64,000 bases of DNA from the NCBI GenBank assembly GCA_012845835.1, contig JABAKD010000023.1, positions 26,639,972 through 26,703,971 of the forward strand, read 5' to 3'. This document shows, in pieces, positions 1 through 64,000 of the stretch (position 1 is the stretch's first letter; each line of letters starts with the position of its first letter). Origin of the DNA: Undaria pinnatifida. Its lineage: Eukaryota; Sar; Phaeophyceae; Laminariales; Alariaceae. The position numbers and the translations under genes are program-made. The notes below the pieces were generated by a model. The model had not been told where the DNA came from, did not search any database, and saw only the letters and a list, made by a program, of their open reading frames with translations.

Positions 1-23
1 TTCGTACGAGTTTCCGCCAGCGA

Positions 24-390
24 GTGAGGAGGATCCGAGGCGAGAAACCCCGGGTTCGGACTCGCATGTTGCTCCCGAGGCCTGGTTCTCCCGCAAGGGG
101 ACAATATAGGCCCAAAGAGCCGAGGACTGGTGTTCCCAGAAGGGGACATTGCAGACCCACAAATGTCCAACGAGGCTACCGACGGGTTGGCACCGTCCGT
201 GTTTGCCATTTTTCGGGCGCAGTTAGAGCGGATTCTCGCGCTTTTCCGCCAACGAACGAAGAAAGACCCGAGGCGAGATACCACGGGTTCGGATTCGCGT
301 CGTGCTCCCGAGGCCTGGTGTTCCCGGACGGGAACATTGCAGCCCAAATTTCAACACGGATTTTGACCCCTCTCTCATATACTCCACAGC
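24..390 (+). repeat. Tandem repeat of about 234 bp in the linker before the NADAR-like domain (copy A)
   Basis: The segment beginning GGGTTCGGA at 51 recurs at 285, a spacing of 234 bp or 78 codons. Within it, shorter modules with a 'tggtgttcccagaagggg'-like core also recur. Copies B (about 18790-19330) and C (20549-21040) carry further units, while copy D has a single unit near 48170-48330. Because the period is a multiple of three, the reading frame would pass through added units unchanged. Confidence 0.75.
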
Positions 391-394
391 CAAA

Positions 395-850
395 GTGATG
401 TTATTCTGGCAGCCCCCATCCTATTTTCCACCGTGGTCCCCTTCGTCGTTTGCCGTGGACGACGTACCATATTCTTGCGCGGAGCAGTACATGATGGCCG
501 AAAAGACCAAGTTTTTGCAAGACCATCGAGCAGTGGGGCTCATTATGTCGTCGCCTCGTCCAAGCATACGCAAACGCATCGGTCGAGGCGTGCGCAACTT
601 TGACTCCGCTGTTGGGGACAGGGAGAAGCAAAACGCCGTGTCGCCTGGCACCTACGCCAAATTCACGCAGAATCCAGCCATAAAAAATCGCCTTTTGAGC
701 TCTGACAACAAGCTTCTGGCTGAATCTAGCCCTCTGAACCCAGTGTGGGGCATTGGCCTCCGGGCGGATGGTCCCAGGGCCAACAACCCATGCCAGGGGA
801 GAGGAAAAACTTGCTCGGTGAGGCACTTTCTGCCGTTCGCGCAGCTATTT
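395..850 (+). pseudogene. NADAR-like domain of retrotransposon copy A
   Basis: The translated stretch has the NADAR/YbiA family signature: an FWQPPSYF start, an 'SPSSFAVDDVPYSCAEQYMM' block, a GRGVRNFD block, a 'YAKFTQNP' block, and the terminal WGIGLRADGPRA motif. Family members act on N-glycosidic and ADP-ribose-linked nucleotide substrates. The stretch lies in frame with the retrotransposon's linker and sits upstream of the integrase region, at the same place as in copies B, C, D and E. It is part of a fossil element and is probably not active here. The domain assignment is by motif recognition only. Confidence 0.8.
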
Positions 851-1554
851 GCGACAATGAGACCGGGTCGGCGCACCCGGCCTCCCCTAGTCGGCTCCGC
901 ACCTGCACTGCGAGTGCAAGAACCAAGAAATCTCGTCCGCGCCGCAACCGGACCGTTCAGAGCGGCCAGCGCTCGCAAAGCTTCCCCTTCGGCGTTTCCG
1001 ACCTATTTCTCGGGCGCGTTGGCCAATGAAAAGCCGTGAAGTTGTGGAGATAGCTTCTAGCGTCGGCCCTGACCTTGCGATGTCAGAACACTGCCCCTGT
1101 TTCGTCGAGGGTACTGTGACGCTGGACGACGTTTTGTTCACTATGAAAATCGCGTATATCAGTCGAGCAACGCTCGACTCGGAGAGGCACTGGACTCCTA
1201 TAGATTTGGGGACCGGCAGCATTGCTTGGGTTCCCAAAACGCCTCCGAGGATACTGAGGGGAACAAAGTTCCGCATATCCTCCGGCCACAAGACATAGGA
1301 GAGCATTGGCAAAGTGGGGACCCTCAATGCACGAGTCCAGCGGTAGCTTGAGTTCGTCACCGCGTTCGATTGCACACTCGAGTACCGCAAAGGCAGCGCG
1401 AAGGGCATCGCTGATTTTTCCGGCCCGTTTTCCAGAGCCGCTACGGAGTACGACCGCAGTGGTTTGAAAAAATTTCAACCTCGTGGGGTTAACAAGCCCA
1501 ACCCCGTTGGAGATAGCGGTATCTACCTCCTACGGACCCGCGGGCTGCGCGCTC

Positions 1555-1745
1555 CCTCCTCGCCGATCCCAGGAGTCGGTTCGGGTGGACTCGCGCCCCT
1601 CGCCAAAAGCACTGTCTTGGATGGGCTTGTGCCCCACACCGAAGCACTGCTTTGGGTGGACTCGAACCCCTCGCCGAAAGCACTGTCTTGGGTGGGCTCG
1701 TGCCCCGCACTGAACATGCTGCCTTGGGTGGGCTACCTCTCACCT
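1555..1745 (+). repeat. 36-bp (12-residue) tandem repeats in the linker before integrase (copy A)
   Basis: Four to five imperfect units encode a pattern like GLxPxxESTxLG. Copies B, C and E hold similar expanded sets (B about 17400-17570, C 22240-22390, E 62560-62720). Copy D has only about one unit near 51590-51650. This is probably an unstructured spacer, since the repeat number varies between copies. Confidence 0.7.
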
Positions 1746-2097
1746 CTACCGCGTTTCACGATTTTCGCACACACGAGCCACGTATAAGGATTGACGGCCT
1801 TTCTGCTTCCCCGGGGAGATTCGTCGCTCGTGTTTCTGCCTCCGTCGTCACTACCGAAGGCTGTACCGGCCGCGGGTCGATTTCACCTGCCGCCGACACT
1901 GTTTTCGCTTCGGTTTTTGCCATACCCATCGAGGGCGGCACGGGCTCCGCAGAAGCCCTGGCTGCAGCGACGCCCATCGCACAGCCGACTTATCTATCCC
2001 GGAGTTCTTTACAGGAGACGGCCCCTGCCGCGACCACCGGTTCGACTGTGTCCGTCTCCGCCATGCTTGGCACTCCAGCCTCTCCGTCGTCGACGAC

Positions 2098-4664
2098 GTG
2101 CCGACTAACAGCGACAACAACAGGAAATGCACCCCCGCTGTAGATTATGGATTCGGGCTCGGCGGGGCCCCTCGGCCATCTTCCAGACGAGGTAACCCCC
2201 CCGCGAGTCCCACGGCCGCGGACGACCCCGTCGACTGCCGCGACCCCTGCTCTTGCCGACTCGCCGGTCCGCACGGTGCCACTACCGTCCGACCGCGACC
2301 ACGCAGAGTCTACACGGGAACTCCTCTCTTACGGCTCACGCCTTCTCCTGGTGACACGCCGACTGCATATACAAGGTCGGACGCCCTCAGCGACGCTGCG
2401 GAGTTGAGGTTCGCGGATTCCGTCGCGCGTTATTCACATGCCGATTGGAAGCGCCAACAACACGCAGAGCCGACGTGCCACGCCACGATACGTTACATCT
2501 CTATCGGCCGGCCGTCGGCCCTGCCACCCGACTTCTTAGCATGCTACCCCTCGCCCAAGCGTCCCTCCCTCTCGGACATCCAGGAACTGGCAGGTAAGGG
2601 TCGACTACATACAACCGACGACGACATCGTCCTATTCGTCCGTAACCCGACACTCCCGCCAACAAGATATGACAAACCGAACTCTGTGGGACCAGCTGCT
2701 TGCTTGCTAAACGATGAGCCAGTTCGCATCTACGTTCCCCTGCTCATGCGCCCTTGGATCATGCAAGCTTGCCACTCGACGGCCTCCTGCCACCTTGGCA
2801 CCACGCGCACGTTGCGCATGCTGGAGCGTTTTTATTGGTGGATTGGCATGAGTGTGTGCACCCGGTGGTGGCTTCGCCACTGCTTGAAGTGCCAAAAACG
2901 GAAAACCCCACGGCTGACTGTCCGCTGGCCCATCATCACAATGCCTCTGCCGGAAGGTCTAGGTATCGCCGACAGTGTTGACTACTTCGGCCCCCTTCCG
3001 GCCACACCACGAGGCAACACCTACATCCTTCTGTTCACCGATCGCTTCAGTCGTCGGGCCGACATGTTCCCCGTCACTGCCGCTGAGTTCACCGCGGAAG
3101 GTACAGCCAATATCCTGGTGAACCAATACATCCCCTTGTGGAGGTGCCCGCGCACCATACTCTCGGACAATGGACTGCAGTTCTGCTCCAAGCTTTCACA
3201 AGCTGTATATCAGCTGTTAGGTGTACACAAGCTTGCTACAAGCTCCTACCATCCCAACTGTAACGGGGGCGTTGAGCGGGTAAATCACACTATGGCACAA
3301 ATGCTGGCTATGGTCGTCAACGAGCGACAAGACGACTGGGACTTGCATCTGCCCCACGTCGAATTCGCTTACAACAACTCTGTCAGCGCGGCGACGGGTT
3401 TGGCGCCCAACGAGGTCCACATGGGCAGACTCCCACGGCTCCCCCTGACGATTTTCGACCGCAAAGGTGTCGTGGGACACCAGAGTCTGGCCCGTGACCA
3501 CCTGGCCTATTGCGATTTGGCCACCGACCGGCAAAAGCGCGCGAACGACATTGTCCGCGCACACCACGCCCTCACCGTTTCCCGTGTTAACCGCAGAAAC
3601 TCCGCTCTCGCCGACGCACTGCGTCCAGCACCTAACTTCACTGTGGGTGGTTGGGCATGGGTATACAATTCTGCGTCTACCATCCGCCAGGGTGTGAAGG
3701 CGAACACCGACGCCAAGGTACTCAAGGCCAAAATCGCGCTTAACTGGACGGGCCCATACAAGGTCCTGGCCGTCGGTCCCTGCTCCGCCGCCGAGACCCC
3801 GGACGGCTTGCCGCTCGGGAGCAACCTCCTTTATTTGGATCTCCCTTCCGACCGGCCTGGTTCGGACGCTCGTCGGCGTGTGGCCATCGAGCGCTGCAAA
3901 CCCTGTGCCAACCCCCACGACAGCGGGGACTTGCCCAAATACCTACCGGCGGGGCTGACACAGTATGTGCTCAACAAATTTTCCAAGAAGTCCCCACCGT
4001 ACCATGTCACTCAAGACGACGTTCCGACTCCCCTCCAACGGCTGGAGGTGGAGCAGATCACTGGTCATCAGTCGGTACGGGGGCGAGGTGACGTCATCGC
4101 GGTGCTATACAAGTCGCATTGGGCGGGACTCTCCGAACCGTCGTGGGAGCGGGAAATGGACCTCCACCTCTCCCGCTCCCACATCTTGCGTTATTGGGCC
4201 GGAACCCCGGACCAGCACCGCCAAACCAACCGCTTTTACCGCCGAATGCCGATCGGGGCGGCACAGCGTGAGCTCTCCCGCAACAACGGGGAACGTTTTC
4301 TAGCGCCGGGCTATGCCTGTATTCCCCGCACCGATTGGCTCCGTTGCTACCACGACACAGTACTCCCTAAGGGAGCCCACACGACACAGTACTCCCTAAG
4401 GGAGCCCACGTTTGGTACAAGGGAGACGATGGTTTATGGTGGCTAGGAAAAATCAGCGCGAGCACTACCGAGGACAAGGTATACCTGGTCCGCTTTCTGG
4501 ACGACCCGGGACCGATTAAACTCCCTCTTCGCCCGGCACGCATCACGACTTCAACGGGAGCCGTACGAGGCTCTTGGTGCTTGCAAGTTCACATCGCCAG
4601 TGCGTTTCCTCGGGGAATACAACGTAACGTAGATGAATCTCGAGGCGCGGCCGTGGCCAGTTGA
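2098..4664 (+). pseudogene. Integrase-chromodomain region, copy A
   Basis: In order, this holds a zinc-binding HHCC region (the last pair is CLKC, near 2883), the catalytic core with D in VDYFGP (about 2980), D in LSDNGLQF (about 3165) and E in GGVERVNH (about 3265), then a GPYKVLAVG-type C-terminal fold (about 3750). A chromodomain-like segment follows at about 4024-4200, with aromatic and acidic positions in VEQITGH, SHWAGLSEPSWE and HILRYW. The integrase would join cDNA to host DNA, and in other elements the chromodomain directs insertion to marked chromatin. This copy is a fossil with a few breaks. Confidence 0.9.
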
Positions 4665-5526
4665 CTTCCAAGCCACCACCGCTTCTCGATAGTTCTTCAT
4701 TTTTTTGAGGTATGAGTTTTGCGTCTTTGTCTTTGGGCCGTTCGTAGTGTCCTGAGGGTCTTCATCGAGTTTTGGGGCGGTTCTTTCCATTTTTTTTTCT
4801 TTCTTCTGTCCTGCCGAACCCCCTGCTCAGTGCCGGGTCAGGGTTCGGGTTAAACGCCGCTATCTGAGGCGCAGGGCTGTCGCCTTTTTGTCATTGTCCA
4901 ATTTCGCCCTGCCGACGCCCTCCTCAGCCCAGAGCCGGGGGGCGACCAGTGTACGGGTCTGTGTGTCTTCTTTTATGTTTTGTGTGTTGTATTTGTTCTG
5001 CTTTGTTTTTTTTTCGTCTAAACACTTCCTCCCCTAGCGGGGCTGTAGGTGTTGACACCTTCCATCCCGGGTATTCGTCGTTTCCTCGTCTAACCCCCCG
5101 CCTTGCCGACGGCCCGCGGGAGGTTTTTCGCATGACTTCTCCCTTGTGTTAGCGCCTGTGTTCCCCTCCATATCGACGAGGGCTCGCCTCGCCATAGTAC
5201 CTTTTCTGTGGTTGGTTTACCGCAGAGCTTTTCCTGCCCCCCCCGCCACACCGGCGGCATGCGGCAGGTTCTAGAGCCTTTTCTGCCCCCCCCGCCACAC
5301 CGGCGGCATACGGCAGGTTTTTGATGGGTGACTATTGCCTTGCTGTAGGGTCTGCTTTTCTTTCTACTGCTTTTCTTCGCGTGTTCCTGGCTCCATAGCC
5401 AGGCGGTTAGAGGTGTGGGAGTGGGGTTTGAGGAGCCGCATCTTCGACTCATGGTCTGGTTCGTAGAACCGGAGTTTCCCCGAATCTCCCATATTTCTGC
5501 ATATGCGACTCATCAGGGTGGGCTAG

Positions 5527-5795
5527 TGTTAAGATACGGCCTCGAAAGGCCTGTAGGTATCCGAATTTGAGATCATTTGAATGGGTTTCGTATGATAAGG
5601 TTGGCGGTTTATATTCGGGAAAGTTAGGAATTAGATCGGAGGCACGCGCCTCCGATCTCAGAAGCTATCCCGGGCTCTGGTGGAAACGAATAAAGCTATA
5701 TCTCTACGAAGGAACGAAAGTGAGTACTCTCCGAGGACCTGCTCAATTGGCAGACCTGCAGGGGGCACTCTGTGTCCCCCACCTTTAATTTAACA
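5527..5795 (+). repeat. 3' LTR of copy A
   Basis: About 269 bp, beginning TGTTAAGATACGG and matching both LTRs of copy D. It contains a short GGCCT/AGGCC hairpin, a TTTATATT box, a perfect 10-bp inverted repeat (GATCGGAGGC with its complement, 4-nt loop) and an AATAAA polyadenylation-like signal. Confidence 0.93.
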
Positions 5796-5799
5796 CGTG

Positions 5800-6140
5800 G
5801 CCCTATCACGGTAAACCACAAAATTACACCCGCCATTGCTTGATCAGACCGTGAGGGAAAAAACGAGAGCGGCGGATGGGTTCGTTACGGGCGATGGACA
5901 AATGACTCCTTGCACCCCAATTCAAACAAGAAAGAAGGGGGCAATCTGCACCGTGGTACTCTCACGGAAAACCGCAAACTTACACCCTCCACCGATTCGT
6001 CAGGCAGGATTAGAAAAATTGAGAAGAGGGGGGTTCGTTTCTGACGCTCGACGGCCAACACCCTGCACTCCTATTCAAAAATAACAAAACGGTGGCCGGC
6101 TGCACCGGGGTACTCTCACGAAAAAACACACGATTCTTCA
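5800..6140. repeat. Imperfect tandem repeat, period about 153 bp
   Basis: The motif 'tcacggtaaaccacaaaa' at 5809 recurs in altered form at about 5962 and 6117. 'gttcgtttctgacgctcgac' also recurs at about 6031 and 6180. There are roughly three decayed units and no coding signal. The array directly abuts the right end of copy A. Confidence 0.65.
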
Positions 6141-6567
6141 CACGATAATGTACAAACCAAGATAGGGGGGGTGGGGCTTTTGTTTCTGACGCTCGACAAA
6201 CAGTAATAACTGGGGGAGGAGGGGGGTGTATAGGGAGCTGTCTTCAAACTCACCACCTGGAATTAGAAAAACCACGCCGTCAGATGCACGTATCGAATCC
6301 AACAGCCAACCCCCCCCCCCTTCCGCCTCGGTATTTAAAAGGCCATGTCATCAGACGTTCATCACCACGGTTGACACTCATCCTTTTTCTGGCCCAACGC
6401 TCACCCGTTGACGACCATCACGTCCATCTCCAATAGTTTATACTCCGGCACACCTCCCATCCTCCAAATGCCATTCCCATCCTCCTTGTACCGCGCAATC
6501 GCCCCCGCCGTACAACGCTCGAATGCCGACAAACTCTCTACCTGCGCATTATACAACGCGTAGTAAT
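6141..6567. other. No recognisable gene
   Basis: Purine- and C-rich spacer with a C10-type run near 6310. I see no domain or RNA gene here. The right part (from about 6400) runs into the 3' end of the Harbinger transposase gene on the minus strand. Confidence 0.5.
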
Positions 6568-8439
6568 CTAGGCGTTCCTGAGAATATTCTCCTTCGGGCG
6601 GAACTGTCTGTTGTAGGCTAAGAGCGAAGTGGTCGCCGCTCGCGTGGGAGTTTCACCGCTTCGCGTGGGTTTGGTGGCTGGGCCTGCCGATTGGACCGCA
6701 CTCTTGCACGCAGGCGGCAGAACCCCGCCCGTCGCCAGTAAGATTCGCCCCTTTCCTGCCTTGTAGTCTTTCTCCGACGCGACCACTTTGGTTTGCTCAT
6801 GTCCGCAGAAGTTTTACAGGTGGAAGAGGGCGACGATCAGGTCAGTCCGGCCTGCGAACCCTACACTGAGGGGCCTCCACAGAATGCCCCACGTTGACAC
6901 GAGGATGCCGAACGACTGTTCGATCTTCACCCGCAGCTGGCTCAGGCGGAAGTTGAAGGAGTCCTGGTCCTTTGGCAAGCTTTTCCCGAGGTACGGCGTG
7001 AGCAACTTCTCGCTGATTGGGTACGCTGCATCCTCGGTGATGTGGTACCCGTCTGGAAGGCGCATAGTTGCCTTTGCCACAGAAGATCGGGTCCACGCCG
7101 ACTAATCGTTCGCAGCCCCCGGAGCGATGATCGAGACGCTGCAGAAGCGATAGTTGGCATCGCACGTCGCCTGAACGTTAAAGCCGAATCCCGTCTTGCT
7201 GCCTGAGAAGTACGATACGGTGTGGGAGGTGCTCTTTGCAGGCGGCGCTTTCATCTTGATCAACAGGCTATCTGCGGCAGACACAACATGATTAAAGATT
7301 CCGTTGGTGCTCTTGGCCTGACATATGGACGAACTAAAACAGGGCCGGGGAGGCGTACTTCAAAGAGGGTCACATGAGGACGCCAGAACCAAGGTTCCTC
7401 ACGAAGAAATACGCAGGCCTGCCTTCGGAAAACAACTCTATAGACTTCAATCTCGTACGTACAGCTTGCGTAACTACGCCATAGACTACTGCTGCTGTGA
7501 CAGGTTGCTGTTGTAATAACAGTAGTAAACGTACCCTAATCTCGAATCCCGCGGCAAAAAATGGTCACTCTTCGTCTGTCTGCGGAAAGAAGAACGGGCC
7601 GACTTCAGGGGTGTTGTTGATCGCCGCGTCGACGACCTTCCCCATGATGGTGAAAACCGTGCACTGTGAAATGCCAAACCTCGGTGCGATATCCAAGTAG
7701 GAACCCCCCGCCAGCATTTGCAGGCCTATCGCCAGCCGGATTTCCACCTCGATAGGTTCATGCTTCGCGCAACGCAGTCCTGGGTAAGAGCAAAAACGAT
7801 AGAATGCTGTCGAGGACCAACGCCCGAATGGGTAGGGTGGAACATAACTGGACCAAGTCCGGCGGAAGGCCATCTCCCATGGCCAGGGGTTTTGTTTGTG
7901 GGTGAGCTTGCGCATGTCCCACACTACCCGGAAAGATGACATTCCGTGTGGCTATGTCCACCGAAACCGACCCTCAGGGACAGGCCGGGTCGACATACAC
8001 ACGCATCCGTATACAACGGCAGCTTGCGCTGCCGGGGTTGTAACGAAGACCACTGGTAGGGACAGCTTACGCTATACCCACAATGGGACCCGAAGGGTGC
8101 GCCAGCTAGCGTTGGGCTGCGAAAGCAACTGAGTTAAATCGACACACGACGCGTATAAAAATACGTGGAAGTGTGGTGAGCTAAAGCTTTATTTTTCCCC
8201 ATCCGCCGGAGGATTAAAAAAAAAAAAAAAAGTTGGCGTCCACCTCGACCGAGCTCCAACCCCATCCGGTACAGCAGCATTGCTCATCCCGTTGCTGTGC
8301 CTGCCGCAACGCACTCCTGCCTGCCGCAATGCACTACCCTCGCATTGCCTAAGGCGACTACTGCTGTTGCAGTGGTACTGTATGTACGAACAGCTGCTAT
8401 AACCCTAATATATAGCTCCCTCCGTAAACCACGAAAGAG

Positions 8440-9640
8440 TCACCGACGTACTCATATACCAGGTACCTGGTGCCGGTATCACGTACTCGTAGGTAGTACG
8501 TACTCGTAGTCGTTCCATGTGCCAGGAGTTCGTGGAAGATCTATCTCGCAGCTGATGTTTAATTTCTTTGCATATGTACAGGTGGTTTTTTATTCATGAG
8601 TACATACCGCTTTGCAGCAGTGTTACGGTTCAGTGACAGTTTCAAGAGTTATTATGACAGGCGTTTTTGTGATAGTAGGGGCCGCGCTATTTATGTCCCC
8701 TCCCTTAGTCGGGTGTGGCTGCCCCACCCTGCCACAATTTTTATAATTACACAATTCTACAATTCCTTGGGTTCACGTTCATGAACCTTCGGATCAGCAA
8801 TCAAGTTACCATTTTCACGCCACCTTCTCGGGAGACTTCCCATCCTGAGCACTTGTACAAGGGACTTGCTCTCTCTCTCCGAGGAACGCTCAAGTGCCTT
8901 CCGAACTCGGTCGTATCGGACCTGCGGAGGTCAGTCATTATGAATACCTGATGCGGGCTACAGATTTAGCCGGTGTGTGGACCTTGCGATTCTAGTAGGC
9001 TAGATACCTTCGTCTTCTTCGCCATGAATATACTCGCATGTCCACCCTGATCCCAGACTGACTCCCCCTTACAGGCTCCGATTCGTAACATGGTGTCCAA
9101 TCCGAGAATCGAACTCGGGTTTCCACAGCACGAGTTGCCGTGCAACGTACCGGGCATACAAACTATCATTTACAGGGGGTATGGTAGATGGGAGATGCTC
9201 CAAGCGAGAGCTGAGCCTTACAACGTAGCTGGGCTGCAGAGGGTACAGCCTTTGGATGCGAAGACAAACTACGTACTCGTAAACCAGGTACCTGGTGCCG
9301 GTATCACGTACTCGTAGGTAGCACGTACTCGTAGTCGTACCATGTGTTTTATGGCCGGGATTTTGTGGAAGATCGATCTCACAGCTGATGTTTTATTACT
9401 TTTCGTATGTACAGGTGGTTTTTTGTTCATGAGTACATACCGCCTTGCAGCAGCACGAGTTGCCGTGCAACGTACCAGGCATACAAACGATCATATACAG
9501 AGGGTATGGTAGATGGGAGATGCTCCAATCGAGTGCTGAGCCTTACAACGTAGCTGGGCTGCAGAGGATACAGCCTTTGGATGCGAAGACAAACTACGTA
9601 CTCGTATACCAGGCACCAGGGCACATCACATGATACTCAC
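8440..9640. repeat. Repeat-filled large intron of the Harbinger gene
   Basis: The 1.85-kb intron (7794-9640) holds repeated modules. A module with 'cgtactcgta' and 'accaggtacctggtgccgg' occurs near 8455 and 9275. A module with 'tatgtacaggtggtttttt' occurs near 8572 and 9409. A roughly 170-bp module starting 'cacgagttgccgtgcaacgt' occurs at 9129 and 9454. The last two form a tandem duplication of about 325 bp. An A16 run lies at about 8215-8231. I see no open coding signal. Confidence 0.7.
9084..9125 (-). repeat. tRNA 3'-half-like (T-arm) sequence, possible SINE remnant
   Basis: On the minus strand, 'cccgagttcgattctcgga' resembles a tRNA T-arm with a B-box (GAGTTCGATTC), followed shortly by a CCA-ending 'ttggacacca'. 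I cannot pair a matching 5' acceptor half upstream, so it is probably tRNA-derived repeat material, not a working tRNA. Confidence 0.4.
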
Positions 9641-10095
9641 GTCCAAAGCGCTCGTTCTTTGGGATAGCTGGACGAAGCAGGTCAGCGAGCTTCACGAAGC
9701 TCGCCTCAGACATTCGAACAGTCCTGCGGAAAGCCTCGCGCCGACGTAGATCCTCTCTGAACTCTGGCCATGTCATACCGTGCGGCTCGTGCATAGGCGC
9801 CCGTGTCTTGGGAGCATAGAGTGTAACTTCTGCTGTCAGGAGCATGCCGAACACGACGAGGACACCAGCGATAGCCTTCTGTTCTGCGCCTCGTGTCTGG
9901 ATAATTGGGAAGGCTGAATCGTTGCTTTGTCCGACTCGTGGATGAGTCCTCCGGAGGCCCAGGCCGCTTCCTTCCATCGGCCATAATGTTGGACCACCCT
10001 GGTCAACGTTTGAAGCTACCCGATGGTCCCAGCGTTGAGCCACGGCGCTTGTCGGAGCACTGCCTTGGAAATATGGAAATCGACGACAGGATTTC

Positions 10096-10288
10096 CTAAT
10101 TTGTGATCGTTAACTTTTCCATATTTTTAGGGCATTTCTTATCGGAGAGCTTTTTTGTCCTAATTTTCCTAATTTTCCTAATTTTCCTAATTTTCCATAT
10201 TTTGTCTTAAAATACGGAGGCGTTATGTCATAATTTAGGAAATTTTTCAGGCCCAAAAAGTATGGAAAAGTTAACAACCACAAATTAG
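10096..10288. mobile_element. Short MITE-like element with about 38-bp terminal inverted repeats
   Basis: The left end reads CCTAATTTGTGATCGTTAAC and runs on through TTTTCCATATTTTTAGGGC. The right end is its near-complement (GTTAACAACCACAAATTAGG). The centre is AT-rich with a short 'ttttccta' tandem run. It has no coding capacity. No clear target-site duplication was seen, so the class of DNA transposon is not assigned. Confidence 0.6.
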
Positions 10289-11033
10289 GGCCCGTATTAA
10301 CGAGGAACTTGCCAAATCAAATTTCGATTTTTTTTTTAAAATTTGAAATTCATGAAAAATACACGAAAAATTCAACTTTGGCTCTTATTATCAAGGAACG
10401 GCGCAGTGCGTTCTAGGAAATAAATAAATTCAAAAAACGCTAAAGGGTCAACGAACACCCGTGGGCAACGACCGAGGCGAGCGATGGCTCGCGTCCTCCC
10501 CGGAGCGCCGCGGCTAGCCGCAGATTCTTTTGGCCGGCAGCGGCTTGGAGGCTATGGCTCTAGGTGTCTCTTGGATGGGCTGGCGCCACCCCGCCGCCCG
10601 ACACGGGCAGCAGCAACGGGGATATAGCGGTGGAACTTCTGAGCGAAGTCATCATGTGGTAGTTGGTCGTGTAACTTTCGAGGTGCAGGGCGACAAAAAA
10701 CTGGGTTTGCGGCGGTCTAGGTTGTTTTCGAAGCGTCGCAGGCGGTCTACGCTGTGCTAAGGACCTTCGGAGGCCGCGCTGCGGCTGCTCCGTCCGGTGG
10801 TCCTACCTCTCGCAATGTTGGCTTCTCGCCTCTCAATCAGCCGACGACATGGCACCAATTCGCGTGGCCGGCTTCGATTACTTACACAGAACAAGCCATG
10901 TCTAGGTGGACAAACTCCCTAAATTCAATTTTTATTTTCGACTAAATAAGGTGATATAGTAGCAACATTATTATCAAAATAGCATTGAATCATTCGAGGA
11001 ATATGGACAATTAAACCCGAACGATCCCAAACC
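10289..11033. other. No recognisable gene
   Basis: AT-rich at the left (10310-10440), then a GC-rich stretch (10440-10820). Short open frames are present but show no known motif. I cannot support a gene here. Confidence 0.5.
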
Positions 11034-13374
11034 GCAATACAGGGGGTTATAAATCCTGCGAGGGGGGCTCCTTGGTTGAAGTTGATCCTTAATCCTGCAA
11101 GCAGCAAGCCAGTTTTCATTGATAGCCTGACCCACCCCACCCGCCCCACACAACGATATCACCTCCCCCTCCAAACGCTCTCCATCAATCACCACCCAGC
11201 CCTGTAGGGCACGGACACGAGATAGATAATAAGGCTGCGCCACCATAGCTAGGCCGGAAGGGCCCTCTCTCGGCTGTGTGGTGGGCTACTACTACTACAG
11301 CTGCTGCTGCTGTGTCTTCGCGTTTGTCGACATACACATTCGTGCTCTTGTCTTCGGTTGTGTGTGTCGACACACGCCGGCCCTTGTTTTATTCGTCATG
11401 TACGAATGTGTCTCGCGTTTTCCGTGACAATCGTGCGCAGCCGCGTCCTAGCGGCAGATGGCAACCACGTGTGAAACGCTGCCGGACAGCAGCACGGGTG
11501 AAGTTCTGTGAGGGGGCGCGCACGCGCGTGCGCACACGGTAACACTACTCCAATGCCCAATGCATCTCGAGGATTGCCCACACAAGATGCATGCCGTCTG
11601 TCCCCCAGTTTTAGGGCACAGCATCCCGATCTACGAAGAAGGCGCATTTATTTCTGTTGTCACAGCAGTTATGCTAGAATGTTGCCGGAAATTTCCGCCA
11701 AGAATTTTCCCAGAAATTCGTGGTGGGCATACTTATATAGTGATGGAAAAAAAAAGGATTCCAATTACATTGCAGGCATTGTTCCTATCGGACCTGGAAG
11801 GCGTTATACACTCTCGAAACCACCCTATATATAAGTTTTTATTTTTTATTTATTTTTTAGGTGGTTGTAGAGTAAATTTACTCTACAACCACCCTATATA
11901 TGATTATTTATTTTTTATTTATTTTTTAGGTGGTTGTAGAGTAAAAATTTCCGCCAAGAATTTTCCCAGAAATTCGTGGTGGGCATACTTATATAGTGAT
12001 GGAAAAAAAAAGGTTTCCAATTACATTGCAGGCATTGTTCCTATCGGACCTGGAAGGCGTTATACACTCTCGAAACCACCCTATATATAATTATTTATTT
12101 TTTATTTATTTTTTAGGTGGTTGTAGAGTAAATTTACTCTACAACCACCCTATATATGATTATTTATTTTTTATTTATTTTTTAGGTGGTTGTAGAGTAA
12201 ATTCCTAAATATGATTATTTATTTTTTATTTATTTTTTAGGTGGTTGTAGAGTAAATTTACTCTACAACCACCCTATATATGATTATTTATTTTTTATTT
12301 ATTTTTTAGGTGGTTGTAGAGTAAAAATTTTCGCCAAGAATTTTCCCAGAAATTCGTGGTGGGCATACTTATATAGTGATGGAAAAAAAAAGGTTTCCAA
12401 TTACATTGCAGGCATTGTTCCTATCGGACCTGGAAGGCGTTATACACTCTCGATTTACTCTACAACCACCCTATATATGATTATTTATTTTTTATTTATT
12501 TTTTTCGTGGTTGTAGAGTGAATTTACTCTACAACCACCCTATATATGATAATTTATTTTTTATTTATTTTTTAGGTGGTTGTAGAGTAAATCGAGAGTG
12601 TATAACGCCTTCCAGGTCCGATAGGAATATCGCCTGCGATGTAAATGGAAACGTTTTTTTTTCCATCACTATAAAAGTGTGCCCACCACGGATTTCTGGG
12701 AAAATTCTTGGCGGAAATTTCCGGCAACATTCTTGCATAACTGCTGTGACAGCAGAAATCAATGCGCCTTCTTCGTAGATCGGGATGTTGTGTCCTAAAA
12801 ACTGGGGGGCAGACGGCATTCATCTTGTCTGGGCAATCCTCGAGATGAATTGGAGTAGTGCCACCGTGTGCGCACTCATGTGCGCGCCCCCTCACAACTT
12901 CACCCGTGCTGCTGTCCGGCAGCCTTTCACACGTGGTTGCCATCTGCCGCTAAGACGCGGCTGCGTACGATTGTAATAACTAACGGAAACGCGAGACACA
13001 TACATGATGATGAGCAGGGCGGGCGTGTGGCGACACACACAGCCAAAGGCAAGAGCACGGATGTGTATGGCGACAAACGCGAAGAAGACAGAGCAGCAGC
13101 AGCAGCTGTAGTAGTAGTAGCCCACCACAGCACAGCCGAGAGAGGACCCTCCCGGCGTAGCTATGGTGGCACAGCCGCATCTACCTCGTGTCCGTGCCCT
13201 ACAGGGCTGGGTGGTGATTGATGTAGAAGAGCGTTTGGAGGGGGAGGTGATATCGTTGTGTAGGGCGGTGGGGTGTGTGAGGCAATCAATGAAAACCGGC
13301 TTGCTGCTTGCAGGATTAAGGATCAACTTCAACCAAAGAGCCCCCCTCGCAGGATTTATAACCCCCCGTGTTGC
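11034..13374. repeat. Large foldback (palindromic) repeat with arms of about 780 bp
   Basis: The left arm (about 11034-11817) is matched in reverse complement by the right arm (about 12592-13374), with perhaps 10% divergence by eye. Shared landmarks include the AGGGGGTTATAAATCC-type outer end, a block with 'ccctgtagggcacggacacg', CTG/CAG runs and an inner end at CACTCTCGA. The arms flank an AT-rich centre. No transposase frame is seen. The right arm ends exactly where the LTR of copy B starts, so copy B probably inserted into it. It could be a foldback or long-TIR DNA element, or two inverted copies of one repeat. Confidence 0.75.
11818..12591. repeat. Array of about 69-bp mini-MITEs alternating with a 124-bp block
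   Basis: The unit is TTTACTCTACAACCACC, an AT-rich core of about 35 bp, then the perfect complement GGTGGTTGTAGAGTAAA. Head-to-tail units create 34-bp perfect palindromes, for example near 11860-11893. A block of about 124 bp from the arm (11691-11817) recurs near 11946-12074 and 12333-12453, and inverted at 12592-12716. It has no coding role, and such structures extrude cruciforms easily. Confidence 0.8.
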
Positions 13375-13643
13375 TGTGAAATTAAAGGTGGGGGACACAG
13401 AGTGCCCCCTGCAGGTCTGCCAATTGAGCAGGTCCTCGGAGAGTACTCACTTTCGTTCCTTCGTAGAGATGTAGCTTTATTCGTTTCCACCAGAGCACGG
13501 GATAGCTTCTGAGATCGGAGGCGCGTGCCTCCGATCTAATTCCTAACTTCCCCGAATATAAACCGCCAACCTTATCATACAAAACCCATTCAAATGATCT
13601 CAAATTCGGATACCTACAGGCCTTTCGAGGCCGTATCTTAACA
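13375..13643 (-). repeat. 3' LTR of copy B
   Basis: About 269 bp, reverse complement of the LTR seen in copies A and D. It runs from TGTTAAGATACGG (complement at 13643) to TTTCACA (complement at 13375). It contains the AATAAA signal and the 10-bp hairpin around GATCGGAGGC. Confidence 0.93.
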
Positions 13644-14505
13644 CTAGCCCACCCTGATGAGTCGCATATGCAGAAATATGGGAGATTCGGGGAAACTCCG
13701 GTTCTACGAACTAGACCATGAGTCGAAGATGCGGCTCCTCAAACCCCACTCCCACACCTCTAACCGTCTGGCTATGGAGCCAGGAACACGCGAAGAAAAG
13801 CAGTAGAAAGAAAAGCAGACCCTACAGCAAGGCAATAGTCACCCATCAAAAACCTGCCGTATGCCACCGGTGTGGCGGGGGGGGCAGAAAAGGCTCTAGA
13901 ACCTGCCGCATGCCGCCGGTGTGGCGGGGGGGGCAGGAAAGGCTCTGCGGTAAACCAACCACAGAAAAGGTACTATGGCGAGGCGAGCCCTTGTCGATAT
14001 GGAGGGGAACACAGGCGCTAACACAAGGGGGAAGTCATGCGAAAAACCTCCCGCGGGCCATCGCCAAGGCGGGGGGTTAGACGAGGAAACGACGAATACC
14101 CGGGATGGAAGGTGTCAACACCTACAGCCCCGCTAGGGGAGGAAGTGTTTAGACGAAAAAAAAACAAAGCAGAACAAATACAACACACAAAACATAAAAG
14201 AAGACACACAGACCCGTACACTGGTCGCCCCCCGGCTCTGGGCTGAGGAGGGCGTCGGCAGGGCGAATTTGAACTATGACAAAAAGACGGCAACCCTGCG
14301 CCTCAGATAGCGGCGTTTTTCCCGAACCCTGACCCGGCACTTAGCAGGGGGTTAGGCAAGACAGAAAAAAGAAAAAAAAATGGAAAGAACCGCCCCAAAA
14401 CTCGATGAAGACCCTCAGGACACTACGAACGACCCAAAGACAAAGACGCAAAACTCATACCTCAAAAAAATGAAGAACTATCGAGAAGCGGTGGTGGCTT
14501 GGAAG

Positions 14506-16995
14506 TCAACTGGCCACGGCCGCGCCTCGAGATTCGTCTACGTTACGTTGGATTCCCCGAGGAAACGCACTGGCGATGTGAACTTGCAAGCACCAAGAGC
14601 CTCGTACGGCTCCCGTTAAAGTCGTGTAGCGCGCCGGGGGAAGAGGGAGTTTAATCGGTCCCGGGTCGTCCAGAAAGCGGACCAGGTATACCTTGTCCTC
14701 GGTAGTGCTCGCGCTGATTTTTCCTAGCCACCATAAACCATCGTCTCCCTTGTACCAAAAGTGGGCTCCCTTAGGAAGTATGGTGTCGTGGTAGCGACGG
14801 AGCCAATCGGTGCGGGAAACACAGGCGTAGCCCGGCGCTAGGAAACGTGCCCCGTTGTTGCGGGAGAGCTCACGCTGTGCCGCCCCGATCCGCATTCGGC
14901 GGTAAAGGCGGTTGGTTTGGCGGTGCTGGTCCGGGGTTCCGGCCCAATAACGCAAGATGTGGGAGCGGGAGAGGTGAAGGTCCATTTCCCGCTCCCACGA
15001 CGGTTCGGAGAGTCCCGCCCAATGCGACTTGTATAGCACCGCGATGACGCCACCTCGCCCCCGTACCGACTGGTGACCAGTGATCTGCTCCATCTCCAGC
15101 CGTTGGAGGGGAGTCGAAACGCCGTCTTGAGTGACGTGGTACGGCGGGGACTTCTTGGAAAATTTGTTGAGCACATACTGTGTCAGCCCCGCCGGTAGGT
15201 ATTTGGGCATGTCCCCGCTGTCGTGGGGGTTGGCACAGGGTTTGCAGCGCTCGATGGCCACACGCCGACGAGCGTCCGAACCAGGCCGGTCGGAAGGGAG
15301 ATCCAAATAAAGGAGGTTGCTCCCGAGCGGCGAGCCGTCCGGGGTCTCGGCGGCGGAGCAGGGACCGACGGCCAGGACCTTGTATGGGCCCGTCCAGTTA
15401 AGCGCGAGTTTGGCCTTGAGTACCTTGGCGTCGGTATTCGCCTTCACACCCTGGCGGATGGTAGACGCAGAATTGTATACCCATGCCCAACCACCCACAG
15501 TGAAGTTAGGTGCTGGACGCAGCGCGTCGGCGAGAGCGGAGTTTCTGCGGTTAACACGGGAAACGGTGAGGGCGTGGTGTGCGCGGACAATGTCGTTCGC
15601 GCGCTTTTGCCGGTCGGTGGCCAAATCGCAATAGGCCAGGTGGTCACGGGCCAGACTCTGGTGTCCCTCGACACCTTTGCGGTCGAAAATCGTCAGGGGG
15701 AGCCGTGGGAGTCTGCCCATGTGGACCTCGTTGGGCGCCAAACCCGCCGCCGCGCTGACAGAGTTGTTGTAAGCGAATTCGACGTGGGGCAGATGCAAGT
15801 CCCAGTCGTCTTGTCGCTCGTTGACGACCATAGCCAGCATTTGTGCCATAGTGTGATTTACCCGCTCAACGCCCCCGTTACAGTTGGGATGGTAGGAGCT
15901 TGTAGCAAGCTTGTGTACACCTAACAGCTGATATACAGCTTGTGAAAGCTTGGAGCAGAACTGCAGTCCATTGTCCGAGAGTATGGTGCGCGGGCACCTC
16001 CACAAGGGGATGTATTGGTTCACCATGATATTTTCTGTACCTTCCGCGGTGAACTCAGCGGCAGTGACGGGGAACATGTCGGCCCGACGACTGAAGCGAT
16101 CGGTGAACAGCAGGATGTAGGTGTTGTCTCGTGGTGTGACCGGAAGGGGGCCGAAGTAGTCAACACTGACGGCGATACCTGGACCTTCCGGCAGAGGCAT
16201 TGTGATGATGGGCCAGCGGACAGTCAGCGGTGGGGTTTTCCGTTTTTGGCACTTCAAGCAGTGGCGAAGCCACCACCGGGTGCACACACTCATGCCAATC
16301 CACCAATAAAAACGCTCCAGCATGCGCAACGTGCGCGTGGTGCCAAGGTGGCAGGAGGCCGTCGAGTGGCAAGCTTGCACGATCCAAGGGCGCATAAGCA
16401 GGGGAACGTAGATGCAAACTGGCTCGTCGTTTAGCAAGCAAGCAGCTCGCCCCACAAAGTTCGGTTTGTCAGAGCTTGTTGGCGGGAGTGTCGTGTTACG
16501 GACGAGTAGGACGATATCGTCGTCGGTTGTATGTAGTCGACCCTTACCCGCCAGCTCCTGGATGTCTGAGAGAGAGGGACGCTTGTGCGAGAGGTAGCAC
16601 GCCAAAAAGTCGGGCGGCAGGACCGATGGCCGGCCGATAGAAACGTAACGCATCATGGCGTGGCACGTCGGCTCAGCGTGCTGCTCTCGCTTCCAATCGC
16701 CATGTGAGTAACGTGCGACGGAATCAGCGAAACGCAATTCAGCAGCGTTGCGAAGGGCGTCCGCCCTTGTATATGCGGTCGGCGTGCCACCAGGAGAAGG
16801 CGTGAGCCGTAAGAGAGGAGTTCCCCTATAGGCTCTGCGTGGTCGCGGTCGGACGGTAGTGGCACCGTGCGGACCGGCGAGTCGACAAGAGCAGGGGTCG
16901 CGGCGGCGACGGGGTCGGCTGCGGCCGTGGAACTCGCGACGGGGTTGTACTTCGTCCGCAAGATGGCCGAGGGGCCCCGCCGGGCCCGAATCCAT
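14506..16995 (-). CDS. Integrase-chromodomain open frame of copy B (829 aa)
   Basis: A single frame from an ATG (MDSGPAGPLGHL) to a stop after GAAVAS. In order it shows a Pro/Arg-rich N-terminus, the HHCC zinc region (CHSTASCHLG, CLKC), the DDE core (VDYFGP, LSDNGLQF, GGVERVNH), the integrase C-terminal fold, a chromodomain-like segment (residues about 680-735) and a last domain with FWYKGDDGLWWLGKI and VRFLDDPGPIKLPL. It is the best preserved integrase among the short copies. It has its own ATG and is not fused to RT, which is unusual for Gypsy pol. It is still part of a fossil element, and no expression evidence is available. Confidence 0.88.
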   Translation of the reverse strand: MDSGPAGPLGHLADEVQPRREFHGRSRPRRRRDPCSCRLAGPHGATTVRPRPRRAYRGTPLLRLTPSPGGTPTAYTRADALRNAAELRFADSVARYSHGDWKREQHAEPTCHAMMRYVSIGRPSVLPPDFLACYLSHKRPSLSDIQELAGKGRLHTTDDDIVLLVRNTTLPPTSSDKPNFVGRAACLLNDEPVCIYVPLLMRPWIVQACHSTASCHLGTTRTLRMLERFYWWIGMSVCTRWWLRHCLKCQKRKTPPLTVRWPIITMPLPEGPGIAVSVDYFGPLPVTPRDNTYILLFTDRFSRRADMFPVTAAEFTAEGTENIMVNQYIPLWRCPRTILSDNGLQFCSKLSQAVYQLLGVHKLATSSYHPNCNGGVERVNHTMAQMLAMVVNERQDDWDLHLPHVEFAYNNSVSAAAGLAPNEVHMGRLPRLPLTIFDRKGVEGHQSLARDHLAYCDLATDRQKRANDIVRAHHALTVSRVNRRNSALADALRPAPNFTVGGWAWVYNSASTIRQGVKANTDAKVLKAKLALNWTGPYKVLAVGPCSAAETPDGSPLGSNLLYLDLPSDRPGSDARRRVAIERCKPCANPHDSGDMPKYLPAGLTQYVLNKFSKKSPPYHVTQDGVSTPLQRLEMEQITGHQSVRGRGGVIAVLYKSHWAGLSEPSWEREMDLHLSRSHILRYWAGTPDQHRQTNRLYRRMRIGAAQRELSRNNGARFLAPGYACVSRTDWLRRYHDTILPKGAHFWYKGDDGLWWLGKISASTTEDKVYLVRFLDDPGPIKLPLPPARYTTLTGAVRGSWCLQVHIASAFPRGIQRNVDESRGAAVAS

Positions 16996-18299
16996 AATCT
17001 ACAGCGGGGGTGCATTACCCGTTGTTATCGCTGTTCGTCGCCGCGTCGTCGATGACGGAGGGGCTGGAGTGCCAAGCATGGCGGAGACGGACACAGTCGA
17101 ACCGGTGGTCGCGGCAGGGGCCGTCTCCTGTAAAGAACTCCGGGAAAGATAAGTCGGCTGTGCGATGGGCGTCGCTGCAGCCAGGGCTTCTGCGGAGCCC
17201 GTGCCGCCCTCGATGGGTATGGCAAAAACCGAAGCGAAAACAGTGTCGGCGGCAGGTGAAATCGACCCGCGGCCGGTACAGCCTTCGGTAGTGGCGACGG
17301 AGGTAGAAACACGAGCGACGAATCTCCCCGGGGAAACAGAAAGGCCGTCAATCCTTATACGTGGCTCGTGTGTGCGAAAATCGTGAAACGCGGTAGAGGT
17401 GAGAGGGAGCCCACCCAAGGCAGCATGTTCAGTGCGGGGCACGAGCCCACCCAAGACAGTGCTTTCGGCGAGGGGTTCGAGTCCACCCAAAGCAGTGCTT
17501 CGGTGTGGGGTACGAGCCCACCCAAGACAGTGCTTTTGGCGAGGGGCGCGAGTCCACCAAAACCGACTCCTGGGATCTGTGAGGAGGGAGCGCGCAGCCC
17601 ACGGGTCCGTAGGAGGTAGATACCGCTATCTCCAACGGGGTTGGTGCTTGTCAACCCCACGAGGTTGAATTTTTTCAAGCCACTGCGGTCGTACTCCGTA
17701 GCGGGCTCTGGAAAACGGGCCGGAGAAATCGGCGATGCCCTTGGCGCTGCCTTTGCGGTACTCGAGTGTGCAATCGAACGCGGTGACGAACTCAAGCTAC
17801 CGCTGGACTCGTGCATTGAGGGTCCCCACTTTGCCAATGCTCTCCTGTGTCTTGTGGCCGGAGGATATGCGGAACTTTGTTCCCCTCAGTATCCTCGGAG
17901 GCGTTTGGGAACGCAAGCAAAGCTGCCGGTCCCCAAATCTATAGGAGTCCAGTGCCTCTCCGAGTCGAGCGTTGCTCGACTGATATACGCGATTTTCATA
18001 GTGAACAAAACGTCGTCCAGCGTCACAGTACTCTCGACGAAACAGGGGCAGTGTTCTGACATTGCAAGGTCAGGGCCGACGCTAAAAGCTATCTCCACAA
18101 CTTCACGGCTTTTCATTGGCCAACGCGCCCGAGATATAGGTCGGAAACGCCGAAGGGGAAGCTTTGCGAGCGCTGGCCGCTCTGAACGGTCCGGTTGCGG
18201 CGCGGACGAGATTTCTTGGTTCTTGCACTCGCAGTGCAGGTGCGGAACCGACTAGGGGAGGCCGGGTGCGCCGACCCGGTCTCATTGTCGCAAATAGCT

Positions 18300-18750
18300 G
18301 CGCGAACGGCAGAAAGTGCCTCACCGAGAAAGTTTTTTCCTCTCCCCTGGTATGGGTTTTTGGCCCTGGGACCATCCGCCCGGAGGCCAATGCCCCACAC
18401 TGGGTTCAGAGGGCTGGATTCAGCCAGAAGCTTGTTGTCAGAGCTCAAAAGGGGATTTGTTTATGGCTGGATTCTGCGTGAATTTGGCGTAGGTGCCAGG
18501 CGACACGGCGTTTTGCTTCTCCCTGTCCCCAACAGCGGAGTCAAAGTTGCGCACGCCTCGACCGATGCGTTTGCGTATGCTTGGGCGAGGCGACGACAAA
18601 ATGAGCCCCACTGCTCGATGGTCTTGCAAAAACTTGGTCTTTTCGGCCATCATGTCCTGCTCCGCGCAAGAATATGGTACGTCGTCCACGGCAAACGACG
18701 AAGGGGACCACGGTGGAAAATAGGATGGGGGCTGCCAGAATAACACCACT
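18300..18750 (-). pseudogene. NADAR-like domain of copy B
   Basis: The same signature blocks as copy A are seen on the minus strand: VVLFWQPPSYF, VPYSCAEQ, GRGVRNFD, YAKFTQNP and WGIGLRADGP. It lies between the tandem-repeat linker and the RNase H-like remnant. It is a fossil part and I make no claim of activity. Confidence 0.78.
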
Positions 18751-18789
18751 TTGGCTGTGGAGTACATGAGAGAGGGGTCAAAATCCGTG

Positions 18790-19330
18790 TTGAAATTTGG
18801 GCTGCAATGTTCCCGTCCGGGAACACCAGGCCTCGGGAGCACGACGCGAATCCGAACCCGTGGTATCTCGCCTCGGGTCTTTCTTCGTTCGTTGGCGGAA
18901 AAGCGCGAGAATCCGCTCTAACTGCGCCCGAAAAATGGCAAACACGGACGGTGCCAACCCGTCGGCAGCCTCGTTGGACATTTGTGGGTCTGCAATGTCG
19001 CCTTTGGGGAACACCAGTCCACGGCTACTTGGGCCTGTAATGTCCCCTTGCGGGAGCACCAGGCCTCGGGAGCAACATGCGAGTCCGAACCCGGGGTTTC
19101 TCGCCTCGGGTCCTCCTCACTCGCTGGCAGAAACTCATAAGAAGCCGCCCTCATTGCACCCGAAAACGAGTCCAACACCGACGGTGCCAACCCGTCGGTA
19201 GCCTCGTTGGGCATTTGGGTCTGCAATGTCCCCGTCTGGGAACACCAGTCCTCGGCTCTTCGGGCCTGTAGTGTCCCCCTCAGGAACACCAGGGGCCTCG
19301 GGAGCACGACGCGAGTCCGAACCCACGGTT
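18790..19330 (-). repeat. About 235-bp tandem repeats before NADAR, copy B
   Basis: Two to three units equivalent to those at 24-390 in copy A are recognised by the recurring 'cgaggcctggtgctcccgca'-like segment and the recurrent GLAPSV coding stretch. Unit number differs from copies A, C and D. Confidence 0.7.
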
Positions 19331-20038
19331 TCTCGCGTCGTGGCCTCTTCGCTTTTTGGCGTATAATCGCAAGAAAACTGCTCTAACTGCGCCCGAAGGG
19401 GCAGGGGCTCTGAACTGTTTCTGCTTGACGCGGGGCGCGATTCTTCCGTAATTTTACGGGAATAGCGTCCAGCTGATCAGGCTGGAGGCCGTGGAGTCAC
19501 CACTGGCCCGTCGCGCAGTGTCGGATCTTCTTCCTGTGCCACTGGGGCAGACGTAGCCTGAAACACGTGGGTTAGCGTGTTAAAAGACGAAGCAGGGTCC
19601 GTAACCCTGTGGGCGTCTTCTGGAGCGGGGCTCGGGCAAGGCAATAATATTTTTACCCGAGGAAGCTCTCTTCCGTTATGTCTTTTGGAGAAGGGAGACG
19701 AGGTAGCTAATCTTGTCGACTCCTCCTTGATGGAAAAAAAAACAGAGCGCCCGCCCTTATCGCGAGCAAACACCGGATCGAGCCTCACAAAAGATCTCGG
19801 TGTTTTAGTGTTGGCCTTCCCACACCTCAAATCGACCGCCACCTCGTGATCAGAAAAAGTGTTTCGAGGGTCGACCGTCCCACACCTCAAACCGACCGCC
19901 ACCGCCTGGTCAGGGAGAGGGGGGGATGAACACATACGCGTAAAAAGGCGACGCGCCGTCACCGCAGCTATATTGTTGCGCGGCGCGTGCCTGGGGGGGG
20001 AGCGCGCAAAGCGCAGGCTCCCGTGCCATGGTTGATGG

Positions 20039-20548
20039 NNNNNNNNNNNNNNNNNNNNNNNNNNNNNNNNNNNNNNNNNNNNNNNNNNNNNNNNNNNNNN
20101 NNNNNNNNNNNNNNNNNNNNNNNNNNNNNNNNNNNNNNNNNNNNNNNNNNNNNNNNNNNNNNNNNNNNNNNNNNNNNNNNNNNNNNNNNNNNNNNNNNNN
20201 NNNNNNNNNNNNNNNNNNNNNNNNNNNNNNNNNNNNNNNNNNNNNNNNNNNNNNNNNNNNNNNNNNNNNNNNNNNNNNNNNNNNNNNNNNNNNNNNNNNN
20301 NNNNNNNNNNNNNNNNNNNNNNNNNNNNNNNNNNNNNNNNNNNNNNNNNNNNNNNNNNNNNNNNNNNNNNNNNNNNNNNNNNNNNNNNNNNNNNNNNNNN
20401 NNNNNNNNNNNNNNNNNNNNNNNNNNNNNNNNNNNNNNNNNNNNNNNNNNNNNNNNNNNNNNNNNNNNNNNNNNNNNNNNNNNNNNNNNNNNNNNNNNNN
20501 NNNNNNNNNNNNNNNNNNNNNNNNNNNNNNNNNNNNNNGCCGAGGACT
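20039..20548. other. Assembly gap (510 N)
   Basis: Unsequenced. On its left is the 5' portion of minus-strand copy B, and on its right the linker of plus-strand copy C. The 5' LTRs and gag regions of both copies would lie here if they were whole, so the true distance could be much larger than 510 bp. Confidence 0.99.
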
Positions 20549-21046
20549 GGTGTTCCCAGAAGGGGACATTGCAGACCCAAATGCCCAACGAGGCTACCGA
20601 CGGGTTGGCACCGTCGGTGTTGGACTCTTTTTCGGGTGCAGCGAGGGCGGCTTCCTACGAGTTTCCGCCAGCGAGTGAGGAGGACCCGAGGCAAGAAACC
20701 CCAGGTTCGGACTCGCATGTTGCTCCCGAGGCCTGGTGCTCCCGCAAGGGGACATTACAGGCCCAAATAGCCGAGGACTGGTGTTCCCAGAAGGGGACAT
20801 TGCAAACCCACAAATGTCCAACGAGGCTACCCACGGGTTGGCACCGTCGGTTTTTGCCATTTTCCGGGCGCAGTTAGAGCGGATTCTCGCGCTTTTCCGC
20901 CAACGAACGATGAAAGACCCGAGGCGAAATACCACGGGTTCGGATTCGCGTCGTGCTCCCGAGGCCTGGTGTTCCCGGACGGGAACATTGCAGCCCAAAT
21001 TTCAACACGGATTTTGACCCTTCTCTCGAATACTCCACAGCCAAAG

Positions 21047-21500
21047 TGGTGTTATTCTGGCAGCCCCCATCCTATTTCCCACCGTGGTCTCCTTCGTCGT
21101 TTGCCGTGGACGACGTACCATATTCTTGCGCGGAGCAGTACATGATGGCCGAAAATACCAAGTTTTTGCAAGACCATCGAGCAGTGGGGCTCATTATGTC
21201 GTCGTCTCGTCCAAGCATACGAAAACGCATCGGTCGAGGCGTGCGCAACTTTGACTCCGCTGTTGGGGACAGGGAGAAGCAAAACGCCGTGTCGCCTGGC
21301 ACCTACGCCAAATTCACGCAGAATCCAGCCATAAAAAAATCACCTTTTGAGCTCTGACAACAAGCTTCTGGCTGAATCCAGCCCTCTGAACCCAGTGTGG
21401 GGCATTGGCCTCCGGGCGGATGGTCCCAGGGCCAACAACCCATGCCAGGGGAGAGGAAAAACTTGCTCGGTGAGGCACTTTCTGCCGTTCGCGCAGCTAT
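21047..21500 (+). pseudogene. NADAR-like domain of copy C
   Basis: The translated blocks VVLFWQPPSYF, VPYSCAEQYMM, GRGVRNFD, YAKFTQNP and WGIGLRADGPRA match the NADAR family. It sits in the same place in the element as in the other four copies. Confidence 0.78.
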
Positions 21501-22800
21501 TTGCGACAATGAGACCGGGTCGGCGCACCCGGCCTCCCCTAGTCGGTTCCGCACCTGCACTGCGAGTGCAAGAACCAAGAAATCTCGTCCGCGCCGCAAC
21601 CGGATCGTTAACAGCGGCCAGCGCTCGCAAAGCTTCCCCTTCGGCGTTTCCGACCTATTTCTCGAGCGCGTTGGCCACTGAAAAGCCGTGAAGTTGTGGA
21701 GATAGCTTCTAGCGTCGGCCCTGACCTTGCGATGTCAGGACACTACCCCTGTTTCGTCGAGGATACTGTGACGCTTGACGACGTTTAGTTCACTATGAAA
21801 ATCGCGTATATCAGTCGAGCAACGCTCGACTAGGAGAGGCACTGGACTCCTATAGATTTGGGGACCGGCAGCATTGCTTGGGTTCCCAAACGCCTCCGAG
21901 GATACTGAGGGGAACAAAGTTCCACATATCCTCCGGCTACAATACATAGGGGAGCATTGGCAAAGTGGGGACCCTCAATGCACGAGTCCAGCGGTAGCTT
22001 GAGTTCGTCACCGCGCTCGATTGCACACTCGAGTACCGCAAAGGCAGCGACAAGGACATCGCCGATTTTTCCGGCCCGTTTTCCAGAGCCTGCTATGGAG
22101 TACGACCGCAGTGGCTTGAAAACAATTCAACCTCGTGGGGTTGACAAGCCCCAACCCCGTTGGAGATAGCGGTATCTACCTCCTACGGACCCGCGGGCTG
22201 CGCGCTCCCCCCTCACCGATCCCCGGAGTCGGTTCGGGTGGACTCGCGCCCCTCGCCAAAAGCACTGTCTTGGGTGCGCTCGTGCCCCACACCGAAAGCA
22301 CTGCTTTGGGTGGACTCGAACCCCTCGCCGAAAGCACTGTCTTGGGTGGGCTCGTGCCCCGCACTGAACATGCTGCCTTGGGTGGGCTCCCTCTCACCTC
22401 TACCGCGTTTCACGATTTTCGCACACACGAGCCACGTATAAGGATTGACGGCCTTTCTGTTTCCCCGGGGAGATTCGTCGCTCGTGTTTCTGCCTCCGTC
22501 GCCACTACCGAAGGCTGTACCGGCCGCGGGTCGATTTCACCTGCCGCCGACACTGTTTTCGCTTCGGTTTTTGCCATACCCATCGAGGGCGGCACGGGCT
22601 CCGCAGAAGCCCTGGCTGCAGCGACGCCCATCGCACAGCCGACTTATCTATCCCGGAGTTCTTTACAGGAGACGGCCCCCGCCGCAACCACCGGTTCGAC
22701 TGTGTCCGTCTCCGCCATGCTTGGCACTCCAGCCCCTCCGTCGTCGACGACGCGCCGACGAACAGCGATAACAACGGGTAATGCACCCCCGCTGTAGATT

Positions 22801-25277
22801 ATGGATTCGGGCCCGGCGGGGCCCCTCGACCATCTTGCGGACGAAGTACAACCCCGTCACGAGTTCCACGGCCGCAAACGACCCCGTCGCCCCCGCGACC
22901 CCTGCTCTTGTCGACTCGCCGGTCCGCACGGTGCCACTACCGTCCGACCGCGACCACGCAGAGCCTATATGGGAACTCCTCTCTTACGGCTCACGCCTTC
23001 TCCTGGTGGCACGCCGGCCGCATATACAAGGGCGGGCGCCCTTCGCAACGCTGCTGAATTGCGTTTCGCTGATTCCGTCGCACGTTACTCACATGGCGAT
23101 TGGAAGCAAGAGCAGCACGCTGAGCCGACGTGCCACGCCATGATGCGTTACTTTTCTATCGGCCGGCCATCAGTCCTGCCGTCCAACTTTTTGGCCGCAC
23201 AAGCGTCCCTCCCTCTCAGACATCCAGGAGCTGGCGGGTAAGGGTCGACTACATACAACCGACGACGACATCGTCCTACTCGTCCGTAACCCAACACTGC
23301 CGCCAACAAGCTCTGACAAACCGAACTCTGTGGGGCGAGCTGCTTGCTTGCTAAACGACGAGCCAGTTTGCAACTACGTTCCCCTGCTCATGCGCCCTTG
23401 GATCATGCAAGCTTGCCCCTCGACGGCCTCCTGCCACCTTGGCACCACGCGCACGTTACGCATGCTGGAGCGTTTTTATTGGTGGATTGGCATGAGTGTG
23501 TGCACCCGGTGGTGGCTTCGCCACTGCTTGAAGTGCCAAGCGCGGAAAACCCCACGGCTGACTGTCCACTGGCCCATCATCACAATGCCTCTGCCGGAAG
23601 GTCCAGGTATCGCCGTCAGTGTTCTACTTCGGCCCCCTTCCGGTCACACCACGAGACAACACCTACATCCTGCTGTTCACCCATCGCTTCAGTCGTCGGG
23701 CCGACATGTTCCCCGTCACTGCCGCTGAGTTCACCGCGGAAGGTACAGCCAATATCCTGGTGAACCAATACATCCCCTTGTGGGGGTGCCCGCGCACCAT
23801 ACTCTCGGACAACGGACTGCAGTTCTGCTCCAAGCTTTCACAAGCTGTATATCAGCTGTTGGGTGTACACAAGCTTGCTACAAGCTCCTATCATCCCAAC
23901 TGTAACGGGGGCGTTGAGTGGTTAAGTCACACTATAACACAAATGCTGGCTATGGTCATCAACGAGCGACAAGACGATTGGGACGTGCATCTGCCCCACG
24001 TAGAATTCGCTTACAACAACTCTGTCAGCGCGGGGACGGGTTTGGCGCCCAACGAGGTCCACATGGGCAGACTCCCACGGCTCCCCCTGACGGTTTTCGA
24101 CCGCATAGATGTCGTGGGACACCAGAGTCTGGCCCGTGACCACCTGGCCTATTGCGATTTGGCCACCGACCGGCAAAAGCGCGCGAACGACATTGTCCGC
24201 GCACACCACGCCCTCACCGTTTCCCGTGTTAACCGCAGAAACTCCGCCCTCGCCGACGCGCTGCGTCCAGCACCTAACTTCACTGTGGGTGGTTGGGCAT
24301 GGGTATACAATTCTGTCTCTACCATCCGCCAGGGTGTGAAGGCGAACACCGACGCCAAGGTACTCAAGGCCAAACTCGCGCTTAACTGGACGGGCCCATA
24401 CAAGGTCCTGGCCGTCGGTCCCTGCTCCGCCGCCGAGACCCCGGACGGCTCGCCGCTCGGGAGCAACCTCCTTTATTTGGATCTCCCTTCCGACCTGCCT
24501 GGTTCGGACGGTCGTCGGCGTGTGGCCATCGAGCGCTGCAAACCCTGTGCCAACCCCCACGACAGCGGGGACATGCCCAAATACCTACCGGCGGGGCTGA
24601 CACAGTATGTGCTCAACAAATTTTCCAAGAAGTCCCCGCCGTACCACGTCACTCAAGACGGCGTTTCGACTCCCCTCCAACGGCTGGAGATGGAGCAGAT
24701 CACTGGTCACCAGTCGGTACGGGGGCGAGGTGGCGTCATCGCGGTGCTATACAAGTCGCATTGGGCGGGACTCTCCGAACCGTCGTGGGAGCGGGAAATG
24801 GACCTTCACCTCTCCCGCTCCCACATCTTGCGTTATTGGGCCGGAACCCCGGACCAGCACCGCCAAACCAACCGCCTTTACCGCCGAATGCGGATCGGGG
24901 CGGCACAGCGTGAGCTCTCCCGCAACAACGGGGAACGTTTCCTAGCGCCGGGCTACGCCTGTGTTTCCCGCACCGATTGGCTCCGTCGCTACCACGACAC
25001 CATACTTCCTAAGGGAGCCCACTTTTGGTACAAGGGAGACGATGGTTTATGGTGGCTAGGAAAAATCAGCGCGAGCACTACCGAGGACAAGGTATACCTG
25101 GTCCGCTTTCTGGACGACCCGGGACCGATTAAACTCCCTCTTCCCCCGGCGCGCTACACGACTTCAACGGGAGCCGTACGAGGCTCTTGGTGCTTGCAAG
25201 TTCACATCGCCAGTGCGCTTCCTCGGGGAATCCAACGTAACGTAGACGAATCTCGAGGCGCGGCCGTGGCCAGTTGA
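22801..25277 (+). pseudogene. Integrase-chromodomain region, copy C
   Basis: Zinc-region residues (CLKC), the DDE core motifs (LSDNGLQF, GGVE), the chromodomain-like segment (VEQITGH-type, WEREMDLHLSRSHILRYW) and the terminal WWLGKI / VRFLDDPGPIKL domain are all visible. It is close to copy B in sequence. It is a fossil with a few breaks. Confidence 0.88.
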
Positions 25278-26092
25278 CTTCCAAGACACCACCGCTCCTC
25301 GATAGTTCTTAATTTTTCTTGAGTTATGAGTTTTGCGTCTTCGTCTTTGGGTTGTTCGTAGTGTCCTGAGGGTCTTTGTCGAGTTTTGGGGCGGTTATTT
25401 CCATTTTTTTTTCTGTCCTGCCGAACCCCCTGCTCAGTGCCGGGTCAGGGTTCGGGTAAAACGCCGCTATCTGAGGCGCAGGGCTGTCGCCGTTTTGTCG
25501 TTGTTCAATTTCGCCCTGCCGACGCCCTCCTCAGCCCAGAGCCGGGGGGCGACCAGTGTACGGGTCTGTGTGTCATCTTTTATGTTTTGTGTGTTGTATT
25601 TGTTCTGATTTTTTTTTGTCGACACCTTCCATCCCGGGTATTCGTCGTTTCCTCGTCTAACCCCCCGCCTTGCCGATGGCCCGCGGGAGGTTTTTCGCAT
25701 GACTTCTCCCTTGTGTTAGCGCCTGTGTTCCCCTCCATATCGACGAGGGCTCGCCTCGCCATAGTACCTTTTCTGTGGTTGGTTTACCGTAGAGCTTTTC
25801 CTGCCCCCCCCGCCACACCGGCGGCATGCGGCAGGTTCTAGAGCCTTTTCTGCCCCCCCCGCCACACCGGCGGCATGCGGCAGGTTTTGATGGGTGACTA
25901 CTGCCTTACTGTAGGGTCTGCTTTTCTTTCTACTGCTTTTCTTCGCGTGTCCCTGGCTCCATAGCCAGACGGTTGGAGGTGTGGGAGTAAGGTTTGAGGA
26001 GTCGCATTTTCGACTCATGGTCTAGTTCGTAGAACCGGAGTTTCCCCGAATCTCCCATATTTCTGCATATGCGACTCATCAGGGTGGGCTAG

Positions 26093-26416
26093 TGTTAAGA
26101 TACGGCCTCGAAAGGCCTGTAGATATCCGAATTTGAGATCATTTGGATGGGTTTCGTATGATAAGGTTGGCGGTTTATATTCGGGGAAGTTAGGAATTAG
26201 ATCGGAGGCGCTATGATAAGGTTGGCGGTTTATATTCGGGGAAGTTAGGAATTAGATCGGAGGCACGCGCCTCCGATCTCAGAAGCTATCCAGGCTCTGG
26301 TGGAAACGAATAAAGCTACATCTCTACGAAGGAACGAAAGTGAGTACTCTCCGAAGACCTGCTCAATTGGCAGACCTGCAGGGGGCACTCTGTGTCCCCC
26401 ACCTATTAATCTCACA
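26093..26416 (+). repeat. 3' LTR of copy C (longer variant)
   Basis: Starts TGTTAAGATACGG and ends TCTCACA. It is about 55 bp longer than the other LTRs because the part from 'ctatgataaggttggcgg' to 'ttagatcggaggc' is present twice in tandem. The TATA-like box is therefore duplicated too. Confidence 0.9.
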
Positions 26417-27434
26417 TAGGGCAGGGCAGCACCTCGACAAGTTAACGTGTAGCTGTCCGATTTGGCATTCATTGAACTTTAAAGTAATGCCGAGAGTTAA
26501 CATGGGATTATGAAGGTCATACGTTGATAGAAGAAAAACGTAATATTATACAACAAAGAAGGCAAGGATAGGCGAAACACACCATGTTAAATGCGCCGTC
26601 AAGTAAAAGTTGGCGTCTATCATACAAAAATACCGAAAAGAGTATTGAGAACCTGCGTCGCCTCTAGGCGAAACGAAAGAGGCCTTGGCATTCATGAAGA
26701 GACTACACTGCTGTCTCCGTGGCAATGGAGGTTCGAAGTCGACAGGATGCAAAATCGGTTTGCATCAAACGTCGACATGGGGCCATGTCAGCCGGCGAGA
26801 TTTTGGAAGAAGATAGCTTTGTTACGTGAAGGCTGTCGCATTCATTGGTCTGCGTGGTCGCGGGCGAGGAGGAAAACGAACAAGAGGAGAGCGATCTCTC
26901 GTTGCGGCGGCGTTGTCTTAGATAGGTGCGGGGGTGGCGTTGCTCGTACGGGAGGTTGGCGTAGGGCTTCTTCTCTGTTTTTTCTCGGGAAGGCGGGATA
27001 TGTGTGTCTGCTGTCTTTTCTTCGCGGGTTCTTTCACGTTGTCGAAATCGGATGCGTCCCCTCAATACATAATATCCGGAGTGTCTCTACCATGACGACT
27101 GCTGACGGTGCCGTGCGTGTGTCCTAGAGACTAACATATTATTTACTGGTAGTAGTAATATACCTTTGAAACATTTTTTTTTCTTCATCCCATTTATTAT
27201 CCTCGCACCACTCTCGCGCTCCCTCCCAGTAGTAACTCAGATCCGGGGTCACATAGCAGGCCCTCCTCCTCCCTCCCCACTTCGGCACGTGCCTTCATTT
27301 TTACCGCGAGGAGAATCCAGCATTTTCTTCCCTCGTCGACTCGCGTCGAATTGTACCTACCCACGGTGCTAGGCGCTCTAAGCAGTTGATCCCCCCCTTT
27401 TTTTTGCTTTTGTGCAGATAAAGTCAAATCTCAT
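26417..27434. other. No recognisable gene
   Basis: Mixed-composition sequence. A 178-codon open frame at 26591-27127 has no family motif and an unlikely composition, so I do not call it a gene. Confidence 0.5.
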
Positions 27435-27512
27435 CGTGGTGGGTGTCGAACTCAAGGACAACCAAACGTTAGTAGTATTCGAGGGTGAAACCACTAGACC
27501 ACTGGGAGGGCC
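27435..27512 (-). repeat. tRNA-like SINE head
   Basis: On the minus strand an A-box (TGGTCTAGTGGTTTC) is followed about 40 nt later by a B-box (GAGTTCGACACCC), spaced as in tRNA genes and resembling tRNA-Glu. The acceptor arms do not pair well, so a SINE or tRNA pseudogene is more likely than a functional tRNA. Confidence 0.5.
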
Positions 27513-27659
27513 GGCTGACAATTGATTAAAACTAAACAGGATCTTTCCAAAGAGATTACATTCCCCCATATTGTATGATATCACGATGGTTGACGCCGCG
27601 TTACGCACGCAGAGAGGTGTTGCCTAGGTGTCAGTCAACATTATTATTTACTGATTGAT

Positions 27660-28918
27660 GGAGCCTGTGTCCTGTGACCACGGACTTGATTATGGGAGTT
27701 AATGTGAGAACAACAACAACAACAACAACTGCTGCTCTTGAAGCTCGGAATTTGAAAACAGCGTACCAGGTATATATCGTTGACTACTACTATACTTTAG
27801 ATTGCTGCTGTGTCATTAATTAGTACGCCACGCGTTGACCCGTTCCCGGAAAAAGAACTGCTCAGGAATCCAAAACCCAAAATGGTCCCCGCTCGTATTC
27901 TCGAATGTGTTTCTTACCTCCCGTACGTGGTACGCGTTCACAATCAGGTATAGGGGACGGATATGGAAGGCGTTGAACAGCGCCCTTCGAACGAAGTGAC
28001 TTGACCGAGAAATCCTACAGCACTGCCCACTGAGCTACTTCATCACTTGGCTCTCACTGTGGGTAGTGCTACATGACATGTTAAAATACCAAAATAACCA
28101 TTCATAATGTCAGCGCGCACGCTCGAAAACGACAAATATGAAGGCGGTGATAATCGAACTCACGACACAGCGCTACCCACTGCACGTGACTCAGTAACTC
28201 AGTGGTGGGTTATGCTAAAATACCAACCGAATACGTTTTCGAGTTCGTTAATTAATTCCCACCGACTTCGTAAGAGGGATCTCCGGAGCTTTCCCCTCTC
28301 CACGTACTACAGAGTTAGTAGTACTCAGGAGAACACTAACAACAGCTCTTCGAGGCCGCCATGAAAAAAGCGACGCCGGGAAAAAAAAATTACATTCAAA
28401 TTTGGAAATAATGCCAATTTGGAAACGTTGTCCCTCATGTATTCGTTCAAGCTCTACATATGCCAAGATCCAAGAATAGCTCTGGCGTATACCGCCCAAA
28501 ATACAAAAAAAAAGCGCACTTCTCGCTTGTCTCGCTCAGCGTCCGCCCGCGCGTTTATACTACTGGGGCGGGCAGTTGTTGCAGGCAACGTTACCTGGCC
28601 CATGCCGTGCATGCCTCGTCTCACACCCCTGGCAGCTGGTGCCCTACGCTGCTCTGGATCTAGAACGGGACGGGGCAAATAACCTTGCTTCGTCTCGTCT
28701 CGAGTCTTGGGCCCTTAATGACTCGAGTGTGGAATGGAAGTTCAACTTACTAGACAAAAAGGAAGAAACAATCGCGAAAAAGTTCAAAATCGTGTTGGCA
28801 GAAAAACCAAATGTGCAGGAAGCAGCTGAAAGGTCAAGAAACAGGAAATATTTCGGTTGTTGTTGTTGTTTTCACACTAACTCGCATAATCAAGTCCGTG
28901 GTCACAGGACAGGCTCCA
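27660..28918. mobile_element. Inverted-repeat pair of about 60 bp, 1.26 kb apart (possible non-autonomous DNA element)
   Basis: The left arm (27660-27727: GGAGCCTG, then 'cctgtgaccacggacttgat', then a CAA microsatellite) is matched in reverse complement by the right arm (28855-28918). Both arms have the unique segment outermost and a CAA/TTG run inward. Nothing between them codes for a recognisable protein, but SINE-like units lie inside. It may be a TIR element or two inverted copies of a dispersed repeat. Confidence 0.6.
27945..28225 (-). repeat. Two tRNA-like SINE units in tandem
   Basis: On the minus strand, unit 1 has 'gtagctcagtgggcagtgct' (A-box) and a TTCGTTCGAAGGG B-box-like end. 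Unit 2 has 'cagtgggtagcgctgtgtcg' followed by GAGTTCGATTATCACC. Both are preceded on that strand by a shared 'ttggtattttag'-like stretch. These are probably decayed SINEs. Confidence 0.45.
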
Positions 28919-31900
28919 GCTGAGGAATACCCTAGGGAAAAACACAAACAACCTAAGGTGGTACACGCATATATCACAGCTGACGCAATTCATGCCTCCA
29001 CCAGAAACATAAAAGTGAAATCGGGAGTCAGTCTACGATGTGCCAGGTCCATACCGGTGCATACATCTCATTACTCGCGTCTGTAAAAACCGATTATACC
29101 GTTTGGCACCCAAGAAAGACTACCACGTATATATTACACGTAGTATCTATCATTACGCATACGCACGACAAACGCAAGTCAGTTGGAAAAAAAAAGAAAC
29201 AAAGAACGCATAAGAAGATAGAAAGGAATTTCGGAGGTCTACTGGCGAGTCTGCCACCAGAACGGGATGTCACGTGGTTTTTCGACGGTCTACAGCAGTA
29301 CTACGAACGACTTTCGATACACCCACACCGAAGCCCGGACTACCGGCCAATTACGCGATCGACAGCTGGCCGTGGTTGTCACGTGTCTCTGTGTTGGGGG
29401 CCCCTGTGCCCTGCCTCTTGTCCGGTTTTGTTCAAGTAAAACATGCGGTGTACTCGATGGTCTCATGGCAGCAGCACATCAGAACGTCCGCTCGTACGAC
29501 GTATGATTCTTACGGGAAATGTGATATATTTCTTCTTTATCAATATGAACATAAAACGGTTGTTATACATTGGACAGTGATGCGTGTGCGACTAAACTTG
29601 CCAACGGCACTCCTACTGCACTTTGAGCTATCTGCTGTGGTTCTGGTTGCTACTAGTTGCTGCAGTATGTGCCAGAAGTTTCGCCCTTCGGCTACTGCTG
29701 CTACACCTGCCGTTGTGTGTTTGCCACTGTCGTCAGTTGGCGTTCATGCTCGTCGTACGTACTGCTGCTCTCACCCAGTACGTACGGGTTTCCTCGTACC
29801 TCAACCGCACGACGACGAGCTCAAAACAGAAGGAAGGTGACATGAAATGGCATGGACACTGGCCACATAGAAGCGAGCACAGCGAAATAGTTCGCTGCGG
29901 ATCAACCGCACTCGTTCATGCCTACAGCAGAGGCTGCCTGGAGTGTCAGCGGCCGTGCTAAAGCCAGGGTCAAAGGCCGAAGAGACGGCTCTACCTGCTT
30001 GATTTTTTCTCGAGATTCTGTTACGTGAAAATATCATGATTTGGGAGTTATTTCGTCACGAAACGTCTTGCCGTAGGTAATTTGTGTCACGAAGTTCTTG
30101 GATATCGTCGGTAATTTGTGTCACGTTTTAGGTGTACCCACACTACAAAATTGCCTTTCCAACTGACAAAACGAGCAGAAACAAAAACAATGAAGGCCGA
30201 GCAAGAAACCAAACGAACTAGAAAAAAGCGCAGCAAAGAAGCTAACGCTCGAGAGTATGCCACCGCAAAATTCCAAACATTATCAAGTACCGTTTGGAAA
30301 TGATGCCAATTTTGTAAATCATCCGGGCGTTGCAGACATCAAGATGCAACCAAAATCTCCGAAATTCGTCCTCGACATGCGGTATTTTTGCAACTTCACG
30401 CTTGTCTCACTCGGCATCCGTCCGCGTTCACGTCGATGTGCGGAACGGACACGGGGAAAGGCGAGGGGCTTTGGAGCCGCCCCCCGAAGGCGGCGCTCAA
30501 ACGAAGCTATATCCGACCGAGAATTCCAGTTCCGCGAATCGCATACTTGGGCCGAGACACAAACAAACTCCTGACCAAATCCCTGACACCAAAGAATGAT
30601 ATGTATATATATATATTGTGGTTGAACTGGACTACTTGTCGTAGTTGCAAACGCAAGGCTGTTCGCGGTACGAAGCAAGCGCGAACGCGTACCATCATAT
30701 GTAGGACCGACCCGTGGTGGCGTGGTGTGGTTGTTCTATTTGCAGGAGCGTGCGGTGCGGTGCGGTGCGGTGCGGGGCGATGATGCAGCTACGGTGCGGT
30801 TCGGTGGCACCGCGCTGCACCTCGTTGCAACTGGAAGCTGCCGCACGCCCGCACCGTAGGAGCGACGCGCACTCTTATCAAAAACGCTGACAAATACAAG
30901 CAAGCGTACAGCAAATATAACTTGAAGTCAGATGCGTGCACAGCAGGTACCCACCATCCTTGCATCGTACAAGTACAACAGTACGTATGTACTTCGGCGT
31001 GCCTTCCGACTTGTGAGCTGGCTTTGCTTGTGCTGCCGGCTAAGTCTCCAGCCACCCCCCCGCCCAACTTGACGCTCCTGCCAGATGATAAACCGGGACG
31101 CTGCGGAGGCACACCCGAAATTCCAGGCATTGGGTACGAGTGCAGGCGTCGTGCAAGGAGTCGAAATGGCCTCGATTCAAGATGACCTCCCGATCCTGCC
31201 CGAGTAACGAACACACTCCGTTGTAAGCGTGGCGTAAGAAGGTGGGCTACATTGGTACACATCACCCAGCAGACGCCAGCAAGCTTTTATAAACGAACTC
31301 CTTGCGAAACTACTCTGACGTCATGTCGGAGGTGCCCAAATCGTAATGTCGTTTATGTGGCCGACCTTTTTCTTCTAACCTGCTGTTGCAGGTGCTGCTG
31401 CTGCTGTTGCTGCTGTTTGGTGTTTATGTGCAGTTTGAGTACAGCGCATACGCTCGTGTTCGCGTACCGCTCCGGTTGCTTGCTTCTGTTAATTTGGTGT
31501 TCCGCTTAATAGGAGTCTCACCATAGGTGACCCCAACACTGTAATAGGAACGTGCGGTGATAATAGTTTTGACTTGGTATAATCATCACCGGGGACGGCG
31601 TGGTTCTGTGGAGTAGTGTTGAGGGGACCCCCGGCGACAAGAGGAGAGGTACGCGAGGCCTGAATTTCAAGGGAATGCGCCTAAATCCACGGGCAACTTG
31701 CACGGGGTTGATATCGAGGAGATCTGGAACCAATATTATATGGGCGCTTGAGGCGCGACATCAGTTCGTCTCGCGGCCGCGGACGCGTTAGGTCCACTTC
31801 GATGGGCCACTCTTAGAGGAAAGCTTTGCACCTCCTCCGTCTTGGTAGCCTCGTGCTCTTGCTTAGTTGCTTAGTACGGTTGCAGTTGATTTGTTTTTGT

Positions 31901-32590
31901 CAGTGTCGATTGCACCTTATTCAACCTGCTCTCTTCTCCTGTTGTTTCGTTGCGTGCTCCGTCTTGTCCTTCTCGTTGCTGCTGTGTTTGTTGTTTACCG
32001 CTGCTGCTTCCTTCCATGCGTACTGCTGTATCTTATTTTCTTTTTTTCGCCGGGCGGGAACCTTGAAGATGGAGAACCCGCTCCTAGCGTGTGACGATTA
32101 CTGACTAGCGTGTCTAGCGTGATCCGTGTGCGCGTTTGCACTATTTTTAAAAAGTGGACGGAGGTGTTATGGTGCATCGTGCGTACCATTTAGTTGCAGA
32201 ACGACACAACCCTGCGTGTTTTTGGTGCTGCTCCAGTTCGAGCCCTTTGGTTCACCTCCCCCGTGCAGATCGTCGTACACCCTATCGGCTGGGAGTTGGA
32301 TGGTGGATGGTGCCTGATGGCTCTGCTCAGAAACTTCGAGCGTCAGTCCTTTGAAATTTGTATTTTGGCATAGTACACGTTAAGAAGTACGCATGACTGC
32401 GAATACCGATGTCAGATAACATTTTATTCGATCTCACAGGTGGAGTGTATTTTCATTTTTTATAATATATACAAGGTTCCCCTCCGGGATGTGGGCATGG
32501 GAGTGGCACAAGTTCATCAACAACACTGCCTGCGTAAAATGATATTTTGTACAGTAGTACAACAACAGTTGTTCTGAGTCATTTAAGATT
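28919..32590. other. 3.7 kb without a supported gene
   Basis: Contains microsatellites (TGCTG-type near 31390-31420; GTGCG pentamers at about 30751-30776), a TA run at 30601-30618, and a stretch near 30290-30440 similar to 28390-28560 (shared 'tttggaaatgatgccaattt' and 'cttgtctcactcggc'-like motifs), pointing to an old dispersed repeat. Several open frames of 70-190 codons exist but none has a motif I recognise. Confidence 0.5.
30751..30776. repeat. GTGCG pentanucleotide microsatellite
   Basis: About five uninterrupted GTGCG units, ending in a G-rich variant. Confidence 0.8.
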
Positions 32591-32591
32591 G

Positions 32592-32722
32592 GCATTCAAC
32601 CGTACTGTAATCCTGCGCCACGGGATCGTACACGATATTGCACGAATTTTGCATTCAACCGCAGTACTGGAGTGTGCTGTAGTGCTGCGTGACGGGATCG
32701 TACAGGACATTGCACGAATTTG
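32592..32722. repeat. Tandem duplication of about 65-70 bp
   Basis: Two units share 'gcattcaaccg', 'acgggatcgtaca' and 'attgcacgaattt'. No function can be assigned. Confidence 0.7.
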
Positions 32723-33059
32723 GTTCGGGGGGCGAGCTTGGATAGGATGTACCTGCATATGTTACGTTGATGTCGATGTTGAACACATGGTTGGCGGCGA
32801 TAATTTCAACATGTGTGCCGTAAGCATATGCGTTGGGCATGAGGTTGAGATAGTGACCCACTGAATCATAGAGTGTGTCGGGCTGTCCACGGGCAGCGAC
32901 AGATTCGCTTTAAATTCCGCCTGAAATAACATCATCGAATGACATACCGAATAAGGGTATTGGATCATGCAGGTGATCACGGATGTGTTGCAGTATTTGC
33001 TGTCGGGTAACGAAGTGTTTATCAAGGTCTCCATGCACTCTTGTATTAAACCGTTAACC

Positions 33060-33190
33060 ACGCGTTCCCTAGTTTGGCTTACGGAAGTTCCTTTCTATGC
33101 CTTTCTATTCTCTGTGGGGATATGTCTCTTGCACTAAACCTTCTTTAACCACGCGTTCCCTCAAGAGTCACTCGTCTGGCTTGGCAATTT
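33060..33190. repeat. Tandem duplication of about 90-95 bp
   Basis: 'ttaaccacgcgttccct' and 'ctctgtggggatat'-like segments occur twice. It lies in otherwise anonymous sequence. Confidence 0.5.
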
Positions 33191-33299
33191 ATTCTATCCT
33201 CTGTAGAGATATACTTCTCGGTACTCGCTTGCTTTTCGCGTGCTCGCTTGCGCAACGCTCAATGTATTAAGTACAAGTTCAATGTTCAATGTGGTGAGC

Positions 33300-33520
33300 C
33301 TAAGAAAGGCCCAGTTGTTCGCCCCTGGCGAGGCTCTCGCGGGCACGCTTGGGAGGGGTGGAGTTCCGGCTAGCGGCGATGTTGCGAGATCTCTGGGCGC
33401 TGTTTGCCGTCGCACGCACGTCGGCTTCCGTCGTGGTCTCCTCCATCATTTGGCGGCGGCGCTTCAGGGCACAGCCGACGTGCACCACGGCTTGATGCAC
33501 GAAACCACGAGGTGGTCGCC
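33300..33520 (-). CDS. Possible terminal exon of an unknown protein
   Basis: A minus-strand open stretch encodes a charged segment (VVHVGCALKRRRQMMEETTTEA, then a basic Ser/Arg-rich tail with PPKRARESL) before a stop. Composition is more protein-like than its neighbours. I find no partner exon and no family match. It could be a fragment of an old gene or chance. Confidence 0.2.
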
Positions 33521-33879
33521 TTCGGAGATGAAGGCCTTGTCCTCGTCACGGAGGCAATCCTGACACCTTCTGCCAATCTGTAACGCGTGGCAACAATAAT
33601 AGAGAAGGGAGGGCAGCGGAGGCGAAGCGAGTTGTAGAAATCAGGCTGAAATGTACTTGCGCGATAATTAATTGTAAAATATCCACAAATATCATAAAAC
33701 GAAAACAACATGCTATTGTTGCTGCTACTGCTGTTGCTCTAAAAGGTGCGTGTTTTGTGTATGATTTGAGCAGGGAAAGTCGTTGTCGCGCAGCACCTAC
33801 AACGTGGGCATTGATGTTCTATCGGAGAAATAACGTGTGCATTGATGTTATATCGGGGAAGAACAAATTAATACAACCA

Positions 33880-34330
33880 AATTATTGACAAACAAAACAA
33901 TATCGGAAAATTATCGGAAAATAAATCTACGGGATGATTGTTTGTGTGCGGATAGCGCTGTGCTGTGCTATGCTCGTGGTCAAACGGGACTTGTGGTGAA
34001 GCGGGACTTCCCTACAATAGGGAATTTGCTGAAAAGATATCGAACACAATATCGGGGAATTATTGGCCAAATACCGGAAAAAGTATCAGGGACAAAATCG
34101 GAAAAAAGATCGGGAAAAATATCGGAAACAATTATCAGAAAAATATCGGACAAATATCGAAAAAAAAAATCAGGGAAATACTCGACGATTATACTAAGCG
34201 AAAGCCAACTAACATCGATCGGCATGCGCTTGTCGAGCAGCACCCCCTTCGTTCGACGATTATACTAAGCGAAAGCCAACTAACATCGGCATGCGCTTGT
34301 CGAGCAACACCCCTACGTGTCGTGTGCTTT
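33880..34330. repeat. AT-rich 'atcggaaa' repeat region with a 72-bp tandem duplication
   Basis: Many irregular 'tatcggaaaa' motifs occur between 33890 and 34175. They are followed by two copies of a unit of about 72 bp starting 'tcgacgattatactaagcga' (34182 and 34254). A related sequence in the same orientation lies at 40320-40680. Confidence 0.7.
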
Positions 34331-34424
34331 GATTGCTGTTTAGAGGGCTGTGCTGCGCGATGCTTGTGGTAATACGGGACTTTCGTACGATGATGGTAAA
34401 TTTACCACGCCCTGTACAAATACA

Positions 34425-34860
34425 TTTTTTGCTATTTGTCTGGCAGGCAAATACTCTCTGGAAAGCCTGCGCAAATATTTGTCTGGAACTTTCTTGAGAA
34501 GCTGCGCAAATATTTGTCTGGAAGCAAATACTTTTTTGAGAAGCTGCGCAAACATTTGTCTGCAGGCAAATACTTTTGTGAGAACCTGTGCAAATATTTG
34601 TCTGGCAGGCAAATACTCTCTGGAAAACCTGCGCAAATATCTGTCTGGAAGCAAATACTTTTTTGAGAAGCTGTGCAAATATTTGTCTGCAGGCAAATAC
34701 TTTTTTGAGAACCTGCGCAAATATTTGTCTGCAGGCAAATACTCGCTTGAGAAGCTGCGCAAAAATTTGTCTGCAGGCAAATACTCTCTTGAGAACCTGC
34801 GCAAATATTTGTCTGGCAGGCAAATACTGCCCTGGAGAACCTGCGCAAATAGTATTGTAT
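34425..34860. repeat. 42-bp minisatellite, about 10 units (left array)
   Basis: The unit is about 42-43 bp, with 'gcgcaaatatttgtctg' then 'aggcaaatact' then a variable CTCTCTGG/TTTTTGAG segment and 'aagctgc' or 'aacctgc'. Each unit holds the palindrome CAAATATTTG and a near-palindrome ATTTGTCTGCAGGCAAAT. The period is a multiple of three, so open frames of 14-residue repeats appear on several strands; these are by-products. The same repeat recurs at 40018-40262 in the same orientation. Confidence 0.9.
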
Positions 34861-35369
34861 TTGTCCTGACAATTATTCTGAAAAAACAGCTGTTACTGCA
34901 GGGAGGTCGGAGGGAGAGATTAGGCGTATCATATGTCATGCGATCGGAGATTGGTGTCGGAAATACAAAAGCAAATCCCTGAAGCGTGCATCTGAAATAT
35001 CTTTTGATTGGAGTGGAAAAACACAGGATCAGCCAAACCGAGAAAAAATGAAAATCTATCGACTACCTATGAGTCATATTATATATTTTTTAATATGCAA
35101 ATGCCATCCCCGTCGACCATTGCCATTTACTTCTTCTGCCATCTATAACAGTCGAAGCCGCCTCACCCCGTACGGAACGCAAACAAACACAAACACGCCG
35201 ACGCCACCAAACCCCTCCACCATCTTACTCATTCCGTATCATGAGATGAGTCAACTCCTGTGGCAAAGTGCAACAAACACCAAGGATCCACAAACACCAC
35301 AAAGACATTGCTACTCGTTCTCGCTGCGGGCCTGATCGCCATCAAGCTACTTCTACTATTCCATGCTGT

Positions 35370-38300
35370 TTAAACGTCCACCTGCCCCGACTCCCCGGCG
35401 GTGAGGTCCTCCGGGGCAAATGCGCCGTCGAGCTCCTTCAGCCCTTCCACAGGGTCCACCACTCGCCCGGGGATCTTGCTTCGCGCGCCAGCTTCGGTCA
35501 GCCTAGGGATGTCCTGAGGGATGAGGTCCAGGTTTCCGTGCAGGAACAGGATCATCTCCACGTACTTGCTGTCCGTGGTGCTCCTGGAGGACGTCATCAT
35601 TCGCCCAGCAGCGCTGAAGTCACGCCCAAGCACTGCCGCCGACGCAGGAGCCCCGAAAATCACGCGCGCTACCCTGGCCAACATCGGGTACGCAGTAGCC
35701 CACGCCTTCCACCATAGGAGCACCTCCTCGGCGCTCAGGGCGCCCGCGAGGGTGTTGACAGTCCTCAGCTTGGTGAGCTCCGCGCGAGCAGTTTCCTCGA
35801 AAGACGGCGGCACGTCTTCCGCCTGGCCGCCCCCCGCCCCAAACAGACCGAGGCTGGCGTATAGGTTTGCCGTCTCCGTCTTCTTTTTGTTGACGGGGGC
35901 CTTGAAGAGGGGGTGCACGCTCCCGGGAGCAGCCGCTCGACGAGCCCGTTTAGCAGCGGGCTGGTCGGCAGAGGGCTGGCCGGCAGCGGGCTGGCCGGCA
36001 GCGGGCTGGCCGGCAGCGGGCTCGGCAGGCGTCGTCGATCCATGCTCCGCCGCTGCCTCCGCCAGCTTCACAGCCAAGGAGATGACCTTCTCGACGATGA
36101 TCGACTTGACAGCGGTAGCGCGCTCTGGCGTCGGGGCTAGCTTGTCCACGTACGCCAGGTCAGCCGAGTGCGGGTGCAACAGCATCTGCATGTCAAACAA
36201 ATAGTCCGTGTCTTCGCTGGCGTCGTCCTTGTAGCGTATGTCGAACCAACGCCAGCTGACGGCCTCGAGCAGGTGCTGGCGGGTATCGCGGGCCACGGCG
36301 GTCAGCGAGCTAGGCTCTCTGGCGGCCCTGGAGGCCGGTTGATCCCCGCCACCAATGCCGCCTGTCGCACCCTGAGCCAGCTTGCGCGCCGGGGTCAAAA
36401 TGTCGAGCGGGGCGGCGGCGTTGAGGGTAGTGAGCTTGAGCGTCGCCAAGGCAAGCACCGCCGTTTGCCCGGTGGGGACGTGCGTCTGCTGGCACGTCAC
36501 GATGACTTGCGCTGCCGGCTTGATGATGGAGTACAGCTCGTTGATCTCGTTGATCACGGGTGTCAACGGACTGTTCTTGCTTTCCGCCGCGTAGACGCCG
36601 TCGATGGCTGCACGGTTGACGATGACGGCCTCCAAGACGCCAGCTACACCTGACCACCGCTGGGGTGCGGCGTTGACCAGTTTGCGGTGGGAGCACAGGG
36701 CGTACTGCCGAACCTGCTCGTCCTCGAAGATGGCCTGTTGAGTGTGGGCGGGGGGCAAGGGGGCGGGCGGCAGCCGGTGGCGGGGGGGGGGGGTGGGGGC
36801 GGGAGGGGGCGGTGGGCGGCGTGTTTCGAACAGCGAGGCCCAAAAATAATTTAATGCGGTGGAACTGACACGATACAACAGAAGCCAGAGGACCTGAGCA
36901 CTCTCTTAGTGTATGCCGTACAAACCAGCCGTGAACGCGTGTGAAAGCGTCACCGTTATTCTTTCTTGATTACCACTCTCCCTCCCTCCCCTATTTCTTT
37001 CTCTCTCGCGCGCACATGCACGTTCTTGCGCAAAAAATATATATTCTTGGCTCCTTCTGGCACAGCGCCACCACGGTAAAACCGAGTTGCAACTGACCTT
37101 CGCTCTCGGAGACTTGCGGATGTGCTCCACGACCTTCTTCACCGTCATGATCACTTGGCGCGCGGCGGGGTTTTTCGACTTGGCCGGATCCACGTGCGTG
37201 CCGAACGCCTGTCATCCCGTGTTGAAAGCGTGGACGTGTGAGCGAGCATTTTCAATTGCACACGCAAGCGCTCGATCTTCGCGCGGAAAACAAATACCGA
37301 GTGCGTACTCTTCGGAGGGCGCGCAACAAACGTTGAAGTTTTTGATATCATATCATTACCTTTCTGTCTCTCACCACAACCGATCACCCGAAAACCAAGT
37401 ACTTGTATAGAACGGATGTGGCACCGACACTGACGAAGACGGAAAACCACCGGATAACTCACCTCGACCAGAGCGCAGTTGATCATGTGGCACACGCACC
37501 ACTCCCACAGCCCCGGTAGCAACACCTTGCACAGCCACTTCACGTCGCTGCCGGCGTCGCTTGTCGCAGAGAAGAGCAGTGTCGTGTCTAGGCCGTATTC
37601 TTCTAGCACGCTCTCGAGGTACTTCTCCAGAAGATCCGACAGGCGGCTGCTCTCTAGCAGCTCCTTCGTGGGGTTGAACTGACGAACGGCGATGAGACGA
37701 GACCTCGGGACCCAGTTCCGATCGATGTAGAACAACCGAATACCTGGCGCAGGGGTTTCGGAGAGAACGCAAACGAGCGTACGTCAACGAAGTGTCGGGA
37801 AAAAAGAGAATGCTAAAATCGTACATGTGAATCATCATTGCAGGTATTGAGCAGCACCCTCACTTCCCCGTCTTTTTCAAAGCGACTAACCACGTGGCGA
37901 GAAAGAGGGATGGGTATCAGGTACAACAATACACAACACCAACATGCACCTCAGCTAGAGCAATATACAATACCAATATGCACGCTCGCGGCAATCTAGA
38001 AAGCTGGCACGCGGTTTTACTCACCGATGTACTTCAAGCTCGAGAACTTGTCCACCCACAGGTCGAGGTTCAGGTGCAGAAGCGGCATGCCACCGATCTC
38101 GGCAGCCATATCCGCCTTGAACTCGAAAGCGGTTGCGGCGTAAATCTCGGTGATCATGTGCTTGACGGCCTTGTTGTGGATGCCCGTGACCGGGAAGTTC
38201 TTGAGAGCAGTCAGCTTCCAGCCCGCTCTCACCCACTCCTTCTCGCCGTGGGACAACGGGCAGAACCCCTCGACGATGTTGGTCTTGACAAAAGTCATCG

Positions 38301-39806
38301 CCAGAAACCGCGGTTGGTCTTGGGAGTACATGGTTGACGAACGGGCCTTCAACACCCGCAGGTCCAGTCGGTCGGTCTTCGTCTCCGCGGCTGCCATCTT
38401 CTTGGACTTCTCTATCATGTTTGAACATACATATCAGAACACGTTGACATGGGCATGAGGTACGTTTCGTTGAGTACGTAAGTTATTGTATGTGTGTTCC
38501 TCTTTTAATATTTCGTCTGGTTATGTGTCGCACGGACGCTTTATTGTCTACTGAAACAAACCAAAAAAATAGATTCCATTTTTTGGCTCTACCCCGAAGA
38601 AATAGTAATAGTTACACCCTGGACAACACAACACACCAGCTCATGAGACCGAGAGCGAGGTGTTTTTTATTTTTGCACAGCATACACTTACATTTTCTAT
38701 ACCTACATTACAGCATGGTTGTAGTTGCGGTGTTCTCGTGGAATATTAATATTAACACAGTCTACACATATCACATACATATGGTGAGCATTGTTTATGT
38801 TAATGTTTGATGTTACTGAGAATGTAGATGCATAAACCCCGGCTGGTGAAGTCTACAGCAGTGTTAAAAAAATAAGGAACACAGGGCGTGCGCAGAAAGG
38901 GTGCGGCAGACGCGGCACACAAAACATATATCATTATACATTCCAGAAAAAAAAAACGTGCCGTGCAACACGTGACAAACTCTATATTGTTTCTGTTATC
39001 GTTTCTATACCCAGCACACAGAGGTCGGCGGTGTTTAGTTTCAAGGCTGCTTGAGAGCAGCAACTCGCCTGCTTTGTGCTTAGCAGTGATGTGGTCGTTG
39101 GCGTTTGATGCCGCCTTCGGACCGATGGCGATGAAGATGCCCTTCTTCGATTGCTCCCGGCAGAAGGCACTCCCCAAGCACGCGAAACTCCACTTGCCGG
39201 TGGTCTTGTTCTTCAGCTTCAGTCCGTACTTGTAGACGTTCGAGGTAAATATCGTGGGTGTGGGTTGAATCTCGTGACTGTCTGGAGGCACGAAGTCCTT
39301 GATCGCTGTTGCGACCTTCTCACCCTCCTGTGCGTTGGTTAGTTCAGAGAATAAGACGGTCGTCGTTGGCGATCAGAAAACAAACGTGGACGTGTCATGC
39401 CACGGCGGTATCTGTTATTGGTTAGGGTTAGATATGTGCATATCTACGGGGCTGAGAACCTAACGAATGCTCGGCAATGATATGGTCATTTCTCGGTGTG
39501 AACGCACTTGCGTGTGTGGTGCTTACGTAACGTTTACGTTCCCATGGCTCGAATGTGCACACGCACGGCACAGCAGCAGCAGCGCCGACAAATATCTTAC
39601 CTACACGACAAGAGGCGGATGTGTTGGTATGTACATAGATAGGTTGTGTTTTTTGTTTTTTGTGTTGAACGCACCTCCAGCCCAGCTGTGTTGACGTCGA
39701 CAATAACTGGAGCTGCTGCCGACGCGCCAGCTCCGTTGCCAGGTGACGTACCATCATCATTGCCATTTGCTTCTTCGGTACTGACAGCTGGCATGTTGAC
39801 ATGCAC
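35370..39806 (-). CDS. hAT-superfamily transposase gene, multi-exon
   Basis: Minus-strand exons inferred from GT-AG sites are 39806-39675, 39327 to about 39060, 38418-38025, 37743-37463, 37208-37098 and 36734-35370. Downstream junctions keep phase: KYI-G-IRLFYIDRNW across the phase-1 intron, then CALVE/AFGTHV and SPRAK/AIFEDE in phase 0. Domains are a BED-like zinc finger (FACLGSAFC with HITAKH), the nuclease core with DLWVDKFSSLKYIG, FYIDRNWVPRSRL, SATSDAGSDVKWL and WCVCHMINCAL, and the C-terminal dimerisation domain (LLWWKAWATAYPMLARVARVIFGAPASAAV, then FSAAG). A PAAGQ-repeat spacer precedes the last domain. It would bind and cut hAT ends. I see no internal stop in the exons given. The end of the BED exon is unclear and the start is uncertain. 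It may be a transposon or a domesticated copy, and I found no terminal inverted repeats. Confidence 0.78.
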
Positions 39807-39884
39807 AGCCCGCGGTAGTTGCTCGTGCCGTGATGGGGAGCTGGTTTGGTTGTGTGCAGGACCACTGATGTTCGCGGCCGCAAA

Positions 39885-39945
39885 TACACCGGGCTCAACG
39901 GCCTTTTCGCGGCTGCAAATACACCGGGCTCAACGGCCGTATTTA
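39885..39945. repeat. 37-bp tandem duplication
   Basis: 'gcaaatacaccgggctcaac' followed by 'ggcc' occurs twice in direct orientation. It lies upstream of the first well-supported hAT exon. Confidence 0.75.
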
Positions 39946-40017
39946 TGCATTACGTATGTACCCCATATAATGTACGTACTTGTACGCCGAAGAGGTCAAT
40001 ATCTCCGCATCCGCAAT

Positions 40018-40262
40018 ACATCGTTTGCAGGCAAATAGTTTATTGAGAACCTGCACAAATGTTTGCCTGCAGACAAATACTTTCTTGAGAAGCTGCGCAA
40101 ATATTTGTCTGGAAGCAAATACTTTTTTGAGAACCTGCGCAAATATTTGTCTGCAGGCAAATACTCTCTTGAGAACCTGTGCAAATATTTGTCTGGCAGG
40201 CAAATACTCGCTTGAGAAGCTGCGCAAATATTTGTCTGGAGGCAAGTACTGCCCTGGGACAA
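40018..40262. repeat. 42-bp minisatellite, about 5-6 units (right array)
   Basis: Same unit and orientation as the array at 34425-34860, including the CAAATATTTG palindrome. It lies between the last supported hAT exon and the possible upstream exon at 40714-40832, that is, in a putative intron. Confidence 0.9.
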
Positions 40263-40319
40263 ATACACGCAACTATTATTTGTATTTGTTATGGATATTT
40301 GTACAGGGTGTGAAATTTC

Positions 40320-40680
40320 ACTGAAAATAATTTCGAAAACAATATCGGGAAATTATGGGACAAATATCGGAAAAATTGATGAACAGTTTCGGAAAAATAT
40401 TAGCCAACTATCGGCAATAATATCAGAAATATGCTTGTCGCGCTACGTGTGCTTTGATTGTTAAAAGGTGTGCTGTGCTGTGCTGTGCTGTGCTGGGCTT
40501 GTAGTTAGATGGGACTTTTGTACGATAGGGTATTTGCTGGAAAAAAAATTGAAAACATTATCGGGAAACTATTGGACAAATATCGGAAAAAAAATATCAT
40601 AAATAATACTTCGAAGTATTGGAAAAATATCGAAAAAAATATCAGAAAAACAAATGAGAAAGAAAATACACGATGATACT
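40320..40680. repeat. AT-rich 'atcggaaa' repeat region (right copy)
   Basis: Related to 33880-34400: shared 'gtgctttgattg', a GCTGT run, 'gggactt..gtacgat', 'atttgctg' and irregular 'tatcggaaaa' motifs, all in the same orientation. Contains a GTGCT pentamer run near 40470-40495. Confidence 0.65.
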
Positions 40681-40713
40681 GGATAATACTACAGGGAGCT
40701 GACCCCAACTCAC

Positions 40714-40832
40714 GTCGGTGGAGGAGGGCTTCCTGGCGTTGACCGGTGTGTCGTCATCGGTCTTGGTGACACAGTCAGTCTCGTGGAGGTGGAAGTTCGC
40801 GTAAAGAGCCTTTCCGGTGGAGGAGAATATAC
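40714..40832 (-). CDS. Possible upstream exon beside the hAT gene
   Basis: A 119-nt open minus-strand segment is bounded by an acceptor ending TGTTTTGCAG and a donor GTGAGTT. It encodes IFSSTGKALYANFHLHETDC and a following TDDD, Pro and Ser-rich tail. The splice signals and composition look real. Whether it belongs to the hAT gene or to a host gene is undecided. Copy D lies immediately outside its acceptor. Confidence 0.4.
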
Positions 40833-40858
40833 CTGCAAAACACATCCGCGAAAGCATC

Positions 40859-41128
40859 TGTTAAGATACGGCCTCGAAAGGCCTGTAGGTATCCGAATTT
40901 GAGATCATTTGAATGGGTTTCGTATGATAAGGTTGGCGGTTTATATTCGGGGAAGTTAGGAATTAGATCGGAGGCACGCGCCTCCGATCTCAGAAGCTAT
41001 CCCGGGCTCTGGTGGAAACGAATAAAGCTACATCTCTACGAAGGAACGAAAGTGAGTACTCTCCGAGGACCTGCTCAATTGGCAGACCTGGAGGGGGCAC
41101 TCTGTGTCCCCCACCTATTAATTTCATA
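40859..41128 (+). repeat. 5' LTR of copy D
   Basis: 270 bp from TGTTAAGATACGG to ATTTCATA. Visible signals are a TATA-like TTTATATT near 40940, a perfect 10-bp inverted repeat (GATCGGAGGC/GCCTCCGATC, loop ACGC) near 40967-40990, AATAAA at 41021-41026, and a terminal GGGGGCAC/GTGTCCCCC imperfect hairpin. The matching 3' LTR is at 55416-55685. Confidence 0.95.
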
Positions 41129-41130
41129 GG

Positions 41131-41148
41131 TGGCGTCGTCGAGCTTGA
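41131..41148 (+). promoter_or_regulatory. Candidate primer-binding site
   Basis: TGGCGTCGTCGAGC starts two bases after the 5' LTR end. TGG pairs with the CCA end of a tRNA, as in most LTR elements. The tRNA species cannot be named without the host tRNA set. Confidence 0.55.
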
Positions 41149-41873
41149 TGTGCTATTGTGGCAGCGTTCTTCCGGTTTCTCCGATTTTTTTTTTCGTAGC
41201 GATTTTGCTTTTGCTTTCCATCGAGCCCACAACCCCTGTTCCTTCTCGGGTGGCTTCTCAATGGAGGGAGCGCCCTTCCTCCTACAACGGCGACCACAAC
41301 AACAGTGAGATGGCAGGGGCCCCTCCTGTGGGTCGCCGCGCACGTACCACACGGACGACACCTTCCAAGTACGTGCGGACGACTCTGCTCTGCGGAGCAT
41401 ACTCCTCGTCTCGAATTTTGGTCCCTCCTGTTGGTTGCTGGGCACGCACCACACAGAGGCCAATTTCCGAGTACGGGCGGACGACACTGCTCTTCGGAGC
41501 ACACCCCTCGTCCCGGCCTTTGGCCGCATCAGTTCAACGCCAGCTGGTCATAGACCACTCCGCAGTGGAACTGCCCGAGCCCCACCCATCAGACTTGTTT
41601 GCTCCGCGCTCTGCCAGCATGTTGCACAGCACATCTCCGCGAGTTGCCAGCACAAGCCCCAAGATCGGCCATCGACTCGTACTTTTTTTTCGCGCTTTGA
41701 GGCTCGGAGGCATATGCACGCATGCCACGGACAAGCATACTGGAATCAACCCTTCGAATGACATTCGAAGGGGACTTCGCTCGCTGAGAGAGCCCATCGC
41801 CCAGCACATCCTTGCTGTCGGTGCCAGACCGTCCTTCGCGGGACCCCCTTGGACTACGGGCACCGTACTCTAG
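41148..41873 (+). CDS. Leader open reading frame of unknown function in copy D (241 codons)
   Basis: Open from an ATG at 41148 directly after the primer-binding site. The first 30 residues are hydrophobic (SPIFFFVAILLLLSI), like a signal anchor. Residues about 55-125 hold two copies of a 34-residue unit (102-bp DNA repeat, 41318 and 41420) with ARTT and RTTLL motifs. No family is recognised. It may be a fossil accessory ORF or simply a repeat-driven open frame, since no second copy of the leader is present in the window for comparison. Confidence 0.3.
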   Translation: MCYCGSVLPVSPIFFFVAILLLLSIEPTTPVPSRVASQWRERPSSYNGDHNNSEMAGAPPVGRRARTTRTTPSKYVRTTLLCGAYSSSRILVPPVGCWARTTQRPISEYGRTTLLFGAHPSSRPLAASVQRQLVIDHSAVELPEPHPSDLFAPRSASMLHSTSPRVASTSPKIGHRLVLFFRALRLGGICTHATDKHTGINPSNDIRRGLRSLREPIAQHILAVGARPSFAGPPWTTGTVL

Positions 41874-43124
41874 GAGCTCATGTCGGGGCTCCTTCCTTTG
41901 TGATCTACCTGGGAAGAAACAGGCGGTGCTCGTGAAATGTTTGGGTTTTTTCGTTTGGCGAATTTTCCAGTACACGCTTTATCGTATGGGTTTCAGTACA
42001 TACGTCGATCATTCTTGTGCGTCGAACAAGCAGCTGCCCTTGTGCCCCCTTTCTGCCGAAATTAGTACAAGCTACGAATTTGGCACCTCGGACCCCTCTC
42101 CGATCTTTCTCGATCAACAGCGTTCCACTACTGCTGTCCGTCGCGTAGCTTCAACCACCATCATTTTTGCAGAGGTGCCAACTACAGTGCAGCACAATGG
42201 GCTCGCTGTCAATGCCTGCCGTATACCGCCGGATTCTCTGCTGTAGAAGTCCCTGTACAGCAGCCAAGCCGCCTACTTTGCTCCTGCTCATACACCACAT
42301 AGCTCGACCCTTCACTGCCCCAGCGTCCACAGTTACAGCACCGCAGCTCTGACACCCCCCACTGCTGTGCGAGTGCTCCTTGCAAGTTCGATTCGAGAGT
42401 TTTTTTTTTTTTGTCCTGGCCCCTCCGTGACTAGAACTTGAACCTAGTGAACGCTGAAACTCTGTGCTGGCTTTTTGGGCAAGGCTGTTGGTGTGTGCGA
42501 TGCCCTATATTCTCCCATTCATGGGTACGCGGGGACTATAATACCACTTTCTGTGTATGCACAGCTGTGACCGTGCGGCACTCCGCACTGCTGTCAACGT
42601 AACTGTCCCTTTATCGGTGGAAGTGGGTACGGATTTTTTTTTCAGCTGTCCGGGCGTTAGGCCGTCTTCCTGCCCGTACATGTGCTGCCCTTCACGATAT
42701 TGCTAGGGTCTACGCTGGAATTTTTTTTTTCTTCTTTTCTGCACATGTTCGGACAGCTACTGCCCGTTACAAAGCGCTTACTACACAGTTCGCGGAGATG
42801 CTGCGCTTCACAGTTTTTACTAGTGCAGTGGAGAACAGCCCGTTTAATGCGGTACCTTTGGGGGCAAACAGCCTTTCTATTCGGCTGTGGGCGTGCACAT
42901 TTTTCTACAGCTGGTGTTGGTACTACACTACCCATCTTGGTGCGGTTGAAATTACCGTTACCTGTGAACACAGCAGTGATACTGCAGCAATCAGCACTAC
43001 TGCAGGCGCGACCGTTCCCCTTCAGTGCGGTCGGGGGAAACTACTTTGTTTGGGGGGGTTATACTGCCCGTTTTTTTTTTAATATACGGTTGGTGCGCGA
43101 ACGTATACTGTCCTACCCCCCACC

Positions 43125-43870
43125 ACACTACTGCTGTGGGGGCAGATGCTGCCCATTTTTATACGGTTGGCTGCGCGATCCTTCACTGTGCTCCCCCCCT
43201 ACACTTCACCTAGGGTAAATGCTGCCCGTTTTGGTGCGACGAGTGTCAGCGTGTTGGGTGACCTTTCACTGTGCTCCCCCCCCTACACTACACCTAGGGT
43301 AAATGCTGCCCGTTTTGGTGCGATGAGTGTCAGCGTGTTGGGCGATCTTACACTGTGCTTCCACCCCTACACTACACCTAGGGTAAATGCTGCCCGTTTT
43401 GGTGCGATGAGTGTCAGCGTGTTGGGCGATCTTACACTGTGCTTCCGCCCCTACACTACACCTAGGGTAAATGTTGCCTGTTTTGGTGCGACGAGTGTCA
43501 GCGTGTTGGGTGACCTTTCACTGTGCTCCCCCCCTACACTACACCTAGGGTAAATGCTGCCCGTTTTGGTGCGCTGAGTGTCAGCGTGTTGGGCGATCTT
43601 ACACTGTGCTCCACCCCTACACTACACCTAGGGTAAATGCTGCCTGTTTTGGTGCGATGAGCGTCGGCGTGTTGGGCGAACCTTTTTTGTGATAACCCCT
43701 ACACTACACCTAGGGTAAATGCTGCCCGTTTTGGTCCGATGAGCGTGGGCGTTTTGGGCGACGCTCTCCTGTGCTACCTCTCCCCGCCTAGGTCGAATGA
43801 TGCCTGTTTAAGTGCGATGGCTGCAGACGTACCCTTACTGTGTTACACCCCCTGCACTGCGGTTGGGGTC
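43125..43870 (+). repeat. About 84-bp tandem array in the leader of copy D
   Basis: 'acacctagggtaaatgctgc' recurs at about 43206, 43290, 43374, 43458, 43541, 43624 and 43706, spaced 82-85 bp, with decayed units on both sides. Each unit holds a CCTAGG palindrome and a 'gtgtcagcgtgttgggcga' core. The end of the unit ('cactacacctagg') appears again at 44170, just before the gag ATG. Position in the 5' leader suggests a role in RNA packaging, translation or transcription, but that is inference. Confidence 0.88.
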
Positions 43871-44187
43871 AGTGCTGCCCAGTTTTGGCTCCTTGTACTG
43901 CGGTTCGTGCGGGCGTTGCCCATATACCCTACGGTCAGACTGGGCGCTGCTCTTATGTTGCGGTTATGATGATTGGTACCTTGTTACTGCTGTACTCCTC
44001 TTATACGGCTAGTTGACGTGGCTGCTACCATCCCTAAGGCTGGACGGCGTTAAGGCCCATATTGTTGCTGTTTGCTGAAACACAGATATACCGCTCCTTG
44101 GAGCAGGAACACCACAACAATTTATCTGTCTCCATAGCTTCTTCACGCGTCGTTCCTATCCCCCCCCCTTCACTACACCTAGGCACC

Positions 44188-47140
44188 ATGTCCACCAGTG
44201 ACGATGGGGGCTACTCGGGCAGGCTGCGGTCTTCCACGCGCCCCATCCAGGAGGCCCAGGGAGAAGGACGGGAACGCTGGAGGTCCCGCGAATCGAGACG
44301 AGGAGGACGCGCCGAAAACCTGGACGACGATAGTGACTCCAACACGAGTCAACAACACGGCACACCGTCTGACCATCCCGACTCGCCGGTCGACGAGGCG
44401 GAAAAACTCCTACCGGGCGCGGAGACATCACGACGACAAAAAATCCCCAGCCTCGAGGGAGCATCTCCAGCTGTCCTCAGAGCACCACCGTCGACATCTG
44501 ACCTCTCCGCGCTCGACAGAGCGCCTTCCCCAGAGCTACGGAGACCAGCGCTCCCATGCTGGCCCCTCAGATTCAGAGTCTGAAATTTCTCGGGCCCAAA
44601 GAGCTCTCGACGAAGCCAACGCGACCCTGCTTCGACGAGAGGAACGCAAACGGCTAGATGACGAACGTCGACGCCGTGAGGATCACGCCATCGACCAGGC
44701 GAGGGCCGCTGCTCGTGAGGCATCCCGCGCGGTCGAGAGGGCACGCCAAGCCGTTGCCCTCTCAGCTACATCGACTCCGGCGAGAGCTGCCCCTTCCTCG
44801 GCGCGCCCGCTGAGTGTTGCCTCCCAAGATACACGACCCGGGGACGACGTTTTCATGTCTGGCAGCGTCCAGTACATGGCTACCACGCCGAGGGTCGAGT
44901 TCTCGGCGCATCTGGCGGAGGCGGTGATAGCAGCGGCCAAGTCCCTTCTATCTTCAGAGCAACGGTCGTCGTTCAAGGCGGAAGACCTTTCGGTCGGAGC
45001 AGTCTGGGCTCGCCGGGACAACTCGTCCGCCTTCCGGCAGATGAGGCGAGCACCTACCCTCGCTTTGGTCAAAGCCTTAAGATTGGCCCACGACGACGCC
45101 CCTGACCCAGTCCTGTGGCCGACTCCAAAGGAAGCGCTGGAAGGAAGACGCTCCACCAAACAGCGGCGCGGTGGCAGCCGTGATCGGGGGGACCGCAACC
45201 GTGGAGGTGGCAACTCCGGGGGTGGTGGCGGCCAGAGTGGGGGAAACGGGGAAAACGGTGGGAGTGGTGGCCACCACAACCGCCGCGGTGGTGGCAACGG
45301 TGGCGAAAGCGCGGGAGGAGCGTCGGGCACGGGTGATGGCCCACAGCGCCGCCAAGGGAGCAACCAGGCCCGAACCAACCGGGGCGGCGGTCGCAGCTCG
45401 GGAGGAGGCACCGGAGGACGGCGAAACAGCACACGAGGGCCCTCAGCGTGGGACGAGTCGTCAACGTCCTCCCGCTCGTCTTCGAGCTCGAACACGGACG
45501 ACGGCGAGGTGACCGTGGTAGCTGGCAGGAGGCAAGTAACTCCTTCCCTGGTGGATATTGCCTCGTCCGCCGACCGGCTGAGCAAACTAACTGTGTCGGG
45601 TGACCACACCAAGCCTGTTTCTTCGGATTTGGCTCGCGAGCGTACCGCCGAACTTGCTACCGCCGCGGCTCTAGCTAAATCCACGCTCGATGACTCGGTT
45701 AGGCGCGCCTATGTTAAGCTCTCCCACAAGGACGTATCACGCATTTCTGTGCTACCGTTCCCCGCCTCTTTGAACAAGTCTGACGGCACACAGCAACTCA
45801 CACGTTCGGTTCGGTCTGCCATGACTGACATACTCATGCGCTGTGACGACCGTTGCCAAGAGGGTGTTCGTGCCCCCACGTGGGTTCCCGGTTGGATCCG
45901 CCCCCTCCGCCTGGCATTCAACCGTGCCATAACACCTGACAGGCCCACGACCGCTCGCATGACCACCTTGATCGACGATTTTTTTGGACAGGTGTCAAGA
46001 GCGTTGGACGGAGGAGCATCTGGGCCCGAGGCTTTCACCCTCCTGCTACGCCTGCTCGTGACGCACTTTGACTGGGTCGACACGGGCGAAGGCTACACTA
46101 AGTTGCACACTTTTGGAGTGTGTAACGGCACGCCTTTTTCTGATTTCAGTCGGGAGTTCCGTGTGCTAGTATCGGCAGTCACGGGGAGTGAGCGTGTTTT
46201 GTCCCCGGGGACGGATGTCGTGCTGGAGGTGGTTAGGATGGCGGTCAACGAGCAGTTTCCGACGCTCATGCCTACGTTATACCCTGGCTCGAAGGCTACG
46301 GACCCACGGCCATACGCCTCGTTAGATGCCATGTGGAAAGCGTTCAGTGACTTGGCGCACAATAAGACACCTGCCGTCAACGGCGAAAAACATTTTTCTC
46401 TACCTGTTTCTTCGACGGGATCGCGGTCATCCGCCCCGTCGGGGCCCCGGCCCGCCGTTCATGGGCGCGGCCAGGGCCGAGTGCTGTCCCAGCCGCCTTC
46501 TTGGCAGACGGGTTCGAGCAATAATCCGATTGTCATGCCGATTGTTGCTTCCACCGACCCCTGGCTCGACAAAATGTCCAACTGCTGGCCCCTAGAAGAA
46601 CAACACTATGCAGAAGTTTTCGCTGTTAGTGCCTCGTTTAAGACCGACGACCCTCCCCTCTGGAGCGGCCTCCTCACGCCCTCTGCCCGCGCCGCGGCTC
46701 TCCGAGAAAACAGGGGTCATTGCCTCAACTGTCACGAAGACACTCATTCCTTACGCAACTGTAGGCATCCCTTTATCAACGCCAGCGGCTGTCTAAACCC
46801 TGAACTTGGCCAACTTGGCGATGATGACGTTTTCCGACGGTGGCAAGCACGTATGGTTAGCTACCGCCGCGACGGACGTTCTTCTCGCTCGCAAACGTAC
46901 AACAAAAATCGCCGAAATCGTTCAAACCAATCACGAGGGTACCCACGGGATCAGGGACAGACAAACAGCCACAGCGGTAACAACAACAGCACATACACGC
47001 CTGGCCAACAAGGTGCTGTCCCGCCCTCGCCAGCCTCCTCGGCTTCCGTGTCTGCTCCGGGGAAACGTTTCGGGGCAACCCACAATCCGAGCGGAAACCC
47101 CAACGCGCGCCAACCAGGTACCTTTCGCACTGACAACTGA
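44188..47140 (+). CDS. gag: Gag polyprotein of copy D
   Basis: This capsid-nucleocapsid precursor would coat element RNA in the virus-like particle. The long frame (about 980 codons) has an N-terminal Arg/Ser-rich part, a helical charged segment (RRALDEANATLLRREERK onward, coiled-coil-like), and a 90-residue Gly/Arg-rich RGG-like tract near residues 325-415. A capsid-like helical region follows (FNRAITPDRPTTARMTTLID; FTLLLRLLVTHFDW). A CCHC zinc knuckle, CLNCHEDTHSLRNC, lies near residue 850. An ATG at 44188 opens an overlapping frame and the next usable ATG of the long frame is 44204, so the exact start is unsettled. At about 980 aa it is long for a Gypsy gag because of the Gly-rich tract. 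Pol follows in the same frame. Confidence 0.85.
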
Positions 47141-50100
47141 CAGGGCGACGGCGGTACGGCACACCCGACCCGTACGCCGACGGCACTGTCGGGGACACTT
47201 CATTTGATTTCACAAGATGCTCGTGTGCCTGTCGTTCGCCTTACACGTGGCGCGGCACAAATTACTTCTGTCAAGAGCCCAAGGGCTCCTACGTCGCCTG
47301 ATGACTTTCACGGCACAGTGCCGGCGGTGGGGACCAGGGCTCCCAGTATGCCCCCCCCCAGCCAGGCTACATTTTCTACGAAGGGGGTGCGCGCCCACAG
47401 TGACGCCCCCCTCGATCATGGTCCGAGTGCGGCAATGGGTACCAGTGCTTCCGACGCCGTTAACCCCTGCCGTGGCTCAAGCTCGACAACGGAGGCACGC
47501 GCCCCTAACGCTGCCCCCCTTAACCATGACTCAGGAGCCTGCACCTTGCACGCTCCCCTCAGGCACACGTCGCGCAGCAAGAAAACTGCGGCGACAACGC
47601 GTCGCCCCCATACGCGAGCGGGTTCGTCTCCACCTCTTCCTGACCGTAAAGCGGCGGTTGGCTTGAGGTGTGGGAAAGCCAACCCATATGCACCGAGATC
47701 TTTTCCAAGATTTGAGTCGGTGTCTCCTCGCGATAGTAGCGGGCGCTCTATCCTTTTTCCCATCAAGGAGGAGCCGACAAGCTTAGCTACCTCGTCTCTC
47801 TCCTCCAAGAGGGTTAACGGGAAGGAGCCCTCTCGGGCGATGAATTTATTTCCACTTGCCCGAGACCCGCTCTCGAAGACGCCCACAGAGTCTACGGGCC
47901 CTGCTCCGTCTTTAAGCACGCTAACCCACGTGCATCAGGCTACGTCTGCCCCAGTGGCACAGGATATAGATCCGACACTGCGCAACGGGCCAGTGGTGTC
48001 GCCACGGCCTCCAGCCCGATCAGCTGGACGCTATTCCCGTGAAGATACGGAAGCATCGCGCCTCTCGTCAAGCAGTAACAGCTCCGAGCCCCCTGTCCCT
48101 TCGGGTGCAGTGAGAGCAGTTCCTTGCGATTTTACGCCAAAGAGCGACAAGGCCACGACGCGACCACCCGTGGGTTCGGGCTCGCGCCGTGCTCCCGAGG
48201 CCGGGCGTTCTCAGACGGGGACGCTGCAGGCCCAAAGTGCCAGAGACTGGTGTCCCCAGACGGGGACATTACAAGCTCATATGCCTAACACGGCCTCCGA
48301 CGGGTTGGCACCGTCGACTTTTGACCCTTCCCTCGAATACTCTACAGACAAAGTAGTGTTGTTCTGGCAACCGCCGTCCTTTTTCTCGCAGTGGTCTCCT
48401 TCGTCGTTTGTCGTCAACGACGTCTCATATTCTTGCGCGGAGCAGTTTATGATGGCTGAAAAGGCTCGGCTTTTTAAAGACCATCGCGCAGTGGAGCTCA
48501 TCATGTCATCGTCTGACCCCAGCACACACAAACGCGTCGGTCGAGGTGTGCGCAATTTTGACGCCGCCGTTTGGGACAGGGAGAAGCAAAATGCCGTGTT
48601 ATCTGGCAACTATGCCAAATTTACGCAGAACCCAGCCATGAAAAATCACCTTTTGAGCACTGGCAACAAATTTCTGGCAGAGGCCAGTCCTCTAGACACT
48701 GTGTGGGGTATTGGTCTCCGGGCGGACGACCCCCACGCCAAGGATCCACACAAGTGGAGAGGAAAAATTTTGCTCGGTGAGGCACTCTCTGCCGTTCGCG
48801 AAGCAATTCGCGACTGCGAGGACGGATCGCCACACCCGGCCTCCCCTCGTCGATTCCGCAGGCCCACCGGGAATGCTGGAATCCATGAAATTTCGTCCGC
48901 TCAGCAGTCGCGCTTGGGGACCGCGGTCGGCGCTGCCCAAGGCCCTCATTCGGCCTATGTTTCGGGTACACCCGCCGATCAAAGCCCGGAGGTTTCGGCG
49001 GTAGCTTCTCGCGGCGCCTCAGACCGCGCACTGCCAGAACATGGCCCCTGCCTCGTTGGGGGTACCGTGACGCTGGACGACGATTCTTTCACTACCGATA
49101 TTGCAATACATAGCGGAGGGGACGCTATTGCGCCCTACATATGTACAGCGCTGCTTGACACTGGCTCCCCCCAAACCTTCATCCGTCGTGACGTGTTGGA
49201 TCGTATGCTATCGGTAGGCGCCGCCTCATCGACGTGCGAGCGGCCTAGCAGCCCTCGCTCCTGGGGTGGCTTTGGCGAATCCGCCCCTTTACGGACCGCG
49301 ACCCACATCCGTCTGAGCGTTCAATTCTTCCTCAAAAAAGAACCAACATGCTCTCTCGCGGTGTGGGCATGCGTGGTCCCTCCTTCGGTCATGCAGCACG
49401 CTGTCTTGCTGGGCCGCGACAGTTGGATGCGCTTCAACACCCGTTCGTACCGCGCCCTGCCCCCTCGTCCTCTCGATAATCGGGTTTTGGGCGAGCTGAC
49501 GTTGTCCCACCACGCCACAGCAGGCGTAGCGGCTTATGCCGTCGACCCCGCAGCATCGAACGGTGCTTTCCATCTTCGCTATGATGGCTCTACAGGCGTC
49601 ACTTTGTCGGACGAGCCCCAACTGCTCGAGGTCAACTTGGTGCGCAGTAACGGCTTTCCTGCGCTCACAGGACACTATCTTGTCGACATACTGCCGCAGC
49701 CGGATGTTCTTTCGGGACAGAAACACTTTGTTGCTTCAGGACGACAGGTGCTTCCCGTCATAGGTGTCGCGGACCTCGAGCCAGGCGACCTTATCGGGGT
49801 CGCCGACGCCCCACTTTTGCGCATCCCGCTGGGTGCCTTGCAACACCCTATCGAGGCTGCGGGTCCCCACCCTGGCCAGACTTCGTACAGCCAGGTCTCT
49901 GCGGTCGCGAGCCCGACCGGCGCGGAGGAGATAGTTCCCGCCGGACCGTCGTCCTCGCCGACGCTTATGGAACGTTTGAACCCGGTCCAACGTTCTGCAT
50001 TTCTACGCGTCTGGGCCCGACTCCCACCGCACCTGCGGGAGATTGCGTTCGGCTTACACGACCCTGGTTGGGACCCCCCGACCATTGAGCAACTGGGGGA

Positions 50101-52246
50101 TGTGCTCTGCGACTTTTCTGACGTGTTCTCCACCTCGAAGACGGACTTTGGGTCATGCTCCCTAATGCCCTTTGAAATCTCGGTTCCGGAGGGCAGCGCT
50201 CCGGTCACTTCACGGCCCCATCGCATAAACCCTATACTGGCCAGAGAAGTGGACGCGACCCTTAACCAGTACCTCGCGGCTGGGCTGATTCAGCACTCGA
50301 CCTCACCGTACTCGAGCCCGCTGGTGGTCATCCCGAAGAAATCTGGCAGTGTGAGGATCACGGTGAACTACAAGAAGCTCAACCAAATTAGCAAGCTCAG
50401 TCAACTGCCGATTCCGCGCGTGGACCAGGTCCTGGACTCCTTGGGCTCAGGTCGGGTGTTTTCCCTGTTCGACTTGGTTTCCTCGTTCCACCAGATAACG
50501 GCACACAAGGACACAGTTCCCCTTACAGCGTTCTGCACACCCACGGGCCTTTATGAGTGGCTCGTTATGCCCCAGGGCAGCAGCGCCTCGCCTGGGTGGT
50601 TCGTCAAGGTTATCAATGAGGTGATCAAGGGTTTGACACAGGTGGCAGCTTACCTCGACGATGTCATCGTGTTCGACTCCGACCCGGTAACGCATGTTCG
50701 GACGATTCGCTCTCTCTTCGAACGCCTTCGAAAGCACAATCTCAAGCTTTCCCCCTCGAAGGCGCGTTTGGGCGCTACCGATGCGAACTTTCTAGGCCAC
50801 TCCATTTCTCCAGCAGGCCTACGCCCAAATTCGGAAAAAGTGTCGGCATTGACCAATATGCCGATGCCCACTGACGTTAAGCAGGTGCGCGCACTCATGG
50901 GTGGTATCAACTATTACCGCAAATTTTTGCCCGACTTATCGAAGAGACTTCGTCCTATTAACGCACTCCTTCGAAAGGGGGTAAAGTTTGCCTTCACGCC
51001 TGATATGGAGAAGTTGGTGAGAGAAATCTTGGCGGAGCTCACGACCCCGCCGGTCCTCGTTTTCCCTTATTGGGACGCCGTCGCCGACGCCACTCGCCCG
51101 TTCCATGTGTACTGCGATGCCTGCATCGACGGGTTCGGAGCCGCTCTCGAACAGGAGCAGACGGACGGCTCCATGAAGCCCATCGCATACATCAGTCGAG
51201 CTACGCTCGACTCGGAAAGGCATTGGACTCCTCTCGATTTGGAGGCTGGCAGCATCGTCTGGGCTCTCAAGCGCCTCCGCGGCTACCTTTGGGGCACCAA
51301 GTTCCGAATATTCTCAGACCACAAGGCTCTGGAAAACATAGGCAAAGTGGGGAATCACAACGGCCGAGTCCAGAGATGGCTCGAGTTCCTCACCGCATTC
51401 GATTACACCCTCGAATACCGAAAAGGAAGCGCAAACGGCAACGCTGACTTCCTGTCTCGCTTGCCGGAGCCTGCCACGGAACACGACCGCAATGGTTCGA
51501 CGAGCCTTACCCCTGTTGAGGATCGTGGTATATACCTCATACGGGCTTGCGGGCTGTACATTCCTTCTTCTCCGATACCGGGTGTCGGCTTGGGTGGGCT
51601 AATGCCCCGCACCGAAAGTAATGCCTTGGGTGGGCTTCCTCTCACTCTTGCCGACTTTTGCGATTTTCGCACACACGGTCCACGTATGAGGCTTGACGAC
51701 CTTCCTGCTCCTTCCAGGAGATTCGTCGCTCGTGTTTCTGCATCCACCGCCACCGTCGATAGCTCGCCCGGCCGAGGCGGGGGCTCGCGTACAGCCGACT
51801 ACAATTTCGCTTCGGTTTTTGCTGTACCCATCGTGACCAACGAGGACTCCGCCGAAGCCCCGGCTACCACGACATCAGTGGCCCAACCGACTCGTTCCCG
51901 GAGCTCGGTACAAGGGACAAACCTCGTCGAGCCCAGGGGCCCGACCGCGCCCGTCCCAACCTCGCCTGGATCTCCGGCGCCCCAGACGATGACGCCCTTT
52001 TCGGACCGCATCTCCACTCGGACGCGCCGGCGTTCAGCAACAGCAGCTGGTAAGGCACCCCCTGCTGTCGACTATGGCTTCGGGCCCGGCGGGGTTCCCC
52101 AGTCATCGCCCAGACGAGTTACAACTCCGCCGCGAGCCCGACGGCCGCGGCCGGCTCCGTCAGTCGCCGCGACCCCTACTCTTGCCGACCCGCCGGCCCG
52201 CTCGGTACCACTTCCGTCCGACCACGACCACGCAGAGCCTATGTGA
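47141..52246 (+). CDS. pol: Pol polyprotein of copy D: NADAR, protease, RT, RNase H
   Basis: The frame runs on from gag in the same phase beyond gag's stop, as in retroelements that make Gag-Pol by read-through. No ATG lies near its start. Counting residues from 47204, a Ser/Pro-rich linker (1-375) is followed by a NADAR domain (about 380-545). Next come an aspartic protease with LLDTGSPQTF (about 645) and a reverse transcriptase with VIPKKSGSVRITVNYKKLNQ and the YLDDVIVFD catalytic box (about 1035-1200). RNase H follows with FHVYCDACIDGFGAAL, SDHKALENIG and GNADFLSRLP (about 1300-1425), then a linker. RT and RNase H copy element RNA into cDNA, and the protease cuts the polyprotein. Integrase follows in 52247-54563. 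A NADAR domain is not a normal part of Gypsy pol. Confidence 0.9.
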   Translation, partial: QGDGGTAHPTRTPTALSGTLHLISQDARVPVVRLTRGAAQITSVKSPRAPTSPDDFHGTVPAVGTRAPSMPPPSQATFSTKGVRAHSDAPLDHGPSAAMGTSASDAVNPCRGSSSTTEARAPNAAPLNHDSGACTLHAPLRHTSRSKKTAATTRRPHTRAGSSPPLPDRKAAVGLRCGKANPYAPRSFPRFESVSPRDSSGRSILFPIKEEPTSLATSSLSSKRVNGKEPSRAMNLFPLARDPLSKTPTESTGPAPSLSTLTHVHQATSAPVAQDIDPTLRNGPVVSPRPPARSAGRYSREDTEASRLSSSSNSSEPPVPSGAVRAVPCDFTPKSDKATTRPPVGSGSRRAPEAGRSQTGTLQAQSARDWCPQTGTLQAHMPNTASDGLAPSTFDPSLEYSTDKVVLFWQPPSFFSQWSPSSFVVNDVSYSCAEQFMMAEKARLFKDHRAVELIMSSSDPSTHKRVGRGVRNFDAAVWDREKQNAVLSGNYAKFTQNPAMKNHLLSTGNKFLAEASPLDTVWGIGLRADDPHAKDPHKWRGKILLGEALSAVREAIRDCEDGSPHPASPRRFRRPTGNAGIHEISSAQQSRLGTAVGAAQGPHSAYVSGTPADQSPEVSAVASRGASDRALPEHGPCLVGGTVTLDDDSFTTDIAIHSGGDAIAPYICTALLDTGSPQTFIRRDVLDRMLSVGAASSTCERPSSPRSWGGFGESAPLRTATHIRLSVQFFLKKEPTCSLAVWACVVPPSVMQHAVLLGRDSWMRFNTRSYRALPPRPLDNRVLGELTLSHHATAGVAAYAVDPAASNGAFHLRYDGSTGVTLSDEPQLLEVNLVRSNGFPALTGHYLVDILPQPDVLSGQKHFVASGRQVLPVIGVADLEPGDLIGVADAPLLRIPLGALQHPIEAAGPHPGQTSYSQVSAVASPTGAEEIVPAGPSSSPTLMERLNPVQRSAFLRVWARLPPHLREIAFGLHDPGWDPPTIEQLGDVLCDFSDVFSTSKTDFGSCSLMPFEISVPEGSAPVTSRPHRINPILAREVDATLNQYLAAGLIQHSTSPYSSPLVVIPKKSGSVRITVNYKKLNQISKLSQLPIPRVDQVLDSLGSGRVFSLFDLVSSFHQITAHKDTVPLTAFCTPTGLYEWLVMPQGSSASPGWFVKVINEVIKGLTQVAAYLDDVIVFDSDPVTHVRTIRSLFERLRKHNLKLSPSKARLGATDANFLGHSISPAGLRPNSEKVSALTNMPMPTDVKQVRALMGGINYYRKFLPDLSKRLRPINALLRKGVKFAFTPDMEKLVREILAELTTPPVLVFPYWDAVADATRPFHVYCDACIDGFGAALEQEQTDGSMKPIAYISRATLDSERHWTPLDLEAGSIVWALKRLRGYLWGTKFRIFSDHKALENIGKVGNHNGRVQRWLEFLTAFDYTLEYRKGSANGNADFLSRLPEPATEHDRNGSTSLTPVEDRGIYLIRACGLYIPSSPIPGVGLGGLMPRTESNALGGLPLTLADFCDFRTHGPRMRLDDLPAPSRRFVARVSASTATVDSSPGRGGGSRTADYNFASVFAVPIVTNEDSAEAPATTTSVAQPTRSRSSVQGTNLVEPRGPTAPVPTSPGSPAPQTMTPFSDRISTRTRRRSATAAGKAPPAVDYGFGPGGVPQSSPRRVTTPPRARRPRPAPSVAATPTLADPPARSVPLPSDHDHAEPM
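48350..48828 (+). other. NADAR (YbiA/DUF1768-like) domain inside pol of copy D
   Basis: About 160 residues with the full set of family blocks: FWQPPSFFSQWSPSSF, VSYSCAEQFMMAEKARLF, GRGVRNFDAAVWDREKQNAV, GNYAKFTQNP, LAEASPLDTVWGIGLRADDP and WRGKILLGEALSAVREAI. The length and block order match bacterial and eukaryotic NADAR proteins. The family cleaves N-glycosidic bonds in riboflavin-pathway intermediates (YbiA) and, in several members, removes ADP-ribose from guanine in nucleic acid. The domain is in frame between the pol N-terminal linker and the protease. It is the best preserved of the five in this window. Domain identity is strong by eye, but its function in the element is inference. Confidence 0.9.
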
Positions 52247-54563
52247 ACTCCGCTCCTACGGCTTACGCCTCCTCCTGGTGAAACGCCGGCTACACTTACA
52301 AGGTCGGATGCCCTCGGCGACGCTGCTGAGCTGCGATTCGCGGATTCCGTCGCGCGTTATTCACATGCCGATTGGAAGCGCGAACAACACGCAGAGCCGA
52401 CGTGCCACGCCACGATACGTTACATCTCTATCGGCCGGCCGTCGGCCCTGCCACCGGACTTCTTGGCATGCTACCCCTCGCCCAAGCGTCCCTCTCTCTC
52501 AGACATCCAGGAACTGGCGGATAAGGGTCGACTACATACAACCGACGACGACTTTGTCCTGCTCGTCCGTAAACCGACACCCCCGCAAACAAGCTCTGAC
52601 AAACCGAACTCTGTGGGGCGAGCTGCTTGCTTGCTAAACAACGAGCCAGTTCGCATCTACGATCCCCTGCTCATGCGCCCTTGGATCATGCAAGCTTGCC
52701 ACTCGACGGCCTCCTGCCACCTTGGCACCACGCGCACGTTGCGCATGCTGGAGCGTTTTTATTGGTGGATTGGCATGAGTGTGTGTACCCGGTGGTGGCT
52801 TCGCCACTGCTTGAAGTGCCAAGCGCGGAAAACCCCCACGGCTGACTGTCCGCTGGCCCATCATCACAATGCTTCTGCCGGAAGGTCCAGGTATCGCCGT
52901 CAGTGTTGACTACTTCGGCCCCCTTCCGGTTACACCGCGAGGCAACACCTACATCCTGCTGTTCACCGATGGCTTCAGTCGTCGGGCCGACATGTTCCCC
53001 GTCACTGCCGCTGGGTTCACCGCGGAAGGTCCAGCCAATATCCTGGTGAACCAATACATCCCCTTGTGGGGGTGCCCGCGCACCATACTCTCGGACAACG
53101 GACTGCAGTTCTGCTCCAAGCTTTCACAAGCTGAATATCAGCTGTTAGGTGTACACAAGCTTGCTACAAGCTCCTACCATCCCAACTGTAACGGGGGCGT
53201 TGAGCGGGTAAATCACACTATGACACAAATGCTGGCTATGGTCGTCAACGAGCGACAAGACGACTGGGACTTGCATCTGCCCCACGTCGACTTCGCTTAC
53301 AACAACTCTGTCAGCGCGGCGACGGGTTTGGCGCCCGACGAGGTCCACATGGGCAGACTCCCACGGCTCCCCCTGACGATTTTCGACCGCAAAGGTGTCG
53401 TGGGACACCAGAGTTTGGCCCGTGACCACCTGACCTATTGCGATTTGGCCACCGACCGGCAAAAGCGCGCGAACGACATTGTCCGCGCACACCACGCCCT
53501 CACCGTTTCCCGTGTTAACCGCAGAAACTCCGCCCTCGCCGACGCGCTGCGTCCAGCACCTAACTTCACTGTGGGTGGTTGGGCATTGGTATACAATTCT
53601 GCCTCTACCATCCGCCAGGGTGTGAAAGCGGATACCGACGCCAAGGTACTCAAGGCCAAACTCGCGCTTAACTGGACGGGCCCATACAAGGTCCTGGCCG
53701 TCGGTCCCTGCTCCGCCGCCGAGACCCCGGACGGCTCGCCGCTCGGGAGCAACCTCCTTTATTTGGATCTCCCTTCCGACCTGCCTGGTTCGGACGCTCG
53801 TCGGCGTGTGGCTATCGAGCGCTGCAAACCCTGTGCCAACCCCCACGACAGCGGGGACATGCCCAAATACCTACCGGCGGGGCTGACACAGTATGTGCTC
53901 AACAAATTTTCCAAGAAGTCCTCGCCGTACCACGTCACTCAAGACGACGTTTCGACTCCCCTCCAACGGCTGGAGGTGGAGCAGATCACTGGTCATTAGT
54001 CGGTACGGGGGCGAGGTGGCGTCATCGCGGTGCTATACAAGACGCATTGGGCGGGACTCTCCGAACCGTCCTGGGAGCGGGAAATGGACCTTCACCTCTC
54101 CCGCTCCCACATCTTGCGTTATTGGACCGGAACCCCGGACCAGCACCGCCAAACCAACCGCCTTTACCGCCGAATACGGATCGGGGCGGCACAGCGTGAG
54201 CTCTCCCGCAACAACGGGGAACGTTTCCTAGCGCCGGGCTACGCCTGTGTTTCCCGCACCGATTGGCTCCGTCGCTACCACGACACCATACTTCCTAAGG
54301 GAGCCCACTTTTGGTACAAGGGAGACGATGGTTTATGGTGGCTAGGAAAAATCAGCGCGAGCACTACCGAGGACAAGGTATACCTGGTCCGCTTTCTGGA
54401 CGACCCGGGACCGATTAAACTCCCTCTTCCCCCGGCGCGCTACACGACTTCAACGGGAGCCGTACGAGGCTCTTGGTGCTTGCAAGTCCACATCGCCAGT
54501 GCGTTTCCTCGGGGAATCCAACGTAACGTAGACGAATCTCGAGGCGCGACCGTGGCCAGTTGA
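52247..54563 (+). pseudogene. Integrase-chromodomain region, copy D
   Basis: Shows the zinc-region CHSTASCHLG and CLKC, DDE-core motifs VDYFGP, LSDNGLQF and GGVERVNH, the integrase C-terminal fold, a chromodomain-like segment and the terminal FWYKGDDGLWWLGKI / VRFLDDPGPIKL domain. It would insert cDNA into chromatin. The region is disturbed by a few breaks in this copy. It is very close in sequence to copies A, B, C and E. Confidence 0.88.
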
Positions 54564-55415
54564 CTTCCAAGCCACCACCGCTTCTCGATAGTTCTTCATT
54601 TTTTTGAGGTATGAGTTTTGCGTCTTTGTCTTTGGGTCGTTCGTAGTGTCTTGAGGGTCTTCATCGAGTTTTGGGGCGGTTCTTCCCATTTTTTTGTCTG
54701 TCCTGCCGAACCCCCTGCTCAGTGCCGGGTCAGGGTTCGGGAAAAACGCCGCTATCTGAGGCGCAGGGTTGCCGTCTTTTTGTCATGGTTCAAATTCGCC
54801 CTGCCGACGCCCTCCCCAGCCCAGAGCCGGGGGGCGACCAGTGTACGGGTCTGTGTGTCTTATTTTATGTTTTGTGTTTTGTATTTGTTCTGCTTTGTTT
54901 TTTTTTGTCGTCTAAATACTTCCTCCCCTAGCGGGGCAGTATGTGTTGACAACTTCCATCCCGGGTATTCGTCGTTTCCTCGTCTAACCCCCGGCCTTGC
55001 CAATGGCCCGCGGGAGGTTTTTCGCATGACTTCTCCCTTGTGTTAGCGCCTGCGTTCCCCTCTATATCGACGAGGGCTCGCCTCGCCATAGTACTTTTTC
55101 TGTGGTTGGTTTACCGCAGAGCCTTTCCTGCCCCCCCCGCCACACCGGCGGCATGCGGCAGGTTCTAGAGCCTTTTCTGCCCCCCCCGCCACCCCGGCGG
55201 CATGCGGTAGGTTTTTGATGGGTGACTATTGCCTTGCTGTAGGGCATGCTTTTCTTTCTACTGCTTTTCTTCGCGTGTTCTCCATAGCCAGACGGTTAGA
55301 GGTGTGGGAGTGGGGTTTGAGGAGCCGCATCTTCGACTCATGGTCTAGTTCGTAGAACCGGAGTTTCCCCGAATCTCCCATATTTCTGCATATGCGACTC
55401 ATCAGGGTGGGCTAG
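54564..55415 (+). other. 3' untranslated region of copy D
   Basis: Shared by all five copies. It includes a T-rich stretch near 54590-54610 and 54880-54910, and two direct copies of a GC-rich unit ('ccgccacaccggcggcatgc' with flanking C8 and 'ggcaggt', about 55130-55212) able to form stem-loops. A short purine-rich 'cagggtggg' lies immediately before the 3' LTR and is the only candidate polypurine tract. It contains no gene. Confidence 0.8.
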
Positions 55416-55685
55416 TGTTAAGATACGGCCTCGAAAGGCCTGTAGGTATCCGAATTTGAGATCATTTGGATGGGTTTCGTATGATAAGGTTGGCGGTTTA
55501 TATTCGGGGAAGTTAGGAATTAGATCGGAGGCACGCGCCTCCGATCTCAGAAGCTATCCCGGGCTCTGGTGGAAACGAATAAAGCTACATCTCTACGAAG
55601 GAACGAAAGTGAGTACTCTCCGAAGACCTGCTCAATTGGCAGACCTGCAGGGGGCACTCTGTGTCCCCCACCTATTAATTTCACA
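55416..55685 (+). repeat. 3' LTR of copy D
   Basis: 270 bp from TGTTAAGATACGG to TTTCACA, about 99% identical to the 5' LTR. Carries the same TATA-like box, 10-bp hairpin and AATAAA. Followed by CATC, matching the 4 bp before the 5' LTR. Confidence 0.95.
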
Positions 55686-55761
55686 CATCATCAAAAAAAG
55701 CAGCAGAAGATATGTGAGAAGAAATTGTTGGGACCACACTACTCCCAAATAAAACAGCACC

Positions 55762-56470
55762 ACACGAAACGATGCGACAGGCAGCCATGAACACACGGCA
55801 GTCAGCATGACGAAAGGACACAGCGATATAACAATGACACGACATAGTCTCTCGGCTAGGTATACACGCACGGCCATGCACGCATGTGTTACAGAAGCAC
55901 GCCGCAAACTTCACGATCTATGGACCTACTGCTGTGCGAAAAGAGAACAAAAACTTCACGATCGATCGACCGAAAATATACGGACCGTTTTTGTACTGAT
56001 TTGCAATGTCGTACGATTCTTACATTTACTGAAAAAAAGAGTACAAAAAGTCGAGGAGAAAAATTATTTCCCCACGCCCAAACTAAACACCCCCACACCA
56101 AACGATGGAACAGGCAGCCATGAACACACGACAGTCAGCATGACGAAACGACACGACGACAGCACAACAACACGACATACTGTATGTAGTCTCTCGGCTA
56201 GGAATACACGCACGACCATGCACGCTTGTCTTGCAGCAGCACGCCGCAGCGTTGACCTACCGAAAATGTACGTACTGCTGCGCAAATATCGAACAAAAAC
56301 TGCACGATCGATCGACCGAAAAAATAAAGACCGTTTTCGTATTTATTTGCAATGTCGTACGATCCTTACATGTATTTACTGAAAAAAAGAGTGCAAAAAA
56401 CGGTGCCATGACAGTCCATGGGCTAGATATGGACGCACGCACACGCACGCACACGCACTAGTTACAGAAA
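55762..56470. repeat. Tandem repeat, period about 333 bp
   Basis: Unit 1 (about 55762-56050) and unit 2 (about 56095-56400) share 'caggcagccatgaacacac', 'tctctcggctagg', 'tcgatcgaccgaaaa' and 'tttgcaatgtcgtacgat'. A third decayed unit follows to about 56470, with an ACGC run. No coding signal was recognised. Confidence 0.8.
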
Positions 56471-56935
56471 CACACCGCAGCGTGAATGGCTGAAGCGCAT
56501 ACAGAGCACAGCAAATGTAGGAGCACGGGCACAAAAAACGAAGGAAATATGAAGTTGCAAACAGCTATTTTAACATAGAACTCACCCTCGAGCTTTCGCG
56601 CCCAACAGATCGTATTATTAAATCCGGATATGAAAAAAGATAAAATCGATCCCAGATCTGTCATGAATAAAGAGCCTATAATTTGGAGAGCCAGGGCACA
56701 CGCTCACTTTTCAATTTGGCACCCTGTTTCGAGAGGAAAACACAGATTGAGAACTGATCTGTTGAGACTCTCAATCGGCAGCCCGCGCGCCACCCCGTTC
56801 GCACTGCTTGCTTCGGGGTTTTGGCGCGGCTACCGCAGAAACCTCTCCTTTCGTCGCGTCTTCGTCGTAGGGGTGTTTTTTCCCTTTTTCCCCTTTCCTT
56901 GCTCCCTTTGATCTTTTCCCTTGCGTGTGGACTCC

Positions 56936-57595
56936 ATGTCGGGGACAATAAACATCGATGCCTCGAAGGCAGTCGTCCCCGACGACTTTAACACGATAGA
57001 GGAGGCGGTTGTGGTCACTGACGGGCAGGGCACCGGTCGCTGGATGATACAGAAGTTGGGTATTTCGCTAGACGGCTCCATTCGTGCGGCCTCGTCGCTC
57101 TCCGCCTCGAACCTTCAGACCACCCTCGGCATGTTGGTGACGGCGGGCGATGCGGACAACCCACCAGATTTTTTCCAAATAACGGCCGCAGCGTTTGGCG
57201 GAGGAGGATCCCCAGGCGAAATAGAAGAGCGCGCTAAGCGGGACATGTGCGCACAAGTCGCGGAGTACCTCTGGCGCTGCTCCGGCCGGGGAAAAATGAA
57301 GGTCGCGGAGGGTTACCTAATTTTTCCGAGCATCTCTTTCTCCGCCTCCGGTGTGGCGGGTGTGGCAGCGTCAGCGGAGGGCTACCGGGAGCGTGACGAC
57401 GACGTCCAGAGCGTCGCGAGCGCCTCACCAGCGGGGTCGACCGTTCCCAAGCGCACTCAGGGGGACATGCAGAGCCTCATCAGCGAGTTGGATGGAATGA
57501 CGGAGCGCACAGGGGGCGAGGGTAGTAGCAGCAATCTCGGGGTGTCTGCTGGTTCGGTCACAAAGAAGGCAAAACCAACCTACGTCACTCAATAG
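56936..57595 (+). CDS. Hypothetical protein, 219 aa
   Basis: Open frame from ATG (MSGTINIDASKAVVPDDFNT) to TAG. No family is recognised. Residues about 1-140 look like a folded domain with alternating hydrophobic segments (GRWMIQKLGISLDG; LQTTLGMLVTAGDADNPPDFFQ; MCAQVAEYLWRCSGRGKMKV; EGYLIFPSISFSASG). Residues 150-219 are Ser/Gly/Glu-rich and probably disordered, ending KKAKPTYVTQ. A pyrimidine-rich leader (56850-56930) precedes the ATG, as in many protist promoters or leaders. A 76-nt GT-AG intron may follow the stop. The frame is intact and its composition is protein-like, so it is probably a real gene, either host or carried by an unidentified element. Confidence 0.55.
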   Translation: MSGTINIDASKAVVPDDFNTIEEAVVVTDGQGTGRWMIQKLGISLDGSIRAASSLSASNLQTTLGMLVTAGDADNPPDFFQITAAAFGGGGSPGEIEERAKRDMCAQVAEYLWRCSGRGKMKVAEGYLIFPSISFSASGVAGVAASAEGYRERDDDVQSVASASPAGSTVPKRTQGDMQSLISELDGMTERTGGEGSSSNLGVSAGSVTKKAKPTYVTQ

Positions 57596-57601
57596 GATAA
57601 G

Positions 57602-57677
57602 GTGAGTCGCATGCTTGATCCCTCATTAACCAGTTCGAACGGCCCACTTACTATCATTGTTCTTTTTCCACGACCAG
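57602..57677 (+). other. Possible short intron after the 219-aa frame
   Basis: Donor AAG|GTGAGT at 57602 and acceptor after a T-rich tract (TTCTTTTTCCACGACCAG) ending at 57677. At 76 nt, the size is plausible. It lies downstream of the stop codon, so it would be in the 3' untranslated region or part of an alternative transcript. Confidence 0.35.
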
Positions 57678-58539
57678 GTTTCGGTGCACACATGTACATT
57701 GTGTACATTATATATTTCTTCTCGGAACACAAAATTGCTCAAATGCTCTAAATTTTGGATCGTGCTGGGCTCAAATCAGCACCGCGCGCTGCGTCGCGTT
57801 TGGAGGCGTGACATCATGTGCACTCGTTTGCTTTCCTCTCTTGCTTTCTCCTGGTGTTTTCGTGGGGTGGGCCGTCCCTGTTTCTATCTCATGCGTGGGT
57901 ATGTGTCTCCCATGCATACGGTAGTCGGTGCGATTATGTGTGGATGCATTTGCATTTGGTCGGTGTTATTATGTGTGGGTACATTTGCGTGTCTATTTTT
58001 TGGTCCATCCCGTACGTCATTGATTGGGTGGTCCGACTACGTTCTCCTCTCTGCCGTATCTACCACTACACACCTACACATAAGCCTATACGTTCAGCCT
58101 GCACGTGACCCGTGAGGGGAGTGGTGTTTCCCCAACGTGAAGTTCTATTTTGAGCGTGTGGATGGTAGTTTTACTCGTTCTCGGGTGATACTACAGCAGC
58201 TGAATTTAGTATTAATTACGCAAAATGTTCTCAATATTCAGACTCTGTTCGAATATGAGAAATTCTCCAGTCGTATGGTACTGACGACCACGGGCCCTGT
58301 TCATGCGTTTATACTCATCATGTAATATCACAACTGCTGTCGTTGCATTTGCGAATTTTTCTAGTCGTACGGGTTCACTGACGACCGTGGGTTTTTTGCT
58401 CATGCGCTCATGCTCATGTATGTGATGCCACAGCAGTAGTAGCTGTATTATATTCCAGGTATAAAACATAAGGGAAGCTTAGTTCGCTTGCTGCGGGGGC
58501 TTTGTTCAACATCACAGATGCAGCAACGTATGGCCACAG
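57678..58539. other. No recognisable gene
   Basis: T- and G-rich sequence with repeated 'attatgtgtgg' motifs (about 57930-57980) and a duplicated 'ctgacgacc' motif (58280, 58378). No motif-bearing open frame was found. Confidence 0.5.
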
Positions 58540-58808
58540 TGTGAAATTAAAGGTGGGGGACACAGAGTGCCCCCTGCAGGTCTGCCAATTGAGCAGGTCC
58601 TCGGAGAGTACTCACTTTCGTTCCTTCGTAGAGATGTAGCTTTATTCGTTTCCACCAGAGCCCGGGATAGCTTCTGAGATCGGAGGCGCGTGCCTCCGAT
58701 CTAAATCCTAACTTCCCCGAATATAAAACGCCAACCTTATCATACGAAACCCATCCAAATGATCCAAAATTCGGATACTCTCAGGCCTTTCGAGGCCGTA
58801 TCTTAACA
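58540..58808 (-). repeat. 3' LTR of copy E
   Basis: About 269 bp on the minus strand, with ends complementary to TGTTAAGATACGG and TTTCACA. Contains AATAAA and the 10-bp hairpin. Confidence 0.93.
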
Positions 58809-59664
58809 CTAGCCCACCCTGATGAGTCGCATATGCAGAAATATGGGAGATTCGGGGAAACTCCGGTTCTACGAACTAGACCATGAGTCGAAGATGCGGC
58901 TCCTCAAAACCCACTCCCACACCTCTAACCGTCTGGCTATGGAGCCAGGAACACGCGAAGAAAAGCAGTAGGAAGAAAAGCATGCCCTACAGCAAGGCAA
59001 TAGTCACCCATCAAAAACCTACCGCATGCCGCCGGCGTGGCGGGGGGGCAGAAAAGGCTCTAGAACCTGCCGCATGCCGCCGGTGTGGCGGGGGGGGGCA
59101 GGAAAGGCTCTACGGTAAACCAACCACAGAAAAGGTACTATGGCAAGGCGAGACCTCGTCGATATAGAGGGGGACACAGGCGCTAACACAAGGGAGAAGT
59201 CATGCGAAAAACCTCCCGCGGGCCATTGGCAAGGCCGGGGGTTAGACGAGGAAACGACGAATACCCGGCATGGAAGGTGTCAACACCTACAGCCCCGCTA
59301 GGGGAGGAAGTGTTAGACAAAAAAAAAACAAATAAGAACAAATACAACACAAAAAACATAAAAGATGACACACAGACCCGTACACTGGTCGACCCCCCCG
59401 GCTCTGGGCTGAGGAGGGCGTCGGCAAGGCGAAATTGAACAACGACCAAACGGCGACAGCCCTGCGCCTCAGATAGCGGCGTTTTACCTGAACCCTGACC
59501 CGGCACTGAGCAGGGGGTTCGGCAGGACAGACAAAAAAATGGAAAGAACCGCCCCAAAACTCGATGAAGGTCCTCAGGACACTACGAACGACCCAAAGAC
59601 AAAGACGCAAAACTCATAACTCAAAAAAATGAAGAACTATCGAGGAGCGGTGGTGGCTTGGAAG

Positions 59665-62149
59665 TCAACTGGCCACGGCCGCGCCTCGAGATTCGTCTAC
59701 GTTACGTTGGATTCCCCGAGGAAACGCACTGGCGATGTGGACTTGCAAGCACCAAGAGCCTCGTACGGCTCCCTTTGAAGTCGTGTAGCGCGCCGGGGGA
59801 AGAGGGAGTGTAATCGGTCCTGGGTCGTCCAGAAAGCGGACCAGGTATACCTTGTCCTCGGTAGTGCTCGCGCTGATTTTTCCTAGCCACCATAAACCAT
59901 CGTCTCCCTTGTACCAAAAGTGGGCTCCCTTAGGGAGTACTGTGTCGTGGTAGCGACGGAGCCAATCGGCGCGGGAAACACAGGCGTAGCCCAGCGCTAG
60001 GAAACGTTCCCCGTTGTTGCGGGAGAGCTCACGCTGTGCCGCTCCGATCCGTATTCGGCAGTAAAGGCGGTTGGTTTGGCGGTGCTGGTCCGGGGTTCCG
60101 GTCCAATAACGCAAGATGTGGGAGCGGGAGAGGTGAAGGTCCATTTCCCGCTCCCAGGACGGTTCGGAGAGTCCCGCCCAATGCGTCTTGTATAGCACCG
60201 CGATGACGCCACCTCGCCCCCGTACCGACTGATGACCAGTGATCTGCTCCACCTCCAGCCGTTGGATGGGAGTCGAAACGTCGTCTTGAGTGACGTGGTA
60301 CGGCGAGGACTTCTTGGGAAATTTGTTGAGCACATACTGTGTCAGCCCCGCCGGTAGGTATTTGGGCTTGTCCCCGCTGTCGTGGGGGTTGGCACAGGGT
60401 TTGCAGCGCTCGATGGCCACACGCCGACGAGCGTTCGTACCAGGCAGGTCGGAAGGGAGATCCAAATAAAGGAGGTTGCTCCCGAGCGGCGAGCCGTCCG
60501 GGGTCTCGGCGGCGGAGCAGGGACCGACGGCCAGGACCTTGTACAGGCCCGTCCAGTGAAGCGCGAGTTTGGCCTTGAGTACCTTGGCGTCGGTGTTCGT
60601 CTTCTCACCCTGGCGGATGGTAGAGGCAGAATTGTATACCCATGCCCAGCCACCCACAGTGAAGTTAGGTGCTGGACGCAGCGCGTCGGCGAGGGCGGAG
60701 TTTCTGCGGTTAACACGGGAAACGGTGAGGGCGTGGTGTGCGCGGACAATGTCGATCGCGCTTTTGTCGGTCGGTGGCCAAATCGCAATAGGCCAGGTGG
60801 TCACGGGCCAGACTCTGGTGTCCCACGACACCTGTGCGGTCGAAACCCGCCAGGGGGGGGCGTGGGAGTCTGCCCATGTGGACCTCGTTGGGCGCCGAAC
60901 CCGTCGCCGCGCTGACAGAGTTGTTGTAAGCGAATTCTAGGTGGGGCAGATGCGAGTCCCAGTCGTCTTGTCGCTCGTTGACGACCATAGCTAGCATTTG
61001 TGCCATAGTGTGATTTACCCGCTCAACGCCCCCGTTACAGCTGGGATGATATGAGCTTGTAGCAAGCTTGTGTACACCTAACAGCTGATATACAGCTTGT
61101 GAAAGCTTGGAGCAGAACTGCAGTCCGTTGTCCGAGAGTATGGTGCACGGGCACCCCCACAAGGGGATGTATTGGTTCACCAGGATATTGGCTGGACCTT
61201 CCGCGTTGAACTCAGCAGCAGTGACGGGGAACATGTCGGCCCGACGACTGAAGCGATCGGTGAACAGCAGGATGTAGGTGATGCCTCGTTGTGTGGTTGG
61301 AAGGGGGCCGAAGTAGTCAACACTGACGGCGATACCTGGACCTTCCGGCAGAGTCATTGTGATGATGGGCCAGCGGACAGTCAGCCGTGGGGTTTTCCGC
61401 GCTTGGCACTTCAAGCAGTGGCGAAGCCACCACCGGGTGCACACACTCATGCCAATCCACCAATAAAAACGCTCCAGCATGCGCAACGTGCGCGTGGTGC
61501 CAAGGTGGCCGGAGGCCGTCGAGTGGCAAGCTTGCATGATCCAAGGGCGCATGAGCAGGGGAACGTAGATGCGAACTGGCTCGTCGTTTAGCAAGCAAGC
61601 AGCTCGCCCCACAGAGTTCGGTTTGTCAGAGTTTGTTGGCGGGAGTGTCCGGTTACGGACGAGTAGGACAAAGTCGTCGTCGGTTGTATGTAGTCGACCC
61701 TTACCCGCCAGCTCCTGGATGTCTGAGAGGGAGGGACGCTTGTGCGAGAAGTAGCACGCCAAAACGTCGGGCGGCAGGACCGATGGCCGGCCGATAGAAA
61801 CGTAACGCATCATGGCGTGGCACGTCGGCTCAGCGTGCTGCTCTCGCTTCCAATCGCCATGTGAGTAACGTGTGACGGAATCAGCGAAACGCAATTCAGC
61901 AGCGTTGCGAAGGGCGTCCCGTGTATATGCGGTCGGCGTGCCACCAGGAGAAGGCGTGAGCCGTAAGAGAGGAGTTCCCATATAGGCTCTGCGTGGTCGC
62001 GGTTGGAAGGTAGTGGCACCGTGCGGACCGGCGAGTCGACAAGAGCAGGGGTCGCGGCGGCGACGGGGTTGGCTGCGGCCGTGGAACTCGCGACGGGGTT
62101 GTACTTCGTGCGCAAGATGGCCGAGGGGCCCCGCCGGGCCCGAATCCAT
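59665..62149 (-). pseudogene. Integrase-chromodomain region, copy E
   Basis: Starts at an ATG (MDSGPAGPLGHLAHEV), as in copy B. Shows the zinc region, the DDE core (VDYFGP, LSDNGLQF, GGVERVNH), chromodomain-like segment and terminal WWLGKI domain. It is a fossil with a small number of breaks. Confidence 0.88.
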
Positions 62150-63439
62150 AATCTACAGCGGGGGTGCATTACCCGTTGTTATCGCTGTTCGTCGGCGCGT
62201 CGTCGACGACGGAGGAGCTGGAGTGCCAAGCATGGCGGAGACGGACACAGTCGAACCGGTGGTCGCGGCGGGGCCGTCTCCTGTAAAGAACTCCGGGATA
62301 GATAAGTCGGCTGTGCGATGGGCGTCGCTGCAGCCAGGGCTTCTGCGGAGCCCGTGCCGCCCTCGATGGGTATGGCAAAAACCGAAGCGAAAACAGTGTT
62401 GGCGGCAGGTGAAATCGACCCGCGGCCGGTACAGCCTTCGGTAGTGGCGACGGAGGCAGAAACACGAGCGACGAATCTCCCCGGGGAAACAGAAAGGCCG
62501 TCAATCCTTATACGTGGCTCGTGTGTGCGAAAATCGTGAAACGCGGTAGAGGTGAGAGGGAGCCCACCCAAGGTAGCATGTTCAGTGCGGGGCACGAGCC
62601 CACCCAAGACAGTGCTTTCGGCGAGGGATTCGAGTCCACCCAAAGCAGTGCTTTCGGTGTGGGGCACGAGCCCACCCAAGACAGTGCTTTTGGCGAGGGG
62701 CGCGAGTCCACCCGAACCGACTCCTGGGATCGGCGAGGGGGGAGCGCGCAGCCCGCGGGTCCGCAGGAGGTAGATACCGCTATCTCCCACGGGGTTGAGG
62801 CTTGTCAACCCCACGAGGTTGAATTTTTTCAAGCCACTGCGGTCGTACTCCGTAGCGGGCTCTGGAAAACGGGCCGGAAAAATCGGCGATGCCCTTGGCG
62901 CTGCCTTTGCGGTACTCGAGTGTGCAATCGAACGCGGTGACGAACTCAAGCTACCGCTGGACTCGTGCATTGAGGGTCCCCACTTTGCCAATGCTCTCCT
63001 GTGTCTTGTGGCCGGAGGATATGCGGAACTTTGTTCCCCTCATTATCCTCGGAGGCGTTTGGGAACCCAAGCAATGCTGCCGGTCCCCAAATCTATAGGA
63101 GTCCAGTGCCTCTCCGAGTCGAGCGTTGCTCGACTGATATACGCGATTTTCATAGTGATCAAAATGTCGTCCAGCGTCACAGCACCCTCGACGAAACAGG
63201 GGCAGTGTTCTGACATCGCAAGGTCAGGGCCGACGCTAGAAGCTATCTCCACAACTTCACGGCTTTTCATTGGCCAACGCGCCCGAGAAGTAGGTCGGAA
63301 ACGCCGGAGGGGAAGCGTTGCGAGCGCCGGCCGCTGTGAACGGTCCGGTTGCGGCGCGGACGAGATTTCTTGGTTCGTGCACTCGCAGTGCAGGTGCGGA
63401 ACCGACTAGGGGAGGCCGGGTGCGCCGACCTGGTCTCAT

Positions 63440-63904
63440 TGTCGCAAATAGCCGCGCGAACGGCAGAAAGTGCCTCACCGAGCAAGTTTTTCCTCTCCCC
63501 TGGCATGGGTTGTTGGCCCTGGGACCATCCGCCCGGAGACCCATGCCCCACACTGGGTTCAGAGGGCTGGATACAGCCAAAAGCTTGTTGTCAGAGCTCA
63601 AATGGTATTTTTTTGTTATGGCTGGATTCTGCGTGAATTTGGCGTAGGTGCCAGGTGACACGGCGTTTTGCTTCTCCCTGTCCCCAACAGCGGAGTCAAA
63701 GTTGCGCACGCCTCGACCGATGCGTTTGCGTGTGCTTGGACGAGGCGACGACATAATGAGCCCCACTGCTCGATGGTCTTGCAAAAACTTGGTCTTTTCG
63801 GTCATCATGTACTGCTCCGCGCAAGAATATGGTACGTCGTCCACGGCAAACGACGAAGGAGACCACGGTGGGAAATAGGATGGGGACTGCCAGAATAACA
63901 CCAC
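63440..63904 (-). pseudogene. NADAR-like domain of copy E
   Basis: Minus-strand translation shows VVLFWQSPSYF, VPYSCAEQYMM, GRGVRNFD, YAKFTQNP and a WGMGLRADGPRA block. Position in the element is the same as in the other copies. Confidence 0.76.
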
Positions 63905-64000
63905 TTTGGCTGTGGAGTATTCGAGAGAAGGGTCAAAATCCGTGTTGAAATTGGGCCTGTAATGTCCCCGTCCAGGAACATCAGGCCTCGGGAGCACGAC

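What the first reader, a model, noticed from the sequence alone, without database searches (positions are those of the whole stretch)
48350..48828. NADAR domain captured in the pol polyprotein of a Ty3/Gypsy retrotransposon
Seen directly: all NADAR/YbiA signature blocks lie in one open frame with the DTG protease, RT (YLDD) and RNase H of copy D, about 100 residues upstream of the protease. From known biology: NADAR proteins cleave N-glycosidic bonds, and several members reverse guanine ADP-ribosylation; some act as antitoxins to DarT-like ADP-ribosyltransferases. Inference: the element may use it to strip ADP-ribose from its RNA, cDNA or integration intermediates, which would be a counter-defence enzyme in an LTR retrotransposon. 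I do not recall such a fusion as a standard Gypsy feature, but cannot check the literature.
Basis: partly seen in the sequence, partly recalled or inferred. Interest (0 to 1): 0.93.

Follow-up and report, generated by a model that had tools for sequence, protein, structure and literature searches.

The report
NADAR enzyme inside a Gypsy retrotransposon
A virus-like jumping gene, in what is probably a brown-algal genome, carries a well-preserved enzyme domain that in other organisms removes ADP-ribose from DNA; the combination is real and ancient, but it was already reported in 2025 from the brown alga Ectocarpus.

Summary
Pfam NADAR (PF08719, E 1.2e-47) lies at window 48362-48811 in one open frame with the protease DTG motif, reverse transcriptase and RNase H of copy D, an LTR insertion flanked by a 4-bp duplication. 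It is no misassembly: all 150 scored NADAR places in this 511-Mb genome pass the cut-off. Among 120 related pol proteins, NADAR occurs in 25 of 51 with RT identity above 44% and 0 of 69 below. The modelled fold matches Phytophthora NADAR with ADP-ribose and E. coli YbiA; seven pocket residues are intact in 18 of 20 element rows. Four RT-deleted copies in the window lost pocket residues. The fusion is already published for one Ectocarpus Gypsy lineage (PMC12477816), so this is a new member of a known kind. Added here: stand-alone brown-algal NADARs are close kin; one in-frame UGA separates gag and pol; a Tudor-like block follows the chromodomain. Removal of ADP-ribose from element nucleic acid is the best mechanism but unproven; no DarT was found in the host genome.

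The parts
40859..41128 (+). 5' LTR of copy D (4 mismatches of 270 to the 3' LTR; reads CATA at its end where the 3' LTR reads CACA)
55416..55685 (+). 3' LTR of copy D; the element is flanked by CATC at 40855-40858 and 55686-55689 (4-bp target-site duplication)
44183..47140 (+). gag-like ORF, 985 aa, with a CCHC knuckle at 46721-46762; ends in TGA 47138-47140
   Evidence: no Pfam match
47138..47140 (+). single in-frame UGA between gag and pol (AAC TGA CAG), candidate readthrough stop
   Evidence: UGA at this place in D and 9 of 10 other copies
47141..52246 (+). pol open frame of copy D, 1,701 aa, closed by TGA 52244-52246
48362..48811 (+). NADAR domain
   Evidence: Pfam PF08719 E 1.2e-47; model pLDDT 93.7, fold matches 8bau and 2b3w
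49157..49165 (+). protease DTG motif
50330..50806 (+). reverse transcriptase RVT_1 with YLDD at 50651
51086..51400 (+). RNase H (RT_RNaseH)
52673..52834 (+). integrase H2C2 zinc finger (after the premature stop, same frame as pol)
52887..53177 (+). integrase core (rve, 27.2 bits, below the Pfam cut-off of 32.6), in another frame: copy D is frame-shifted
392..808 (+). NADAR remnant in deletion derivative A (W89G, D130N)
18275..18752 (-). NADAR remnant in deletion derivative B (W89G, D130N, frame break)
21043..21519 (+). NADAR remnant in deletion derivative C (W89G, two stops)
63485..63907 (-). NADAR remnant in deletion derivative E (W89G, E125V, D130N)
24672..24854 (+). chromodomain-fold block at the pol C-terminus, read in copy C
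25020..25205 (+). Tudor-like block after the chromodomain, read in copy C
   Evidence: weak by sequence, below cut-offs; Foldseek top PHF19/PHF1 Tudor, prob 1.00, E 0.01

Best explanation
A lineage of chromodomain Ty3/Gypsy elements acquired a YbiA-type NADAR domain and kept it as the first recognisable domain of Pol, between gag and protease. Shown here by sequence, modelled fold and conservation: the domain is real, in frame, kept across element families and organisms, and has an intact ADP-ribose pocket. Inferred: NADAR is made only as Gag-Pol by readthrough of the UGA, travels in the particle and is freed by the protease. Inferred: it hydrolyses the N-glycosidic bond of ADP-ribosylated guanine (or a close ADP-ribose adduct) on the element's RNA or cDNA, so that reverse transcription or integration is not blocked. 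That would be nucleic-acid clean-up or counter-defence, comparable in position and logic to the dUTPase of some retroviruses (recalled).
For: Pfam and in-frame position. LTRs and target-site duplication. All 150 scored places above the cut-off, of 1,454 first-look candidates. NADAR confined to one RT lineage among the 120 proteins examined: 25 of 51 above 44% RT identity, 0 of 69 below. Of the 18 rows with at least 640 residues before RT (a limit set after seeing the data), 15 have NADAR, one of them partial. Residues E43, K50, R79, W89, E125, D130 and W133 (numbering and roles from passages of PMC11543638) are all intact in 18 of 20 element rows and in 24 of 30 copies of this genome. Model pLDDT 93.7; best fold matches are NADAR with ADP-ribose 8bau (TM 0.83) and YbiA 2b3w (0.81). 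NADAR dN/dS 0.19 for the one pair with dS above 0.2, although one member of it has itself lost E125. All four RT-deleted copies of the window lost W89. UGA between gag and pol in one frame in 9 of 10 copies and D. Oomycete and E. coli NADARs hydrolyse guanine-ADP-ribose (PMC11543638, PMC11125620, passages).
Against: No activity, expression, readthrough or packaging was tested. No host enzyme that ADP-ribosylates guanine is known here: DarT gave 0 matches, PARP one exon; the macrodomain query did not complete. Evidence for selection is thin: other within-family pairs give dN/dS from 0 to about 0.6 on few changes, one decayed copy gives 1.4, and family 1 against family 2 is saturated. In four of the ten copies no CCHC knuckle and in several only a short stretch of the gag frame was found upstream of the stop. 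R93 is K in D and C30a and C in four other element rows. Family 2 NADAR has diverged far more (46-48% identity) than its RT (78%), so its specificity may differ. NADAR and RT identities correlate only moderately over 16 elements, Spearman 0.33, 12 of 5,000 permutations as high; 0.54 without family 2. On the RT tree the NADAR label needs 16 changes (shuffled mean 20.3), many non-carriers being too short to tell.
Confidence: 0.5

Rival explanations
1. NADAR acts on soluble ADP-ribose derivatives or damaged nucleotides (signals of host defence or by-products of RNA repair) in the cell or particle, not on nucleic acid of the element.
For: Authors of PMC9503650 prefer soluble ADP-ribose derivatives for phage NADARs and note N-glycosidase activity on riboflavin intermediates (passages). 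The pocket is intact, which fits either substrate.
Against: For RNA viruses, whose polyprotein placement is most like this one, the same paper favours macromolecular ADP-ribose. The E. coli and phage NADARs tested in PMC11125620 act on guanine-ADP-ribose in DNA.
Confidence: 0.22
2. NADAR is used as a binding module (ADP-ribose, RNA or a host protein), for instance to guide packaging or, with the chromodomain and Tudor-like block, to guide integration to ADP-ribosylated chromatin.
For: The same pol carries a chromodomain fold and a Tudor-like fold, so reader modules are favoured in this lineage. A NADAR-domain protein works in nematode spliced-leader trans-splicing (PMC9303266, search listing only).
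Against: E125 and E43, which hold the distal ribose near the catalytic centre, are kept in 20 of 20 and 19 of 20 element rows. NADAR lies at the other end of Pol from integrase.
Confidence: 0.13
3. The domain is a neutral passenger that hitch-hikes in a tolerant spacer.
For: It sits between long linkers. Six of 30 copies read have lost a pocket residue, and dN/dS of close pairs is uninformative.
Against: It is kept across RT lineages about 59% identical, with pocket residues intact in 18 of 20 rows, whereas the RT-deleted copies lost them.
Confidence: 0.08
4. Host exon joined by misassembly.
For: Stand-alone algal NADAR proteins exist.
Against: Target-site duplication and LTRs, many copies, other organisms, a published precedent.
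Confidence: 0.01

Closest known systems
Gypsy-12_Ec32 lineage of Ectocarpus sp. 7 (Genome Biol 2025;26:320, PMC12477816; section 5 part 1 and passages seen)
   Different: Another genome (511 Mb); a family 1 and a more divergent family 2; a Tudor-like block after the chromodomain, while the paper names a Tudor domain only for a different lineage (Gypsy-10); stand-alone algal NADARs found as close kin. Its supplements were not read.
Phytophthora nicotianae NADAR (8bau) and E. coli YbiA (2b3w)
   Same: Fold (TM 0.83 and 0.81); for 8bau the ADP-ribose pocket residues
   Different: Stand-alone proteins, 29% and 24% identical in the fold alignment
Stand-alone brown-algal NADARs (Ectocarpus sp. 13, E. 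fasciculatus, Scytosiphon promiscuus) and one EukProt protein
   Same: 55-57% identity; one clade with the element NADARs other than family 2 (96/80)
   Different: 209-252 aa, no pol; three of four have an N-terminal Cys-rich segment without a Pfam match
NADAR domains in RNA-virus polyproteins (nidoviruses and others; PMC9503650, passages)
   Same: Domain embedded in a polymerase polyprotein
   Different: RNA viruses, not retroelements; named RNA-virus fold matches are 20-22% identical
Tx1 LINE ORF1 NADAR of Crassostrea gigas (PMC12477816)
   Same: NADAR in a retrotransposon
   Different: Non-LTR element, ORF1; not examined here

Membership tests
NADAR / YbiA superfamily (PF08719) | Pfam model above curated cut-off | tested here: met
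   162.6 bits against 35.1
NADAR / YbiA superfamily (PF08719) | YbiA fold | tested here: met
   Model pLDDT 93.7; the only two PDB matches with E below 0.001 are NADAR 8bau and YbiA 2b3w
YbiA subfamily | Glu (not Asp or His) at the last-strand catalytic position E125 | tested here: met
   E in 20 of 20 element rows
NADAR hydrolase | Hydrolysis of guanine-linked ADP-ribose | not testable with these tools
   Needs an enzyme assay
DarT1-type toxin-antitoxin pair (DarTG1) | BC4488-type Asp and an adjacent DarT | tested here: not met
   Glu instead of Asp; no DarT match in the host genome
Ty3/Gypsy LTR retrotransposon | LTRs TG..CA with short target-site duplication | tested here: met
   LTRs 270 bp and CATC duplication in D; 4-bp duplications read by eye also at copies C18 and C22, not clear at C30a and C57. 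The 5' LTR of D ends CATA
Ty3/Gypsy LTR retrotransposon | Pol order PR-RT-RH-IN and RT closest to Ty3 | tested here: met
   Order, protease by motif only; best solved match Ty3 Gag-Pol 7q5b, E 2.7e-124, with a profile of 15 related rows
Gypsy-12_Ec32 NADAR lineage | NADAR N-terminal in Pol plus C-terminal chromodomain | tested here: met
Gypsy-12_Ec32 NADAR lineage | RT groups with Ectocarpus NADAR Gypsy elements | tested here: met
   With Ectocarpus sp. CCAP 1310/34 rows P0124 and P0135 in one RT set of 30 rows, SH-aLRT 99; Gypsy-12_Ec32 itself was not available

The most novel reading that the evidence does not exclude
A retrotransposon lineage carries its own de-ADP-ribosylase in Gag-Pol to undo a so far unseen host defence that ADP-ribosylates guanines in retroelement RNA or cDNA. 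The enzyme gene moved between element and algal host. In family 2 the same slot was refilled by a second, independent NADAR: its NADAR is 43-49% identical to each of the 15 other element NADARs compared, although its RT is 78% identical to family 1.
Probability: 0.2. Interest if true: 0.85.

Novelty: new member of a known kind. Interest (0 to 1): 0.5.

Why it matters
Nucleic-acid ADP-ribosylation is established in bacterial conflicts but its roles in eukaryotes are little known. An old, conserved, apparently intact de-ADP-ribosylase inside a retrotransposon polyprotein suggests that some algal hosts, or the element's own replication, produce such adducts. The domain is small and can be expressed alone, so the question is directly testable. 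The stand-alone algal proteins, from the same stock, offer a host-side comparison that is not discussed in the parts of the published report that I saw.

Tried and rejected
Misassembly or host exon: rejected by LTRs, target-site duplication, many copies and other organisms. DarT counterpart in the host: none found (six-frame search exon by exon, so a gene split by introns could be missed; the control rang in 1 of 14 genomes). PARP: one exon (the control rang in 0 of 14). Viral donor: 80 loci kept of 87 in IMG/VR; 20 of the 80 went into the tree and none fell in the clade of the elements. Separate origin of family 2 NADAR: suggested by its long branch outside, but holding it with the other elements is not rejected (AU p 0.761 with algal and element-like rows; 0.484 for elements plus P0115). 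Two further AU tests did not finish. Direction of transfer between element and algal gene: not resolved. The own-genome queries for a stand-alone NADAR, macrodomain and 18S did not complete. Species name: not established; RT and NADAR kin point to a brown alga, and 511 Mb equals the size of the Undaria assembly as I recall it (only a search listing was seen), which proves nothing.

Full report
Check of the observation. The open frame 47141-52246 contains Pfam NADAR at residues 408-557 (window 48362-48811, E 1.2e-47), RVT_1, RT_RNaseH and RT_RNaseH_2. The protease is seen as the motif DTG at residue 673, with YLDD at 1171; no Pfam protease family matched. The element around it is copy D, window 40859-55685. 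Its LTRs of 270 bp differ at 4 positions and are flanked by CATC on both sides. So the domain lies inside an inserted element. Copy D is not intact: pol is closed by TGA at 52244-52246, and the integrase core lies in another frame.

Copies in the same genome. A six-frame search with PF08719 scored 150 of 1,454 candidates and all 150 pass the cut-off; 9 lie in open frames of 2,473 aa and 5 in frames of 2,371 aa. Ten copies were fetched, among them 9 of these 14; all ten have an RT stretch without stops. They fall in two families, with RT 78% identical to each other and NADAR 46-48% identical. LTR pairs could be compared in five elements: 0 of 269, 0 of 267, 0 of 491 and 6 of 270 mismatches in four fetched copies, and 4 of 270 in D. 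For the other six of the ten no complete pair was defined within the fetched stretches. The three zero-mismatch pairs mean recent insertions. Four-base duplications were read by eye at C18 (CTAC) and C22 (GTAT) and were not clear at C30a and C57.

Gag and Pol. In D and in 9 of 10 fetched copies the first in-frame stop upstream of NADAR is a UGA in the same context (AAC TGA CAG in family 1, AAC TGA AGA in family 2); the tenth, decayed, copy has a TAG further in. Upstream of it the same frame stays open for 29 to 1,019 codons, and a CCHC knuckle is seen there in six of the ten copies and in D, so the gag frame is broken in some copies. This suggests, but does not prove, that Pol is made by readthrough and that NADAR exists only as part of Gag-Pol.

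Deletion derivatives. Copies A, B, C and E of the window lack the stretch between about pol residues 674 and 1344, that is the protease body, RT and the start of RNase H; the rest of RNase H is broken. In all four the NADAR remnant has W89 changed to G. D130 is N in A, B and E; E125 is V in E and a stop in C. These copies thus lost the NADAR pocket as well.

Fold and active site. By sequence the domain matches one solved chain, the NADAR entry 8bau (E 2.1e-14). The AlphaFold2 model (pLDDT 93.7, pTM 0.87) matches 8bau, NADAR of Phytophthora with ADP-ribose (TM 0.83), and YbiA 2b3w (TM 0.81); the next PDB match has E 2.4. From passages of PMC11543638 the pocket residues are E43, K50, R79, W89, R93, E125, D130 and W133; changes at the E. 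coli equivalents of E43, K50 and E125 abolish rescue of cells, though E43 to Ala has only a minor effect in vitro. Leaving out R93, which varies, all seven others are intact in 18 of 20 element rows; the exceptions are one decayed copy (W133R) and P0140 (E43D). Nine other pol proteins with a partial NADAR match were not in that count. In this genome 24 of 30 distinct copies read keep all seven, and 0 of the 4 deletion derivatives (L001-L008 overlap four of the fetched copies and are counted once; 16 of the 30 were picked by hand and include decayed ones).

Selection. For NADAR, the one pair with dS above 0.2 (0.43) gives dN/dS 0.19, but its partner copy has lost E125. Other pairs within families give 0 to about 0.6 on few changes, one decayed copy 1.4, and family 1 against family 2 is saturated. 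RT pairs within families give 0 to 0.64. Selection is therefore argued mainly from the residues, not from these ratios.

Distribution. A search with the NADAR region inside the long pol frame returned one protein of 284 candidates, P0001, a 1,323-aa NADAR-RT-RNase H protein. A search with the RT region scored 8,000 candidates, found 262 and listed 120. Of these 120, which include P0001, 51 have RT identity above 44%, and 25 of them have a NADAR match, some partial; 0 of the other 69 do. Of the 18 with at least 640 residues before RT, 15 have NADAR (one partial) and P0131, P0151 and P0155 do not (limit set after seeing the data). Named carriers are Ectocarpus sp. CCAP 1310/34. In the RT tree of 61 rows families 1 and 2 are sisters with P0122 and P0123 (SH-aLRT 95) and all carriers in the tree fall inside one clade of 50 rows (99), with non-carriers interspersed: the label needs 16 changes against a shuffled mean of 20.3. 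Many non-carriers start too close to RT to tell.

Origin. A search with the NADAR domain found 1,066 proteins, 120 listed. The best are short ENA proteins up to 90% identical, which I take for element fragments without having checked. After them come stand-alone proteins of Ectocarpus sp. 13, E. fasciculatus, Scytosiphon promiscuus and one EukProt protein, and Nannocystis (Myxococcota). In the careful tree of 65 rows, 18 of the 20 element rows form one clade with P0115 (98/90), and these with the four algal and EukProt proteins another (96/80), near Myxococcota and Planctomycetota; the two family 2 rows fall outside on a long branch. Holding all element rows together is not rejected (p 0.761 with algal and element-like rows; p 0.484 for elements with P0115). 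One capture with fast change in family 2 is therefore the simplest reading, a second capture is not excluded, and the direction between host gene and element is open. The published report suggested possible horizontal transfer from bacteria. The algal stand-alone proteins add a possible step in between.

Host side. DarT gave no match in the genome and PARP one exon. Macrodomain, stand-alone NADAR and rRNA queries did not complete.

Prior knowledge. Searches of the paper library for NADAR with retrotransposon (104 papers, 30 listed, many by surname as far as I can tell), NADAR with Ty3 and domain (one paper), YbiA with retrotransposon (one paper) and NADAR with brown alga (80 papers, 10 listed) showed one relevant paper, PMC12477816. 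[quoted passage not shown] The words readthrough, stop codon and catalytic do not occur in its main text. Its supplements were not read.

Verdict. Real, old, conserved and probably enzymatically competent; already reported in kind. The mechanism remains inferred.

Noticed in passing
window 24993-25202 (copy C) and pol C-termini of related proteins: Conserved Tudor-like block (WYK..DGLWWLGKI...RFLDDPGP) after the chromodomain; nearest folds PHF19/PHF1 Tudor, E 0.01.
   Followed up: partly
window 47138-47140: Gag and pol share one frame and are separated by a single UGA in both element families: candidate stop-codon readthrough.
   Followed up: partly
window 43192-43783: 84-bp tandem repeats in the leader between 5' LTR and gag of copy D; another copy has a longer array.
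   Followed up: no
window 1-5795, 13375-19840, 20500-26416, 58540-64000: Four copies share one internal deletion of protease, RT and the start of RNase H but keep the integrase region and an LTR: a non-autonomous derivative.
   Followed up: partly
P0086, P0116, P0117: Stand-alone brown-algal NADARs carry an N-terminal Cys-rich segment (PGCxxxC...HDxC) with no Pfam match.
   Followed up: partly
L021-L026 (family 2 copies): Family 2 NADAR is 43-49% identical to the 15 other element NADARs compared although its RT is 78% identical to family 1: replacement or burst of change.
   Followed up: partly
about window 19900-20700: A masked stretch reads as N between copies B and C.
   Followed up: no
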